From: Moniliophthora roreri
Taxonomy: Eukaryota; Basidiomycota; Agaricomycetes; Agaricales; Marasmiaceae
DNA length: 64,000 nt
Direction: 5' to 3'
NCBI GenBank assembly: GCA_001466705.2
Contig: LATX02000089.1
Coordinates: 496,001-560,000 of the forward strand
The first letter of the stretch is position 1. The number at the start of each line of letters is the position of its first letter. The notes under the pieces were generated by a model. The model was not told the DNA's origin. It made no database searches and worked only from the letters and a program-made list of their open reading frames with translations. Below, piece after piece: positions 1 through 64,000 of the stretch. The translations under genes and the position numbers were made by a program.

Positions 1-539
1 GAAGGGGGATGCTGAGAAAGATCTTGCCTCGAGGCTTGTCTTCATGGCTGCCAAGCTTGAGTGGACCCTGATCCTGAGGACTCGAGGCGGAATAATGACA
101 ATGACGCTGAACAAGTACCGCGGTGGTCGTGGAACAGGGTAGAGTTGCGGTCGCGTGCGTCGATCAGTTTCATCATCTCGTTCTTCATTAGTATGCTTCG
201 CCTCCAACGATCACTTTGGGCTATGAACAGGCTACGAGTCTGTGACCTTGATGGGTATATTGGTAGCAAGGAGCAAATTTTGCTGCTCAGCGACCAACTT
301 CCTCCGACTACGACGAGGTACCTGCGCCGCGGGAGCCTTACAAATGCTCACAATCAAACACGCAGATTCCATTCCTTCTATATGCTTTGGAGGACAATAA
401 ACGAGGATGTCCACCCGACATTCCTGCCGTCGGGGCCTGAAGACGGTAGCAAAGCGGCTTGTAGCAACCTCTTACTATCTCTCCCTTGTAACCTGATGCT
501 CTAGAAGGATATTGAGACGCATCAGGTTGTCTTCAGAAC
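1..539. other. left edge, no supported gene
   Basis: No recognisable gene is seen here. Open frames exist on both strands, for example a minus-strand stretch from about 430 to 42 that could be the 3' end of a multi-exon gene continuing outside the window, but none shows a known domain. The sequence just downstream belongs to the decayed P450 copy. Confidence 0.3.
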
Positions 540-1515
540 CATTTTCGCTACTATTGTTCAAGCAGTTGCTAGGAAAATTTATTCTTTAGCATAGGCATTC
601 AGAACTTCGGTACGTGTACTCTCACCATCATCTACGACCGTCACCTCAACTCAAACTCGAATCTTTTAGAGCTTCAGATTGCACAGGCAGATATACCAGT
701 CTACTAAGCCCTCACTTAATCCCTAGCAATGCTATGGCACCATTCTTTCCACGCCGGGGACAGTTCGGGCACTTTTGACCATGACTGTACATACGCCGCT
801 ATCCCTCTCCAAACTCTGATTCCGACGCTGACTTTGGTCGGGATCAATCTACGCAAAACACGGCTCAACCTGCATCAGCTCGGTCGTTTTGCCAGACTCG
901 ATGACGCCAGTATATTAGACCCGTGACGCAGAGGCATTCAACGTTGTCATGACCGACTTTGGGCTCGGAGGTTTATGAGAAAGATATGGATTTGGTGGGA
1001 GAAGTTGTACTATTGATCCCTCCATGTCTCTAATCAATACGACGGTCCCAGTTTCTCGGCGATGTCGTACTTGCGAGACTTGGAAAAGACACCCTAATCC
1101 AGCGTTTAGTGAGGTAAGAACCAGAAAGTCAAGGTCGACCGCGTTATTGACTCGGATATGGGGTAACCTTTCCCTCGCATAGAGAAAGACTACGTACTCT
1201 CAGCGAATGGGCGTCAGAAATCAAAGAATATGCAGTAGAGGGATGCTTCGAGTTGGATGCTTTTGAGGATCTGAAAGCAGTGAGTACCTTCGAGTCAGAT
1301 CCGCGTGAGGAATCACATCTCTGTTGACCCGGTAATGTTATAAACGACCACACTAGTCTTCACTCCCGCAGCCTTTGGGAAGAGAGATGGTTCCAAATAA
1401 TCTGGTGGATAGGCCGTTCGAAGAGCAGAAGAAGGTTTTGTTAAAGCGGAGACCGCAGACTGCCAATGTTCCCTTGAATGTCCGAGTGAGATTGTGTTGT
1501 CGGGATTCTATACGA
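540..1515 (+). pseudogene. cytochrome P450 pseudogene with internal deletion
   Basis: This is a degenerate copy of the P450 gene at 3078-5375. Matching blocks appear in the same order: the membrane-anchor exon (about 545-620), the exon with the Leu-Trp-His-His-like stretch (about 729-790), the block before the C-helix (about 950-1130) and the next exon (about 1180-1280). Near 1375-1395 the sequence jumps from the Ala-Phe-Gly-Arg block, about one third into the protein, to the last 40 codons, which end near 1515. The whole I-helix, ExxR, PERF-like and haem-Cys region is missing. Stops and frameshifts occur throughout, and the C-helix motif has lost bases. It cannot encode an active enzyme. It is most likely a tandem duplicate that lost its centre by deletion. 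Confidence 0.8.
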
Positions 1516-1810
1516 CTTTTATAATTCTCTTGGATGCAGAGATTCACTTTGTTCTTGATTTTACCAATGACAGCCTCTTTAACGCGAGGGAGTAAACTCA
1601 GCAGTCATGCATTATGATGCACAGACATTTCCCATGGTTGGATGTTTGCTTCCTCCCTAGGTACTTTCTACCCTTGGCCAATCTCCTACTAGTAGCCAAA
1701 ATTTTCCTCAGGGTTTGTATGAGCGTCAATCCCGCGTAGCCTGTGGGCGCTCATCACAGTATTTGTTCAAACCAAACAACCGCCTTGTCTTCTAAGATTC
1801 CACGATCATC

Positions 1811-2696
1811 ATGTTTCCCCCATTCGCGTTGCCTTCGCCCGTCTTCCTTCTCATAACCGATGAACTCCCATCTCCTGCGGATTTTGCTCTTTATCAAGCC
1901 TTGATCTCATGCTTGAAGCAACCCAAGCACAAGACAGCTTCCCGACGAGCGATATGGGTATCTGCTAGTGAGGCGTTGACGAGGTTACAGACGGTCTGCA
2001 CAAAATCTGTATGTATCTCTCTGCATCGATGAATATGTTATTTTTGATGCTACGTTTACCCAAAGGGCGTGAATCTCACCCAGTATATAGATTCTGGATC
2101 GATACATTTCATTGAAGCATCGGAATTATCTTTGCGAACGCTATATTCGAGGATCTCTTCCTTGCTAGAACAATGGAGTCCAGAGGCAGACTCGGAAGCT
2201 CTCGTGATTGTGGATGATATATCTGTTTTCGAATGGACAGGACAGTCCTCGACGGAGGATATATCGCGGTTCGTTCGTGCAGTTCGTGCTCTTTGTCTAA
2301 AGGTAAGAGATTTACCAAGTTCGATACTTTCGTCAAGCTCACATTCGTTAACAGAAACAAGCCTACTTGATCATACGCCACCATATGATAACTCCTTCTG
2401 AACCTGACACCGACCAAGTATTCCGCCATCTTCTCCAGATGTGTAACTACCATATGGACGTGAAGCCACTATCTAGCGGGAAGAGTGGATCGATAAGCGG
2501 GGAGGTGAGTCGCTTTACCGTTCCAAAGACCCCTTTTTAACGCCTCTCTCAGATAGCTCTACATGCGGGACCGTCACAAATACATTCGCATAAAGACGAT
2601 GTTAAAACGCTCTCACGTAATTCGGCCATACAGTATCGCCTTACGGATAGTAATGTTGTATTCTTTGAGCGTGGCAGTAGTAATGGAGTTCTTTGA
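1811..2696 (+). CDS. ELP6: Elongator complex protein 6 (ELP6)
   Basis: The predicted Elp6 is a RecA-like subunit of the Elp4-5-6 ring of Elongator, which takes part in wobble-uridine (mcm5/ncm5) tRNA modification. Four exons join in frame: 1811-2008, 2066-2302, 2355-2504 and 2553-2696, giving 242 aa, normal for the family. The start is the first ATG, followed by MFPPFALPSP. A Walker-B-like strand (ALVIVDDISVFEW) matches the LLVDDLSV segment of animal ELP6. The C-terminus (QYRLTDSNVVFFERG..NGVL) matches the conserved end QYKIQDKSVSFFAKG..AVL. No P-loop is seen, as expected for Elp6. All introns are 48-57 bp with GT-AG ends. The gene sits between the decayed P450 copy and the intact P450, which implies the P450 duplication spanned or inserted around it. 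Confidence 0.9.
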
Positions 2697-3077
2697 TCCA
2701 CAGATGGAAATTTTGGAGAACTGTTCTCCGATGGAAGGTCTCTACGGTAAAGCTGTACACGTTTAAACCTTTGATCGGCTAAGGTGGTTTGAGTCGAGCG
2801 CTCGTTGTACTCGAGTGTCTTTGGGTTCAAGTCGAACGCTGAAATCGCTGATGACTTCGGAGAACTAGAGCCACGGCTCGTACCCCTGGCTTTGGATGTT
2901 GCCTGCTAATCTGACCGACACGGCGACAACGTCGGAAAAGTTCGGACGCGACCCAGGCACCGAGCTTGCTCTCAATAAGGGCCGTAATCATGTTGCAATT
3001 CAGTTGCCGAAGAAGCATTTTGGCCGCTTTTTAAGGGGCGTTTGCAGCTGCAGCACTACTCTGATTGCGACCCCGTC

Positions 3078-5375
3078 ATGGACTGGAAAGATATGCATCC
3101 TTCTCAGATCGTATACGTGGCCATTTCGGTGTTCCTCCTTCGAGCAGTGATTCGGAAGGCTTATTCTTTGGTAAAGGCATTTTGGGTTATCAGGTGCGTG
3201 TATCTAGTATCATTCCAATATCTACTATTCTGAACGCGAAGTATCTAGGACATGCCCGGGCAGATATCTCACTCTATTCAACCCCCATCTCCTCACTACC
3301 AACGCTGTGGCACCATTCTTCCCGCGTCAAGGACAATTTGGACACTACCCGACCACTTTTGACTGTATGTCACTCTAATTGGTATCCATCGATTCTTGGT
3401 TGACCACGAATTAGTCTACGCAAAGCATGGCTCAACTTGCCTCAGCACTGTTGTCTTGTCGGATTCGACGCTAGTGTATTGGACTTGTGATGCAGAAGCT
3501 TTCAAGGTTGTCTCTGGAGAGGTCGGAGGGATCTATGAGAAGGACATGGCCGTGGTATGTTGTATTGGACCCTTCATCGACGCTTTGGTGTTGACAATGT
3601 GCTGTTAGTACCACTCCTGGACTGGACCCGGCTTCAACTTTCTCGGTGACAACGTCATTGGCTCTCATGGAAAGACCTGGAAAAGACACAGAATGATAGC
3701 CAATCCAGCGTTTAGTGAGGTAAAACGTGCGATCCTGTTTAAGCTTGAAGAATCTACTGACGTTACACACCAGAGTAACATATCTCTCGTGTGGCGGGAA
3801 ACTATTCGTGTTCTCAACGAATGGACAACGTCGGTTGAAAGATCTGCAGTAGATGGATGGTTCGAATTGGATGCTTTTGAAGAGTTGAAACAGGTGTGCT
3901 TTATCTTCGTATCACGAGGCACTTCACATTGACATGTTATTTCGCGCAAAGTTGACCACACTGGTCTTCGCTTCTGCAGCATTCGGGAGAAGGGACCCTT
4001 GGAAACCTGCTGAAGGAGATACGTCGACTAATAGTCTCTCGTATCTACTTTCAACTGCTGAACAATTTGTCGTGGCAAAAATACTCATTCCCGAATGGGT
4101 TTATCGCCTCACCGATAATTTTTACGTTCCGGGGCTCTCACCGCTTCTAAACCTCACGAAAACTATATACCAGGCTCTCAGTGAACAAATCCTGGAAATC
4201 ATATCGGCGTCTCGCGCAAACCTATTAGAAAAGAAGGATTCAGACGGTGCTTTACTCAAGGCCTTTATAGAAGCAAATACCAACTTTGAGAGTGATTCGC
4301 TGAATGGTGTGGACCGCCTCAGTCAGAAACATTTAACTGATCAGGAGCTGTTAGCGAATATGTTTGTACGTCATATTCTTTACTCTTCGCTATCGTAGGT
4401 CGCTGAATTCGTGATATGGTCAGATTTTCATGATTGCGGGACATGGTGAGTCTGTGGACTCATGTCTTGGGGAGACATCCACTGATTCTCTCACAGAAAC
4501 CACAGCTGCAACAGTCTCGTTTGCACTCATTTACCTTGCCTTGTATCCCGAAATGCAAGACAAAGTGTTTTCGGAGGTGTGTCAGGTCTGGCCGAATGGT
4601 GTCCCAAACACGGTGGAAGACGCGGTGAGTCCAATCCCGAGTCACCGAGAAAGGTTGTTGACGCATTTCTCCCTCAGGACAACCGAAGGACGTATCCCAA
4701 ACTCGTGAGATTACATAGTCTCATACATATTCCTAAGGATCTGATGGATGCGATATGCAGACTTACACCACTGCTTTCGTCAACGAAACTCTCAGACACC
4801 ATCCAGCGGGATCTCGCTTAGGTCGTGTTGTTCTCGAAGATACTACCCTTCCGGCAAGACGTTTTCACCGAACAGCGGGAGACTCATACGAGACTCAACC
4901 CTATACTATTCCAATACCAAGCGGTAGCAAGATCCTGTTGGATTTCGGCGCCTTGCATACTAATCGTAAGTTGTTATTCGTGCAGCCAGGTCGAAATGAC
5001 GCTTACCACTCTTTAGCTCTGTACTGGGGAGACGACGCGGCCGAGTTCAATCCAGACAGGTTTGTTGACACTGAATCGTACCGATGGCCTCGAGAAGCTT
5101 GTACGCTATCTTTTTCTCTCAAATATGACGTCGTGCTGACTCTCTCCCTAGTCATGCCCTTTTCATACGGACCGCGTAGCTGCATCGGCCAGCGCTTTGC
5201 CATGACGGAATCTGTGAGTATGTTGGCCCACATGGTCAGGAAATTTAGGGTCGTGGTTCCAGAAGACCTGGTGGGTAGGCCGTTGGAAGATCAGAAGAGG
5301 GTGTTGTTGCAGTGGAAGCCGCAGCTCGCGAATATCCCGGTGAATGCCCGGATAAGATTATACCGTCGAGTTTAA
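3078..5375 (+). CDS. cytochrome P450 monooxygenase
   Basis: This is a membrane-anchored haem monooxygenase; its substrate cannot be told. About twelve exons join in frame. Exon 1 (3078-3193) starts MDWKDMHP and holds an N-terminal membrane helix. Later exons include 3264-3364, 3415-3554, 3609-3719, 3774-3893, 3952-4365, 4424-4445, 4497-4624, 4678-4704 and 4761 onward. Landmarks are the C-helix WKRHR (about 3690), the I-helix AGHETT (split by the intron at 4446-4496), the K-helix ETLR (about 4785), the PERF-like FNPDRF (about 5045) and the haem loop FSYGPRSCIGQRFA with its Cys ligand (about 5180). It ends NARIRLYRRV-stop. Every catalytic landmark is present, so I judge it functional. The alternative reading of exon 2, which gives an apparent frameshift, disappears when the acceptor at 3263 is used. 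The CYP family is not assigned. Confidence 0.9.
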
Positions 5376-5678
5376 TAGAGCTCCACCGTAGTACTTCGAC
5401 TTTGTGTTGTTGTAACCTTTGGAACTGCATTAAAGGTTCAATGATATCCCAATTCCATTGTGCGAACATATGCTGTATACTAGACAGCCGACAAAAGAGT
5501 CCCAAATTATTAAGAATGTAAAGGTTCATGTACAAAGTCCATGAATGATAGTCCATGTTGTTGTCCATGTTGTTGTGGAGTGTAGTGTCATAAGATCGTC
5601 CATATCGAATTCTATTCCCGTGTCTGCGAAATGCATCAGCGTTAGCTCAGTAAGTATACGTCTAGTCTCTCACCTCGC

Positions 5679-6086
5679 TTAGAGCCCACATACCGAGGCG
5701 TCAACCTGAGTCGCCTGAACGTCAATGTTACCGAGGGCAACAGCTTGGCCATCTGTCAACTCATCCATGGCAGCCTGGGCGACGTTAAAACCATTCCCAG
5801 CAACATCCATACCCAAGATGTTGATGCTCTTTCCGTTCCATGTCACCTGCCAGCATGAACCACACTGAGGAGAGTTCCACCCTGTGATAGCATCGACAGC
5901 ACCAATGCGAGGAAAGTTGGGGAGCGAGCCAAAGGTACTGAATCCCTTGGTGATGAGACCGTTAGGGCCGTCGGAGCATGCAGTGGTGCCCAAGGATCCA
6001 TCACGGTTATCGTAGGTCGGGTCGTACTGCAGCCGAACGGCAGCAGCAGAGGTGGCGAGGAGGGCAATAGCAGCGGTGAACTTCAT
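5679..6086 (-). CDS. cerato-platanin family secreted protein 1
   Basis: This is a single-exon gene of 135 aa. It has a signal peptide (MKFTAAIALLATSAAAV) and then a mature domain with the four cysteines of cerato-platanins in ACSD, QCGSCW and the terminal VCGL. Conserved blocks include LQYDPTYDNRDGSL, NGLITKGF, GFNVAQAAMDELTDGQA and the final CGL. The fold of this family is an expansin-like double-psi barrel. Members are small secreted wall-associated proteins that bind chitin oligomers and can be sensed by plants. The start is the ATG at 6086; the longer open frame upstream lacks a signal peptide. A TATA-like box lies about 100 bp upstream. Confidence 0.93.
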   Translation of the reverse strand: MKFTAAIALLATSAAAVRLQYDPTYDNRDGSLGTTACSDGPNGLITKGFSTFGSLPNFPRIGAVDAITGWNSPQCGSCWQVTWNGKSINILGMDVAGNGFNVAQAAMDELTDGQAVALGNIDVQATQVDASVCGL

Positions 6087-6185
6087 GATGACGACGTTAG
6101 TGAGGTTTGTGAGAACGGCGTGAAGACGAAATGAGCTGAATAGGGACGGGGCGTGAGCTGGAGAGTACGGGCCAATATCCCAGGC

Positions 6186-6193
6186 TTTATATA
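6186..6193 (-). promoter_or_regulatory. TATA box of cerato-platanin 1
   Basis: TATATAAA on the minus strand lies about 100 bp upstream of the ATG at 6086. The other two cerato-platanin genes in this window have similar boxes 60-75 bp upstream. Confidence 0.55.
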
Positions 6194-6754
6194 TGTCTGG
6201 TGTAAAATGGGTGCGTAAGTTCATATGGTTGACATTCCCATGAAGGAGACGTTTCACCGATGTCGTTAACTTCGGCTATGAATATGACGCGCAGTGTTCC
6301 CAGTTGTGATGCTGAGACGCGCAGAAAGCCATAGAAGTTGGCGGAGCATTATTCAATTCCTTCGAATTCCTGTCCCCATTGGTATCATTACGTTGAAAAG
6401 GTCAGCGGAACTTGACGCGTACCAATTGCCAAGGTAGAGGTCTGTTCGCGTTCGCATTCGCGTTTTTCGCGATACTGATATCCAGAGAACTTCTTGAACA
6501 AAAACTTATCAGGCTGAAGTGGAAGTCCACGGAATATCTGGGATCCTGAGCCGTTAGGCGAGCTGAAGAGCTTTGATCGAGACACGTGCAACTGCCGTTG
6601 ACGGCGGCCACTCAGCACGTTTCAACCTTCAAACGTTTCATGTGAGCATGGTGAAGAGCGAAGTGAACATTGGGGTTTCACATTAATCATTAATGAATGT
6701 CGAACCAGTGCACTACATAGGGAGAATTGACGAATTTCGTTAATTACCAAGAGC

Positions 6755-7838
6755 TCACCAGAATCTCTGATGGACTGCCCCGCAATAGGTTTTATGATAC
6801 TACGATATCTCGGTCAGAACAAGGACCGAAAGAATGATCCTAGATGTACTCACTTTCCAATCTTCAGCCTGGCAGGCGGAACTACAATAACCTTCGAGGT
6901 AGTTTTCAGTAGAGACATAGAACAAATTGGCAAGCAACATACGAGCAAATTTGCACTTTGAACATTGCAATCCGGGATTCTTTTCACCGCACTTTGCTCG
7001 ACACTCCATCTGCCTCTTGCGATATCTGAGCTCTGATAACTCGGTATCAATGTTGGGGTGCGAATTGCCGATCAAATTCATCTCCTCTCTCTCTTCTGCT
7101 TCCCGCTGTGCTCGTTTTTGAGCAAGCTTCACATGCCTCTCTTGCATGAAAGCTGCAAGTGACTCCTTGTCTGAAGTGCTCATTCCGCTCCAGCTGATGT
7201 CGATATTTTCCCGATCCCAGTGCTGGTTGAACCAGATCCCCTTTGTTACAGCAGCGCCCTGGGCGCGAATCCAGTCCTCCGGGCCATCCCAGGATGAGCC
7301 CAAGTCGGATGTGCTAAGTGGAACCCACTTTCCGACTCTCTGCTCAGGGTCACGCTGGATGATGTATCGAACTCCATGATCCGCCAACCGCCCCGTCACA
7401 GTGCAGACGAAACCTATCTATTGAGAGATGAATGAGATGAGTGAAATAAGTGAACGAGTGGACGAGTGGATGAAGACTTGGCGTTATTCACAACGCACCT
7501 CGATGAAGGTTCCGTGTCTCTGAACATAAACATCCTGAAACACTCGGCTTCGACAGTATACCCTAAGATTGAATTCCTCAGTTCCCTGGGTGTCAAGAAG
7601 TCGCTTCAATGCTTCAGGGTATCCGATATGATACAAAAGGGTAGCGATTCCATCTGGCCCGGTGATTGCAGGGGATTTGGGGTGTTGGCCTTCTTCGTCG
7701 ATTCCAGACTTGATGATCTTTGGGAAACCCTCTGGAGCAGAAGCGGGAAGAATCTCGGTGTCCAGAAAACGAACCTAGAGGCGACGCGTCAGGATCGAAT
7801 TACTTGCAGATAAACGTGTAACCTACCACTCCGTACAT
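6755..7838 (-). CDS. MYND-type zinc finger protein
   Basis: Exons were joined by hand. A short exon ends MYGV at about 7827. The second (about 7775 down to 7500) carries GYPEALKRLL and ends HGTFIE. The third begins IGFVCTVTGRLADHG (about 7419). A charged helix rich in Glu and Arg (about 7110-7060) precedes the finger. An intron at about 6947-6895 splits the finger; splicing gives ECRAKCGEKNPGLQCSKCKF, then ARYCSSACQAEDWK. This is a MYND Cys-x3-Cys...Cys-x2-Cys...Cys-x3-Cys array, normally a protein-protein interaction module. Both ends are uncertain. No canonical splice gives the usual His after the Trp; the stop at 6755 is one guess. The frame continues upstream of the ATG at 7838 until a TGA near 7922, so the true start may lie further 5' beyond a frameshift or intron. 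Confidence 0.7.
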
Positions 7839-8312
7839 TGCGGTGCAGTAATGGGAGTCAGAAGATGAAGTTATTGGTGGGAATATTTGGCAGACTCGAT
7901 AGTCGACGCCTCCACGTTCCAATCACGAGGTCTGGAACAAGTGAATGGTCACTGATCACCTCTACCGTCGACATTCCCTCGGTACTGCCCCAAATGCAAA
8001 TTTATTCGCGTGCCCCTTTATCACCTTACGCTCGTAATCAACTCGTAACATCCAACACTAAAAAGTTCGCGGCAGGATACTACAGTATCGAATGCCCGGA
8101 AAATGACTAGAAGGCGAGTGGCCGTCTTCGACATTCGTGAATTACCCAAGACTAAAACGTTATAGTATCACGGAGAACGCAAACCGTATCTAGAGGACAT
8201 GCCATGATTCGACAACAAGCTCTATTTCAGAGTTGATACTACACACCTAACATACACTAACATTCATGTTAAATACCCACCCAAGCTGCGTCCAAGAAAA
8301 GATCTAAGCATA
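7839..8312. other. intergenic, possible 5' coding part of MYND gene
   Basis: Minus-strand sequence from about 7960 to 7839 reads as plausible protein in two frames. One is ATG-initiated (MSTVEVISDHSLVPDLVIG) and the other runs into the MYND gene (DYRVCQIFPPITSSSDSHYC). One base separates the frames near 7920. Nothing else is recognised before the 3' end of the UBC gene. Confidence 0.35.
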
Positions 8313-11157
8313 CTAATAGCACGCATTCAGCTTCCACCTCTCTACTGTTCGTAAACCTTGCTCAAACTCATCCAGGAGATAGTTCATTGACGGACTCTCG
8401 GAGGCCCAGGTCCTTAGCCTGGGATAGATGCGTCAGCATGAGTTGAAACAGACCCACTTCTCCTACGTACTGTTTCCGGATGATGTCTTTTCGTATCAAG
8501 AAATGCGCACTGATGACGTCCTGCATGTACCCCAATGCAATCAGTAATCACTTACCATTACCTTTGAGGGTATACCTACCGCCCACATGCCGTTACGATG
8601 CTCGTCCTTGAGCCAATCCACGATAGCCCAACGCGCAGTTTGCACCCGTATATTCTTGTTATAGGCAATACTTCCCTGATTATTCGGATCTACTTGTCCA
8701 AATCCAGGTCTGTTCAAGGAGGTGAGCGCAGCAGTCCAAAGGAATCCATTAACAAACTCACTCGTTGAAATAAGGGCACTCGACAAGGATCATACTTTGG
8801 ATACTAATCAGAACCTGAAAAATTGTAGATTTTCCGGGTTTCCATTGCTCGTCGGCACTGATGATTAAAGCACAATTTAGAAATCCGATAACACGACGAA
8901 TAGGAGGGCACCTACCTTCCAGACCAAGTACCGAGCAAAGATAGGCAGACCTTTCCGCAGTTGTACAGATTTGGGTTGAACCGTACCGTGCCTTTCCCTG
9001 TCGTTCTTAGGTTGAAAAGAGGGGCGGTGTTAGGATAGGTCGATGGGAGGTGTATGTCCTGCGCAGTGTCCTTAGTATATGGTAGAGGTCGGCGAGAAAA
9101 AGAACAGCATACAAATTCGAACAAGCCGCCAGCATACGGAGTCGACTGAGGACCTGCAATGATTGCTTTCCTGGGAAACAGTTAGTTGCGTTGTAAGACA
9201 GTCTTTCGGAGAAACGCACAGGGTATCGTTCCTGGACTCGTCCACACGGACAAAGATGCCCTCGGGTAAGCTCGTTGCCATGACCGCCAGCTCCTTGATA
9301 ACTTGAAATCGATCCTTTGGATCCCGAACAGTGGTGTAGCTTGTCTGCTGTAGCTGACTCGCGTAGCCATACACGGATTGGAGGTTTCCATCGGGAGCTT
9401 ACGCCAAGAACTCGATGTGGTTGAACGCCAACTTTTCGCAAGCACGACTGTACTCTTGTTCAATCGCAACCTCGGATTGGCCGGACGTATGCTTTCCTTT
9501 GCCTTTCTTGTTCAAGTCTACGACAATGCCCATAGCTGCCATCGCACGCTCCACTTCATCTTTCGCTGCAATGATATCTCCGCAGAGTGACGCAGCTTTA
9601 ACAGCATCCTCATCGCTTCCATCACCAGCCTCAAGGAGTTCCGAATTCGATGCTCCTGCAAGAAGACTTTCGCATTGCCTCGTCAGTTTGCGGAAGTAAT
9701 CCACCAGAGGGGGGCTTGTCTCGATTGCACCTGACTTATCCTGACACCATTCAACGTCTGCTTCGCGCCACATCCACTTTGTGATTCCAGACCACCCCCG
9801 CCTCTCGAATCGAGGTTCGATGAGAAGTCCAATGGTAAGCTCGCAATCAACGAGACGACGAAGTAATGCGAGCAAAGCATAATAGACTTCACTTCGATTA
9901 ATCCAGTCGGAAACTGCACGACAAACTGTTAGTTTAGCTCGTACGAATACTGCAACTTCACGCACCCGAATCATTCCGCAGGAGGCTGGCTATATAATCG
10001 GGAAGAGTAGACAGTGCCATGATACTTCCCAAAGACGAATGGGGTAGAATGTCAAACAGCTTGGCTCCTTCCTCATACTGTCGAGGAAGGAGGTCGTTGA
10101 GGAGCTTGAAAGCGCGAGTGACAAGTTCATCCCAGTGTTTCGAAAGCGCCTCCGCTCTGGAATTCTTCGGCTTGGAGTTTGAATGATCCCCACGCCCTGT
10201 ATAGCCTATGCTATACCCAGTTCCTCCAGGCCCGACACTACGGTGGGATGAGGCTTGCGCTCTGCGATCAACAGCTGCCTGCGCACGCGTAGCTGATGTT
10301 TCTTGTTCCCCAAGAAGATGCCAGTCAAAGCCGCCCAAGAGTTCGCAGATGGCAATGGCACGTCCCTCTGCGCAGCACGATAACACAGGGCAATCTCCTT
10401 TCTTGGGTGTACCCTTGCATCCGGACGTGCATGAAGTAGCTTTGAAGCAACCTCTACAATGGTTTTGGCGACATGAGCTACATCGAGCGTGTAGCAGTAC
10501 ACCAATTGAGGGAGGGATACCGTTGCCCTTGAACATGACCTGATATCGAAAATATTGTTTATTACCCCGGCAGAAGGACGAGAAATTGACACGCACATAT
10601 CCAGTAGGTGAAGGAACCATCTTGCCACACTTCGTACAAGGCCTTTCTGCCGTGAACAAGGCACGAAATTCTTCAAGTTGTATATCAGGGGGTTTGACTC
10701 CGGATGGTGGTATTGAAGGTGTAGCCTCCGGCCCAAGCGCCTCGACCTTTGATGACGACGCAGGTTTTTCTCCTGTGGACTCCCAGACTGCATCAAATAA
10801 CTCAGACATCTCTTCATCGCCAGCCTTTCCCTTTGAACGCCCCGAATGCGATGATCCTGCCTCTTGTGCTTGCAATTGCCTCGCAAGTCTCTCATCCTCT
10901 TCCTGGGCAGCAATCTGAGCCAGAATATCCCTCATCTCCTCATCTTCTTCATCTCCGACAGGTTCCGACGCTTTCTTCTTGGATTTGGACATTGAAGAAA
11001 CGAATGTGATTTCGCAGTCGTCTGAAAAGGTTTCGAAAGAACTGTCGTCAGCCGTGAGATCGATTATGTTGTCTGAGACACGTATACGCTTCGCAGAATG
11101 GGCGGAGTCGTAACCAGAGTCCGCAAGAGACGACCGTTGTCGTTTCTTGCTAGTCAT
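8313..11157 (-). CDS. large E2 ubiquitin-conjugating protein (UBE2O-like UBC domain)
   Basis: This is a multi-exon gene read from 11157 to the TAG at 8313. The N-terminal exon (11157 to about 9971, 395 codons) opens with a basic Ser/Arg-rich stretch and a hydrophobic-acidic IIDLTADD motif resembling a SUMO-interacting motif. An acidic helix ([13 protein letters not shown]) follows, then a Cys/His-rich region (about residues 175-265) with Cys pairs in [18 protein letters not shown] and CPVLSCC. The middle exon (about 9918-9404) is helical. The C-terminal UBC domain uses four or more small exons. It contains [35 protein letters not shown] with the catalytic Cys near 8946, [14 protein letters not shown], and [15 protein letters not shown] and TARWAIVDW helices. 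It ends [10 protein letters not shown]. This arrangement resembles UBE2O/BIRC6-type E2 domains, and the long N-terminus suggests a hybrid E2/E3 role (inference). Confidence 0.85.
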
Positions 11158-11888
11158 GGTGGTTGCGGTTTGAGATGTGAGTCAAGATCAACAATAACGC
11201 GCTCGGCGCTCGCCAGATACGTGCAGGTCACACGGTGTAGCAGGCGCCCATAATTTCAATGGCCCCTTTGCTGTGCCAACAGCAAACAGCTGAGTGCAAG
11301 GACTTTACTGGAATAGTATATACAGACATGCAGTGCAAACAGGTACCTGGAATCCCAACAGCCCACATGAATTTGAAACCCCGGCCCAATTGAATCAGGA
11401 AGAGTGCGAGTGCAGCCAGTCGTTGAAGTTGAGGTACTAGTAGGGGTACCGTATTGCCTGTCAAGGTCTACTCCTTTATTGAGCCTAACCATAGCTTTAT
11501 CACATCTCTCTAGACACTACACCGAACCACTATTTCTCTAGCTAAGGAGAATCAATTGGAACTCGCTCAGCCGCACGTCAGACGCGGCTGTGGTTGGGAA
11601 TAGTATAAAGCTGCTTGAAGACTGCCGTAGTGCTAGCAGTAACGGACAGGAGATACTTGGTGTATTGCTAAGAGAAGCTCTCAAATTGACCCAACCAAAG
11701 ATTTACTTCCCAGATGGAAATCGGATTTGCGACGTAGACGAGCTGCTGTATAGCCAAAATCAAGCCGGCGCAATCCGGTCTTGACTTCCATGACGACTCA
11801 GAGCAGTCAGGCAACTTAACGCCATGCAACTTGAATGGAAAAAATACGACACAGCTGAAGATTAAAAACCTAGAAACTGGCAATGCAC
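11158..11888. other. intergenic between UBC gene and tRNA
   Basis: This stretch holds the presumed divergent promoter region of the UBC gene. I see no gene, repeat or clear TATA box. Short open frames have no family resemblance. Confidence 0.4.
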
Positions 11889-11972
11889 TGACGAGAGTGG
11901 GATTCGAACCCACGCCCTTTCGGACTATATTTAGCCTGACTCTAGCGCCTCAGACTGCTCGGCCATCTCGCC
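11889..11972 (-). tRNA. class II tRNA, probably tRNA-Leu
   Basis: On the minus strand the 5' acceptor strand GGCGAGA pairs with TCTCGTC (one G-U), followed by discriminator A. The T arm is a perfect GTGGG-TTCGAAT-CCCAC. The D arm (GCC...GGC) follows TG at positions 8-9, and a long variable arm (TCCGAAAGGG-like) marks class II. The best candidate anticodon is CAG (Leu), preceded by T33 and followed by GG. The anticodon stem pairs well only if about four bases after the anticodon are treated as a tiny intron, and one mismatch remains. The isotype is therefore less certain than the tRNA call. Confidence 0.82.
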
Positions 11973-12313
11973 ACACTCCCACTCCGAAATCCTGTACAGC
12001 CCATAATTCTTAGATATGCCAAGCAACCTGTTTATTGAAGGACGGATCTATGAACCGTTCACAACGAGTTACATAAAGTCCGTTAGAGAACTGTCGTATA
12101 GATTCGTGTACATTGTCGTATATCCGAGTCAAAGAAAGTCCGATACACATCTTGGCAAGTAAACTCGTCGATCAGCCCGAACCATCTATGGCTCACCCGA
12201 ACGCCCAAACCATAAACCAACTTGAATTTTGGGAAACGCTTGAGATGAAATGTAGTGTCAGCAACCTTGATATCGAAAAAAAAAAAATTAGATTAGCTGC
12301 TTACCGCACAGAT

Positions 12314-12796
12314 CTAGGCGTTGTTGCAGTCCTTGCCGGTGTCGAAACCACAGCACGAACCGTCAACCTCGTACGCGTCATCAAGTGTGACGGTGCCCTT
12401 GTCGTAACCCTCAGAGGTGCCGTTGACCCTTGTAAGAGCCTTGACCGCATTGGTGGAAATAACGAATAAGCCTGGGCGGGCAGTATTGTCCACAAGGGTG
12501 ATATAGGCCGAGTTGTCTCTGTAGATGAGCTTGTAGCACGCTCCACAGCCTTGTGAGTTGTACGAGGCCGCGTTGCCAGCGCCTACGTTGTCAAAGTTGG
12601 GGATCCTACCCAGAACGTCGTAGCCCCTGGTGACGAGGCCATTCTGGCCACCACCGCAAGCAAGGGGCTCAAGGGGTTGGTTGCGGTCCTGGTATATATC
12701 GTTATATGAGAGGGTAAAAGGGGTAGGACCAGGGGTTTGGGCAACGGCGACGGAGGCGGCAAGGCCGAGAGAGAGGAGAGTGGTGAAGACCTTCAT
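12314..12796 (-). CDS. cerato-platanin-like secreted protein 2 (divergent)
   Basis: This is a single-exon gene of 160 aa. The signal peptide is MKVFTTLLSLGLAASVAVAQ. The mature part has the family blocks FTLSYNDIYQDRNQ, NGLVTRGYDVLG, FDNVGAGNA, GCGACYKL and STNAVKALT. It is clearly diverged from the copies at 5.7 and 28.3 kb. There is no GFNVAQ motif (the site reads GLFVIS), and the C-terminal tail has extra cysteines (SCCGF, DCNNA) and lacks the terminal CGL. It is likely secreted to the wall or medium. It could represent a separate cerato-platanin subgroup with a different disulphide pattern. Start chosen at the ATG before the signal peptide. Confidence 0.85.
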   Translation of the reverse strand: MKVFTTLLSLGLAASVAVAQTPGPTPFTLSYNDIYQDRNQPLEPLACGGGQNGLVTRGYDVLGRIPNFDNVGAGNAASYNSQGCGACYKLIYRDNSAYITLVDNTARPGLFVISTNAVKALTRVNGTSEGYDKGTVTLDDAYEVDGSCCGFDTGKDCNNA

Positions 12797-12860
12797 GACA
12801 ATTGTACGAGTGCTGGAGCACTGAGTGGACGATGTCACAAATGAAGAGCGTCAGGTGAAG

Positions 12861-12868
12861 TCTTTATA
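12861..12868 (-). promoter_or_regulatory. TATA box of cerato-platanin 2
   Basis: A TATAAA-type box on the minus strand lies about 65-70 bp upstream of the ATG at 12796. Confidence 0.5.
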
Positions 12869-13309
12869 GCAGCACTCACAACCCAAATCATCGCACCCCG
12901 TCACATCCGAGGTGAAATAAACAGGACACCCGGAAGTTTCACATTGGTTCCTTGCGCGGAAATCGATTTGGCGGAACGTATCATCTTCCCGTAAATTCTA
13001 AACCTTCGCCCTGCTGCTAAATTCAAGTAGCGCAAAGATTTCGATTCTTGAAAGCTTGAGTACCCATCTTCACGAGATGAGTCGAGTATTACTGCCAGCC
13101 GGGCCACCCTCAACCACCCTCATCTTGGGCGCGGAAGATTTGAATTGAGCGGTAACACCTGGATTCCGCACGCTCGATTTAGCCTATCTTGTGGGGGCCG
13201 AGGTCTCCGGGGATCGGACCGTCGAAATTCATTGGACAGAAGTGGACAGATTATTCCCAGCTCTGAAAGTCAAGTTATGCATAGCCTCGCATTAGGATCA
13301 GAACAAGTG

Positions 13310-14110
13310 AGTGCAGGACCGTTCTCAGGTCTGGACAAAAACTGGGCCCGAAGGGTCTGAGAGCCGCATCCAGTTTGGACAAGAACTGGCCCGCCGCGGG
13401 CGGAAGCCAGAGCCAAGTTTGGACAAGGAAGGCCGCCTGGGACATACCTTTCAGCCGAGTCGCAAGTTGTGGATGGTGATCTCGACAACCGACAAGGGGG
13501 GTCCAAAAACCTAATAAGTACACGAGGTCGAAAAAAATTTTAAGGCTGAGTGGAGGTGGTACCACCCCCCTTCCTGCCATATTTCGTATGTTATCCCCAC
13601 AGACATATCCAAAAAAGGTAAGTCATTTTCCAGGCTTGTCATCATCAATGTCGCTCACCTTCTCCCATGTTGATATTAACTTCCTGTTGTCCTGAAACCC
13701 TTGGAGCTATGGGTGAGACTCAAGTAATGAAGTAAATATGTCAATTTTGAAAGGTCCCAAAGCCCAAAAAAAGCCCATCAGGAGCATGATTTAGGTGAGG
13801 TCCAAAAATTTTTTAATAAAGTTCAGACCCCCCATCTTGGACTGGAAATTTAGGTCCTGCACCCCTCTTGACAACCAACCTTGATACATACAAGATACTA
13901 CTTCAAGCCTCAAGGGTCACATTTATTAGAACAGGCCATGGCAGACTTCAGAAAATGAAAGCAGGTACTTGGACAGCTGGAAACACTCTTTATGCACTTC
14001 AGATTTTTTTAAACAAGTTTAGCAATTTTTTACAAGCCACTCACCAATTTGGACAAAAATTGGGACAGAGCCTAGGCTGGTCTGGGGTTTGGACAAAAAA
14101 CCTGCTGAAT
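13310..14110. repeat. degenerate short repeats around a GGACAAAAACTGG motif
   Basis: Variants of GGACAAAAACTGGGCCC recur at about 13333, 13377, 13421, 14053 and 14090, inside G/C-rich then A/T-rich non-coding sequence. No transposase-like frame is visible. It is probably part of an old mobile or satellite-like sequence together with the foldback element downstream. Confidence 0.5.
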
Positions 14111-14252
14111 TAGTGATTTTCAGAATGGCCTCACTACCTATTTTGAAGGGTCCTGTGAATGCCTACTAATGCTGTCAAGTGTCAAGAGGGGGAGAGCTGC
14201 ATCAGTCAGTGGCCATGTTGTGTTTATGTAAATCCACTCAAGTAGTAGGTCA

Positions 14253-15041
14253 GTTCAAAGTTACAGCAGCTATGATTATAGCTCCATAGCTCATAGTTTT
14301 GTAGATTATGTGCCATCCCAGGCTCACAGCAGCAGTGCCAAATTGAGTAGTCACCTTCACTAGCATAACAATCTTTGATTGATAAATCTTCATGATTGTT
14401 GGTGGCCCATTCAAAAGTTAGCAAGGCTGTGGGTTTATTTTGACTGTGGGGCTTTCAAGTTGTTGAATTTGACAATGAGAACATGGTATAAACAGAGGAA
14501 AATAATTTAAAAGAGTGGCAGCAGCTCAAAAGAGCCTGTAGTAGGGCTGCCAACAGCTCAGCTTGGCTTGCTCCCAGCTTGCTGATCCTGCTCCAGCTCT
14601 GGAGCCATTTGTAGGTGAGTGGCTCTGCCCTGGTGGCTCTCTGCTTTTTCAATGCAAAAAATTACCCACAATATTGCTGTATGCATCTAGAAAGCATTGT
14701 TCAGCCTTGATGTAAAAAAGGAAACTAAACAGGACATCATGGGGACAGCCACTGTCAGTTGCCAGTGTACTTGACCTGGGAGCCACTTACCTCTAACAGC
14801 TCCATTAGCTATTATGGGCAAGTGGCTCCATATGGCTCAGCTCTGGAGCCACTGGAGCTGGCAAGCAAGCCAAGCTGTTGGCACCCCTAGCCTGTAGAGC
14901 AGGATGTTGCAGGTGAATTGTGCAATGCAGCTCTGGTGTCACACTAGCATCACATTATTGCTCTCACTGGCTCACTGGCTCACATGGTTTACAAAAACTA
15001 TGAGCTACAGAGCTATGATCATAGCTCCTGTAACTTTGAAC
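14253..15041. repeat. foldback (inverted-repeat) element about 0.79 kb
   Basis: Left end 14253-14315 and right end 14981-15041 are imperfect inverted copies. Reverse-complementing GTTCAAAGTTACAGCAGCTA (left) gives the right end with few changes. Inner segments are inverted too, for example CCAACAGCTCAGCTTGGCTT (about 14543) against AAGCCAAGCTGTTGG (about 14868). The centre has CTGGAGCCA-type direct and inverted words. No open frame resembles a transposase, so this looks like a non-autonomous foldback or MITE-like element. Confidence 0.65.
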
Positions 15042-15592
15042 ATCCCTAGTCAAGGGGCTACTACCAGTCCCATACTGGAGGTAGATAGGTTCAGTTAGAA
15101 TTTTTGACTTGCCCTTTTCAAGGTCCAGGATGGCCATTTTAGAGGTTCTTGAGGTGAATATTTCTGACAATGGTAATGGGGATGTGTACAGAGAGGTGTG
15201 CATGAGTGTTGTACTCATCCGAAGACAGTCTGAGTAAGTCACATGCCCGAGAATGACAATGATGTCATACTGCCTATATATAGTAATCACGTGGAGATAG
15301 GCCTGGTCCGTTACTAATACTAGGTTGCCCAGGCTCACATACCCTGGGAACCCTTGACATCAGCCAAAATCACCTTTGAATTCATGGTCGTCCAGTCAAT
15401 ATGATACACTTACTATCTACAACCCCAAAGTGATGAATCAGAGAAAATAGCTTAAACAGATTGTCAACTTTGGCTTCGAGAGCCTCGGCCGTTGCCGAAG
15501 ATTGTGAAAAGAGGGCGATGCAGATATGCTCTAACGCAAATTGGGTGTCACATCATATTGCCAAAATACGATTCTTTGAACCACCCTATTCA
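15042..15592. other. non-coding, no recognised feature
   Basis: I see no convincing gene here. The flank of the foldback element passes into the duplicated block that starts near 15600. Confidence 0.4.
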
Positions 15593-15960
15593 TCATCGGC
15601 ATACCCGACTCTGCAATACTGTTGGAGGAAGGATACCAAACCGCGATCCATTGAGCCTTTCAGGCGTTCCAGATAATCCTATTTCAAACTGTCTTGCAAC
15701 ACCCTGAAAACGTGTTTGTTTCCATCTGGCGCGGTTGTAGAGACGGAAGTGACGTCCCACGGGTGGAGCTCTCAGATTTGCCGATAGTGGAAGGGGCACC
15801 GCCATAGTCGTTCGTGGTGTCGGCTGGGGACTTTTTGGAGCAGCTGACAGATGGCGACGATAGTGGCTAGGGAAGGAGAGGTCAACAGATTATGGGCGTA
15901 GAGGATGTCATAAACAACCTTATTTGTCGCTGCTCATGATCTAGATATCATTGTGTATTG
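15593..15960 (-). pseudogene. degenerate copy of the F-box gene 5' region
   Basis: On the plus strand the region from about 15810 to 15950 (TCGTTCGTGGTGTCGGCTGG, then GTCATAAACAACCTTATTTG) matches 18215-18355 (TCGTTCGTAGTGTCTGCCGG, then GCCATAAACAACCTTATTTG), which lies at the 5' end of the F-box gene. The corresponding frame here is broken by stops. This is the left partner of a tandem duplication. Confidence 0.65.
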
Positions 15961-16029
15961 GTACACCCCAGCTGACATTGATGCATAATTCGACAATGAA
16001 ACAAATCTAGACTGCATTTACAACAGATG

Positions 16030-16600
16030 TAAAACTACAGACCAAATAAGGTTAGTAATCTAAGACTAGGCGCCATTGCGCCTAGGGAGGAGTAAACAAG
16101 GTAGGTAGGCCGAGATAAAAATTGAAGCAAGAGAAACATAATTTGGTGGATCGATAAATAAAACACACATATAGGCGAATCGGGAAAGATACAAATCAAG
16201 GATTGGGAGTCGAGAAAGGAATAAAGTAACAGGGAGGTCCAACGAACGCCACACGCATGACTATGACAGCACCCACCACCGCACAGCCGAAAAGAAAACG
16301 AAAAGAAACCAAGGTTGTATAATCATGCAACAGATCCCGAAAACGCTCGACACCGAATACCATCCCGTGCGGCTCACCTCATCTCTAGTCCCGCTATATC
16401 GTCTGGATGATTGAACCACTGTCCAAAGTCTCTCTCGAAGTTGATATCTCCGTCAGGTCTGAACAATCCTGTCTCAAAGTCCTCCAACTGGCTCGCAACG
16501 CTCTGCATAAACTCGTTCGAAAACATATCCGCCACTGAAACAGTTCGTTGTGGTACAGGTGGGCGTAGTGCTGGCCGATGTTGTGGCGGTACATACTTGA
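16030..16600 (-). repeat. duplicated 3' end of the LisH gene (copy A)
   Basis: This block is a diverged copy of 19143-19745. Both share the 3'-flanking sequence with AGGCGCCATTRCGCCTAGGG (an inverted-repeat element, possibly transcription-end related), several tracts of UTR, and the last 70 or so codons of the LisH protein. Differences in the coding part are mainly synonymous. Confidence 0.85.
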
Positions 16601-18128
16601 AGCTGAAATAAAATGCTTCGGCATAGTCCCAAAACCCAAGCTTCTGCCCCAATCTCAGCAGGTCCTTCATTACCGTTTCATCGACTGGATTATCTGCTTT
16701 CTGAAAGTGCTTAATAGTCTCCGTTACCTCGGGAACGACCTGCGAGTACGAATCCAGATGCTGAAGCAGCCGCTTCACAGCTAGAGAGTGCCGCCGGCTG
16801 AGCATCTCCAGCATGAAGATACCTGCGTCAATCGAGTCCTTTCCAGGTACCCACACTCCATCAACCACTCGTTTCCAGATCGGACATGCTACATTGATGA
16901 GACGTTAGCTCGACCGCTCTACAGAGAGTGAAATGGCTTACTCCATATCTGACATGTTTGGAGAGATGGACATGCTGTTCCCAGACGAATCACCATTGCA
17001 TGTTCATCTCCCGTGTACCTTGTGATGGCATGATCAGGAGTGGAGTTGAAGACCAGTACTCGTAGCCGACGGAACGAAGAGATGTTCTTGCACATGAGCT
17101 CTGCAAGATCCAGGTCCTGTTGAAATGCTCAGTGACATAGCGTAAAAGAGGATGATCACTAACAAAATATGTCGATAGGCGAAGCGACACCACGTCCGAG
17201 AAGCACGTCAACAACCCCTTGAGTACAGAATCTTGTTTCTGGTAAAACGTGAGGTCCAGGTGGAGCTCGTCTACGTTGAGAGGACGCCATGCGTTATTCA
17301 CATCGGACAGAACCAAGTCTGGCGCGTCCCCCGAAGAAAACGAAAGTGCAAGCTGGCTCAGAAAGGGTGCGTCGACCCATGACAACAAGGGCATGATTAT
17401 TTGCGCCGGACCGTCAAGTTGCTTGAGCGCAAATTTTCCACCTTCTTGTCGTTCATTGTCCAGCTGGGTATCTTCCTTATCGGGATACGTCAATTGGGCA
17501 GATCGCAATGTATGTCTGTGTCTGTCGAGGAACGCATAAAGAACCACAGGCTGAATCGGTGTAGCAAAGTGTACTGATGTGAGATCGGGGAAAGTGATGT
17601 TCTGGATCATGATGTGGACCTTCCGAGCATAGAGTGAGCTTGGAGAGCATGTTATCGATAATTCCTCGATCCCCCGGCATGTCGATAAGGTTTCTGCGAT
17701 GTGTTTGAAGAATCTTGGATAGGGTTTGGTGGTACCGAGCTGCGATCTATCGACTTATTAGAATGACGGGGGAGGAAGGATACTAAGACTCACGGTAGTA
17801 CAACACTGAAGATCCTCACCGACTGTGCTGCCAGAGGATTGGATCTCAAGGTCTTGCAGCACTTTAGTGCCTGGTCAACCCCCTCCAACACAACTTCGCG
17901 ATAAAGCCTTTGAGTCCCCAAGATACGAAATGAAAGACTGACGCAGCATAGCTGTTTCTTGGTCGATAACGTACTGAAATCGGCGATTTTTCCCCATATT
18001 TCGGGTGGAATGTCCAACGTGGATGATCGTGGAACGCGGTCCACTTCCAAATTAGGGCAGACGTGTGGTCGTCGTCTGTGTTGGTGACGTAGGCGGCTGC
18101 GTTGTCCACTGTCCATCTCAAATCGCAA
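16374..18128 (-). CDS. F-box protein fused to a LisH-protein C-terminus
   Basis: Exons were assembled on the minus strand. The first contains the F-box (LDIPPEIWGKIADFSTLSTK, about 18030) and ends IFSVVLP. The next begins SQLGTTKPYPRFFKHIAETL and runs to LRLSTYF. A 49-bp intron follows (donor GTTAGT near 17168, acceptor near 17120). The next begins DLDLAELMCKNISSFRRLRV and ends TCQIW. The last begins TCPIWKRVVDGVW. The body looks like the LRR-poor sensor part of basidiomycete F-box proteins, which act as SCF ubiquitin-ligase substrate receptors. After GQKLGFWDYAEAFYFSFKYV the sequence switches to about 70 residues nearly identical to the end of the LisH protein (SVADMFSNEFMQSVASQLED...LEMR-stop). 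The start is uncertain: a longer frame from 18271 reads well but is out of phase with the F-box. Confidence 0.72.
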
Positions 18129-18214
18129 AGGTCAGCGATGGCGCTGTGAATGGACCTCTTTATTTTGGGAAGCCAGCCAATCCTAATCCTGCGAAGGGCT
18201 TTGCCAAGCGAGCG

Positions 18215-18370
18215 CAAGTCGTTCGTAGTGTCTGCCGGGGACTTTTCTAAGTGGTTGACAATGGCGAGCAATGGGGAAGGGTGGCGGTTGGGAAAGGAGA
18301 AGTCAACAGACTGTCGTGGGCGTAGAAGATGCCATAAACAACCTTATTTGTCGTTGCGCATGACCCGCTT
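18215..18370. repeat. right copy of duplicated F-box 5' block
   Basis: This is the partner of 15810-15950. Both contain the GGGGACTTTT and CATAAACAACCTTATTTGTC words in the same order, about 2.4 kb apart. Confidence 0.6.
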
Positions 18371-18802
18371 GGCGCCCTCAACCCACTTTAATCCCATATC
18401 AACATTTGGAATCAACCCAATCGATTACCACAGGCCTCTCGACAGTAAGCGCCAGCACTGTTCGGCACTCAGGGAAGCTTGCATTAGCTCGAGCTCAGTC
18501 TGGATTCATTCAGAGAGCCAGCAGGATCCTCTTTTCCGAGCACAAAGAGTGGCTTTTGACACAGATAGAGGCTCGTAAGCATCATGGCTTCGATCATAAA
18601 AGCATGGAACACGCATACCTCTTTCAGTTGCGCTCCAACCGGACGGCCTCGTTCTGACCCGAGTTGGTATATAGCGAATGCCACCGAATCTGCACAAGTA
18701 TTAGATTTAAAACTGTTCATTTGAGAGTCTTGTAGTACACATGACATCTATTTCATGAACACTCACCATAGCCTTCCAAAGATACTACAAGCAGACGCAG
18801 GC
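18371..18802. other. intergenic, possible 3' exons of a gene remnant
   Basis: Minus-strand frames are open (about 18747-18484) but show no known domain. They may be 3' exons of the truncated fragment next to them. Confidence 0.3.
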
Positions 18803-19150
18803 CTAGGTATCAGTTTTAAAGCGATAATCTTGTGCCCAGTTTGGCATGAGAAAGTAACGAAACTCCAGTTTCCCGTCTGATGGTTCGGATGCCTCATGTT
18901 CTGCTATTGTACTCCATGCTGCGTGGGCGCCAAACGAGTCTGGAAGCGTGTCAAAATTAACATGAGGACTTGTACCGAACTTGTCCTGGAGAGAACTACG
19001 ACTTGGAATCTGGATATCATCATCATGGGTGTCCATGGGTAGGAAGTTACCTCGGCTGACATAATGCATAACACGCGGCGACAGATATTGAAACAGACTG
19101 CATTTGGCGACAAAATCGACAACGGATAGACGTACTATGTAGAACTACAG
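18803..19150 (-). pseudogene. 5'-truncated gene fragment of unknown family
   Basis: An open minus-strand frame of about 115 codons (FVAKCSLFQYLSPRVMHYVS ... NWAQDYRFKTDT) ends at the TAG near 18803. It has good protein-like composition but no ATG with upstream exons: it meets a stop where the 3'-flanking sequence of the LisH duplication begins (about 19143). I do not recognise the family. It looks like a gene cut by the duplication breakpoint. Confidence 0.45.
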
Positions 19151-19745
19151 ACCAAATAAGAGTAGTAATCTAATACTAGGCGCCATTACGCCTAGGGAGG
19201 GGATATGGAGTAAACAAGGTATGTATGCCGAAACAAAAAAAGCGGGAGAAACATACTTTTGGTGAAGGGGTAGGATTGATAAATAAAACACACAGGCGAG
19301 TCAGAAAAGATACAAATCGAGAATCGGAGAGTCGAGGAAGGAATAAAGAAACAAAGGAGGCCCAACAAACGTCGTACGCGCGACTATGACCGCACCCGCC
19401 ACCGCACAGCCAAAAAGTACCTTCCATCCAAATTAATAAATCCACGAAAAGCAAAGGATGTATAATCACGCAAAGATTTTGGACAGATCCCGGAAACGCT
19501 CAGCATCAGCAGCAAACAATACCTCGTACAGCTCACTTCATCTCCAATCCCGCTACATCGTCTGGATGATTGAACCACTGTCCAAAGTCTCTCTCAAAGT
19601 TGATATCTCCGTCAGGCCTGAACAATCCCGTCTCAAAGTCCTCCAATTGGTTCGCAACGCTCTGCATAAACTCGTTCGAAAACATATCTGCCACAGAAGT
19701 AGTTTGTTGTTGTACAGGCTGCGGTGGTGCTGGTTGATGCTGCTG
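19143..19745 (-). repeat. 3' end of the LisH gene (copy B, parental)
   Basis: This is the parental partner of 16030-16600: the same UTR words and the same terminal protein module, here in continuity with the full LisH gene. Confidence 0.85.
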
Positions 19746-22366
19746 AAGTGGTGTCCCCAGAAGCGCTGACGGTGAAGGCGCAGTCATGTTCGGTTGTGGT
19801 GTTGGACCTTGACTCTGCGGTGTAGATTGTGGATTTGGCGGAGGAGGAACAGACTGCGATAACACTGGCGTAGACGATGCCGTGCCCGCCGTGTTCGTTG
19901 GTGTATGTCCTTGACCTTGACCAGGCATGTTCCTCGGACTTCCGTCGGGTTTCGCTCCGTCCTTTGACGGATCCTTGCTCATCCCGGGACTCTGTGGCGG
20001 CGGCATCATCATCCCTTGCGATCCAGGTTTCCTACCGGCTGTGTTGAATGGACCGCCTTCTACGCCAGTGCCAGGTACATTACTTTGTGGCATCGCATGT
20101 TTATGCAGACTATGCATTTGAGTTCGATACGCTTGGGCACCCTGTGGTGCTTGGGCAGGATTTGTGAACCCAGGATTAGACATAGGCGGTCTACCCATCA
20201 TGTTAGCACCAGGACCGGGACCCGGGACTGGGCCTGGTGCTTGACCTGGTGCTTGCGCTGGATAGTTCATTGGCGACTGTTGTTGATTCTGAGGCGTATT
20301 ACCTTCCATGGGTGACCGTCTCCGGCGTTTCGGATCCGGAGGAGATGAGGTATTGTTGCTATCAGCCTGGAAACGGTGCTAGTTAGGGAATCTTGAAGGA
20401 CGAATGAGAGAATTCATTACCTCTTCACCTGTGGCGGAATTGCGCTTGCCACCAACTCTTCCTCTCTGCTGCATCTGCGGAGTTTGACCTGGACCAGGCG
20501 GACCGGGGGGCTGTGTTTGTGGAGGCCCCATACTTGAGGGACCTGGACCCATACTTGGATTGCCCTGAGGTAGCGGCATGCCAGGTTTATTAGCGTACTG
20601 ATTCCGATATATGGTCGCGATACGACGCTATGAATCAAACTAAGTTTGCCAGACATGTAATCGAAAAGCCTAGAGCTCACCTTCTCATCCATCGACATTG
20701 CATTTAGGTCCTTGTCGCCGAAACCAGCGTCTCGTCTTACCGTTAACACAAGTCCCTGTGGTATGGTGCTCAAAGTATTCTGCACCTCAGCATCTGACAT
20801 GATTCCACCAGGCATGCCCATTCCACCCATCATATTGCCACCCATACCCATATTAGGACCCATCATGCCACCTCCCATCGGATTGCCACCCATTGGACCA
20901 CCGCCCATCATACTACCTCCCATACCGCCCATAGGACCTCCACCGGGCCCAGGGGGTTGTCTGGAACCTAGTAACGGACTAGGATTCATCGGATTCATCA
21001 TGCCCGGCTGCCCAGGTCCTGGATCTCCAGAACGACTAGGACTTCTTCCAACACCCATTCCAGGACCAGGACCACCTCCCATACCGCCCATGCCCATACC
21101 GCCCATGCCCATAGCAGGATTGCCCATATTATTCATCGGATATCCAGACCCAGGTCCTTGCTGACCCTGTTGACCATGCGCACCTTGGGGCGGCGGTAAC
21201 ATCCCACCTGGCTGTTGTGTCTGACCAGGTGCGCCAATTGAGCCTCTCTGTCCCATATGGGGTGAAGGCCCGGGACCCATCATACCAGGCGCCTGCGACC
21301 CACCAGGACCCCGCTGCTGTGGAGGTCCTTGAGACGATCCAGGAGGCGAATGCGCCATAGTCGGGCTGGCAAATGGTTGTTGACCAGGCTGTCCAGGACG
21401 AACGTTAGGGTTATTGTTTTGCGGTTGGTTGGATGCGCCATGTGGTCGTTGAGGGAATTGTTGATTTGGTGGCTGGCCAGGACCGGGACCAGGACCACCA
21501 GGACCAGGATTAGGCATCCCATTCATGAGATGAGGCGGAGGCTGCTGCGGTTGTTGGCCTGGCTGGAATCCTGCTGAACCAGGCGGTGGTACGGAACCTG
21601 GACCAACGCCATTTGGCATCCCTTGTCTCGGCATACCTGTAGGACCAGGCGGAGGTATTCCATTAACGTTGACGCCGGGAGCTGGATTGGGTCCTGGCCC
21701 TTGACGAGCTGCCATACCATTGGGAACCGCTGGGCCTCCTGCCATAATCTGAGGCTGACTCTGACGCTGGGCATTTGCCTGACGCATTGCATTTTGTTGG
21801 TTTTGGTTCTACCGGGTACATCCATCAGCTTGGAGATTGCTAGGCAATAGCGATACGGCGCACCTCGATGTAGATCATTGCATCTTCTGTACCCTGCTTG
21901 TTACTCTTTGCAGAGAATAATACCCAAAATACACTCCACCACCTGTCGTAACTATGAATTAGAATCCAGCGAAAATCCAACCCGTCCACGCACTCAAATA
22001 ATAGCCCCTGCCTCGCGTTGATCGGTGGTTGAGAGTCTGGTGGTATCTCTGCCTCCGCTAACAGCTCTTTCGCAGTCTTCCTGAACCCTCTCTTCGAGCA
22101 ATAATCATAAATATAAATGTTGAACCTAAAAACACATAGCAATCGGTCAGCACCACGTATACCACTCCCTCAGTCAGTCGACCAGAGACGTACATCTTGT
22201 CCCCCTCCCAGGAAAGCCCCCCTAAATTTGGGTCATTTGAGCCAGTCGAAGATGACGATGGTCCTGGCTGTATCGTCGCTACCGATGATGGATGTTGCTG
22301 AGAGCCTGGAGGTCCTGGCGGCTGTGACAAGGGTGGAGGCTGCTGCTGTCCCGGGACAGAGGCCAT
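19533..22366 (-). CDS. LisH-domain transcriptional regulator (Flo8/Som1-like)
   Basis: This is a nuclear regulator candidate. The first in-frame ATG (22366) starts MASVPGQQQPPP, a Gln/Pro-rich leader. After WEGDKM an intron is removed and the LisH helix pair follows: FNIYIYDYCSKRGFRKTAKE. Then come AEIPPDSQPPINARQGLLFE and, in the next exon, WWSVFWVLFSAKSNKQG. The LisH motif followed by WWSVFW is the signature of fungal Flo8/Som1 and of plant LEUNIG. A very long Pro/Gly/Met/Gln-rich region follows (about 21815-19750), including runs of GGMGM/GGPMGG (about 21120-20800). A basic DPKRRRRSP motif (about 20325) is a plausible nuclear localisation signal. The acidic C-terminal module SVADMFSNEFMQS...GQWFNHPDDVAGLEMK is conserved in the chimera at 16.4 kb. 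Family members act in morphogenesis and cAMP-linked control. Confidence 0.85.
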
Positions 22367-22439
22367 AAGGTTTCCGGGTGTCCTAATTGTCGCGGTCGTC
22401 GTCGTCGGCCTCGATGGTGGCGTGGTCGAGTCGAGCAAA

Positions 22440-23069
22440 GGAAATTGTAATTCAAGTGTGTGCGAGCGGGAAGTGATTTGGCTTTGGCTTTGTTTATAGT
22501 TATTGTTTCCGAGTCTCCGACGACGAGCGGCAAGTAGATCCGGAAAATGCCCGAATAGCGAATAGCTACACTCCGGCTCCGATTACTGGGAAACTCGACT
22601 GTAAACTGGAGATACTCCTAGAAAGGTGGGGGCACAGGAGGAGTACGAGGATAAACAAAGGGAAAGAGGTCAAGGCAACGCAGGCCCTTTCTACGCACAG
22701 CAGCCTTCTACCGCTGATGATACAACGTCGACGTCGCACAGCATGCATCATATTAGCCTTCATTATAACTGTACAAAATGTGTGAACATGAAACTGAAAT
22801 GAATTGGCAATCTAGCCTTGAAAACCTCCATCTCCCTCTGAAGTCCGAATCAAGACCCATCTTAGACCCATCGCAGCCACTGCGTGTCGAAAAGAGTCAA
22901 AGAGGCTAGAGCACACCAGTCAGGCCCAGAGTTCCGTTCCGAGAATATGGATCATTGGATGGGAAACTCTATCCTCATGCTCAACTCGCCCCTCACATTA
23001 CGTCCCCACTTGTCTCCCTGACGTATTCCTATTGACTTATGCCACGTTTAAGCAGCAAGCTTATCTTCT
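22440..23069. other. upstream region of the LisH gene, no gene seen
   Basis: Short frames only. This probably contains the promoter and 5' UTR of the LisH gene. No TATA box stands out. Confidence 0.4.
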
Positions 23070-24260
23070 CCACTGCGCGCTCTAAGATTGAGATGAACCC
23101 ATGCATTGCACCCGAAGACTGAACTTAGAGTCACAAGAGTAAGTTATCATGTAGGGTAGAGGGCACAAGCGCAGCAACGTATATGAACAAAGAAGGATTG
23201 ACGATAGCATTCGGTCCGTCGGAAACGCGGAGGGATGTGAGAAAACATAAGCAAGCCTAGAAGCAATTCTTCCTTTCGGCCAAGCAATATTGCCGAGATT
23301 CAGTCTTTGTGAAGAAAACCAGAAGAAAAACGGACAAAGGACGAAGCTTTGTGAATGGTTCAAACAGACTTTTGGAAGTTTTCCTGGGAAACAAACACCA
23401 TCCTTTTCGACAGGTTTACCTCGGCGAGAAACCGACCCGGGAGAGTGGAAGGTGCAGTGATCTGTGAAGGATAGCATAATCAAATTAGTGAGCATGCAAG
23501 CGAACCTCAACATGACCAATCGACATTCCAAGGGGACGCCAACTTTCGTAGGGCGTCTTACGAAACTGGGAATCAAGGGAGCCAGGTTCGACGTCGATTT
23601 TGTATTCTAAAAAGTCAATCAATGTTCAAGTCAACAAAGTTTGTTAGTCACTCCGCGAAACGTCTGTCATATCCAACCGTACCGTAAACATCATCCCAGA
23701 ACATCTGTTCCCCGGCTCATAACGATGGTATCGTACATCAAGATGTTATTCATTATTACGACCTTATCTCCTACATTGTGCGGTCGACGATTGACATGGA
23801 GCTCGTGGTTTGCACCCGAAAACTGAACCTAAGCCAAAAAGGTAAGTCACCATGCAGGTTAAAGGGGTTCATTCACAGACGACGCAGCAACCCGCGGTTA
23901 CCCGGACAAAGGAAATGGATAAGCCAATTCGATTCGCGGATTTAAGATTCAGCGTGTCGTTCAGTGAGGATGATGTTCCTAAGTCTTGATCCAGACCTAT
24001 CTCTAGGTCGAGGGCGACCCATGAGTACCAATGCGTGAAGGAAGGGCATCCAGACCTAAACATGATGAGCGGATTCTTCGAAGAGCAACTTTCGGTCGAG
24101 TGCCTTGTATGTTCGGGAATCAGGGGAGTCAGATTCGACCTTGTCTCCCAAAGAGTCGATCAATATTCTAGTCAACAAAGTTCAATACTCACTCTATTAT
24201 ATTCAACCGTACCGTAAGCATCACTTCCACCAAACCGTTCCTGGCAAAATTACAAGTTTC
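23070..24260. repeat. decayed direct duplication, units about 0.6-0.7 kb apart
   Basis: Two diverged direct copies are visible. Plus-strand words such as GCACCCGAAGACTGAACTTA (about 23107) and GCACCCGAAAACTGAACCTA (about 23813), and AGTCAACAAAGTTTGTTAGTCACTC (about 23630; quoted in part) and AGTCAACAAAGTTCAATACT (about 24171), each followed by ATCCAACCGTACCGTAAACAT-type sequence, recur in the same order. Frames are broken in both copies. The origin is unknown. Confidence 0.55.
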
Positions 24261-24393
24261 ACAAGTACGTACCATCGTACGCCAGATTTCGGCCATGCCG
24301 AACAGAAATTTTGGTAGCAAGATACTCCTCTTTCGAGAAAGATAGCAGGAAAATAGCGAGTTCGACGTCATTTTCCAAGATCTCAGGCGAAAT

Positions 24394-25071
24394 TCAGGAC
24401 ATGTCTCGATGTAGGATCGGAGGAGGGCGAGATACCGCCTTACAAAAATTCGTCAAAAAGTGCCAGTATTCGGGAGGTTTTGCGACATCTTCCAAAATCT
24501 TCTGCAGTTTTCTTGCAATTCCAAATGACCCTAAACCGAGGCAAACACTGTAAGGGATGTATGTAAGATATGACTTTCTGAAGAACGTACGTGACGATGT
24601 CATCGACTCCGCAAGTCAAGTGTAAGCAACGAAAGGCGGGACGGGAATTTGGGCAGCATTCATTACCAGCGTCTTCATTTTCAGCTTGGCTCCTATCCAT
24701 CCAAAGACACCCGCAAACTCCAGTAAATACTCACGCTTGAGGTGTATAGCTGTCAGTTTTGGAGAATTCAGAGGCCTGAGGCTACATACCTGGTTTTCCC
24801 GAGTTATACGATCCCCCTGTTTCCAGAGATATTGCCTTTTATTCCGAGCTGACGATTCCTTCGGTTTCATGGTACCCTTGCCGCAGGGTGTCGGCCCTCG
24901 GGACTGTGTCGGGACGTAGTGACAGTGTGGTAAGACCGAGAAAAGTCTCACGGTATCTCCAACTCGCATGTCTTGTTCGCCTCCTGACGTTTTCCTCGAC
25001 TTCGACTTCGACTTCGATTCTTCTCTGGCATTTAATTCTATGAGCTGAATTCTGTTATGGAATCCGAACAC
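24394..25071 (-). other. possible coding segment of unknown family
   Basis: Overlapping minus-strand open frames (25071-24616 and 24700-24394) suggest exons. One has a basic Lys/Ser stretch followed by MRVGDTVRLFSVLPHC, another VDDIVTYVLQKVISYI. No domain is recognised and I could not join them reliably. Confidence 0.25.
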
Positions 25072-25594
25072 ATTTCGAAAATTCGCAGAAGTTTGATCAA
25101 AACGTCAACATTGCAGCCGGGTACAGACGAGTTTGGGCAACTTTAGGGGCCGCCGACAGCTTTGAATCTTGACCAACTGCCATCCCACACCCTAAGCTGG
25201 GTACTCGCCAGAGCAATATTCGACATAGACTTGGGCTGAACGCTTCAAGAAGCCTAGGATCCTGCTCCGTGTTGACTCTACGGACTCAACTCAAATACAA
25301 GCTCGTTAAAGAGTCCTATCTAGGTTCCTCAGTTCCTGGACAATCCAAATGCCACTACGCAGCAGGAGTCTGTGATGGTGGCCCCCAAAGAAGGCGCTCT
25401 TATCGAAGCATAGAGGCAGCGAGGTACAGTATAGAGAGTAAGGCCTGTGGACCGGAGACTTGACAAATCCCGCCTTCCGGAGCATGAACGACGGCAGCGC
25501 ACTACTTCCTCCCCATTTCTCCGAATTTATACAGCCCAAACGCTCACCCTGACAATCATACTTGACATCACGAATGTCAGTGCATATCTAGACC

Positions 25595-25970
25595 ATGAAA
25601 TCAGCTCTAGGATCGCATTCCTCACCGTCATCGCGGGGAGCGAATCCCGTTTCTTTTCATGCCACGAAACCATCTCATATTCTTATTTTCCAGATTGCTC
25701 TCGCTGTGATTATTTTGGTGATCAAGTACAAGAAGAAGAGGCGATTCAACGGTGCACCCTTGTAACAGCTGATACAGCTGCAAATGCTCGTACACCAGCT
25801 CGTGCCATTGGGATAAACAGGGTTGTGCCAACCGACCCTACATTACCGCCAGGCTTTATGGCGCCCGTCCGGAACCAGATCAGACTTCACTTCAGACAGT
25901 GGACCCGCCGCCACCTGCATATTATAATTCTGTGAGTGCTGGCTCTACCTTGTGGTATGGACACGAATGA
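25595..25970 (+). CDS. small single-pass membrane protein with PPxY tail
   Basis: The ATG at 25595 opens a short Ser-rich luminal or extracellular segment, then a hydrophobic helix IALAVIILVI followed by a stop-transfer cluster KYKKKRR. A GT-AG intron (25762-25798, only 37 bp) joins the frame to a second exon that ends GHE-stop. The cytosolic tail contains DPPPPAYYNS, which includes a PPAY (PPxY) motif that can bind WW domains, as in Rsp5/Nedd4 ligase adaptors. Total about 112 aa. The very short intron is the weak point. Without it the protein would stop right after the basic cluster. Confidence 0.5.
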
Positions 25971-28220
25971 TCCGAGTCTGTGTGTTATGAACAGAATGGT
26001 TAGTTATTTGGATATCTTGCAACGATGGTGGATTTTACGGTCCGAGATCATCTCTTGCTCGAGGATCTTCAAGGCTCGTTCCTCCACGCCTTGAAAATCT
26101 GACATCAAGTTCATCTCTTCTGGCGTTTGGTTTCCGGTGTTATGGGCAAGTGCTATGCAAACATCCGACTCTTTATCACTGTGAACTCCCATACACCTTT
26201 GCAATCTATGCGGTTCGAGAAGCTGTTGGGTGCAAGATGATTATATGGCCAATGATGCTACTAAAACTGATTCACTACATATCTGACCTGGGCTGTGCTC
26301 TCGAAGGGACCCATGCAATCCTTCTGACGGCACCTTAGCCCATGAAGATACTCTTGAAGCTTCACTAAGGCACTAATCTCAGTGGTACAAAAAAAACGAC
26401 AGTACTACGTGTCGGGCTCGAGATTTATTAACAATGTCCTTCCTATGAACCGCTACTAGTGCCCCTATTACTTCCCCCAACGGTGACGACCTTCCTCCGA
26501 ACTTTCATAGCTTGATAATTTTTTACACTCAGAACGCTCATGCGAACGAAGTCTATGTCACTTCTTGCTGCACAAAGAATGGCACATACGTCCCCAGTTT
26601 TGTTCGTTGCTGCAGTTGTTTTATTGAACAAACTCGTGAAGAATCGAGATGGAAAATGGCTATGTCGCGGTAATGATTCTGGGGGGGAGGAACCGTCGTG
26701 GCTGGAGGTACTCCGAGTCGTACATCGACGCGTGGCGGTGCAATGGGGTGATGAATAGGATCGAGACTACTATGCTACTTACCACCTTACGGCTAATCCT
26801 ACTTTGAGTACTTTGAATGGGTAAAAAGCAAAATAAGCCCATTTTCCCTTGGAAAGGAAAATTCTTTCTCGGATATTGCAATTCACCGAGGTTACATTGA
26901 ATAAACTACTTTTACTTAGAATATTTTACTTGGCGAGTGAGACCGCTGCCTGATGGAGCGATGACTGCCTAATTGGTTTCGCTGTCCTGTCCGCCACCAC
27001 CAGCACCATCCAACCAGTATGGGAAGCACCAAGTCAACGCCACGGCTACTGACTCACCCCTCCCAAAAGGAACTCCGAGGCCACCCCACTGTCTACGCCC
27101 CGCCGACATGTCCGTGCTCTATGGACTCTGTGTGCTCCGTAGGAATCACCAGGACATCTGATACAACAAAATTAGTGTCATTAGGCAGAAAGAGCTGAAT
27201 AACGCACCTTTGGACCAGTAGAGAGAAGCGCCCGCTGCGCCGGCACAGAACCTCGCTCGCGGTTTGCACGTGAATAAGGGGAAGTAAGACCTGGTCGAGC
27301 CAGGTAATAAAATTTCGCTTGACCGTGTATGGTTCTTGTTATACGCGGCACCAATCTAGGTCAGACAAACTGGCTATCAGCATTGCAATGTCAATGAGAA
27401 TGTCACTGCCGACGTACCATTTCTTTTCACTGCAACTGCGACCTTCAGACTCCGAATAAGACTTGCATACATGGAGAATATCACTGTCGGTCTCTGCAAT
27501 GTGATCATGAACTTGATATACATACCTTTAGATTGACTGGCATTCTTGAACTCCAGGCGGGGCTTTACTTGGACTTTACGAGGGGAAGAGTCTGGAGACG
27601 AGCCGGAAGGGGGGGTGATGGTTGAGGAAAAGAAGGTTTGCTCGTGGGAACGCCACGCGTTGATAGCGGATAACCCAAGACGATCGATCCGTTGCCCGAG
27701 CCGCCCACGGAAGCAACCAATCATGGTCCAGGATTTCAACTGCTTCCAAACTGCCCACTCGAGCTCAGTGGCCGATGCTGTCGACTCGTCTAAATCATTC
27801 TGTTAGTACTACATTTCTCATGAATCCTGCTTACAGCCTTTTTGGAAAACCTTGTCCAAATGCCTCTCGGGAAAAATAATAAAGGATTTGTCCATAAGCG
27901 ACACTAGCCGAGGTCTTGCCGACTACGCGACAAGCATGTAGAGGATTCTCGTCACTTGCAAAAATAATACTTTATAGTTTTCTTTCTCGTTCTTGAGAAC
28001 GGCTGCCTCGAGGACAAGGTTTTCCAAAACGTTGTAAGCGGCTAAACATTGGCTAAACACTTTTCTGGCTGGAAGAACTCGGGTTCCGAACAGATACATG
28101 AAATTTTAGACGATCCGCGCACGGCACCAAGGGCGACTATTCAATCCATGTCGCATGACTGAACAGCACGGCCCTCTTCGCCCATCCGAAAGTGCGTAAT
28201 ATATTTCCTTGAGGTGAGGT
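25971..28220. other. gene-poor region
   Basis: No confident gene is seen. A minus-strand frame from about 27800 to 27500 (ATELEWAVWKQLKSW..., Ser/Pro-rich later) ends at a possible donor and may be an exon of an unknown gene. Frames at 26004-26204 and 26540-26758 have no recognisable features. Confidence 0.3.
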
Positions 28221-28225
28221 CGTGG

Positions 28226-28233
28226 TATAAAAG
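28226..28233 (+). promoter_or_regulatory. TATA box of cerato-platanin 3
   Basis: TATAAAAG lies 67-74 bp upstream of the ATG at 28300, a standard spacing for a strongly expressed fungal gene. Confidence 0.65.
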
Positions 28234-28299
28234 GTCACTGACATCTTCTGTGGTGTTACATCCCTACGGTCATTCCCAACCTAATTCCTTGTCATCATC

Positions 28300-28880
28300 A
28301 TGAAGTTCATTGCTGCTATCGCCATCCTCGTCACGTCCGTCGCTGCACTCAGCTTCAGGCGCAACAACGACGGCCAGACTTACAAGTTGCGATACATCAC
28401 TGAATACGACGACCCCGACTACCCCTTGAGCAATGTTGCTTGCACGAGCGGAGAGAATGGCCTGCTCCACAAAGGCCTCAACAAGGTTAGGGATATACCC
28501 ACTTCCGCTTCCAATGTCAATGTCTATGTTGGGGGCGTTCACGCTGTCGAGGGCTTCAATTCCGAGGAATGTGGCTCGTACGTCCCAATTACCGGCCTTC
28601 TTTTTTTTCTTCTCAGACTGAATTCTGTGTACGCTAGATGCTGGGAAGTCTATTACCAGGACAAGAAGATCCGTGTTGTCGCTATTGACACTGCTCAAGA
28701 CGGTTTCAATGTCGCGAAGAAGGGTATGGATGAGCTGACGAACGGACAGGCGTACAATTGGGGTGTCGTTGATGTTACAGCGAGGAAGCTTCAACCGGCA
28801 GACTGCGGACTCAGTGAGTGACTCCTATCTTCAAGGCAGTATCTGGGGATACTAACGATGTAATTCTGGCAGGCTCTTAA
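28300..28880 (+). CDS. cerato-platanin family secreted protein 3
   Basis: Three exons: 28300-28577, 28638-28813 and 28873-28880. The first intron splits the CGSCW motif: GGC TC joins ATGCTGG to give Gly-Ser-Cys-Trp. The second leaves only LSS-stop. The protein has a signal peptide (MKFIAAIAILVTSVAAL). The conserved blocks are YKLRYITEYDDPDYPL, NGLLHKGLN, ECGSCWEV, DGFNVAKKGMDELTNGQA and a terminal DCGL. Cysteines sit at the four cerato-platanin positions. It is closest in motif layout to copy 1 (5.7 kb) but lies on the other strand and has introns that copy 1 lacks. The mature start has an unusual Arg-Arg-Asn-Asn stretch. Confidence 0.92.
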
Positions 28881-30364
28881 GATAGTAACTCGATCATTAC
28901 TCATGGACAGATTCATTAACGTTGTAAACGTCCTTCATGAACTGTAGTACTCCAGTACTCTACGGACTAATATATAGCCAGCACTGTTCAAGAAGAAGGG
29001 ATGAAAAGAAGTTCGCAAAAGTTGTAAACTGACTGACTTGTCCTCTCAACATCTACACTAATGCTCATAAGCACCCTCTGTCCTTCCGGTGACCATGTAC
29101 TTCACATAAGCGGTTGGAATTTGCAGGTTCCTGTTTACGGCCAATTCGCGCATTGCTGAGTTGGGAAGAATATTGTGTGGCCTCGTAGAGGCACTCGTAA
29201 ATCCAATCCCATCTTTCTACGCGTTTCAGGAATTTGTTACATTTCTAGACTGATTGCCCGTTGAGTACAGCATCATCATACTGCATGGCAGCGGCGATTC
29301 TATTGTACTTGTTCGACGGACCTCGTCGTAGCGCACCACTGCCAAATCCCTAAAGTTGACGAGGAGATTCTTCAGACAGTCATCTGGAAGCCCTCCGTCT
29401 TTACGCATTTTGCGTGACCTCGGAGATCGCCTCTGTCAACTAAGGACTAAGGATAGTAAACTACCTCGGCGAACCTAACTGTGCCCATGTAGATACATAC
29501 AGTAAAGACGAACTCTACCAGTATACTAATGAGCGAGAAAAAAAAAAAAAGCTGACAGGCACGTCGTGTCACGGTAAAGTAACGTAACGTAACTCTACTG
29601 AGGGGCCTATCGAGCGAAAAAAAAATAAAAATGGTGAGGTGGAGGGGTCAAGGAGCGATGGTTTGTACGCGTAAAGCTTGTCCTGTGTCGAATCTGAATG
29701 ACACCTGTGTGGCAAAGTCGGACATGGGGGAGTGTAGAAACTGGTAGTGTCCGACAATGTATCCGGCTGGGAGCGGAGTCTACACGACGAGGTGAGTCGA
29801 AACGGATGTGGAAAGCACGAGCTTGATGCTCAAATGCATGTAGACGAGCTTGGATTGTCTGAACTTCATGCAGCAGCTTCGTATGCGTCGCACGTTGCTT
29901 GCGAGCGAGTCTGAAGCGAGCACATACTGCATTCGAGTCGCGGGAAGGTAGACAAGGGGAACCAGGAAGGATGTCCAGTCGGCAACGGCGACGACGCTTT
30001 GGATGGGGTGATTTTTGAAGAGCTCCTAAGAGCTTAGGATGAGGACGAGGGCGTTGGAAAGGAGGATGTTTGATTGGATTTCCAAAAATGGAAATTTTAT
30101 ACATGTTGTGCGATTGAAAGGCGTCCGAAACCTCACTAGGAGGACCTAGTGGTACCGAGCAGACGAACTGTCGACGATGCTGAGTGCCCGAAGCTCAACA
30201 GAGGCTGGAACGCAACGACAGCCACGAGGATGGTCACGGTGGTGGTTGTTGTTGGTACCGCCTGTTGTATGACCCCGACAAATCATTATACTCAAGTTTC
30301 AAACTGTAGAAGACATTGATGAGCTCAATGTCGAACTAAAAAGGCAAGAGTGAATACCAGTCCC
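28881..30364. other. intergenic, one weak minus-strand frame
   Basis: A 165-codon open frame on the minus strand (30104-29607) is rich in Arg, His and Pro. Its middle is helical (about RKQRATHTKLLHEVQTIQAR) but it has no known domain. It may be an unknown gene or chance. The left flank of the copia element ends at 30364. Confidence 0.3.
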
Positions 30365-30632
30365 TGTTGAGACAGAACGGAGACGTAAAGCGCAGTGGAG
30401 TGTGCTCAACTCACATTTGTACGAGAGCTTGTTTAGAACCTTGAGGGTTGTAGAGGTGCGATGTGCAGAGTAGTCAATGTAAATTGAACTGAGGAATGTA
30501 GCTACATACATGCTTGCTTTTATACTACTCTNTACTTTGTAAGTTCCGTAGTTGATCACATACGCAAGTAATACAATAACTAGTGTTCCTAATGTACCTA
30601 GTTTAGTATAGTACAGGTACTGTGCTTCAACA
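30365..30632 (-). repeat. 3' LTR of copia element (gap inside)
   Basis: It begins TGTTGAGACAG and ends GTGCTTCAACA on the plus strand. The N at 30532 stands for 250 bp present in the other LTR (43333-43582). Adding this gives a full LTR of about 517 bp. Confidence 0.85.
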
Positions 30633-30645
30633 CTCCCCCTCACTA
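30633..30645 (-). other. polypurine tract
   Basis: The minus-strand purine run TAGTGAGGGGGAG lies immediately inside the 3' LTR, the usual plus-strand primer site of LTR elements. Confidence 0.75.
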
Positions 30646-30674
30646 AGTTTGTGATAAACTTTGTAGTGATTGAG

Positions 30675-31699
30675 CTATATGGAGGAATCAGTCTTAAAGA
30701 ATGTAAGGCCGAGAAATTCTCTGTGGCGTTGAAATTTGTCCCAAGGTAGATTCTTCGTCATAAGATCCGCGGGTTGTTGATTTGTGGGGATGAAGAATAC
30801 TTCTACTTTTTTCTTGGCAACGCATTCTCGAATATGGTGATATTTGATATCAATGTGCTTTGTTCGTTTTTCAGTAACTTGATTTTTACTGATGAAAATA
30901 GCACCTTGATTATCACTAAGCAATGGTAGTTTTGCTATAGGATATTCGATTTCAGAGAATAGGTTAATTATCCATTTGATCTGTCTAGCACAGTCAGATA
31001 AAGCCATGTATTCGGCTTCAGTACTGGATAATGCTATGGATTTCTGTTTTTGTGAAACCCAGAAGACTGGAGCACAAGCAAAGTTAATGAGATAACCTGT
31101 CTGTGAGACTCTAGTATCTTCATCTGTAGCCCAGTCAGAATCGGCATATGCTATGAAACCTTGTTCTCCTTGCTTATCTTTGTAAGTAAGAGAATATTTG
31201 CGGGTTCCAATTAGGTATCGAATGATGTATTTCACTTTGTTGAGATGCTCCTGAGTAGGATTTGTCCCATATTGCGAAAGTTTGATGACCGGAAAGGTTA
31301 TATCTGGTCGGGTACCTAAGCATAGATATAGAAGTGATCCGATCACTGATTGGAATTGGGATCTAATTGTAGAGTTCGCTTCTCCTTTATTAGCCGTAGG
31401 TTTGTAACCGGCAGGTAATGGAGTACGAGTGGGATTGGTGTTTTCCATACCAAAGCGTTTAATGATTTTCTCGAGATAGTCACTTTGATCAAGTGAAAGA
31501 GTACGTCGCTTTCGATCTCGAGTAATCCGCATTCGTAGGAATTCTCTAGGTTCGCCTAAATCTCTACATTCCCATATTTTCATGAATTCTTTCTTCTTTG
31601 AGTGAAGAAGGCTAGAATTTGAACCCATGAAAATCGCATCATCTACATATACAATGGCAATGATTATATCATTTCCACGTATAAAGTAATATACACCAG
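30675..31699 (-). CDS. copia RT C-terminal part and RNase H
   Basis: The open frame runs from the gap at 31700 to the stop at 30675. The catalytic YVDD box of reverse transcriptase is intact at 31649-31638. It is followed by LGEPREFLRMRITRD, the KYIIRYLIGT helix, and RNase H with DSDWATDEDTR, SSTEAEYMAL and DNQGAI acidic residues. It ends just before the polypurine tract. This is the most intact pol end in the block. It belongs to the same polyprotein as the gag frame but is separated from it by rearranged sequence. Confidence 0.85.
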
Positions 31700-31700
31700 N

Positions 31701-33658
31701 ACAGTGGTTTTGTGGGTAACTCTAGGAGGGCTGGCTCTGGAATGTGCTTGAGTTCCTGTGCTTTAGGATTGGGGAAGTAAGTAGGAACTGGACAATACTT
31801 GCAGTGTACCAGCTTATATTTCTGACCCAAAGTAGCAGTGTAGCAAGAAAATGAAAGATTTTAATCAAAAGAAAAGGCTCACTGTAGCCATGGCGATCAT
31901 TCAAGAATAGATGGGTTGATACAATAACCTGGTGATGTTACAAAAGTTTGATAAAGTAAGGAATCGTGATGGATATTAGGAAAAATATTGAAAATATGTT
32001 CAGAAACTGAATTGTCACCCTGTAAAAGGGCTTGTAGTGACCTCCCTACTGTAGTAGGAGTCTCATGGGAGATCACAATATGTGACTCCTCTACCAAAAA
32101 GCCACTTTGTTCTCCTCATCTTCTACTTCCTTTACTGAAGCACAAAAAGCTGATAATATGTCGAACCTAGAAAAGACCCACTTTTCTTCATTTTACACTA
32201 CTTTTGGATTGGAAGACTTTAATATGACATGAGATAATGGGTAATAAGGACTAGAGTGAGCCCAGTCTGCTAGTCATTGCCTTAGAGAAGCTATGGAACC
32301 TTGGAAAGTACAATGAGCTATGTGATACGCTATACAGAGGTGTCAAAGCTGTACTTTCTGACTTATCTATGTATCAGATCCAAAACAGATCACTCCCAAA
32401 ACCTGTAGAGAACCTAACTATGGCCCAATGAATGTATTGGCTAGTTAACCAAGCTCTCAAAGTGCTATCAATGGGATTTTAATTTCTATTTTACTTTTCT
32501 ATGACATCTGCAAAGTGCAACCTGCAGTCAAACAGTACAGAGGTACTTAGAGGAGACATCAAAACAGAACAGCAACTTAGAACAGGAACGATCACAGAAC
32601 GATCATCCTCCGAAGTCAATATACAGATCAAAGTCAAAGCAGGCAACCTCTTAATAAAGAGTGCACCAGCGGCTAAACAATACGAGATAAACTAACTAGG
32701 TACAAAGTCAGCTTGGAAAGAAAGAAATCACTTCCAAAGGACATCCACTACCTACAGACAGATACAATAAGAAGCAGAAGAATATCTAACACATAAGGAG
32801 TCCTAAATAAGACCAAGCGTGCATTGTCGAAGGAGATAGGAACAGTAACAGCATGTTCCGAACTTGGAAACCTTGGCATCTAGGCCACTGTCAATGTGTG
32901 GATACTAGAAAGGGAAATGCTGTCAAGAGATAGGACAGATACAGTCATCTGCTCATAGATACCTGACTTAGAAAAGAGAAAATACAAATTATAGAATCTA
33001 GAACGCCTGGAAATGTAGATACCCATGCAGATATGGCTGGATACTCTAGTAGCCAGACTCCGTGACATCTGAGTATTCCCTCTTTTAGTGTCTCAGTCAC
33101 TCATTTATCATTTTCTGAATTATTGGACATTATTTATAATTTTCTGTAGAATATATTCTTTGGACCATATATAAGGACAGCTAGATATTTGTACCTACTC
33201 AAGTAACTCTGCCCCCTCTGATTGTGAATATATGACAAGTTTGTTTGGTATATAAATTTGTGTGCCATTCCAGTTTTGCTTCCTCACTACAGGCCCTGGA
33301 GATTGGTCCTGAGTGACTCCAGAGAGATAGAAATCTGATAACGAACTTGCGTCATAAGAGATAAGAGTAACATCTTGAGTGCGTTATAGCACTTAGTTAT
33401 CTTGAAGAAGTCTTGAACTCTGTAGGGTCAGACTATATTAGCTATTGAGTCTTTGTATGGGACTGTAGCTCTTGTGTTTGTGCTTTGTGCACCATGTTCT
33501 TTGTGTTTTGTGCATGTGTTTGTGATATAAAACATTTCAAAACCATATATACTCCTCTGGAAGTGAACACTTTGAAGTAGAACACTTCAATAAGAGAGAA
33601 TCAACCTAGCTAAGAGTTTTGTTAGCATTCTAAGTGCAGTAACTCTGATCACGTCAAT
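31701..33658. other. foreign AT-rich segment between two assembly gaps
   Basis: This 2-kb block is not copia coding sequence and is bounded by N on both sides. It has no long frame. Its right part resembles LTR or promoter DNA: a CATATATAAGG box at about 33170, T/G-rich sequence (TTTGTGTTTTGTGCATGTGT, about 33500) and AACACTTCAATAAGAGAGAATC near its end. It may be a solo LTR or leader of another element, or a misplaced contig. Confidence 0.5.
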
Positions 33659-33659
33659 N

Positions 33660-34101
33660 CATAAGATCCGCAGGTTGTTGATTTGTGGGGATGAAGAATA
33701 CTTCTACTTTCTTCTTGGCAACGCATTCTCGAATATGGTGATATTTAATATCAATGTGCTTTGTTCGTTTTTCAGTAACTTGATTTTTACTGATGAAGAT
33801 AGCACCTTGATTATCACTAAGCAATGGTAGTTTTGCTATAGGATATTCGATTTCAGAGAATAAATTAATTATCCATTTGATCTGTCTAGCACAGTCAGAT
33901 AGAGCCATGTATTCGGCTTCAGTACTGGATAATGCTACGGATTTCTGTTTTTGTGAAACCCAGAAGACTGGAGCACAAGCGAAGTTAATTAGATAACCTG
34001 TTTGTGAGACTCTAGTGTCTTCATCTTTGCTTATCTTTGTAAGTAAGAGAATATTTGCGGGTTCCAATTAGGTATCGAATGATATATTTCGCTTTGTTGA
34101 G
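33660..34101 (-). pseudogene. second RNase H fragment of copia pol
   Basis: A near-identical copy of the RNase H stretch at 30759-31125, with a few substitutions. It has an internal deletion that removes the DSDWATD acidic block (34020-34030). It is flanked by gaps and is not an intact gene. Confidence 0.8.
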
Positions 34102-34102
34102 N

Positions 34103-34989
34103 TAGCGCTTGGATATCCCAATCCTCAAGAGCGGCTAGTGCAAGTAATACGCGAACGGTTTCAAAGCGTACTACAGGAGAGAACAATTCGTCATAATCTA
34201 TTCCTTCGACTTGTGAGAAACCTTTTGCTACAAGTCGTGCCTTATAACGGCCATCTGTTTTGACGTCAAAAACCCATCTGGATTTTATCGCTTTTCGACC
34301 TTGAGGTAAATCTACAAGTTTGTAAACGTTACGTTCTTGTAGTGATTTGAGTTCGTCATGACATGCAGCCATCCATTTCTTCTGTTCATCTTTTGACAGA
34401 GTTAGGATGTCTTTGTATTGCCATTGACATACGTTGTCAATTGACAATGCTGATGCCATAATGTAATCAAGGTAACGAACTCCCCCTTCCTGAGAAAGAA
34501 TTTGTACATAATTGACCACTTCATCATCAGTCTGAGGTGGAGTTCGATCAATTTCTATATCATTATGATCTTGTTCCATTTCATCCTCATTTGACTGTTG
34601 TATTTGATGTTCAGCAGGTGGAATTTCCTGCTCATGGTCACGACTACTACCTTGTATGAATTCTTGATCAGGACTATCACCTTGATCATTAGAATCAGGT
34701 AAGTTGTTATATGTACGCAGACGTAATCTATCTCGGATAGGCATACGACCCATTGCGTCTCCATACCGCTGTGGTACACGAGTCTGTCTTTTAGGACGAC
34801 TTTGTTGATGTTGACTTGGGTCAAACATCTGTACCCTTCGTCGCATTCTCCTGTTTATATTATTTATTTCAGGATCTATTGGGTTTTGCGGCGGTGCAGT
34901 ATTTTTAGGTCGTGATTGATCCTCACCATCATTCTGGTTATGATGATGATCCACAGGATCATTACCTCCGTTGGGATGATTAGGTTGAG
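34103..34989 (-). pseudogene. copia linker and RT N-terminal fragment, copy 1
   Basis: Encodes the acidic Pro/Asp/Asn-rich linker and the RT start ([16 protein letters not shown], then [22 protein letters not shown]). It is cut by gaps at 34102 and 34990. Compared with copy 2 it differs by a few percent. Confidence 0.8.
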
Positions 34990-34990
34990 N

Positions 34991-36522
34991 GACGAATCCT
35001 TGTGGTTGTTCCATGTAAATCTCCTTGTCAAGTTCGCCATAGAGAAAGGCTGTTTTGACATCTAGCGCTTGGATATCCCAATCCTCAAGAGCGGCTAGTG
35101 CAAGTAATACGCGAACGGTTTCAAAGCGTACTACAGGAGAGAACAATTCGTCATAATCTATTCCTTCGACTTGTGAGAAACCTTTTGCTACAAGTCGTGC
35201 CTTATAACGGCCATCTGTTTTGACGTCAAAAACCCATCTGGATTTTATCGCTTTTTGACCTTGAGGTAAATCTACAAGATTATAAACACTGCATTCTTGT
35301 AGTGACTTGAGCTCGTCATGACATGCAGCCATCCATTTCTTCTGTTCATCTTTTGACAGAGTTAGAATGTCTTTGTATTGCCATTGACGTACGTTGTCAA
35401 TAGACAATGCTGATGCCATAATGTAATCAAGGTAACGAACTCCCCCTTCCTGAGAAAGAATTTGTACATAATTGACCACTTCATCATCAGTCTGAGGTGG
35501 AGTTCGATCAATCTCTATATCATTATGATCTTGTTCCATTTCATCCTCATTTGACTGTTGTATTTGATGTTCAGCAGGTGGAATATCCTGCTCATGGTCA
35601 TGACTACTACCTTGTATGAATTCTTGATCAGGACTATCTTCTTGATCATATGAATCAGGTAAGTTGTTATATGTACGTAGACGTAATCTATCTCGGATAG
35701 GCATATGACCCATTGCGTCTCCATACCGCTGTGGTACACGAGTCTGTCTTTTAGGACGACTTTGTTGATGTTTCATCCTCATTTGACTGTTGTATTTGAT
35801 GTTCAGCAGGTGGAATTTCCTGCTCATGGTCACGACTACTACCTTGTATGAATTCTTGATCAGGATTATCACCTTGATCATTAGAACCAGGTAAGTTGTT
35901 ATATGTACGTAGACGTAGTCTTTCTCGGATAGGCATACGACCCATTGCGTCTCCATACCGCTGTGGTACACGAGTCTGTCTTTTAGGACGACTTTGTTGA
36001 TGTTGACTTGGGTCAAACATCTGTACCCTTCGTCGCATTCTCCTGTTTATATTATTTATTTCAGGATCTATTGGGTTTTGCGGCGGTGCAGTATTTTTAG
36101 GTCGTGATTGATCCTCACCATCATTCTGGTTATGATGATGATCCACAGGATCATTACCTCCGTTGGGATGATTAGGTTGAGGGAAATCAGGATGATCGTC
36201 ATCATCATCATTTCCTCCCCCTTGATCGTGATTTTGATGACCGTCATCATCATTATCCGATCGTGGTCGATTAATACCAGTAAAAGGAATAGATAAGATT
36301 CCATTGGTTGATTGTAAGGTTCGATCAACTGAATTAGACGAGTACGGAAAATCTTCTTCATCGAAGTCTGCTTGAGCAGCCGTAAATATCGTCTTATCCT
36401 GTCGCATAAACCGATATCCTTTAGTATTAGGAGCGTAATCTAGAAATGTCATACGTTCCATTTTCTTTGAAAGTTTGTTCTTGCGTTGTTCTTTATGAAT
36501 AAAGACATACGCTGAACATCCT
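34991..36522 (-). pseudogene. copia linker and RT N-terminal fragment, copy 2
   Basis: Same segment as copy 1, extended to [20 protein letters not shown] and, upstream, to the MERMTFLDYAPNTKGYRFMR linker start. A 232-bp direct duplication (35541-35772 repeated at 35773-36004), not at an N, shifts the frame by one base and breaks the polyprotein. Confidence 0.8.
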
Positions 36523-36523
36523 N

Positions 36524-39500
36524 TTCAGCAGGTGGAATTTCCTGCTCATGGTCACGACTACTACCTTGTATGAATTCTTGATCAGGACTATCACCTTGAT
36601 CATTAGAATCAGGTAAGTTGTTATATGTACGTAGACGTAATCTATCTCGGATAGGCATACGACCCATTGCGTCTCCATACCGCTGTGGTACACGAGTCTG
36701 TCTTTTAGGACGACTTTGTTGATGTTGACTTGGGTCAAACATCTGTACCCTTCGTCGCATTCTCCTGTTTATATTATTTATTTCAGGATCTATTGGGTTT
36801 TGCGGCGGTGCAGTATTTTTAGGTCGTGATTGATCCTCACCATCATTCTGGTTGTGATGATGATCCACAGGATCATTACCTCCGTTGGGATGATTAGGTT
36901 GAGGGAAATTAGAATGATCGTCATCATCGTCATTTCCTCCCCCTTGATTGTGATTTTGATGACCGTCATCATCATTATCCGATTGTGGTCGATTAATACC
37001 AGTAAAAGGAATAGATAAGATTTCATTGGTTGATTGTAAGGTTCGATCAACTGAATTAGACGAGTACGGAAAATCTTCTTCATCGAAGTCTGCTTGAGCA
37101 GCCGTAAATATCGTCTTATCCTGTCGCATGAACCGATATCCTTTAGTATTAGGAGCGTAATCTAAAAATGTCATACGTTCCATTTTCTTTGAAAGTTTGT
37201 TCTTGCGTTGTTCTTTATGAATAAAAACATACGCTGAACATCCTGGTGTTCGGAAATAAGAGACATCAGGTACTTTCTTACTATAGATTTCGGTTGGAGT
37301 TTTCCATCTTTTTCCGCAAGAGTACGAATTGAACGTTCGACTCTTCCTTGCTGTTGATGTATATGAGGAGCTGAGTTTCGCATTTGAATTCCATTATCTT
37401 TAAGATATGTTTGGAACTCATTTCCGAAAAATTCTCCACCATGATCGGTTTGAACACATTTAATTATTTTACCAGTTTGCTTTTCGGTTAGGGCACAAAA
37501 GCGTTTGAAGCTGGTAAGTGTTTCAAATTGATTTTTAGTTCTTTGATGATAGATCCATCCTACTGAGGAGTGGTCATCGATCAGAACTAATGTGTAACGA
37601 TTTTGGTGGTAAGAATTAATAGGAAATTCCTTAATATCCATATGAATGAGTTCTAGGATATTTTCTTTACGCTTTTGAGAACTGTGGTAAGGTTTAGATG
37701 CTGTTCCTCCTTCAGCACATCCCTTACACAAAGACTTTTTAGATCCTTGTTTCTCAATGGAAAATCCTTTGCAATGCTTCATACAGTTTGTTAATACACG
37801 GTAGGGTATATGACCAAACCTGTTATGAGCTATTACAGGATCAGTTGATTTAATCTTGAAAGCAAGAATGGTAACTGCTTCATTCTGTTTAACAGAGGAA
37901 GCATTTAGGTACGTGTACCCATCTCTTTCTGGTTTCGCGAATAGCGACATAAAGAGTTTACCATTAGCTTTCGTAATTATAGAGGTTTCTGGGAACGAAT
38001 ATTTAATATCGTAACCATTTACGATATATTTATTCCCAGCTAGAAGTCTATGATTTGCTTTAGGCCAATAGAACACCGGATAAAGTTTGACCGTATGGGT
38101 TTCTCCAAGTGAATTGGTATGACGAATGATTACTGTTCCTTGATGAGTTATGACATCCGATCCAGTGACTCCAATGATTTGCTTGGGTCCTGTAGGAATT
38201 TCATTTAACTCAAGGAAATCGGACTTAAAAGGCGTTATGTGATTGGTTGCAGCAGTATCAAGAGCCCATTCGTTTGTTTGTGGTTCTATAGATACAACAT
38301 TTTTATCACTAATTTTAGTCATCATACATTGTACAATGTTACTATTTACAGAATTAGAAAGAAATTGTTCATCGAGCTCTGATAGTGGCTCGGAATCAAT
38401 GTTCATTTCTAGTAATTCATTAGTGATGCTGCTCTTAAGATCAATTTGATCATACCAATCGTAGTAGTCCGCTTCGTTATGAACGTAATCATTATAATTT
38501 TCGTCCCAATCTTCTTTATCAAAGTCTTCCATATTCAGGTTCTTCCCTCCATTTTTCCCTTGAGAATCTTTATCATCAAGAGGAACAACATCCACAATGT
38601 TGATATCAACACGAGCTTGGATGTTTGAAGAACCTTGAATAAATTCGGGAACTTCCGGTTGAGGATTATTGACCGTTATGGAAGAAATGTTGATTCCCAG
38701 ATCCGGCATTACTGGTTTGGGAGGCGGTGATGGTGCCTCAATATCAATATCGGGGATCTCGAGTGTGTCTCCTTTCAGACGATAAGGAGTATGAGGTCGA
38801 ACAGGTTTGGGTTGGAAGAGTTTCCTATCCCCATAATGTTCTAGTACCATATTGCGGGCTTCCTTTTTGGTGATTTTCCTAAAAGTGTTTTCCCCAACAT
38901 TGAACTCGTAAGGAGGTGGAGTCGGTTCTTTGCCAAATTGGAACATTTTGTCACCAATTTTGACTTGTGGCAAAAGATTAGACTGGATTGTAGGGAAACA
39001 TTTGGAAATATTACCAAAGAAGTTTTTGGTAGTTTGCCGGTTCTTTTCTAATTCTTTTTGAATTGCCGCTGATTCTTCCTTGGATTTGATCCGGATATCA
39101 TCAGCCATAGTTGCTGATCGATAGGGTCTTTTCCCCATCCGTTTGTCAATGACATCAGGGTGTTTAGCTTGGCAGGCCGGTGAGTCACATCGGTGCTCGG
39201 CAGCTAATCCCTTGTCTTGGAACATTTGGGCGATCTTCTTACGCTGTTCCTGAAGTTCCTTTTCGGACTTCTTGACAATAGGGCGTTCTTGTTTTGGTTT
39301 CGGAGGAAGAGTTGCATTCCAAGGATTTTTGGGATTAAGGGAATCCCAAACTTTGTTGTTCTTTTCCTTGTTTAACCATGTGTCGGCATAATCCTTCTCC
39401 TTCTTCCAAGGGTCTTTAAGGAGAATCGGATCGTCTGCCGAAGAAAGAGCTTCCGTAAATGGCTTTTTAATAGATTTGTTGTTAAAGCCGCGTGGATTAC

Positions 39501-42500
39501 GTTTTGGAGGGAAGCCTTCCTGAACAGAGTTAAACATGATTGGGATGCAAGTAGCAGCGACTGGCCAATTATCAAGATGATGTGGATAATTGCATGTGAC
39601 ACAGAAGACTGTTTTGAAGTCTTGGTTCAGTTTGGGGGTTGGTGCTCTGGATGGATTTGGTGTATTCCAGTCAATATAGTCAACAGGATGATCACCAAAT
39701 TTGAATCGTTCACCTGCTTCAATCCCAGGGTTAGTTGGGTCTTCATGAACGTATTTTCCTGGAGCGATTTGATTGAATTTGTACTCCCTCTTACTAAGGT
39801 ATGTGATATGCTTTGGTAGTCCACTGGTACAGCATTGGCAATCTGCTTCACAAACTGCTGAAGGGTGACGATGGAATTCCATCTTGGCATAATTCCGCAT
39901 GTAGAGATTATGCTCTTTTGTCACAACACAGTTTAGGATCTCGACGAGTGGTTCGATCGGATCACGGAGTCGGAACAGAGTATTTCTGATCCGAGTGAAG
40001 AAGATCCAGTACCTGTCACCAGTGTCATCATGATCGGCCATTTGCCAGAGACCCATGCCACAAAATTCTGTATGGCGTTCATCTCGCCAAGTACATTTAT
40101 GACAGGCTTCTGAGCAAAAAGAGATTGGAGTGGAATGAGGGGCGAAGGAAGTCGATTGGGGGTACTTTGCATATACGTCCAATGCATCCAAGAAGTCAAC
40201 AATGGCGGGTTGCTTCTTGTAATCATGTCCGAGTTGTTGAGCTCTATTTCGGATATAATCCTTTTTGGTTTCTATTAAATCAAGTATGATTTTTGCAAAT
40301 CGATGTGATGCAAAAAGTGTTGAATCAATAGATGGATTATTGTTTAGAAGCTCGATGTGGAATTTAACATTCTCGGNCTTACTAAGGTATGTGATATGCT
40401 TTGGTAGTCCACTGGTACAGCGTTGGCAATCTGCTTCACAAACTGCTGAAGGATGACGATGGAATTCCATTTTGGCATAATTCCGCATATAGAGATTATG
40501 CTCTTTCGTCACAACACAGTTTAGGATCTCGACGAGTGGTTCGATCGGATCACGGAGTCGGAACAGAGTGTTTCTGATCCGAGTGAAGAAGATCCAGTAC
40601 CTGTCACCAGTGTCATCATGATCGGCCATTTGCCAGAGTCCCATGCCACAAAATTCTGTATGGCGTTCATCTCGCCAAGTACATTTATGACAGGCTTCTG
40701 AGCAAAAAGAAATTGGAGTGGAATGAGGGGCGAAGGAAGTCGATTGGGGGTATTTTGCATATACGTCCAATGCATCCAAGAAGTCAACAATGGCGGGTTG
40801 CTTCTTGTAATCATGTCCGAGTAGTTGAGCTCTTCCTCGAATATAATCCTTTTTGGTTTCTATTAAGTCAAGTATAATTTTTGCAAAACGATGTGATGCA
40901 AAAAGTGTTGAATCAATAGATGGATTTTCGTTGAGAAGCTTAATATGGAATTTAACATTCTCGGGCATTGGAATCATTGTTGGATCATATTGAGCCTTCG
41001 GAATTCGGGCCTGAATTTTGGCTTCCATGTGTCGCGACCATCTCCTCATGGCACGACCATGGTCCGATTTGTGAGGTTGTTTGTTCTCGAATCTATTAAT
41101 AGGATTTTGAGGAACAGTGGACTCCAAAGTTTCGGTTGGAATAACATCTCTTACCTGGTTAGGGTATTTGTGCGTCATAAGATGTTTTCCGGATGGAAGA
41201 TTACCGAAAATATGTTCAAATGATTCTGACAGAAAAATATCTCCTATGTTGACTTCATCCTTAGTAATAGGAGGAGTCTTGGGAGGAATTTTATCCATCT
41301 TAAGGACAGTGAAAGTTTTGCTAAGCTGAAAATCTCCCCGGAGAAAAGCATATGCTGTCTCATCGATGGGAAGGTGTACTAGTGCTGCTTTTTGGAGAAT
41401 TTTCTGCCTAGCGAAGGAATGGGAATCCATATTGTAGCATTGTTTGCAGACATACCAAGTTTTGCAATTTCGTCCAGTTGTGAAGATGCCATAGACAGTC
41501 TTATCTGGACTAGTGCAAAAATGGTTGATGCATTTAGTTGGAACTTTGCCATCATCGGAAGGTTTTTCCTCTTTGGGAGGTTGAGGTTCTTCCTTTTGAG
41601 GCAAGTCTGTGATCTCAGCCATCATAACTGAGATTGCTCCATTAGGCTTTTTCCCTTTTCCTTTCTTGTTCGACTTCTTCTTGTTATTCTTCTTCCCATC
41701 AGATTTTTGTTGATTTTGTTGGGGTTGCGCAGGCTGTTTGCCTTTGTTCCCTTTATTCCCAGAGTTCTGGTTTTGATTATTTGGTTTACCAGAATTTGGA
41801 TTAGGATTGCGAGGACGGAACTTCTTCTGTCCATTCCAATTCGGGCTCTGTCCAGTGTATCGTTGGACACCAGAGATCCGAGTGGCGTAAGCTGCAACCC
41901 CATCCATATGTCGCCTATTGTATTCTTGTTTGATGAAAGGGAGGATATTGTCGAAGCTAAGATCCTTCCCTTTGTTGGAGACAAACATCTGGGTCTTAAC
42001 TCCTTCATATGACTTGGGAAGAGAGTTAAGTAGGAACATTGCCTGGAAATTGGATGGAACGGGGAAATCATTTTCAGACAATTTCGCAACACATTGTCTG
42101 ATGAGATTGGCGCTATGATCAGGATTTTGGCCTTCGGCAGTACATGCCAAGACAAGTCCTTGGAAAAAGGTGAAAATTTCCGGAAGGCTTGGAACGTCAT
42201 ATTCAGCTTTCAAAGCGTCCCATGTTTCTTTAGCAGTATCTTTGATAATCCACTGCAAAGTAGGACTCAATTTAAGCTGGAAAAGGCCAAGTGCTTGGGC
42301 GTTGGAGGTTTTCCATTCTTTGACGACTTCCATATCAGGAGTAACGGTAGAAGCACCTTCACCGGTAGTCACAGGCATCGTATTGGTAAGGGCATAAGCT
42401 GCTTTAGCCAAATTGAGGTATGCCAAGACTTTGCGCTTCCATTCTCTGAAGTCGTCACCATTAAAGACTGGAACCACTGATAATTCCAATGTATTGCCAA

Positions 42501-42651
42501 CGGAAGTATCAAATACTTGAATTGGTTCAAGTAGTTTGAGAGGGTGGTAACTGTAAACCGGAATGCCGATACCATCATCCGAGTTTCAAATTCGGACAGT
42601 GTTATCAGCGAGAGAGACTTGGGGGATACGTTGTTGGTTGGAGTTAGACAT
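36524..42651 (-). pseudogene. copia gag-protease-integrase polyprotein with defects
   Basis: ATG at 42651 (MSNSNQQRIPQ). An in-frame TGA at 42588-42586 interrupts the first 21 codons; from 42489 a frame of 1,772 codons runs on. Gag begins VVPVFNGDDFREWKRKVLAY, typical of copia gag. About 900 residues of Cys/His-rich sequence follow, then the aspartic protease (WALDTAATNH, about 38260). The integrase has an HHCC-type finger (HNRFGH...HCKGF...CKGCAEGG, about 37835-37690) and catalytic residues in HMDIKE, QTDHGGEF and QGRVERS (about 37640-37340). The Asp/Asn-rich linker toward RT ends at the gap at 36523. The frame shifts near 37180. A 586-bp segment is duplicated across the gap at 40377. Confidence 0.85.
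39791..40963 (-). repeat. 586-bp segment duplicated across the gap at 40377
   Basis: 39791-40376 and 40378-40963 are near-identical, with scattered substitutions, and abut a single N. The duplicated protein part contains the CSEACHKCTW and CEADCQ cysteine motifs. Two different element copies or alleles were probably joined end to end. Confidence 0.85.
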
Positions 42652-43261
42652 TGTTATCGATAAAAGGCTATAGGAAAGGAGGGTGTAAGTGCTGGTATGA
42701 CTTTTAGGTGTATGGAGCCTTTATCGACAAGAATGCTAATGAATCCTCATACGTTTGGTCAACGGTGTTTCCTTCATGTCATCCGGTCTCATCACCCGGA
42801 CTGACGTAGCTGTAAACGGTATTTACAAAATCTGATTGCAAATGAAAGTCTAAATAAGGTTTGATTTTAAGGATCCTGATCCGCCAGATCCATCAAATCC
42901 TTAAGAAGACGTTTAAGGGACTTATAGGCAATCAGGGGGACTATTTACGAAAATGATACATAATTATATAAACGACCCCTTCCATAGATGAAGGCTTTAG
43001 CACAAGGCCGTTTTATCTAGGTGCCAGAACCTAGTTGTATGACCCTCTAGCTCACTGGGATGACTACCAGTTTATTGCTGAATGAGCTAACCCATGTTCC
43101 AGTTAAGGAAATAAGGCCAACAGTTGGTTCTGCCTGTAATCCGGGTAATTCCGAATACAGGGGAATGAATTTTGTATATACGTTAGAAGCCGCTTTACTG
43201 GGCTTAAAGTCTACTAATAAAGAAAGGAAAAACTTGACCATTCCTCCAAGCAAATCAAAGN

Positions 43262-43682
43262 ATGTGCAGAGTAGTCAATGTAAATTGAACTGAGGAATGT
43301 AGCTACATACATGCTTGCTTTTATACTACTCTAAAGGATAAGTTCCGTAGATAAACGGAGAAACCTAGTAAGCTATGGATGTAAGCTACTGAATACTTGT
43401 GAGACGAAGTATCCAAGAATAATGTGTCTTGGAGAGACACAATACAATCCTCTGACAGCGGAAGGAACTATACATGAATTCTACATGTGTTCTACTGTAT
43501 TGTGCATGAGGCTACAATACTCCTACTGGACGAGGGAGCACTCCTATGACTGTAGTGCAAGCTCCGGAGAAGCTCAGGAACGTACTTTGTAAGTTCCGTA
43601 GTTGATCACATATGCAAGTAATAAAATAACTAGTGTTCCTAATGTACCTAGTTTAGTATAGTACAGGTACTGTGCTTCAACA
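43262..43682 (-). repeat. 5' LTR of copia element (truncated by gap)
   Basis: 421 bp match the 3' LTR from its position 30461 to its end, including the 250 bp missing there. About 96 bp of the LTR and the primer-binding site are lost in the gap at 43261. Confidence 0.85.
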
Positions 43683-44169
43683 CGGGACCAAGAGTCCACT
43701 AGCATCTTTCCTTCCTCATTGTGGTACCCAAATAGAAACACGTTGAGGGTACGCAGTGATGATGACTGCATAAGGAACCTTCAAAAAGTACCGTACTCGT
43801 CGTTTCTTCGATATCAGTGTCTCGCACGGTTCACAAATAAAATTGCGGTTAGGGTACGCTTCCCCTATGCAATCCATGTGAACAGTGAAACTGAAAGTAG
43901 TGAGTTCCAGTCTGTCATTACGGTGAAAGCGACATAGCGCTCACATATTTTGTCCCACAGTTATCCCTTCTGCAGGTGACAACTCTGAGGCCATCAGCAG
44001 CAGCCTCCTCAGGTGTTATGGCAACCCCGCAAAAGACATTCCTGCAACAGTAAATCAATCTTTCGGGTTCTTCGCTCCCTTCCCGAGAAATGACTCTGGT
44101 CATGTTCCGAGAACAAATTACGATCAAAGTGAGTTGCGAGTTATCATTGTCTAGGATGGGTTTGGCCAT
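43683..44169 (-). pseudogene. PHD/RING-like zinc finger gene remnant at the insertion site
   Basis: From the ATG at 44169 the frame reads ...RLIYCCRNVFCGVAIT and VVTCRRDNCGTKY, then a candidate donor (GTGAGC). The next stretch, in another phase, reads VHMDCIGEAYPNRNFICEPC. Together they give a Cys-x4-Cys, His-x2-Cys, Cys-x2-Cys pattern like a PHD finger. The two parts do not join in frame with canonical splice sites. A further frame (SSSLRTLNVFLFGYHNEEGK) runs straight into the LTR at 43682. The gene was apparently interrupted by the retroelement and may be decaying. Confidence 0.5.
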
Positions 44170-45436
44170 GTCTCACACGCTCCCGCAAGTTGAGATGGAT
44201 GCCAGTTTAGCTCCGTAAAAGCTCTCCAACACTTCAATTGAACTGTAATTCACTCCAATAAGTACTTTATATCATCACAAAATGGCTGCTCGGAGGAACC
44301 AACCGACCATCATCGTGTGCGGGATCCGCCGCGGCCCGCGGCCCCCTTGCCCAAACCCGCTTGGTATGAATTGAGCGATTTAATCCAGCCGTGTTGTGAA
44401 CCGCGCATTAAATAGCGACAAGCAAATAATGATCTAAACCTCTTGAAGAGTAACATAAGCAGAGCCTGCAAGAGCATCGTTGCGACTCTAATTAGATGTA
44501 GTAGAAAAGAGCGCATTCCCGCGGCTGCCCCCCCTTTTGACGCTCATGCTTTTACCCCAACCACATGCACCACCTATTTCATTCAACGCTCGAAAACTGA
44601 GACTCTGTATGGACGTCAATGTTATCTCAGCAAGAAGTAGTCATTACTAGATATACCTCGACTTCGTCTTTTCTCCCGAATCGGTGCTCTACTTTTTCTG
44701 GGTTATGCAACCCCCGAAACCATTCGGAACAATCAGCAATCCGACCACCCGGTCCTCCTAGGTACCCGTCTTCCGCAATTCGCGCTTTTCAAAGCTGCTG
44801 CAATCCTCCACAAGCTGACAATTAGATCTCAGATTCCTATACAATTGTGCACGGTGCACTACTCGCATTCCAGCGAAATAGAAATCAAGTCATTGTTCGC
44901 ATAGAGTTTTGGCAGCTTGACTGGGCGGCTGAAGCGGGGGACGGGTCGGGTTGTGAGCTTGCCGGACCATCAGACAACCGAAGAAGACTTGAAAAAAAAT
45001 CGGTCCATCAAAGGTCCGAAAACGCTGACGTTGGGAGATTAGATGTCATGACGTTCCATCTGAATGCCTCGGAAGAACTCACTTGGTTGACAAAAGACGC
45101 GCTTAAGCTTGTAGATTCCACGGATCGCAAACTTGAACATGCATTTCTTGGACTGAGATTGACGTGCTGGTAAAAGGAGACACTAATCTCCGCTCATTGA
45201 CTACCCAGGAATTTGGGTCTCCGAGGATCGAAAGGTTGAAGGAGAGAGCGCTCGGGGGTTCAAGGTTGCACTGCGAGTCGGGAGTATCTAATACACAGTA
45301 AAAGGGGTGGCCAAGATTTACAAATAATTAGGAGCAACAAGTTGGTTCCATATCAAGAGTAATCTAATCGGTAGCCTTGTTCACCAATATCTATAATACA
45401 ACGTTTAGATACATCTTCAAGTCCAACAAGCGAACT
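44170..45436. other. no supported gene
   Basis: Short frames on both strands without family resemblance. The 3' flank of the F-box gene begins near 45437. Confidence 0.4.
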
Positions 45437-47159
45437 CTATCGCTCCTCTTCCCCAGATATCGGAATCGTCGGAACGAACACCGAATACCTATCCCCATTC
45501 TCATCCTTATCCTCAGCTTCTCTCAACTCAAACACCTGACCAGCAAACCGAACGCAAAGCGACGCTGGTGGATGACGCTGTTGACGACGATACTTGCATC
45601 TCACCGACGAGATGTTTTCATGCCATTGCACCGCCAGAAGCAACGCCACCTGCACGTCATCGATTATCGGAAAGCCTATTTCCAACTCTTCCAACTTGTC
45701 CATCCGAACGGCGATATTCAACACTTTGGTCTATGAAAAACAACATGAACACGATGAACAAAAGGCTAGGACTCTTTTTTTTTTTTTTTTTACCAAAACA
45801 TCATTCTCCGAATTCGGCTCGCCAATATCATCATGGTTCAACAACAAATGCACAACTTGCAAATTGACGCACTGCTGGAGCTGCCCAACGTTCTGCATCC
45901 CAACATGCCAATACGCTTCGGGCGTCTTGGGGAGCTTCAATACCCGCAAAGTCATCGAATGTTTGGGTATCACCGTATCGTAAAGTATCCGAGACCGCCG
46001 TTCTGACGTTTCCGAATCCTGTGCTTCCGGATGCTCCTGAAACGATAGTTCCAGGTCTTGGAGACCAGAATAGGACGCCAAGTAGAGTAGGAGGTCCTCG
46101 GTGAGACCGTTTACGACAACTTTTTCTAGCTTGATTCCCACTTTGTCCGAGTCGAGGAATGTTCGCCAGATGCTAGGTTCTGATTCGGGATGTGCGTCTG
46201 GATCTTCTTCTTCTTCTTCTTCTTCGTCGTCACCGCTGTCAAGTTTGAATGTGATATCCACCGACTTGAGAGATCGAAGGTGTTGGATGTAGGACGGCGA
46301 TAACGAATCAACGATTCCTTCCAATCGAAGGTATACAATCCTGAGTGGTAAATCCTGAGGCGAGTTACTGAACAGAGTGTCCAATCGTGGATATTCGCCT
46401 TCAGAGTCGTAAAACTCCTCCAATTCGACACTGACATGCGTAAGAGCAGGTGAATTGCCCAAAGTCAAACTCAACGGCTTTACGAGTCTCTCCTCCGTGT
46501 TGCGTAGCGTACTGTTGATTTTGACATGCTGAAGGTTGCGAAGGTGGTGAAAAGGGATGACGGTATGTCGGTCCTCGTTGTCATGGTCGTTACAGTACTC
46601 AAAGGTTGATAATGAGGTGAGGGTTCCGAGGGATGAAAAGATGTTGGGGTAGAGCCATTGCGAGCCCATTACAGCGTTCATGATCAGCCTATTAAAAACA
46701 GGCCCCCCCCCCAGATGAGAATCTTGAAAAACCCGATTATAATATATACGCACTTGAAACTCTGCAATTTGACCATCTTCTTCAAAGCCTCCGCAAGAAA
46801 CTTTTTCATAGCCTCTTCATACGCAACACATTCTTTGCTAGACGTCGCAGGCACATCCCACTGAAAATCCAAACTTTTAATGCTCTGTGCGATACAACCT
46901 CCATCTTCTCCCTTTGCTAGCGATTCCACCAGTTCCTGAGCTGTCTTGAATCGAAAAAGTTGAATATGTGAGAATAGGATAGGGTCGACGACAGATTTGG
47001 TATGCTTGTTGAGCAATCGTAGGGTTTTGTGATCATTCTTGTCGAGCTGGGGGAAAATCGTCAGCATCGCCTCCATAACCCCCGCGGTTTCGTTTACATT
47101 ACCTCTTCCACTATAATCTTCTGCGCCAGTTCCAGAGGAATATCTTGAACCTTGCCCAT
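45437..47159 (-). CDS. F-box / leucine-rich-repeat-like protein
   Basis: The ATG at 47159 starts MGKVQDIPLELAQKIIVEE. A 52-bp intron is removed and the frame continues LDKNDHKTLRLLNKHTKSVV, giving an F-box-like N-terminus. After the region ending KLQSFK one or two short introns lie near 46770-46690. The next exon (about 46690-45790) begins NAVMGSQWLYPNIFSSLGTL and contains degenerate leucine-rich stretches. It also has an acidic run (GDDEEEEEEED) encoded by a TTC/TTCTTC microsatellite at about 46201-46225. An intron whose 5' part is a long A run (about 45791-45776) leads to the last exon (TKVLNIAVRMDKLEELEI...ISGEEER-stop). Likely an SCF substrate receptor. The intron near 46700 is the least certain part. 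Confidence 0.72.
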
Positions 47160-50100
47160 AATTGCGAGTTATATGAAAATCCAAGCGTCGTCAACGATGC
47201 CAGAGGAGGTGAGGATGGTGATAGTGATTGAAAGCTTGAACTTGGCCCCCCGTCATGATTCATGATGCGATGCGGGTCTCCCAGACAAGGGAGGGGGGTT
47301 TATGGGTATGGTTGGGTTAGGAAAGAGGAAATTCATATGACCAATAACGCTACACGTGTTGCCGAGACTGCGCCGCTGTCACCGACGTTGACCGCACCAT
47401 TCAATCCCTCAGCTTTCTTTCTTCTTCTTCTTCTTGATGGTTTGCTGGGATGAGTTGGAGGATTAAAAGCGCAAGAATCCCTTCGAGTTGTCAGCTAGTT
47501 GACTTTTGACCTTTTGATGGAATTCTTGGGGGGCTAGGATCGAACAGCGAGAGCGCGCTCAAGCGTTCAAGGGGCCGGGCTACTTGAATTGCGGAGAAGC
47601 AAATCCGTGCCCCGACACGGCTGCGACCCGCTGCCAACAATACTCTCGGTCTGCAACTGCGTACATCATAACAAAAGTCTTCTCTTCTGACCCGAATGCC
47701 AGTAGGACGGGTTCCGAGTGAGTCTCAAGAAAAAGACCTCCGAGACTTGGCTTGGCTTAGGGTCAAACGTCAAACTCCCAGACATTGCTTTCCCTGAGGC
47801 GAAGCATTGGATTCAGGAACCGACTCGACGTCCGAGATTTTAGGGTACTTGCAAATTATTATTCTCTCACGTCGATGTCGATGTCATTGGTGGGCAAAGG
47901 CGAGCATATCATCCATGCTACATACCCACCTCGTCTTTACTCCATATTCTTTCTCCTCGGGGCCAAGAAAGTCATTCTTTCTGATGTCATGCGCCCTCTC
48001 CTCAGGTCCGGTAACGCACATACCTATACCTCTATGGAGGTAAAACATCCCTCCGCTTTTCTCTGGGCCCATTGCCGCCCCGGAGTTGACACCTCACGCT
48101 AGGATCGGGATAAGCACCCTTCATCACCGGCTGCACACTTTGTTTCTGATCGCGGTCGTGTATTGTATTGGTACATAGCTGAAGTAGGTGCGGTATTAGA
48201 AACATCAGATGTAGATTCGTGGCATGGGGATACCGGCGCATCTTTTTATATATATTCAATTTCAAGCAAGAGTCTGAGGTAGCGGCCGCGGGGAGAGGGG
48301 ATTGGCATCATGATGATGACACGGGGGCTTTGTAAGACTTGTTTTGTTTGATACTGTCATTATTACTGATTCTTGTGGTATGGTTTAAAAAAGGGCCCTT
48401 TCTTGTGCATTTCGATTTGGATGATAAGCTCCGGGACCTCTCAAGGAAGCGGATCTATATTCATCCACCCCCATCCCCCCACCCCCCTTTCCCTTCCTCC
48501 TGTAAAAAAGGCACGACGAACCCATAGTAACAATTGAAAGAAGGGAACCTGAGTGGCTGTTCCTGGCTCCGTCCCTCATCCGTTCGTTCCGTTGGGGAAG
48601 GAAGGTTAAATTAGGGCCGTTACATAGCTTTTTTTTTTTTTTTTTCTTTTTCCGCACGTCGCGGTCGCGGTCGCGGTAAACTCAAAAAAGAAGAAAAAAT
48701 AAAATAAAGTACGCCAACTGCCAAACGTAATTGAATAAACGTCCAAGTTGCTGGCTGAGCTATTTTGCCTAGACGAAATTATTGTCAAGCCACTAGTCTC
48801 TCTTTCTCTCTCTCTCGATGACAGACAGATTGGGATAATTGAGGGCCCCGCGTAAAATGACGGCGTCCGCGCGCAAGGGTCGACGCAAGGGGTATTCTGA
48901 CGGACTGTATGACGCAGTAACAAACTTTACTCAACAAGGAACGGACGTGCAAGTGGCAAAAAAAAAAAAAATCAAAACAAAAAAAAAAAATGCGTCATTA
49001 TCTGTATGCCTCAATCGATACTCCACGTCCAATGTATTACAAGGGGAAGAAGAAGAAGAAGAAGAGGGCCACCGGAGGACAACTAGACTTGATTGGAATC
49101 ATTACTGTAATGAATGAATGACACCACACCGAGGATCTTGCGAGCTTTTTTCTCTCAAAGTCCTACCTTTTTCCCTTTTTGCTTTAGACTTTTTTTTGTT
49201 GTTGTGGAAAAATCCATATTTGCAGGAACCCCCTCTTGTCATCTGACGAGAGGAGAGTAAAAATATTAGAATGGAGCAGAGGAATGCTTGCAAGGCACGT
49301 TCACTAGACTTCTTTCTGATTGGCGACTCCCCCTAAAAGAACCCCGAACGTCGGACCTGAGAGTCTCGTTGGTTTTTTCCTCGTGGTCCGAGAGGCACAC
49401 AACTGTCGAAAGAGATAGGTATAAGCGATGGTCGCAAGGTACAACCTACCTTGATGTTGAAAAAAAAAAAAAAAAGCACAAGTAATGTATGTAGCATTCA
49501 CCTTGTCGTCGATGTTCCTGTCCACCCACCACACCACCGCCGAAAAAGGTTCCTCGCCAGGCACAAAAAACGATTACCCCTACTTATCTCCCTTGGCAGT
49601 ATATTCTCCGATGTCGCACGGGATAACGCGTGTGTTCTTTTCTTGGAACATCGGGCGCAGATTGTGTGTGAGTTCCAGCCGTCCTTGCGGGCAGTGAACA
49701 GAAGGGCTTTAACAAGTCAATTGATTCATCTCCCACTATTCATAGAGCAGTGTCGTTATGTACTTCCGGTTAGAGTAGAGAAAAAAAAAGCCAAGCATGT
49801 GCCGGCCACACCTCGAACGGAATGAAAAAGGAACCTGAATCTTGATGTGTAATCGTATGTACTCACGTCAAGCAATCTCTTGGTGGCAACTGCGCAATTG
49901 GATCTAAGCGGAGAAGGCATAAGATCGACGAATGACTGAGACTGATTGACTGGCACTGGTCTGCATTTTTCCCAAGTTCCGGGTTTGACATACTGATTGG
50001 GGTGCTATAGTATACAAAAAGAACTTGCATTGTATCAACGAACAAGAGATGAGGGGGTTGGGAGGGGGGGGAGGGGGAAACACCAGACAACTTGGCATCG

Positions 50101-50495
50101 GCGAGCTGAGAAAAAAAAAAGGAACGAGGTGCAAACGCAGATTAGTTTGACATTTGATCATCGGCAAACCACAAGCCGACGGATGAATAACAGGGCTTGT
50201 CCTGGCAACCGCTACGTGCGACGATGAGAACAATCATCCATCACAAAAGTCGGGAAACGCGGCTCAAAGGGTTGCCAATGGTATATAGATTTATAAGTAG
50301 TAACAGGGAAAGAGAGAGAGAGAGTGATTTAAAAATAAAAATAATTCGGAAACTTGCTTGATGGATTACCGAGTTTAGTAGTACCGATCCCGATTTGCCC
50401 TGAAAAAAGGCACGCGCTTCAAGGTTACGGATATAACCATAATTGGAAGTTCAAACTCGAGAAATAAAAAATTTATATTTAATTCGCTCACATGT
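47160..50495. other. 3.3-kb low-complexity intergenic region
   Basis: No gene is supported. Many homopolymer tracts occur (T at about 48627-48646; A at about 48959-48970, 48980-48990, 49461-49475 and 50110-50120), together with GA/CT microsatellites (about 48800-48815, 50310-50325). The part nearest 50495 must contain the promoter of the repeat-peptide gene. A non-coding RNA cannot be excluded. Confidence 0.4.
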
Positions 50496-50503
50496 TATAT
50501 AAA
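50496..50503 (+). promoter_or_regulatory. TATA box of repeat-peptide precursor gene
   Basis: TATATAAA lies 54-61 bp upstream of the ATG at 50557, in AT-rich context. Confidence 0.6.
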
Positions 50504-50556
50504 TCACCATATATTCCCCATCATCCAAGTAGCCTTCCTTTTCCCCATCATCAAAA

Positions 50557-51252
50557 ATGCTGGTCCATTCATACCTCCCCGCCGTTCTGTTATCCCTTGT
50601 AGCTGCTGCAACTGCAGCACCCGTAGCCCTTGTGAGCAAGATTTAATTCGTTGCGTGTGTGTGTGCTGTGGTGCTGAATAATCGTCCCCCGGTGTTCCAG
50701 GAGAATGGCGCTGCGGTGATAGCCAGAGGTGCTGAGGTGGAGAGGCGAGTCGTTGGGGTATGTCGCAGTGGTTTATTATTTTATACATTCATAACTCAAC
50801 GTTTTGTATTGTAGGGACGAGGGCTGCGTCTGGGTGAGGCGTCACGGAAACGTGAAGCAGAGCCTGGTAATCCTCACGCAATAACTTGGAGAGAGGCGGA
50901 GCCGGAGCCTGGTAACCCTCACGCGATAACTTGGAGAGAAGCAGAGCCCGAGCCCGGCAACCCTCATGCGATAACTTGGAGAGAGGCGGAGCCCGAGCCT
51001 GGTAACCCTCACGCGATAACCTGGAGAGAAGCAGAGCCCGAGCCCGGCAACCCTCATGCGATAACTTGGAGAGAAGCAGAGCCAGAAGCAGAGCCCGGTA
51101 ACCCCCACGCAATAACTTGGAGAGAAGCGGAAGCAGAGCCAGAACCAGGTAACCCTCACGCTATTACCTGGAGAGAGGCAGAACCAGAACCAGAACCAGA
51201 GCCCGGTAACCCTCACGCTATCACTTGGCGCGAGGCTGAAGCAGAATCATAA
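50557..51252 (+). CDS. secreted repeat-peptide precursor, alpha-factor/KEP-like
   Basis: Three exons join in frame: 50557-50631, 50701-50757 and 50815-51252, giving 189 aa. Residues 1-21 or so are a signal peptide (MLVHSYLPAVLLSLVAAATAA). A short pro-region follows and ends with Lys-Arg (50848-50853), a Kex2 site. From there to the stop the protein is eight copies of GNPHAITW. Each is followed by Arg and preceded by Glu-Ala/Glu-Pro dipeptides: EAEP once, EAEPEP four times, EAEPEAEP, EAEAEPEP and EAEPEPEPEP. The tail is REAEAES. Yeast alpha-factor has the same logic: a basic cut, dipeptide trimming by a Ste13-type aminopeptidase, and Kex1 removal of C-terminal basic residues. The predicted product is the octapeptide GNPHAITW. 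Its role (signal, pheromone-like, or RiPP core) is unknown. There is no Cys and no CaaX end. Confidence 0.9.
50854..51228 (+). repeat. in-frame peptide-coding tandem repeat, 8 units
   Basis: Basic unit 45 bp (15 codons), with later units of 51, 51 and 57 bp through added Glu-Ala/Glu-Pro codon pairs. The octapeptide codons vary between units at third positions, yet the peptide is identical in all eight. Confidence 0.95.
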
Positions 51253-52992
51253 TCGTCGCACTGCCCGCCAAAAAGTGCTGGACGTTTCTTCTTCTCTCAC
51301 GAGCTCAGTCGCATCGCCCTCTATCATCTCTCTCTCTCTCTCCTCCACACGAACGGCAAACCTTGTCCTTTCCCTGGCTTCATCCTTCTCTGTCGTTACT
51401 CGGGCTCTCTCTTGTCTCTCTCAGGTGGTTTCAGTCGGCACAATTTGGGTATTTTCCTCACCGGGGTGTGTAGTAGTATGTTAGTGTTGTCATCTACGCC
51501 TTGAACGCCGACGCTACGTTTTACCTTCTTGCCGAATCATTCTTCCTACCTCCTCCCCCATCCATTCCCCCCCNCCCTTCACGTCGACGTTGGTTCTTTA
51601 TTGTTAACAATGTATCAACTTTTTTTCTACCTTGTTGCTGAACATTTACAACCCTTTTCCTTAATAGATATCGATATCACTCCAGCTATCATCGCACCTC
51701 CCTCGTGTATTTTGCTCCCCCACGCCCTCGCCCCCTGCCATGTTGTTCCTCTTTGTTCAGAAATTCAAGTGGAAGTGTTTTTCATTATTTTGCTCTCTCT
51801 CAAGTGGAGAGACCAAGGGGTGAAAATTGATCGTGACCCCACAAGAACGACACAACCCTCGATAACTAATGAATTGTCGTCGGCAGTTACTAGAGCGGAC
51901 GCAAAAGTGCGAGAGAAGGGGGGTGGGGCGGAAAGGGGGAGCTCACGGCTTCCTTCGATCGGCTTCCACACCACCCTTCTCATCCTCCTCCCCAATTTCC
52001 CAATTTGTGAAAAAAATACATCTAGAATGTTTTTCATTGGTTCTAGCTTGAGACCAAAAAAAACGTCAGCAGACACGAGCGCTGGGGCCCCTTGAGGCCT
52101 TTATCATGTATCATGCATTTCATGCATCATGAGTCATGCCGAGTTTCATCAAATCATCAAGAAAGGAAGAAGGAAGGGAAGGAGCATGAGACCCCCCCCA
52201 ACCCACCCACTCCAACTCCCCCTTTTTCTCTTCTAGCGAAAGAATTTCGGATCCGGAAGCAAAAAGGGCAAGCGGGCGTGGATCACGAGTCCTTTTTTTG
52301 GGAATGTGTGTGGTATGTTGGAGAGAGTCTCGTTTGCCGAAACGGCTTGGGACTAAGGGTTGGGTTGGGTGGCTCGGAGGCGCGTACCAACCCGGGCCTT
52401 CAAGAGGTAAATCAATACTCAATAACTCAATACCTATAGTTCGCTTCCTCGGGAACTGTTTGAAAAGAAAAAGGGCCATTTACAGTACAGTACACCCGCC
52501 GCTCTTTGTGAAAAATGATCATGTCATGCATAGTCGTAGTGTGCTGCTTTACTGTTACACGTTACATGTGATTGATAGATATGCTGGGTCCTTTTTTTTT
52601 TTTGTTTTTTTTCAACTCACCAAGTCTCAACCTGCAAAGCTGACACTGGACTCGGTGCCGCCAAGCGGCTTGTACATGACAAGTGCAAGTGCAAGTGCAA
52701 GCTGCCTGCCGCAGAGCCTTTTTTCCGCATCCCATCCATCCATTCGAGGGAGAGAGAGAGAGAGAGAAGCTTTCGGTCGTTCCTGAATAATTTAAATACA
52801 GTAAGTAATCCATTTATCGTTTGCGTTCTCGAAAAAAAAGTCCGGATTGCAAGGAACCAAGAGAACATTCGAGATGTCATTCGATCGAAGCAGTTCCAAT
52901 CATTCACACACCACACACACACAAGTCATGGGGCTCACAGAGCAAACGTTAAAATACAATAACAGGCCTTTTTTGGGTGACACACACGGGAC
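51253..52992. other. region between convergent genes, no gene seen
   Basis: This includes the 3' UTR of the peptide gene with a CT-rich run near 51325-51345, an N at 51574, A and T tracts, and a GA microsatellite (about 52750-52767). Open frames here look like chance. Confidence 0.4.
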
Positions 52993-55262
52993 TTAAACTG
53001 CTTGCCCAAGTCCTACTACGTTCCCACCACTACCACTCCGAGTGTAATCGCTAGATCCTAAAGACTCTTCATCTGTATGCTGCTTCACGACCGTCTGTAT
53101 AGATATTCCTGTTACGGATTCGGAAGTAGTAGTGCTCTAGAACCGACAATGAGTTTTTCTCTTGGGGAGGCACGCGGATAATAGGGGATCAAAACTCACC
53201 TTTTCACCGACAGCGGTAGGCTCTGAAGATGGATGGCTCACGCTGACGTTGAATCGAGGCGCAGATGGTGAGAATTCGGACAAGTTGAAGGATTTTGTAC
53301 CGTTTGATTTCTCCCGGAGACTATCTCGTGCATTGAGCGATGCGAGATAAGAGTTGAGGTAAACTGCCGGGGAGGTCATGATCGGTTGAAAAAAGGGTTC
53401 AAGGTACGGCAAAAAAACGTGAACTTACGTTTGCTGAGGAGAAGGTAGAAACCTGAAATACAACGTGGAATTTAGTTACAGAGATACCCTCGGTAAAAAA
53501 AAAAAACGCGCGTCTTTTTACCTAGAAAAATAAAGTTGTTGGGCATAACTGCATAGCAAATCATTCCTAAAGCGGCATCGATGCTATCCTGGGGGCTTTA
53601 GACTAGAGCTTTTCGAACAGCATTTTAACTAGGAACACCCACGCGACAATGAGGCCAGTGTTGATCGTATAGGCCATCAACATCTTGATTAGCGAATCAG
53701 TCCTGTTGTGGTTGTTCGATCACATCAGTTTTTTTTTTTTTAAAAAAAAAAAGGGGATAATGGTAATGGTAGGCTTTTTACCTCGTAAATCCGGTCTTTG
53801 ACTTCCACAAGAGATAACACAAGACTAAAGCCACGCTAAGATCGCTAGTTGTTCCTGCGGCAAAGTTCAAGTACATCAATGACTGGCGAGTTGGAATTTT
53901 TTTTTGTTAGCCATCGAGATTATGAAGGGGGTAGGATAAATCACCGAAAGTGTGTCGAGTTCCAGATAAGTCGAGATGCCAAATCTAATGGAAGATTAAA
54001 CAATAAGCCAGGGGGGGGGGGAGATAAAAGCCCGAGAGGAACACGAACGCTTTGATGGTGATTACTGTTAAGCGGCGTTCGATAAATGAATAGGATGGAA
54101 GAACGACATGGCATGAGAGCTTACAGAGACCAACGACTGCCACGTGTGTAGCAATCTCGATTAGTGCCAGAAGATGCTCCACAACCGGTGTGAGCACATA
54201 CCGAGATCTGTCAAGGATACCGCGACCTATGCGGTGATCAGTACTCGTCGGGGAAAGAGGCAGGTGGTAATAACTCACAATCCATATGGTCGACGGGATA
54301 TTCTTTCCCACTAGCTGCTAGTGTCAACATCATGACCCACGTTGAGAGGAGCAGATTCATTACTGACACCGATAGGCCCGCCGCGCGAACAAACTATAAA
54401 AGCGGTCACCATGTGTTCGCGAGAGTGTATATTGAGGGGCGCACACCTTCGAATGATGAAATTTGAAACGGACTGTTCCAGCGAATTTGAGAATCCCGAC
54501 ATGTCAAACGTTTTTACGTTGATGGAATCTTTAACGCTTACCGTAACGGCAACATGTATCTGACATGACACAAGACAGAAGGATGAGAAAACGCCACTTT
54601 ATGGTGGAAGTTTCTAATAGTACTCACAATAACGCTCCTGTGAGTTTTTGCGGTCCCAATAGGAAGGTATTCGGAGAATGAGCGGACATGACCGTGAGCG
54701 ACGTGAATCTGGGCTTCAAGGGCAAGAGAAAGCTAACCAAATTGGAACCATGATTGCGAGGGGATTGATATAATTGGAAACAAGATAAAAGTAAAGAATG
54801 TGACAATTGAGGACCGTGTCGAATGTATCGAGAAACCAAAAAAAAAAAAAAAAAAAAAAAGTCGATGGAATCGCGCATTAGAGTTTCGTGTGATTACGTT
54901 GAGTAGATTGAGAACGCACCAGAGAAAAACAATCTAATCCCATGCATATACCACTCAGCACAAGGAAAATACTACACCACACCGAGAAATACTCGCCAAT
55001 AGCTTGAATTGTGGCTTATCTCTCCTACTGCTTTGGTCAAAGTAATTAAAAGTTTGGACGCATGTGATTCCCCAAAGTCTAAGCCCCCCCAAGACAATTT
55101 TTAGCTAAAGGGCGGGACGCTCATAGAATCTGGAACTCACGCCATAGCTACCAGACCACCGACGAGGAGGGCACCCAAAGTATTGTCGAATGCCTTTGGA
55201 AGAAGCGCGAGAGGGTCCATAGTATTTCCCGATCCTGGCGAAGCAGTAGGTGGCGAGTTCAT
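52993..55262 (-). CDS. multi-pass membrane protein, DUF6534-like
   Basis: About ten short exons on the minus strand. The first starts at 55262 (MNSPPTASPGSG) and continues MDPLALLPKAFDNTLGALLV, then GGLVAMA. Others give LWGITCVQTFNYFDQSSRRD (about 55060), WFLDTFDTVLNCHILYFYLV (about 54835), VSNFIIRR plus LFARRAYR (about 54475 and 54400), YVLTPVVEHLLALIEIATHV (about 54210), LMYLNFAAGTTSDLSVALVL (about 53875), MLMAYTINTGLIVAWVFL (about 53685) and CYAVMPNNFIFL then GFYLLLSK. The tail starts VYLNSYLASLNARDSLREK and ends VVGLGQAV-stop. This matches the fungal DUF6534 membrane family, with about seven helices and a cytosolic tail; the function is unknown. A 23-A run (54838-54860) abuts an exon start, and some junctions, notably near 54320 and 54950, are unresolved. 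Confidence 0.72.
54838..54860. repeat. poly-A (23 bp) in the membrane-protein gene
   Basis: On the coding (minus) strand this is a T23 run just before the Trp-Phe-Leu-Asp-Thr codons. It acts as, or has expanded within, an intron polypyrimidine tract. Confidence 0.8.
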
Positions 55263-56243
55263 TCCTGAAGAGAAAAGGAAACAGTAAAGTCAAGAATGAC
55301 GGGCTATGGTATGAAGGTAGAGAGACCCGGGGGAGAACGCAGCAGGGAATAAGCCAAGCTAGAAGAACATCTGAGCGAACGTTATAAAGGGATTTCATTA
55401 AGGCAAGCGTGCGACAAGGTCAAAGAATCCGGCCATCAGGTTCAGGGATGCACACAAGAGTGTAAGGGAGATATCGATGTTAGATCGCTGATGCGATTTT
55501 TATAAAATTGGTTCAGAACGATAACAGTGTTAAAGTGAGAAGTGAGTCACTGATGTACGACTTGCTCAGGAGGATCCCTGTCCACCACACCTGGAGCCTC
55601 AAAGCCCAACAGATGCAAAGAGAGAACGAGGAACGAACGTCGAAAGAATCTCGGAGGAACTAGAAAGAGCACATGACTGTCGTCATCCTATAGTGTGTGT
55701 CCTCCCAGCGCTAGCGGCCAAGGAATGGCTAAATTTGGGAATTTCACCGACAGGCCCTCCATCAAAAGGTCCGACCCGAACTAGATGAATCCTGATGGTA
55801 TATCCAGGACTGATGTTGATTGACGGAATGCTCATCCCGAACCTTCATACTTCAATCTTCACTACTCCAAACTGTCCAAGTTTGTGTGACAGCGATACAT
55901 GCCATGTTATCAATGTCCAATAGTCTATAGAGAGAAGGTCGAATAGTACGGCAGCATCAGTCACTCTCGGAGAGATCCTTTTGACGGAAATTATAAGACG
56001 GTCACTAGAAAAAGAACGATGGTCAATATGTAATGAAAGGCATAATGAATGACCTATATATACACCTTCATGCGCCCAACGGGTACACAACGGGTACTGT
56101 GGGCAAGTCGGGATGGTGTGGACGATTACTGATATTACTGACTGATACTTTTCCCTTGACGTCAAAGACGCCGGTCCAAGCGGAAGAGAATAAATAAAAG
56201 TCCCGATCCCCCTCACAAGCCTTCGATAATCGCGAAAATCATC
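55263..56243. other. divergent promoter region
   Basis: This lies between the minus-strand membrane-protein gene and the plus-strand acetyltransferase. No gene is recognised. A CTATATATAC box at about 56053 is 190 bp before the acetyltransferase ATG, rather far to be sure. Confidence 0.4.
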
Positions 56244-57510
56244 ATGGCTACTCTCACAGACGGTCGGTATATCAAGAAGATGCCCTCACCATATTCCAAG
56301 TCCCAAGTGCTAGAATGGCTCACTCTCATAGGGTATAATATTACTCCGAGCGTCAAATCTGATATCGAGAACGATACGTTTCGGGCAGACTTGGACAACC
56401 TCAAAATCTTGATGAGATTGCACATCGTTGGGATCCCTTTTGAAAACACCGAGATGCATTAGTGAGTAGACTTTCTCAAGAGGCGAAAAAAAAAAAAAAA
56501 GTCTAAAAATGAAATAGCTCTCCCGAACATTACATGGTTGTCGAACCACAAGGTCTCTTCCAAAGACTTGTGAAAGAAAAGAACGGATCATATTGTTTTG
56601 GCAAGACGGGATTACTACTCCATATGTTGAGAGGCCTAGGCTATCGGTCAGTTAACGTCCTCCATTGATCAAATTTCCAAGATCTTACCAAGATTGATCA
56701 TGATGATGATATATACATATAGCGTCTACCCAGCGTGCGCCCGCGTAAATGAAAATCAGAATGACCCCACCGCTCCGCCAATTTTCACACCGACAACACA
56801 TTTGGTATTATTCGTACAACCGATCCCAGGTAGCAACGTCACTTATCTCGTTGATGTTGGATTTGGAGGGACTGTGCCCGTACGCCCTATACTGCTCGAA
56901 GAAGGGAATGTGGTCGAGGGCGCTACGCCAACGGAGAAGCATAGGTTGAGCAAAGGTTTTATTCCTGGTTCAAGTTCAGGTGAACAAAAAAGTTTTGTGG
57001 CAACAAAGAAGGACATCCGGGGCTCACTTTTTTTTATACGCAGAGAATCCTACGGAATGGGTTTGGCAAGTAGATTGTCTCCACCTGAAAGAGGGTCAAA
57101 GCGAGCAGAAATGGAAGCTACTTTACGTGTTCGACGAGACTGAGCGCTTCCAAGTTGATATCAGTGCGTACCCCAGTCTTTTGGTCCCCGAAATATGAAC
57201 CCAACTCAATCTTTCAGACTGTGGTAACCACTATGTCGCGACGTTCGGTCAAAACTCGACCGTCTTTGCTGATAACGTTCTCGCTATCAAACACTTTTGG
57301 CTTGATGAGGCGCCAATAGAAGAGAGACAGATAGGTACCGTGATACTCTTCCGAGGGAGGGTGAGGCGAAACATTGGTGCGCATGCGGAGAATATCAAGG
57401 ACCTGAAGACAGATGAGGAGCGTATAGAGGCTCTCAGGGAGTACTTTGGGGTGACGGTCGAGAAAGAATGGATTTCGAATATCAAAGGAAGGAGTGCAGC
57501 ACTAGCTTGA
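56244..57510 (+). CDS. arylamine N-acetyltransferase
   Basis: Acetyl-CoA-dependent N-acetylation of arylamines and hydrazines, via a Cys-His-Asp triad in the cytosol. The first exon starts MATLTDGRYIKKMPS and ends ENTEMHY (split codon). The second reads SPEHYMVVEPQGLFQRLVKE then NGSYCFGKTGLLLHML, whose Cys is the nucleophile (about 56594). The third begins YPACARVNE and contains THLVLFVQ (His) and YLVDVGFGG (Asp). An intron near 56983-57043 leads to ENPTEWVWQVDCLHLKEGQ. After another intron the last exon begins CGNHYVATFGQNS and ends NIKGRSAALA-stop. All triad residues are present. In fungi such enzymes can detoxify plant benzoxazinoid derivatives or anilines; the substrate here is unknown. 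Confidence 0.88.
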
Positions 57511-59447
57511 AGACTCATCTACCATTTAGAGTATCTAGTATTAGTACTAGAAGGAACACGAGTTGTGATGGCGTACCTCAATACCGTCTAGACGTGCTCC
57601 ATCACCCTTCAGCGTATGTCCTGACTTGATGTTCGAGGCAGCAGATTGAGGTCTATATTCATATCACGACGACCAAAGTACAGAAGTTGCGATGCAAGGC
57701 GCAATGGTGAAGGCGCGCTGGAGGCTATGTCCCGTCGTAATACCATAAATCGAAGCCGGCGGCCCGATACTCCCGGTCTTCCCATCGCCGATTTCAATTG
57801 CGTCGCGTGGCACGTCACTTGGCTCACATGCGCTCACATTCTTCACGGAAAGTGCTATAACCTAGCTCCAGGGGGATTGTAGCCTGGTTTGTGGGGGTTA
57901 TGACTGGTTTTAAGGGTCATAATACCCTGCAGGTGGATTATAAACCCTGGGGAACCCATTATAGCACTACATGGTTTTTGCTGATGTTATTGACGTTTCC
58001 CAATGTCAATGTTCAATCTAGCACTGCACCTGAGACGCCAACCAAAATTCAATGCATTTCTCTGGACCTCAGGTGCAAGCCCATATCACACCGGGCTTCG
58101 CCTTTTGATATGATAAGTCGTTGAGCCGTTCTCCATCCGCTTTTTCAAGTTCCTCCGGCGGCCTCACTCACGAGTCCAAAGGTCAATACAGGCGACACGG
58201 AGGCACCGTACGAAAACTCTTCACACATTGGTGGCCCGCGACCGCGTCCTCGGGACTTTTCCCTACAAAAAAAACTAGACTGCAATCGCGTCTCCACGAG
58301 TAGCTACACACTGGGGACACTCTTATATTCTCATCGTCCAAAGGAATGTACCGTTAGTTGCGGCGCATCTTTTTCGAGGCAACGCAACATGGGAAACCAA
58401 GCCAAGCCAATGGATCTGTCAAAGTTGTCCTTCCCGTCTCAGAAAGGGCTGGAGCCGTATAAAAGTAATACGTACAGTTATACTACTAGCGCGCCTTTTT
58501 CGCCGATGGCCAATAATGAACAAACGGTGTCCCAACTTGGTCACTTAGGAAACGGAGGCAATGTAGTCTCGAGGATCTAGACTGACGGTACTACCCTGAC
58601 GATCACAAGTGATATGCTAGTGTCTAGAGGCAATGCCGCCTTTATTTCTGTATAAGAAGGTATGTACCGAACTCTGCATGATGTAAGATGTAGAACTCAG
58701 TTTGATACGGTCAGTCAGATAGTACCTATGTTTGTTGTGGAAAGAATGGACGTTCCCTATCAACCGTGATTGACCTATCCGCTAGGGAACTTGTCTGCGA
58801 ACGTTGCTCTCCTCTTGAGATTCGACGGCCGATGGCAGTGATTTGTTTTTTAATAAATCTCCAAGCTTAAAAATAGTGAAGCACTTGTTATCAAGCGCGC
58901 CTGTGGTTGTTAGCGTCAGTTTCTTTATAGACCTTCTCCGCTGACTTGGGAATGATGCGCCTAGTTGAGTATCTTTATGGCAGTCATACAATTTCTGCAC
59001 CTTGATTCACGATACCCCCAGCGCTTGACCGTGACATCGGCCTTCCTCTCCTAGGTTTTGTGCTCCTGATCACTCACCTTTATCCCCCTGATATTCCCTG
59101 ATACTGTAAGTCATCGGTAATATTCGAGGAACACGACCGTAGTTTGATTCCACAGGTCGTCGTATGTAGACCCGGGGATTCTATGTGTTGGCCGTGCAGC
59201 TCTTTGAGCAGCAGCTCACCAGGCTGTCATTCCGAATTTTCATCAACGGGGAACCTTAAAGAAAAAGTAGGTACATAACCGATAACGACTAGGCTTCTTG
59301 AGGGCAACAGTTGACTCCTTCCGTTAATAAACAGTACTGACATGGATAGTACGGTGGGGAACAGCATGCGACGCGCGTCCTGACACTTGGCAATTGCCGA
59401 GGCTAAATCGTATTGATCATACACGTACATCGTTAATCTGAGGCTAC
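57511..59447. other. intergenic, no confident gene
   Basis: A stretch at 57865-57965 is rich in GGGTTATGAC/GTCATAATACCC words that form partial inverted repeats. A 63-codon frame at 58389 has no known features. The 3' flank of the transporter gene starts at 59447. Confidence 0.4.
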
Positions 59448-61838
59448 TTATAAATGTTCAAGATGCTCCTCTTCCCTAGTCAACTTGTGGTCACGGTCAT
59501 CACTCCCAGCCTCACTATCTCTGGCATTTGCAACGACTTGCCCACCAGCAACAACTACCTTGTCACCAAATTCTGCAGCAATCATTTCTAGCGTTTTCCC
59601 TTTGGTTCTACAAGTATAGAGGTGAATCGGTGTGAAGGTAGGATAAAGCAGAGGGGAAACACACTCGGGGAAGAAGAACAAAACGCCGAGAAAGTATATT
59701 GTTGTTGTTACAACAAAGACATCTAGAGATAGTCAGTCTTGTGCGTAAAAGGAGAGAAGGAGGGATGAACTAACAGTAATAGTTTTCGTGAATGTTAGCA
59801 AAGGCCTGCAGAATATAGCCGCTATAAGTTACGATAGCAGTGCCATATGTAGATGGAAGCATGACGAACCGAAGGCCCAGCCTGAGTAACGCCAATATTA
59901 ATGACGAAATGTGAAGTGGCGGCCAGTCCAGTACTGCGCGCGCACGACAATCAGTATATCGAGTGAGGAGCAGTAGAAACGGAAACGTACATTTTACTCC
60001 GTAAGGACATTGGCAAGACCTCTACTCCGTATAACCAGGTCGTACTGTTTATGGATAGATCTGGATCCTCAGGTGTCAATATAGCTCGGAGAAGGGGACA
60101 TGAGGAACGCACAATAGATAATCGTGAAGAGGTATATCCCAAGTACTGTGAACCCTGCCCCGACTTTGTTGCCTCCTCCACCAAAGTACCGCGACGCTAG
60201 TATTATGCATCGTTAACACAAGAAAAATCGAAAAGGAGCCAGAGGAAGGTACGTACTGACAGCACAATACACCAAATCCACAACAAGCAAACTAGTTCCC
60301 CACAACAACATTTTAACGCGTCCGAAACGGTCCAAGAGTCGAATCTGTTGACACTCAGCAGTCATTCATGGTAGGGGTAAGACAATGCCCTAACCGAGAT
60401 CGTGTTCGCCATGAACCCGACTGTGCCGTACACGGCGGCAAGTAGCAGGTTATTTTGGCCATTAATGCCCAGCCCGCCATATAGAATCGTTTGATAATAA
60501 TCTGTGGGAAGTTATTAATCACTCGTAAGGCGGGTAGAGAATTATTCACTTATAACGTTGACACCAGTCAACGAGGTCATGGTCTGAACGAAAACGGCGA
60601 CAGCAACGCGCTTTCGGTACTTTGCCCATGCTTCTCGGACACTGTTTACCTCTGAATCCTATACCGTGATGTCAGCGTGCCTCGACACGTGGATTGCAGA
60701 GCTCACACCTTTTCGTAGAGAATCTGTTCTCTCATATCATTGAATTCCTGGTTCTCCGCCTGGCCATTTATTTGAGCGTAAGCGAGACGGGCTCTGTCAT
60801 CGTAACCATGCCTAATGAGCCATCGGGGCGAATCCGGTAGTACGAATTGAAGTCCGAAGAAGAGGATGACACCAGGAGGTATCTGCAGAGCGAGTGGGAA
60901 TCGCCACTGAAAGGACCCGGACGTTTCGGGGTTGGCATAGCCACAGAGGTAGCCAATCCAGTTAGCTGTGATGAAGGTATCTAGGTAAGTGGATGCATGA
61001 TACTGTAAAGGGTTAAGCGAGCTCACCAGCACAGGTACCGAAGCCAATCATGTACCCTGACAAGCCACCGATGAAACCTCGAGATGTGGGTGGCCTGTGT
61101 GGTTAATCAACATAAGCATTTTTGTGGACCATTATGGGACCGCGGGCACGTACGAGATTTCGGAATTGTATATCGGTACAGTGCCGATTAAACCGCCGCT
61201 GATGAAGATATCAGAGACCATATCGATTAGAAAGAGGCTAACGAAACACGTACACTGCAACGCCGGTCAAAATACGGCCAACGAGGAACATGGCGTAATT
61301 CTGAGCTGCGGTTTGTATGACAGTCCCAGTGGTGACCTATTCGATATCTGATTAAAAGGTGCGACGGGAGCGCAGCGCCAAAGATACGCACCACGATGCA
61401 CATGAGCTGCATGAACCTCTTCCTCCCCAATTTGTCTCCGACAAACATCTGCATAATAGCACCCACGGCTTCTCCGGCGATATACGTGGCGACGATAGCT
61501 CCCGTTGCAGCAGCATTTGGGTTACCCATATCTAGGTGAGAGGTTAGTCTCAGTATCTGTGTGCCATAGATATAGGTAAGAGACGACGCACAGGTCTTGA
61601 ATGAATCATGAGCAATGCTGGTTGTTATTATCCCCGTATCGTATCTTCATCCGAGTCAAAGTTCAATTCCAATTTTCGACAGAGCAAAAGCATGAGCAAC
61701 TTGCCCAAATATGAAAGATCCTATTGTGTCCAGACTTCAGTGACCAACTTCTTGGTGGATAAAACTTGGATGAAACGCACCTAGGCCTGCAAAGAGGCCG
61801 ACCCACATCACGTACGCCCTCATCGTGCCCGACAACAT
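59448..61838 (-). CDS. MFS sugar transporter
   Basis: Twelve-helix sugar/H+ symporter family, plasma membrane. The start is taken at the ATG at 61838 (MLSGTMRAYVMWVGLFAGLG). Two small introns follow, giving SFIFGYDTGIITTSIAHDSF, the helix-1 signature. Further exons give NAAATGAIVATYIAGEAVGA, then GDKLGRKRF (the loop 2-3 motif, about 61410), ANWIGYLCGYANPETSGSFQ, WRFPLALQIPPG and PDSPRWLI (the PESPR motif, about 60835). The C-terminal exon has TKGKTLEMIAAEFGD (the E-T-K-G-like end motif) and a charged tail ending EEEHLEHL at 59448. The many small exons in between (59700-60700) were not all resolved. The particular sugar cannot be told. Confidence 0.85.
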
Positions 61839-62336
61839 CCGAACGTCATGCTAATCGCGTCCTTTTATATGAGAACAGCTGCCGGACCGGTGAAGGTCAG
61901 CAGGGAAGAGTAACGGGAACGGTGGTGTTCGAAAGGTCTCCTGATCGACATGCGAAATCCTGGAATTTCTGAAGTCTTGTGGTTGATGTTGTTGCGCGAA
62001 TTTCAGTTTATGGTGCATGACTGGAATAGTGAAGCCGATGATGTCACTGATGAATTTAGCAGGTTCTAGACCGATTAGGCGGAATTCAAAAAAGTTTTTC
62101 GTTTGCCTGTCGTCGTCTTCGTCCGTTTACTTTCCCATCCTCTGCCGCTGCGACGCCTTTTACGCTGCGATGGACGGGGAGAGACGGGGATCCTTCAGCC
62201 CCTTCTCTTTAGCCATGCATGACGAACGGCAAAGATTCAAGAGGCCGCCCAGTCCTGATCTTCTCCCAAAAGACCGAAGAAAGGCGAACCAGAACATACA
62301 TACTCCACCTGTATCTGGATGTGTGCGCCACCTGGG
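61839..62336. other. divergent promoter region
   Basis: Between the transporter and the PKL-type gene. Open frames at 62017-62439 may be 5' UTR or an upstream exon of the latter. Nothing else is recognised. Confidence 0.35.
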
Positions 62337-64000
62337 ATGCTGGTTCGTGCGACCGCAGAAAGCTATATCCAAGAATTCAAGGTCCAAAACTTGTCCCAGA
62401 CCCAGACTGTCGATAATGTGGCGAAGGAAATACAGGTGAAACTTGGGCTGGGTCATCCAGTCAAGGACATGCAAACTGCATGTTTCATATGGAAGGTGCG
62501 TCTTACAACTGTATGATTACCACCGAAATTGAGCTGTATATATATACAGCTTCGGGAACCACTACGAGGAGACGATACTGGCAACTGGGCAGTGTTGACC
62601 TCCAATGACATGATCACCCTGGCTGATCTAGTAATATCGCGCGACTCCCCGTTTCTCGCTTCCTCAGGCTCCACAAGATCCATCCACTATATCTTCTCTG
62701 TTCCTCAAATCAACGGCCCTACCAATCCCGGCCTCTACCCTCCTACCGACCCTCACGTCCTCTTTCCAAAGCGTCTTTACACCGACGCCGAACGAGTAGA
62801 ACACATGTATCATGGTGAGCTGTTAGCACATTATCTTAGATTAGCGCTAACTGGGTTAGACTGGTGATCTTCTTTAGGCGTAATTCTCAAAAATTCAGAC
62901 GGCAAGTCAGTCATCGATGAGGTCAGGTCATCTATCGCTTCCTGGATAACTGGGCCAGTCACACGGATCGTGAGCAAAGTGATCCCTTTACCTACCATCA
63001 CTCTGCCAGGTTCGAACACGTTCGGCGGTAACAAGCGCGCTCGCCCTATGGTACCTGGAATGTCGCGACCCCCAAGTATTCATGGCAGTAGTGTTTTTGG
63101 CGGTAGTGGTGCTAGTGACTTGCCTAAGTCCGTCTCAGGATCCACATCTTCGTCGCAGTTCGGTATTATGGACAAGAAGGCTTCGGAATCTGAAAGGTGC
63201 GGTATGCAACCTTCTTCCCTCGCGCAGCCCAAGAATCAATCTTACATTCAGTTGTCACCAAGGAAAATCCTGAATGAACGTCACTCTCGTATGGGTGATG
63301 GAGACAGTCAGGCTCCATTCATCGGCCTCTACGACGATATCTTTGTCGTTTACGAACAGAAACGCAAGTCGTACAACCGACAGTTCAAATCCGGCGAAAA
63401 ACCATTTGATTGGACGTTTCGGCGGCTGGTTTTCCTGCTCATCTCTCACTTGATGATGGTCGAGGCCACAAGACAACCGGAGCAGATGTGTGTGGACACC
63501 ATTCGGGAGATCTTAGTGAAGATCCTGGGTGTCGAGGAGCTGGTGGCCGTGACACTGGGATGTGGTAGCAGACCCGATATGCTCTACATTATTGTCAAGG
63601 CAGGTAGTGTCAGCATCGTTATTGAAGTCAAAGCCAAGATGGCGGGATCCTGTGATCCTGTTGTCCAGAGCGAGCTTTCCTATGTCGTCAACTGCCAGTG
63701 TCACTGGGTGTGCCATTTCTTCCTCTCCTGAATCACAATGAGCACTAACTTGGTACTAGAACCAGGTTGCCATGAAGGCTACATGTTGTACCTCTTTCCT
63801 TTCATCAATTGCCGGCCCCTACATCTCCATTGGTGCTGCAGTTCTGACTTCTCGGCCCATAACCCAGCATCTGAATGGTAGTGGCTACCGAAACTCAACC
63901 TATGCTGCCTACCTGACGGATGTTCATCGCCTCTACAAGCTCTGCAGTGCTTTGGGGGCACTGCGCGATGTCCTGCGGATCCTCAATACCCGATACGAAA
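62337..64000 (+). CDS. PKL-type fungal protein, N-terminal part (partial)
   Basis: The start is taken at the ATG at 62337 (MLVRATAESYIQEFKVQNLS); an upstream exon is possible. Spliced exons run through KEIQVKLGLGHPVKDMQTAC, then LREPLRGDDTGNWAVLTSND (about 62552), HYIFSVPQINGPTNPG, GVILKNSDGKSVIDEVRSSI (about 62877) and a Ser/Gly-rich region. Next comes a large exon with FIGLYDDIFVVYEQKRKSYN and SVSIVIEVKAKM...CDPVVQSELSY, resembling the nuclease-fold-like EVKNE...DP..Q...SY segment of agaric PKL proteins. After an intron near 63730 the frame continues AMKATCCTSFLSSIAGPYIS to the window edge. In relatives a kinase-like domain follows. The C-terminal half is outside the window. The family match is from memory of motif layout and is moderate. 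Confidence 0.6.

What the first reader, a model, noticed from the sequence alone, without database searches (positions are those of the whole stretch)
50557..51252. Alpha-factor-like secreted precursor with eight identical octapeptides in a basidiomycete
Seen in sequence: a signal peptide, a Lys-Arg site, then eight perfect GNPHAITW copies in a 189-aa three-exon gene. Established: S. cerevisiae alpha-factor and ascomycete KEP/RiPP precursors are built this way, while basidiomycete mating pheromones are CaaX lipopeptides. Inference: this encodes a new secreted octapeptide signal or a RiPP core. I know of no basidiomycete peptide with this sequence.
Basis: partly seen in the sequence, partly recalled or inferred. 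Interest (0 to 1): 0.92.

Follow-up and report, generated by a model that had tools for sequence, protein, structure and literature searches.

The report
Alpha-factor-like peptide precursor in cacao fungus
A crop-infecting mushroom relative carries an intact-looking gene for a secreted protein built of eight identical eight-residue peptides, laid out like the yeast mating-pheromone precursor but with single instead of paired basic residues at the joints, so the published search rules for such genes would pass it by.

Summary
Window 50557-51252 (+) encodes a 189-aa three-exon protein: hydrophobic signal-like start, pro-region, one Lys-Arg, then eight identical GNPHAITW copies. The copies differ only at third codon positions (7 of 8 vary; 0 of 16 others). 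Seven of seven internal spacers are runs of Glu-Ala/Glu-Pro dipeptides, the STE13 signature. The organism is very probably Moniliophthora roreri; its genome shows kexin-like and DPPIV-type genes. Unusual here: all eight cores end in Trp-Arg, not a dibasic pair, so the protein fails the rules of two published surveys, and two searches of 5.8 billion proteins found no relative. No UstYa or STE3 match lies on this contig, which argues against a dikaritin-type RiPP or a B-locus pheromone. Best reading: precursor of a linear secreted octapeptide for communication or biotic interaction. Expression, cutting and function are unproven. A new variant of a known kind.

The parts
50496..50503 (+). TATATAAA, TATA-box-like element about 54 bases upstream of the start codon
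   Evidence: read from sequence; inference
50557..50631 (+). exon 1: start codon and signal-peptide-like hydrophobic stretch
   Evidence: hydropathy peak 2.42 for residues 7-17; no signal-peptide predictor was available
50632..50700 (+). intron 1, 69 bases, GTGAGC...TTCCAG
50701..50757 (+). exon 2: pro-region
50758..50814 (+). intron 2, 57 bases, GTATGT...TTGTAG
50815..51252 (+). exon 3: end of pro-region, RKR site, eight GNPHAITW copies separated by R + (EA/EP)n spacers, tail REAEAES, stop
50848..50853 (+). the only Lys-Arg (residues 56-57), kexin-type site before the first spacer
   Evidence: hit at contig position 546848, which is window 50848
50854..51246 (+). tandem array, period 45, longer where spacers carry extra dipeptides

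Best explanation
The gene encodes a secreted multi-copy precursor. The signal peptide sends it into the secretory pathway; a kexin cuts after the Lys-Arg, and a kexin paralogue (or a yapsin-like aspartic protease) cuts after each single Arg of the Trp-Arg boundaries; a Kex1-type carboxypeptidase removes the Arg; a STE13-type dipeptidyl aminopeptidase removes the Glu-Ala and Glu-Pro pairs and stops at Gly-Asn; eight molecules of linear GNPHAITW are released per precursor. The peptide acts outside the cell, as a signal between hyphae or toward host or competitors. Shown: gene anatomy, silent-only differences among the copies, presence of the enzyme families in the genome. Inferred: splicing, expression, every cleavage, and the role.
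For: Anatomy and eight identical cores with silent-only differences. Seven of seven internal spacers have even length with Ala or Pro at each second place, though they run to 6, 6, 6, 6, 8, 8 and 10 residues after the Arg; in-silico trimming by the stated rules returns eight octapeptides. Two kexin-like loci with subtilase and P domains (best PDB match yeast kexin, E 7.6e-69 and 3.5e-72), a DPPIV_N gene with a GWSYGG-bearing S9 exon, and 43 S10 carboxypeptidase matches (Kex1 not separated from vacuolar types). Precedent: agaricomycete KEPs with STE13 motifs and Trp-ending cores are processed to linear peptides, and some products of three Coprinopsis KEPs expressed in Pichia appear to end at single Arg (PMC9769878).
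Against: No RNA or peptide evidence. A single Arg with Trp before it is not the kexin consensus (recalled), so the internal cuts are the weakest step. No homologue found, so conservation across species is untested; the database holds at least some Moniliophthora proteins, so this gene is either unannotated there, annotated with a very different length, or missed. The tail dipeptide ES breaks the XA/XP rule, though it lies behind the last core. The one DPPIV_N gene found has about 3.4 kb between two exons and a partial duplicate nearby, so its activity is not certain. Gene conversion could also keep copies alike.
Confidence: 0.72

Rival explanations
1. The protein is not cut at the single Arg sites and works whole, as an acidic Glu-Pro-rich repeat protein of the wall or surface, like trypanosome procyclins.
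For: No dibasic site inside the repeat part; weak Pfam match to procyclic acidic repetitive protein, E 0.0025, 18.2 bits against a cut-off of 100.
Against: The match is far below the cut-off and looks compositional. The non-acidic octapeptide, not the Glu-Pro run, is the invariant part, and spacers vary in whole XA/XP dipeptides, which a structural repeat does not need.
Confidence: 0.13
2. A RiPP precursor of the dikaritin kind, with the cores cyclised after cutting.
For: Same general precursor plan as ustiloxin-type KEPs (PMC7329392); the genome has 23 listed UstYa matches; in that survey 17 of 76 KEPs resembling basidiomycete STE13-type precursors did have a UstYa (DUF3328) gene nearby.
Against: 0 of those 23 matches are on this contig (the list may be a lower bound), whereas the published mean distance is 3.09 genes (abstract); the core has no Tyr (recalled as the usual target); neighbours recognised are a weak LRR-like protein, an N-acetyltransferase and a sugar transporter, though not every nearby frame was scanned.
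Confidence: 0.06
3. A true mating pheromone of the alpha type.
For: STE13 spacer layout as in ascomycete alpha-factor.
Against: No STE2 match (whose controls rang nowhere, so absence is not shown), while the same kind of search gave 36 STE3 matches, none on this contig; M. roreri is described as asexual, with A and B loci of which B holds STE3 and a pheromone gene (PMC10468315, passages); no MF_alpha Pfam match at E up to 10.
Confidence: 0.04
4. A decaying or unexpressed gene, with the repeat kept alike by recent duplication and gene conversion.
For: No annotated relative; gene conversion could keep copies alike.
Against: Duplication alone would not give 61 silent against 0 replacement pairwise differences; both splice-site pairs, start, frame and stop look intact.
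Confidence: 0.05

Closest known systems
Basidiomycete KEPs with STE13 signature (Le Marquer 2019 Fig. 7b; Pleurotus KEP 1091723; Coprinopsis KEP 490115)
   Same: Signal sequence, repeated short cores, XA/XP dipeptides after the cut site; the Pleurotus and Coprinopsis cores end in Trp
   Different: Those were found by, or described with, dibasic sites flanking the repeats; here the eight boundaries are Trp-Arg with one Lys-Arg in front. GNPHAITW has 0 occurrences in the library; three papers hold the letters 'haitw' and are unrelated by title.
S. cerevisiae alpha-factor precursor (MFalpha1)
   Same: Leader, KR, then EA-type spacers before each copy (layout and recall)
   Different: No MF_alpha or MF_alpha_N match; single-Arg sites; different core; no STE2 found (without a positive control)
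Dikaritin (ustiloxin-type) RiPP precursors
   Same: Secreted, repeated cores between protease sites
   Different: No UstYa match on the contig; the STE13 signature is absent in the ascomycete precursors of cyclic peptides; no Tyr in the core here
Ustilago maydis Rep1 repellent precursor
   Same: Basidiomycete secreted precursor cut by Kex2
   Different: Rep1 lacks the STE13 signature (PMC6339444)

Membership tests
KEX2-processed repeat protein (KEP) | N-terminal signal sequence | tested here: inconclusive
   Hydrophobic stretch by hydropathy and by eye; no SignalP
KEX2-processed repeat protein (KEP) | At least four fragments after cutting at KR/RR (Le Marquer), at least three alike | tested here: not met
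   Three fragments of 19, 14 and 132 residues after an assumed 20-residue signal; no KK; rule
KEX2-processed repeat protein (KEP) | At least three tandem repeats of 8 aa or more between dibasic sites (Umemura) | tested here: not met
   Dibasic sites only at residues 40, 55 and 56, all before the repeats; rule
KEX2-processed repeat protein (KEP) | Repeated identical short cores | tested here: met
   8 of 8 identical
STE13-signature precursor (alpha-factor-like) | XA/XP dipeptides directly after each cut site | tested here: met
   7 of 7 internal spacers and the first one, EAEP; the tail after the last core is EA-EA-ES
Ascomycete alpha-factor (MF_alpha) | Pfam MF_alpha / MF_alpha_N | tested here: not met
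   Neither listed at E up to 10 (HMMER's filters drop most weak matches)
Basidiomycete CaaX mating pheromone | C-terminal CaaX box | tested here: not met
   Protein ends REAEAES and holds no Cys
Dikaritin RiPP | UstYa (DUF3328) gene close to the precursor | tested here: not met
   23 matches listed in the genome, 0 on contig C67
All of the above that release a peptide | Peptide released in vivo | not testable with these tools
   No RNA or mass-spectrometry data held

The most novel reading that the evidence does not exclude
A hidden class of fungal multi-copy peptide precursors cut at single-Arg (Trp-Arg) sites by a specialised agaricomycete kexin paralogue or yapsin, invisible to both published genome surveys because these demand dibasic sites; its peptides would be unrecognised secreted signals or host-directed peptides.
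Probability: 0.3. Interest if true: 0.72.

Novelty: new variant of a known kind. Interest (0 to 1): 0.46.

Why it matters
Alpha-factor-like precursors in basidiomycetes have no established function (PMC9769878), and the two surveys that count KEPs require paired basic residues. A clean eight-copy case with only single-Arg boundaries suggests that such genes are being missed, bears on what agaricomycete kexin paralogues may have diversified for, and gives an exact peptide mass ([M+H]+ 895.4421) to look for in existing data.

Tried and rejected
Relatives: two protein searches, the whole protein (8000 candidates scored, none at E <= 1) and residues 1-72 (242 candidates, none at E <= 10), gave nothing. 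Both see only proteins of 0.55 to 1.75 times the length that share exact words. A control query from the same window (a cerato-platanin) found one M. roreri and one M. perniciosa protein (2 hits among 90 candidates), so the database holds at least part of this genus. The first search may have been crowded by low-complexity Glu-Pro proteins, which is why the second left them out.

Paralogues in the own genome: the protein search gave three exon matches to the gene itself and two chance-level hits (E 4.2 and 5.2). The pattern for R-E-A-E-P-E-P hits five places, all in this gene, reversed-pattern control 0. The looser R-[DE][AP] x3 pattern hits 27 places against 15 for the control, 7 of them in this gene; the other 20 were read in the proper strand and none has a repeated core (L029 and L034 hold short EP or EA runs). 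The K-R-[DE][AP] x2 pattern hits 33 places against 35 for the control; 30 of 33 were read (3 gave no locus), one of them this gene; of the other 29 none has a repeated core (L047 has a short AK run, L057 one six-residue word twice). A first reading took minus-strand hits on the wrong strand; one search replaces it. Precursors with shorter spacers or other dipeptides were not looked for.

A bacterial promoter scan of the upstream stretch means nothing for a fungus. A Kex2 P2-specificity paper, PMC27903, is not held; passages of PMC2515848 say only that there is evidence for cutting with other residues at P2. In the two kexin-like loci the residues before the conserved His read DDT-H and EDH-H against DDY-H in yeast kexin: a lead on P2 specificity, not followed. 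No structure prediction was made.

Full report
What is there. The coordinates are exact. The three-exon model 50557-50631, 50701-50757, 50815-51252 gives 189 aa with eight identical GNPHAITW copies. Both introns begin with GT, end with AG and hold an in-frame stop, so the signal-like start and the repeats are joined only if both are spliced. A TATATAAA element lies about 54 bases before the start. TRF finds the array too.

Is it more than chance? The eight copies have seven distinct DNA versions. Variation falls on 7 of 8 third codon positions and on 0 of 16 first and second positions; among the distinct versions 61 pairwise differences are silent and none changes an amino acid. The internal spacers after the Arg are EAEPEP four times, then EAEPEAEP, EAEAEPEP and EAEPEPEPEP: lengths differ, always by whole dipeptides, always with Ala or Pro second. 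A composition-based chance figure for that alternation is 5e-12, but the units share ancestry and the figure is only a guide. The tail behind the last core is REAEAES.

Which organism. The window lies in a 59.4-Mb, 154-contig genome. A cerato-platanin encoded in the window is 99% identical over 93% of the query to a protein named for Moniliophthora roreri MCA 2997 and 55% to one of M. perniciosa. I take it as M. roreri, the frosty pod rot fungus of cacao; this rests on one protein.

How it would work. Cutting after Lys-Arg and after each Trp-Arg, removing C-terminal basic residues and then XA/XP dipeptides, returns eight GNPHAITW and two leftovers. The enzyme families are in the genome: two P-domain loci (counts from these searches are lower bounds) with subtilase exons nearest to yeast kexin, 43 S10 carboxypeptidase matches, and one DPPIV_N gene matching DPP4 structures. 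The last has its exon with GWSYGG about 3.4 kb beyond the preceding exon, with GTGAGT and CACAG at the borders, and a partial duplicate about 11 kb away, so a long intron rather than a break is likely but not proven.

The odd point is the cut site. All eight cores are followed by a single Arg after Trp; the only dibasic sites are at residues 40, 55 and 56. The published pipelines cut at KR/RR (else KK) and ask for at least four fragments, or ask for at least three repeats between dibasic sites. By those rules this protein fails. Yet some products of three Coprinopsis precursors expressed in Pichia appear to come from cutting after single Arg, and Coprinopsis and other agaricomycetes have three kex2 genes against one in the ascomycetes with knockouts, read by the authors as diversification. 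A kexin paralogue is therefore my first choice for the internal cuts, a yapsin the second. Both are inferences; yapsin genes were not searched for.

What it is probably not. None of 23 listed UstYa matches lies on this contig, none of 36 STE3 matches does, and STE2 gave none, in a search whose controls rang nowhere. Against that, 17 of 76 published KEPs resembling basidiomycete STE13-type precursors had a UstYa gene nearby, so the type as a whole is not free of RiPP candidates. Pfam gives a procyclin match far below cut-off and one insignificant DUF. Recognised neighbours are a weak LRR-like protein below its cut-off, an N-acetyltransferase and a sugar transporter; not every frame nearby was scanned.

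What is known. STE13-signature KEPs in Basidiomycota were described in PMC6339444 (abstract and sections 9, 15, 24 seen). PMC7329392 (abstract, sections 8 and 13 and passages) gives 5.30 KEPs per basidiomycete strain and lists Moniliophthora among the genera with one widespread KEP type, whose sequence I could not compare. PMC9769878 (abstract, passages, parts 1 and 2 of 3 of the results, discussion) detected such peptides, several with C-terminal Trp, and saw no phenotype in knockouts of six KEPs. A term search of the M. roreri genome paper PMC3948071 found 0 occurrences of Kex2, kexin and pheromone in the main text. GNPHAITW has 0 occurrences in the library. Listings for KEP papers and for basidiomycete alpha-factor-like or monobasic cases show none that is on this gene by its title; figures and supplements could not be read, so a listing there cannot be excluded.

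Verdict. A real, probably working gene of a known kind, with a variant cut site and a core not seen before in what I could search. The claim that it is without precedent in basidiomycetes falls; the claim that it works like an alpha-factor precursor stands as the best reading; membership of KEP as formally defined fails on the dibasic rule.

Noticed in passing
contig C68, 715965-732958 of the window's genome (L008-L012, L074-L077): The one DPPIV_N (STE13-like) gene found has about 3.4 kb between two exons, with a CCTCTAC minisatellite inside, and a partial duplicate about 11 kb away with nearly the same spacing.
   Followed up: partly
window 16374-16904 and 19533-20378: Two neighbouring minus-strand frames share an almost identical C-terminal stretch (SVADMFSNEFMQSVA...DFGQWFNHPDD); in the first it ends a frame that otherwise looks different, like a partial duplication onto another gene (by eye).
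   Followed up: no
window 5679-6275, 12314-12850, 28285-28821: Three cerato-platanin-like frames in one window (the last two confirmed by Pfam; the first by eye).
   Followed up: partly
window 30300-42585: Long stretch of Ty1/copia-like retroelement frames (by eye) with scattered single N bases; observed only.
   Followed up: no
contigs C113, C153 and others of the window's genome: 36 STE3 receptor exon matches in a fungus described as asexual.
   Followed up: no
L006 and L007: Two kexin-like loci differ at the residues just before the conserved His (DDT-H and EDH-H), a possible clue to different P2 preference.
   Followed up: no
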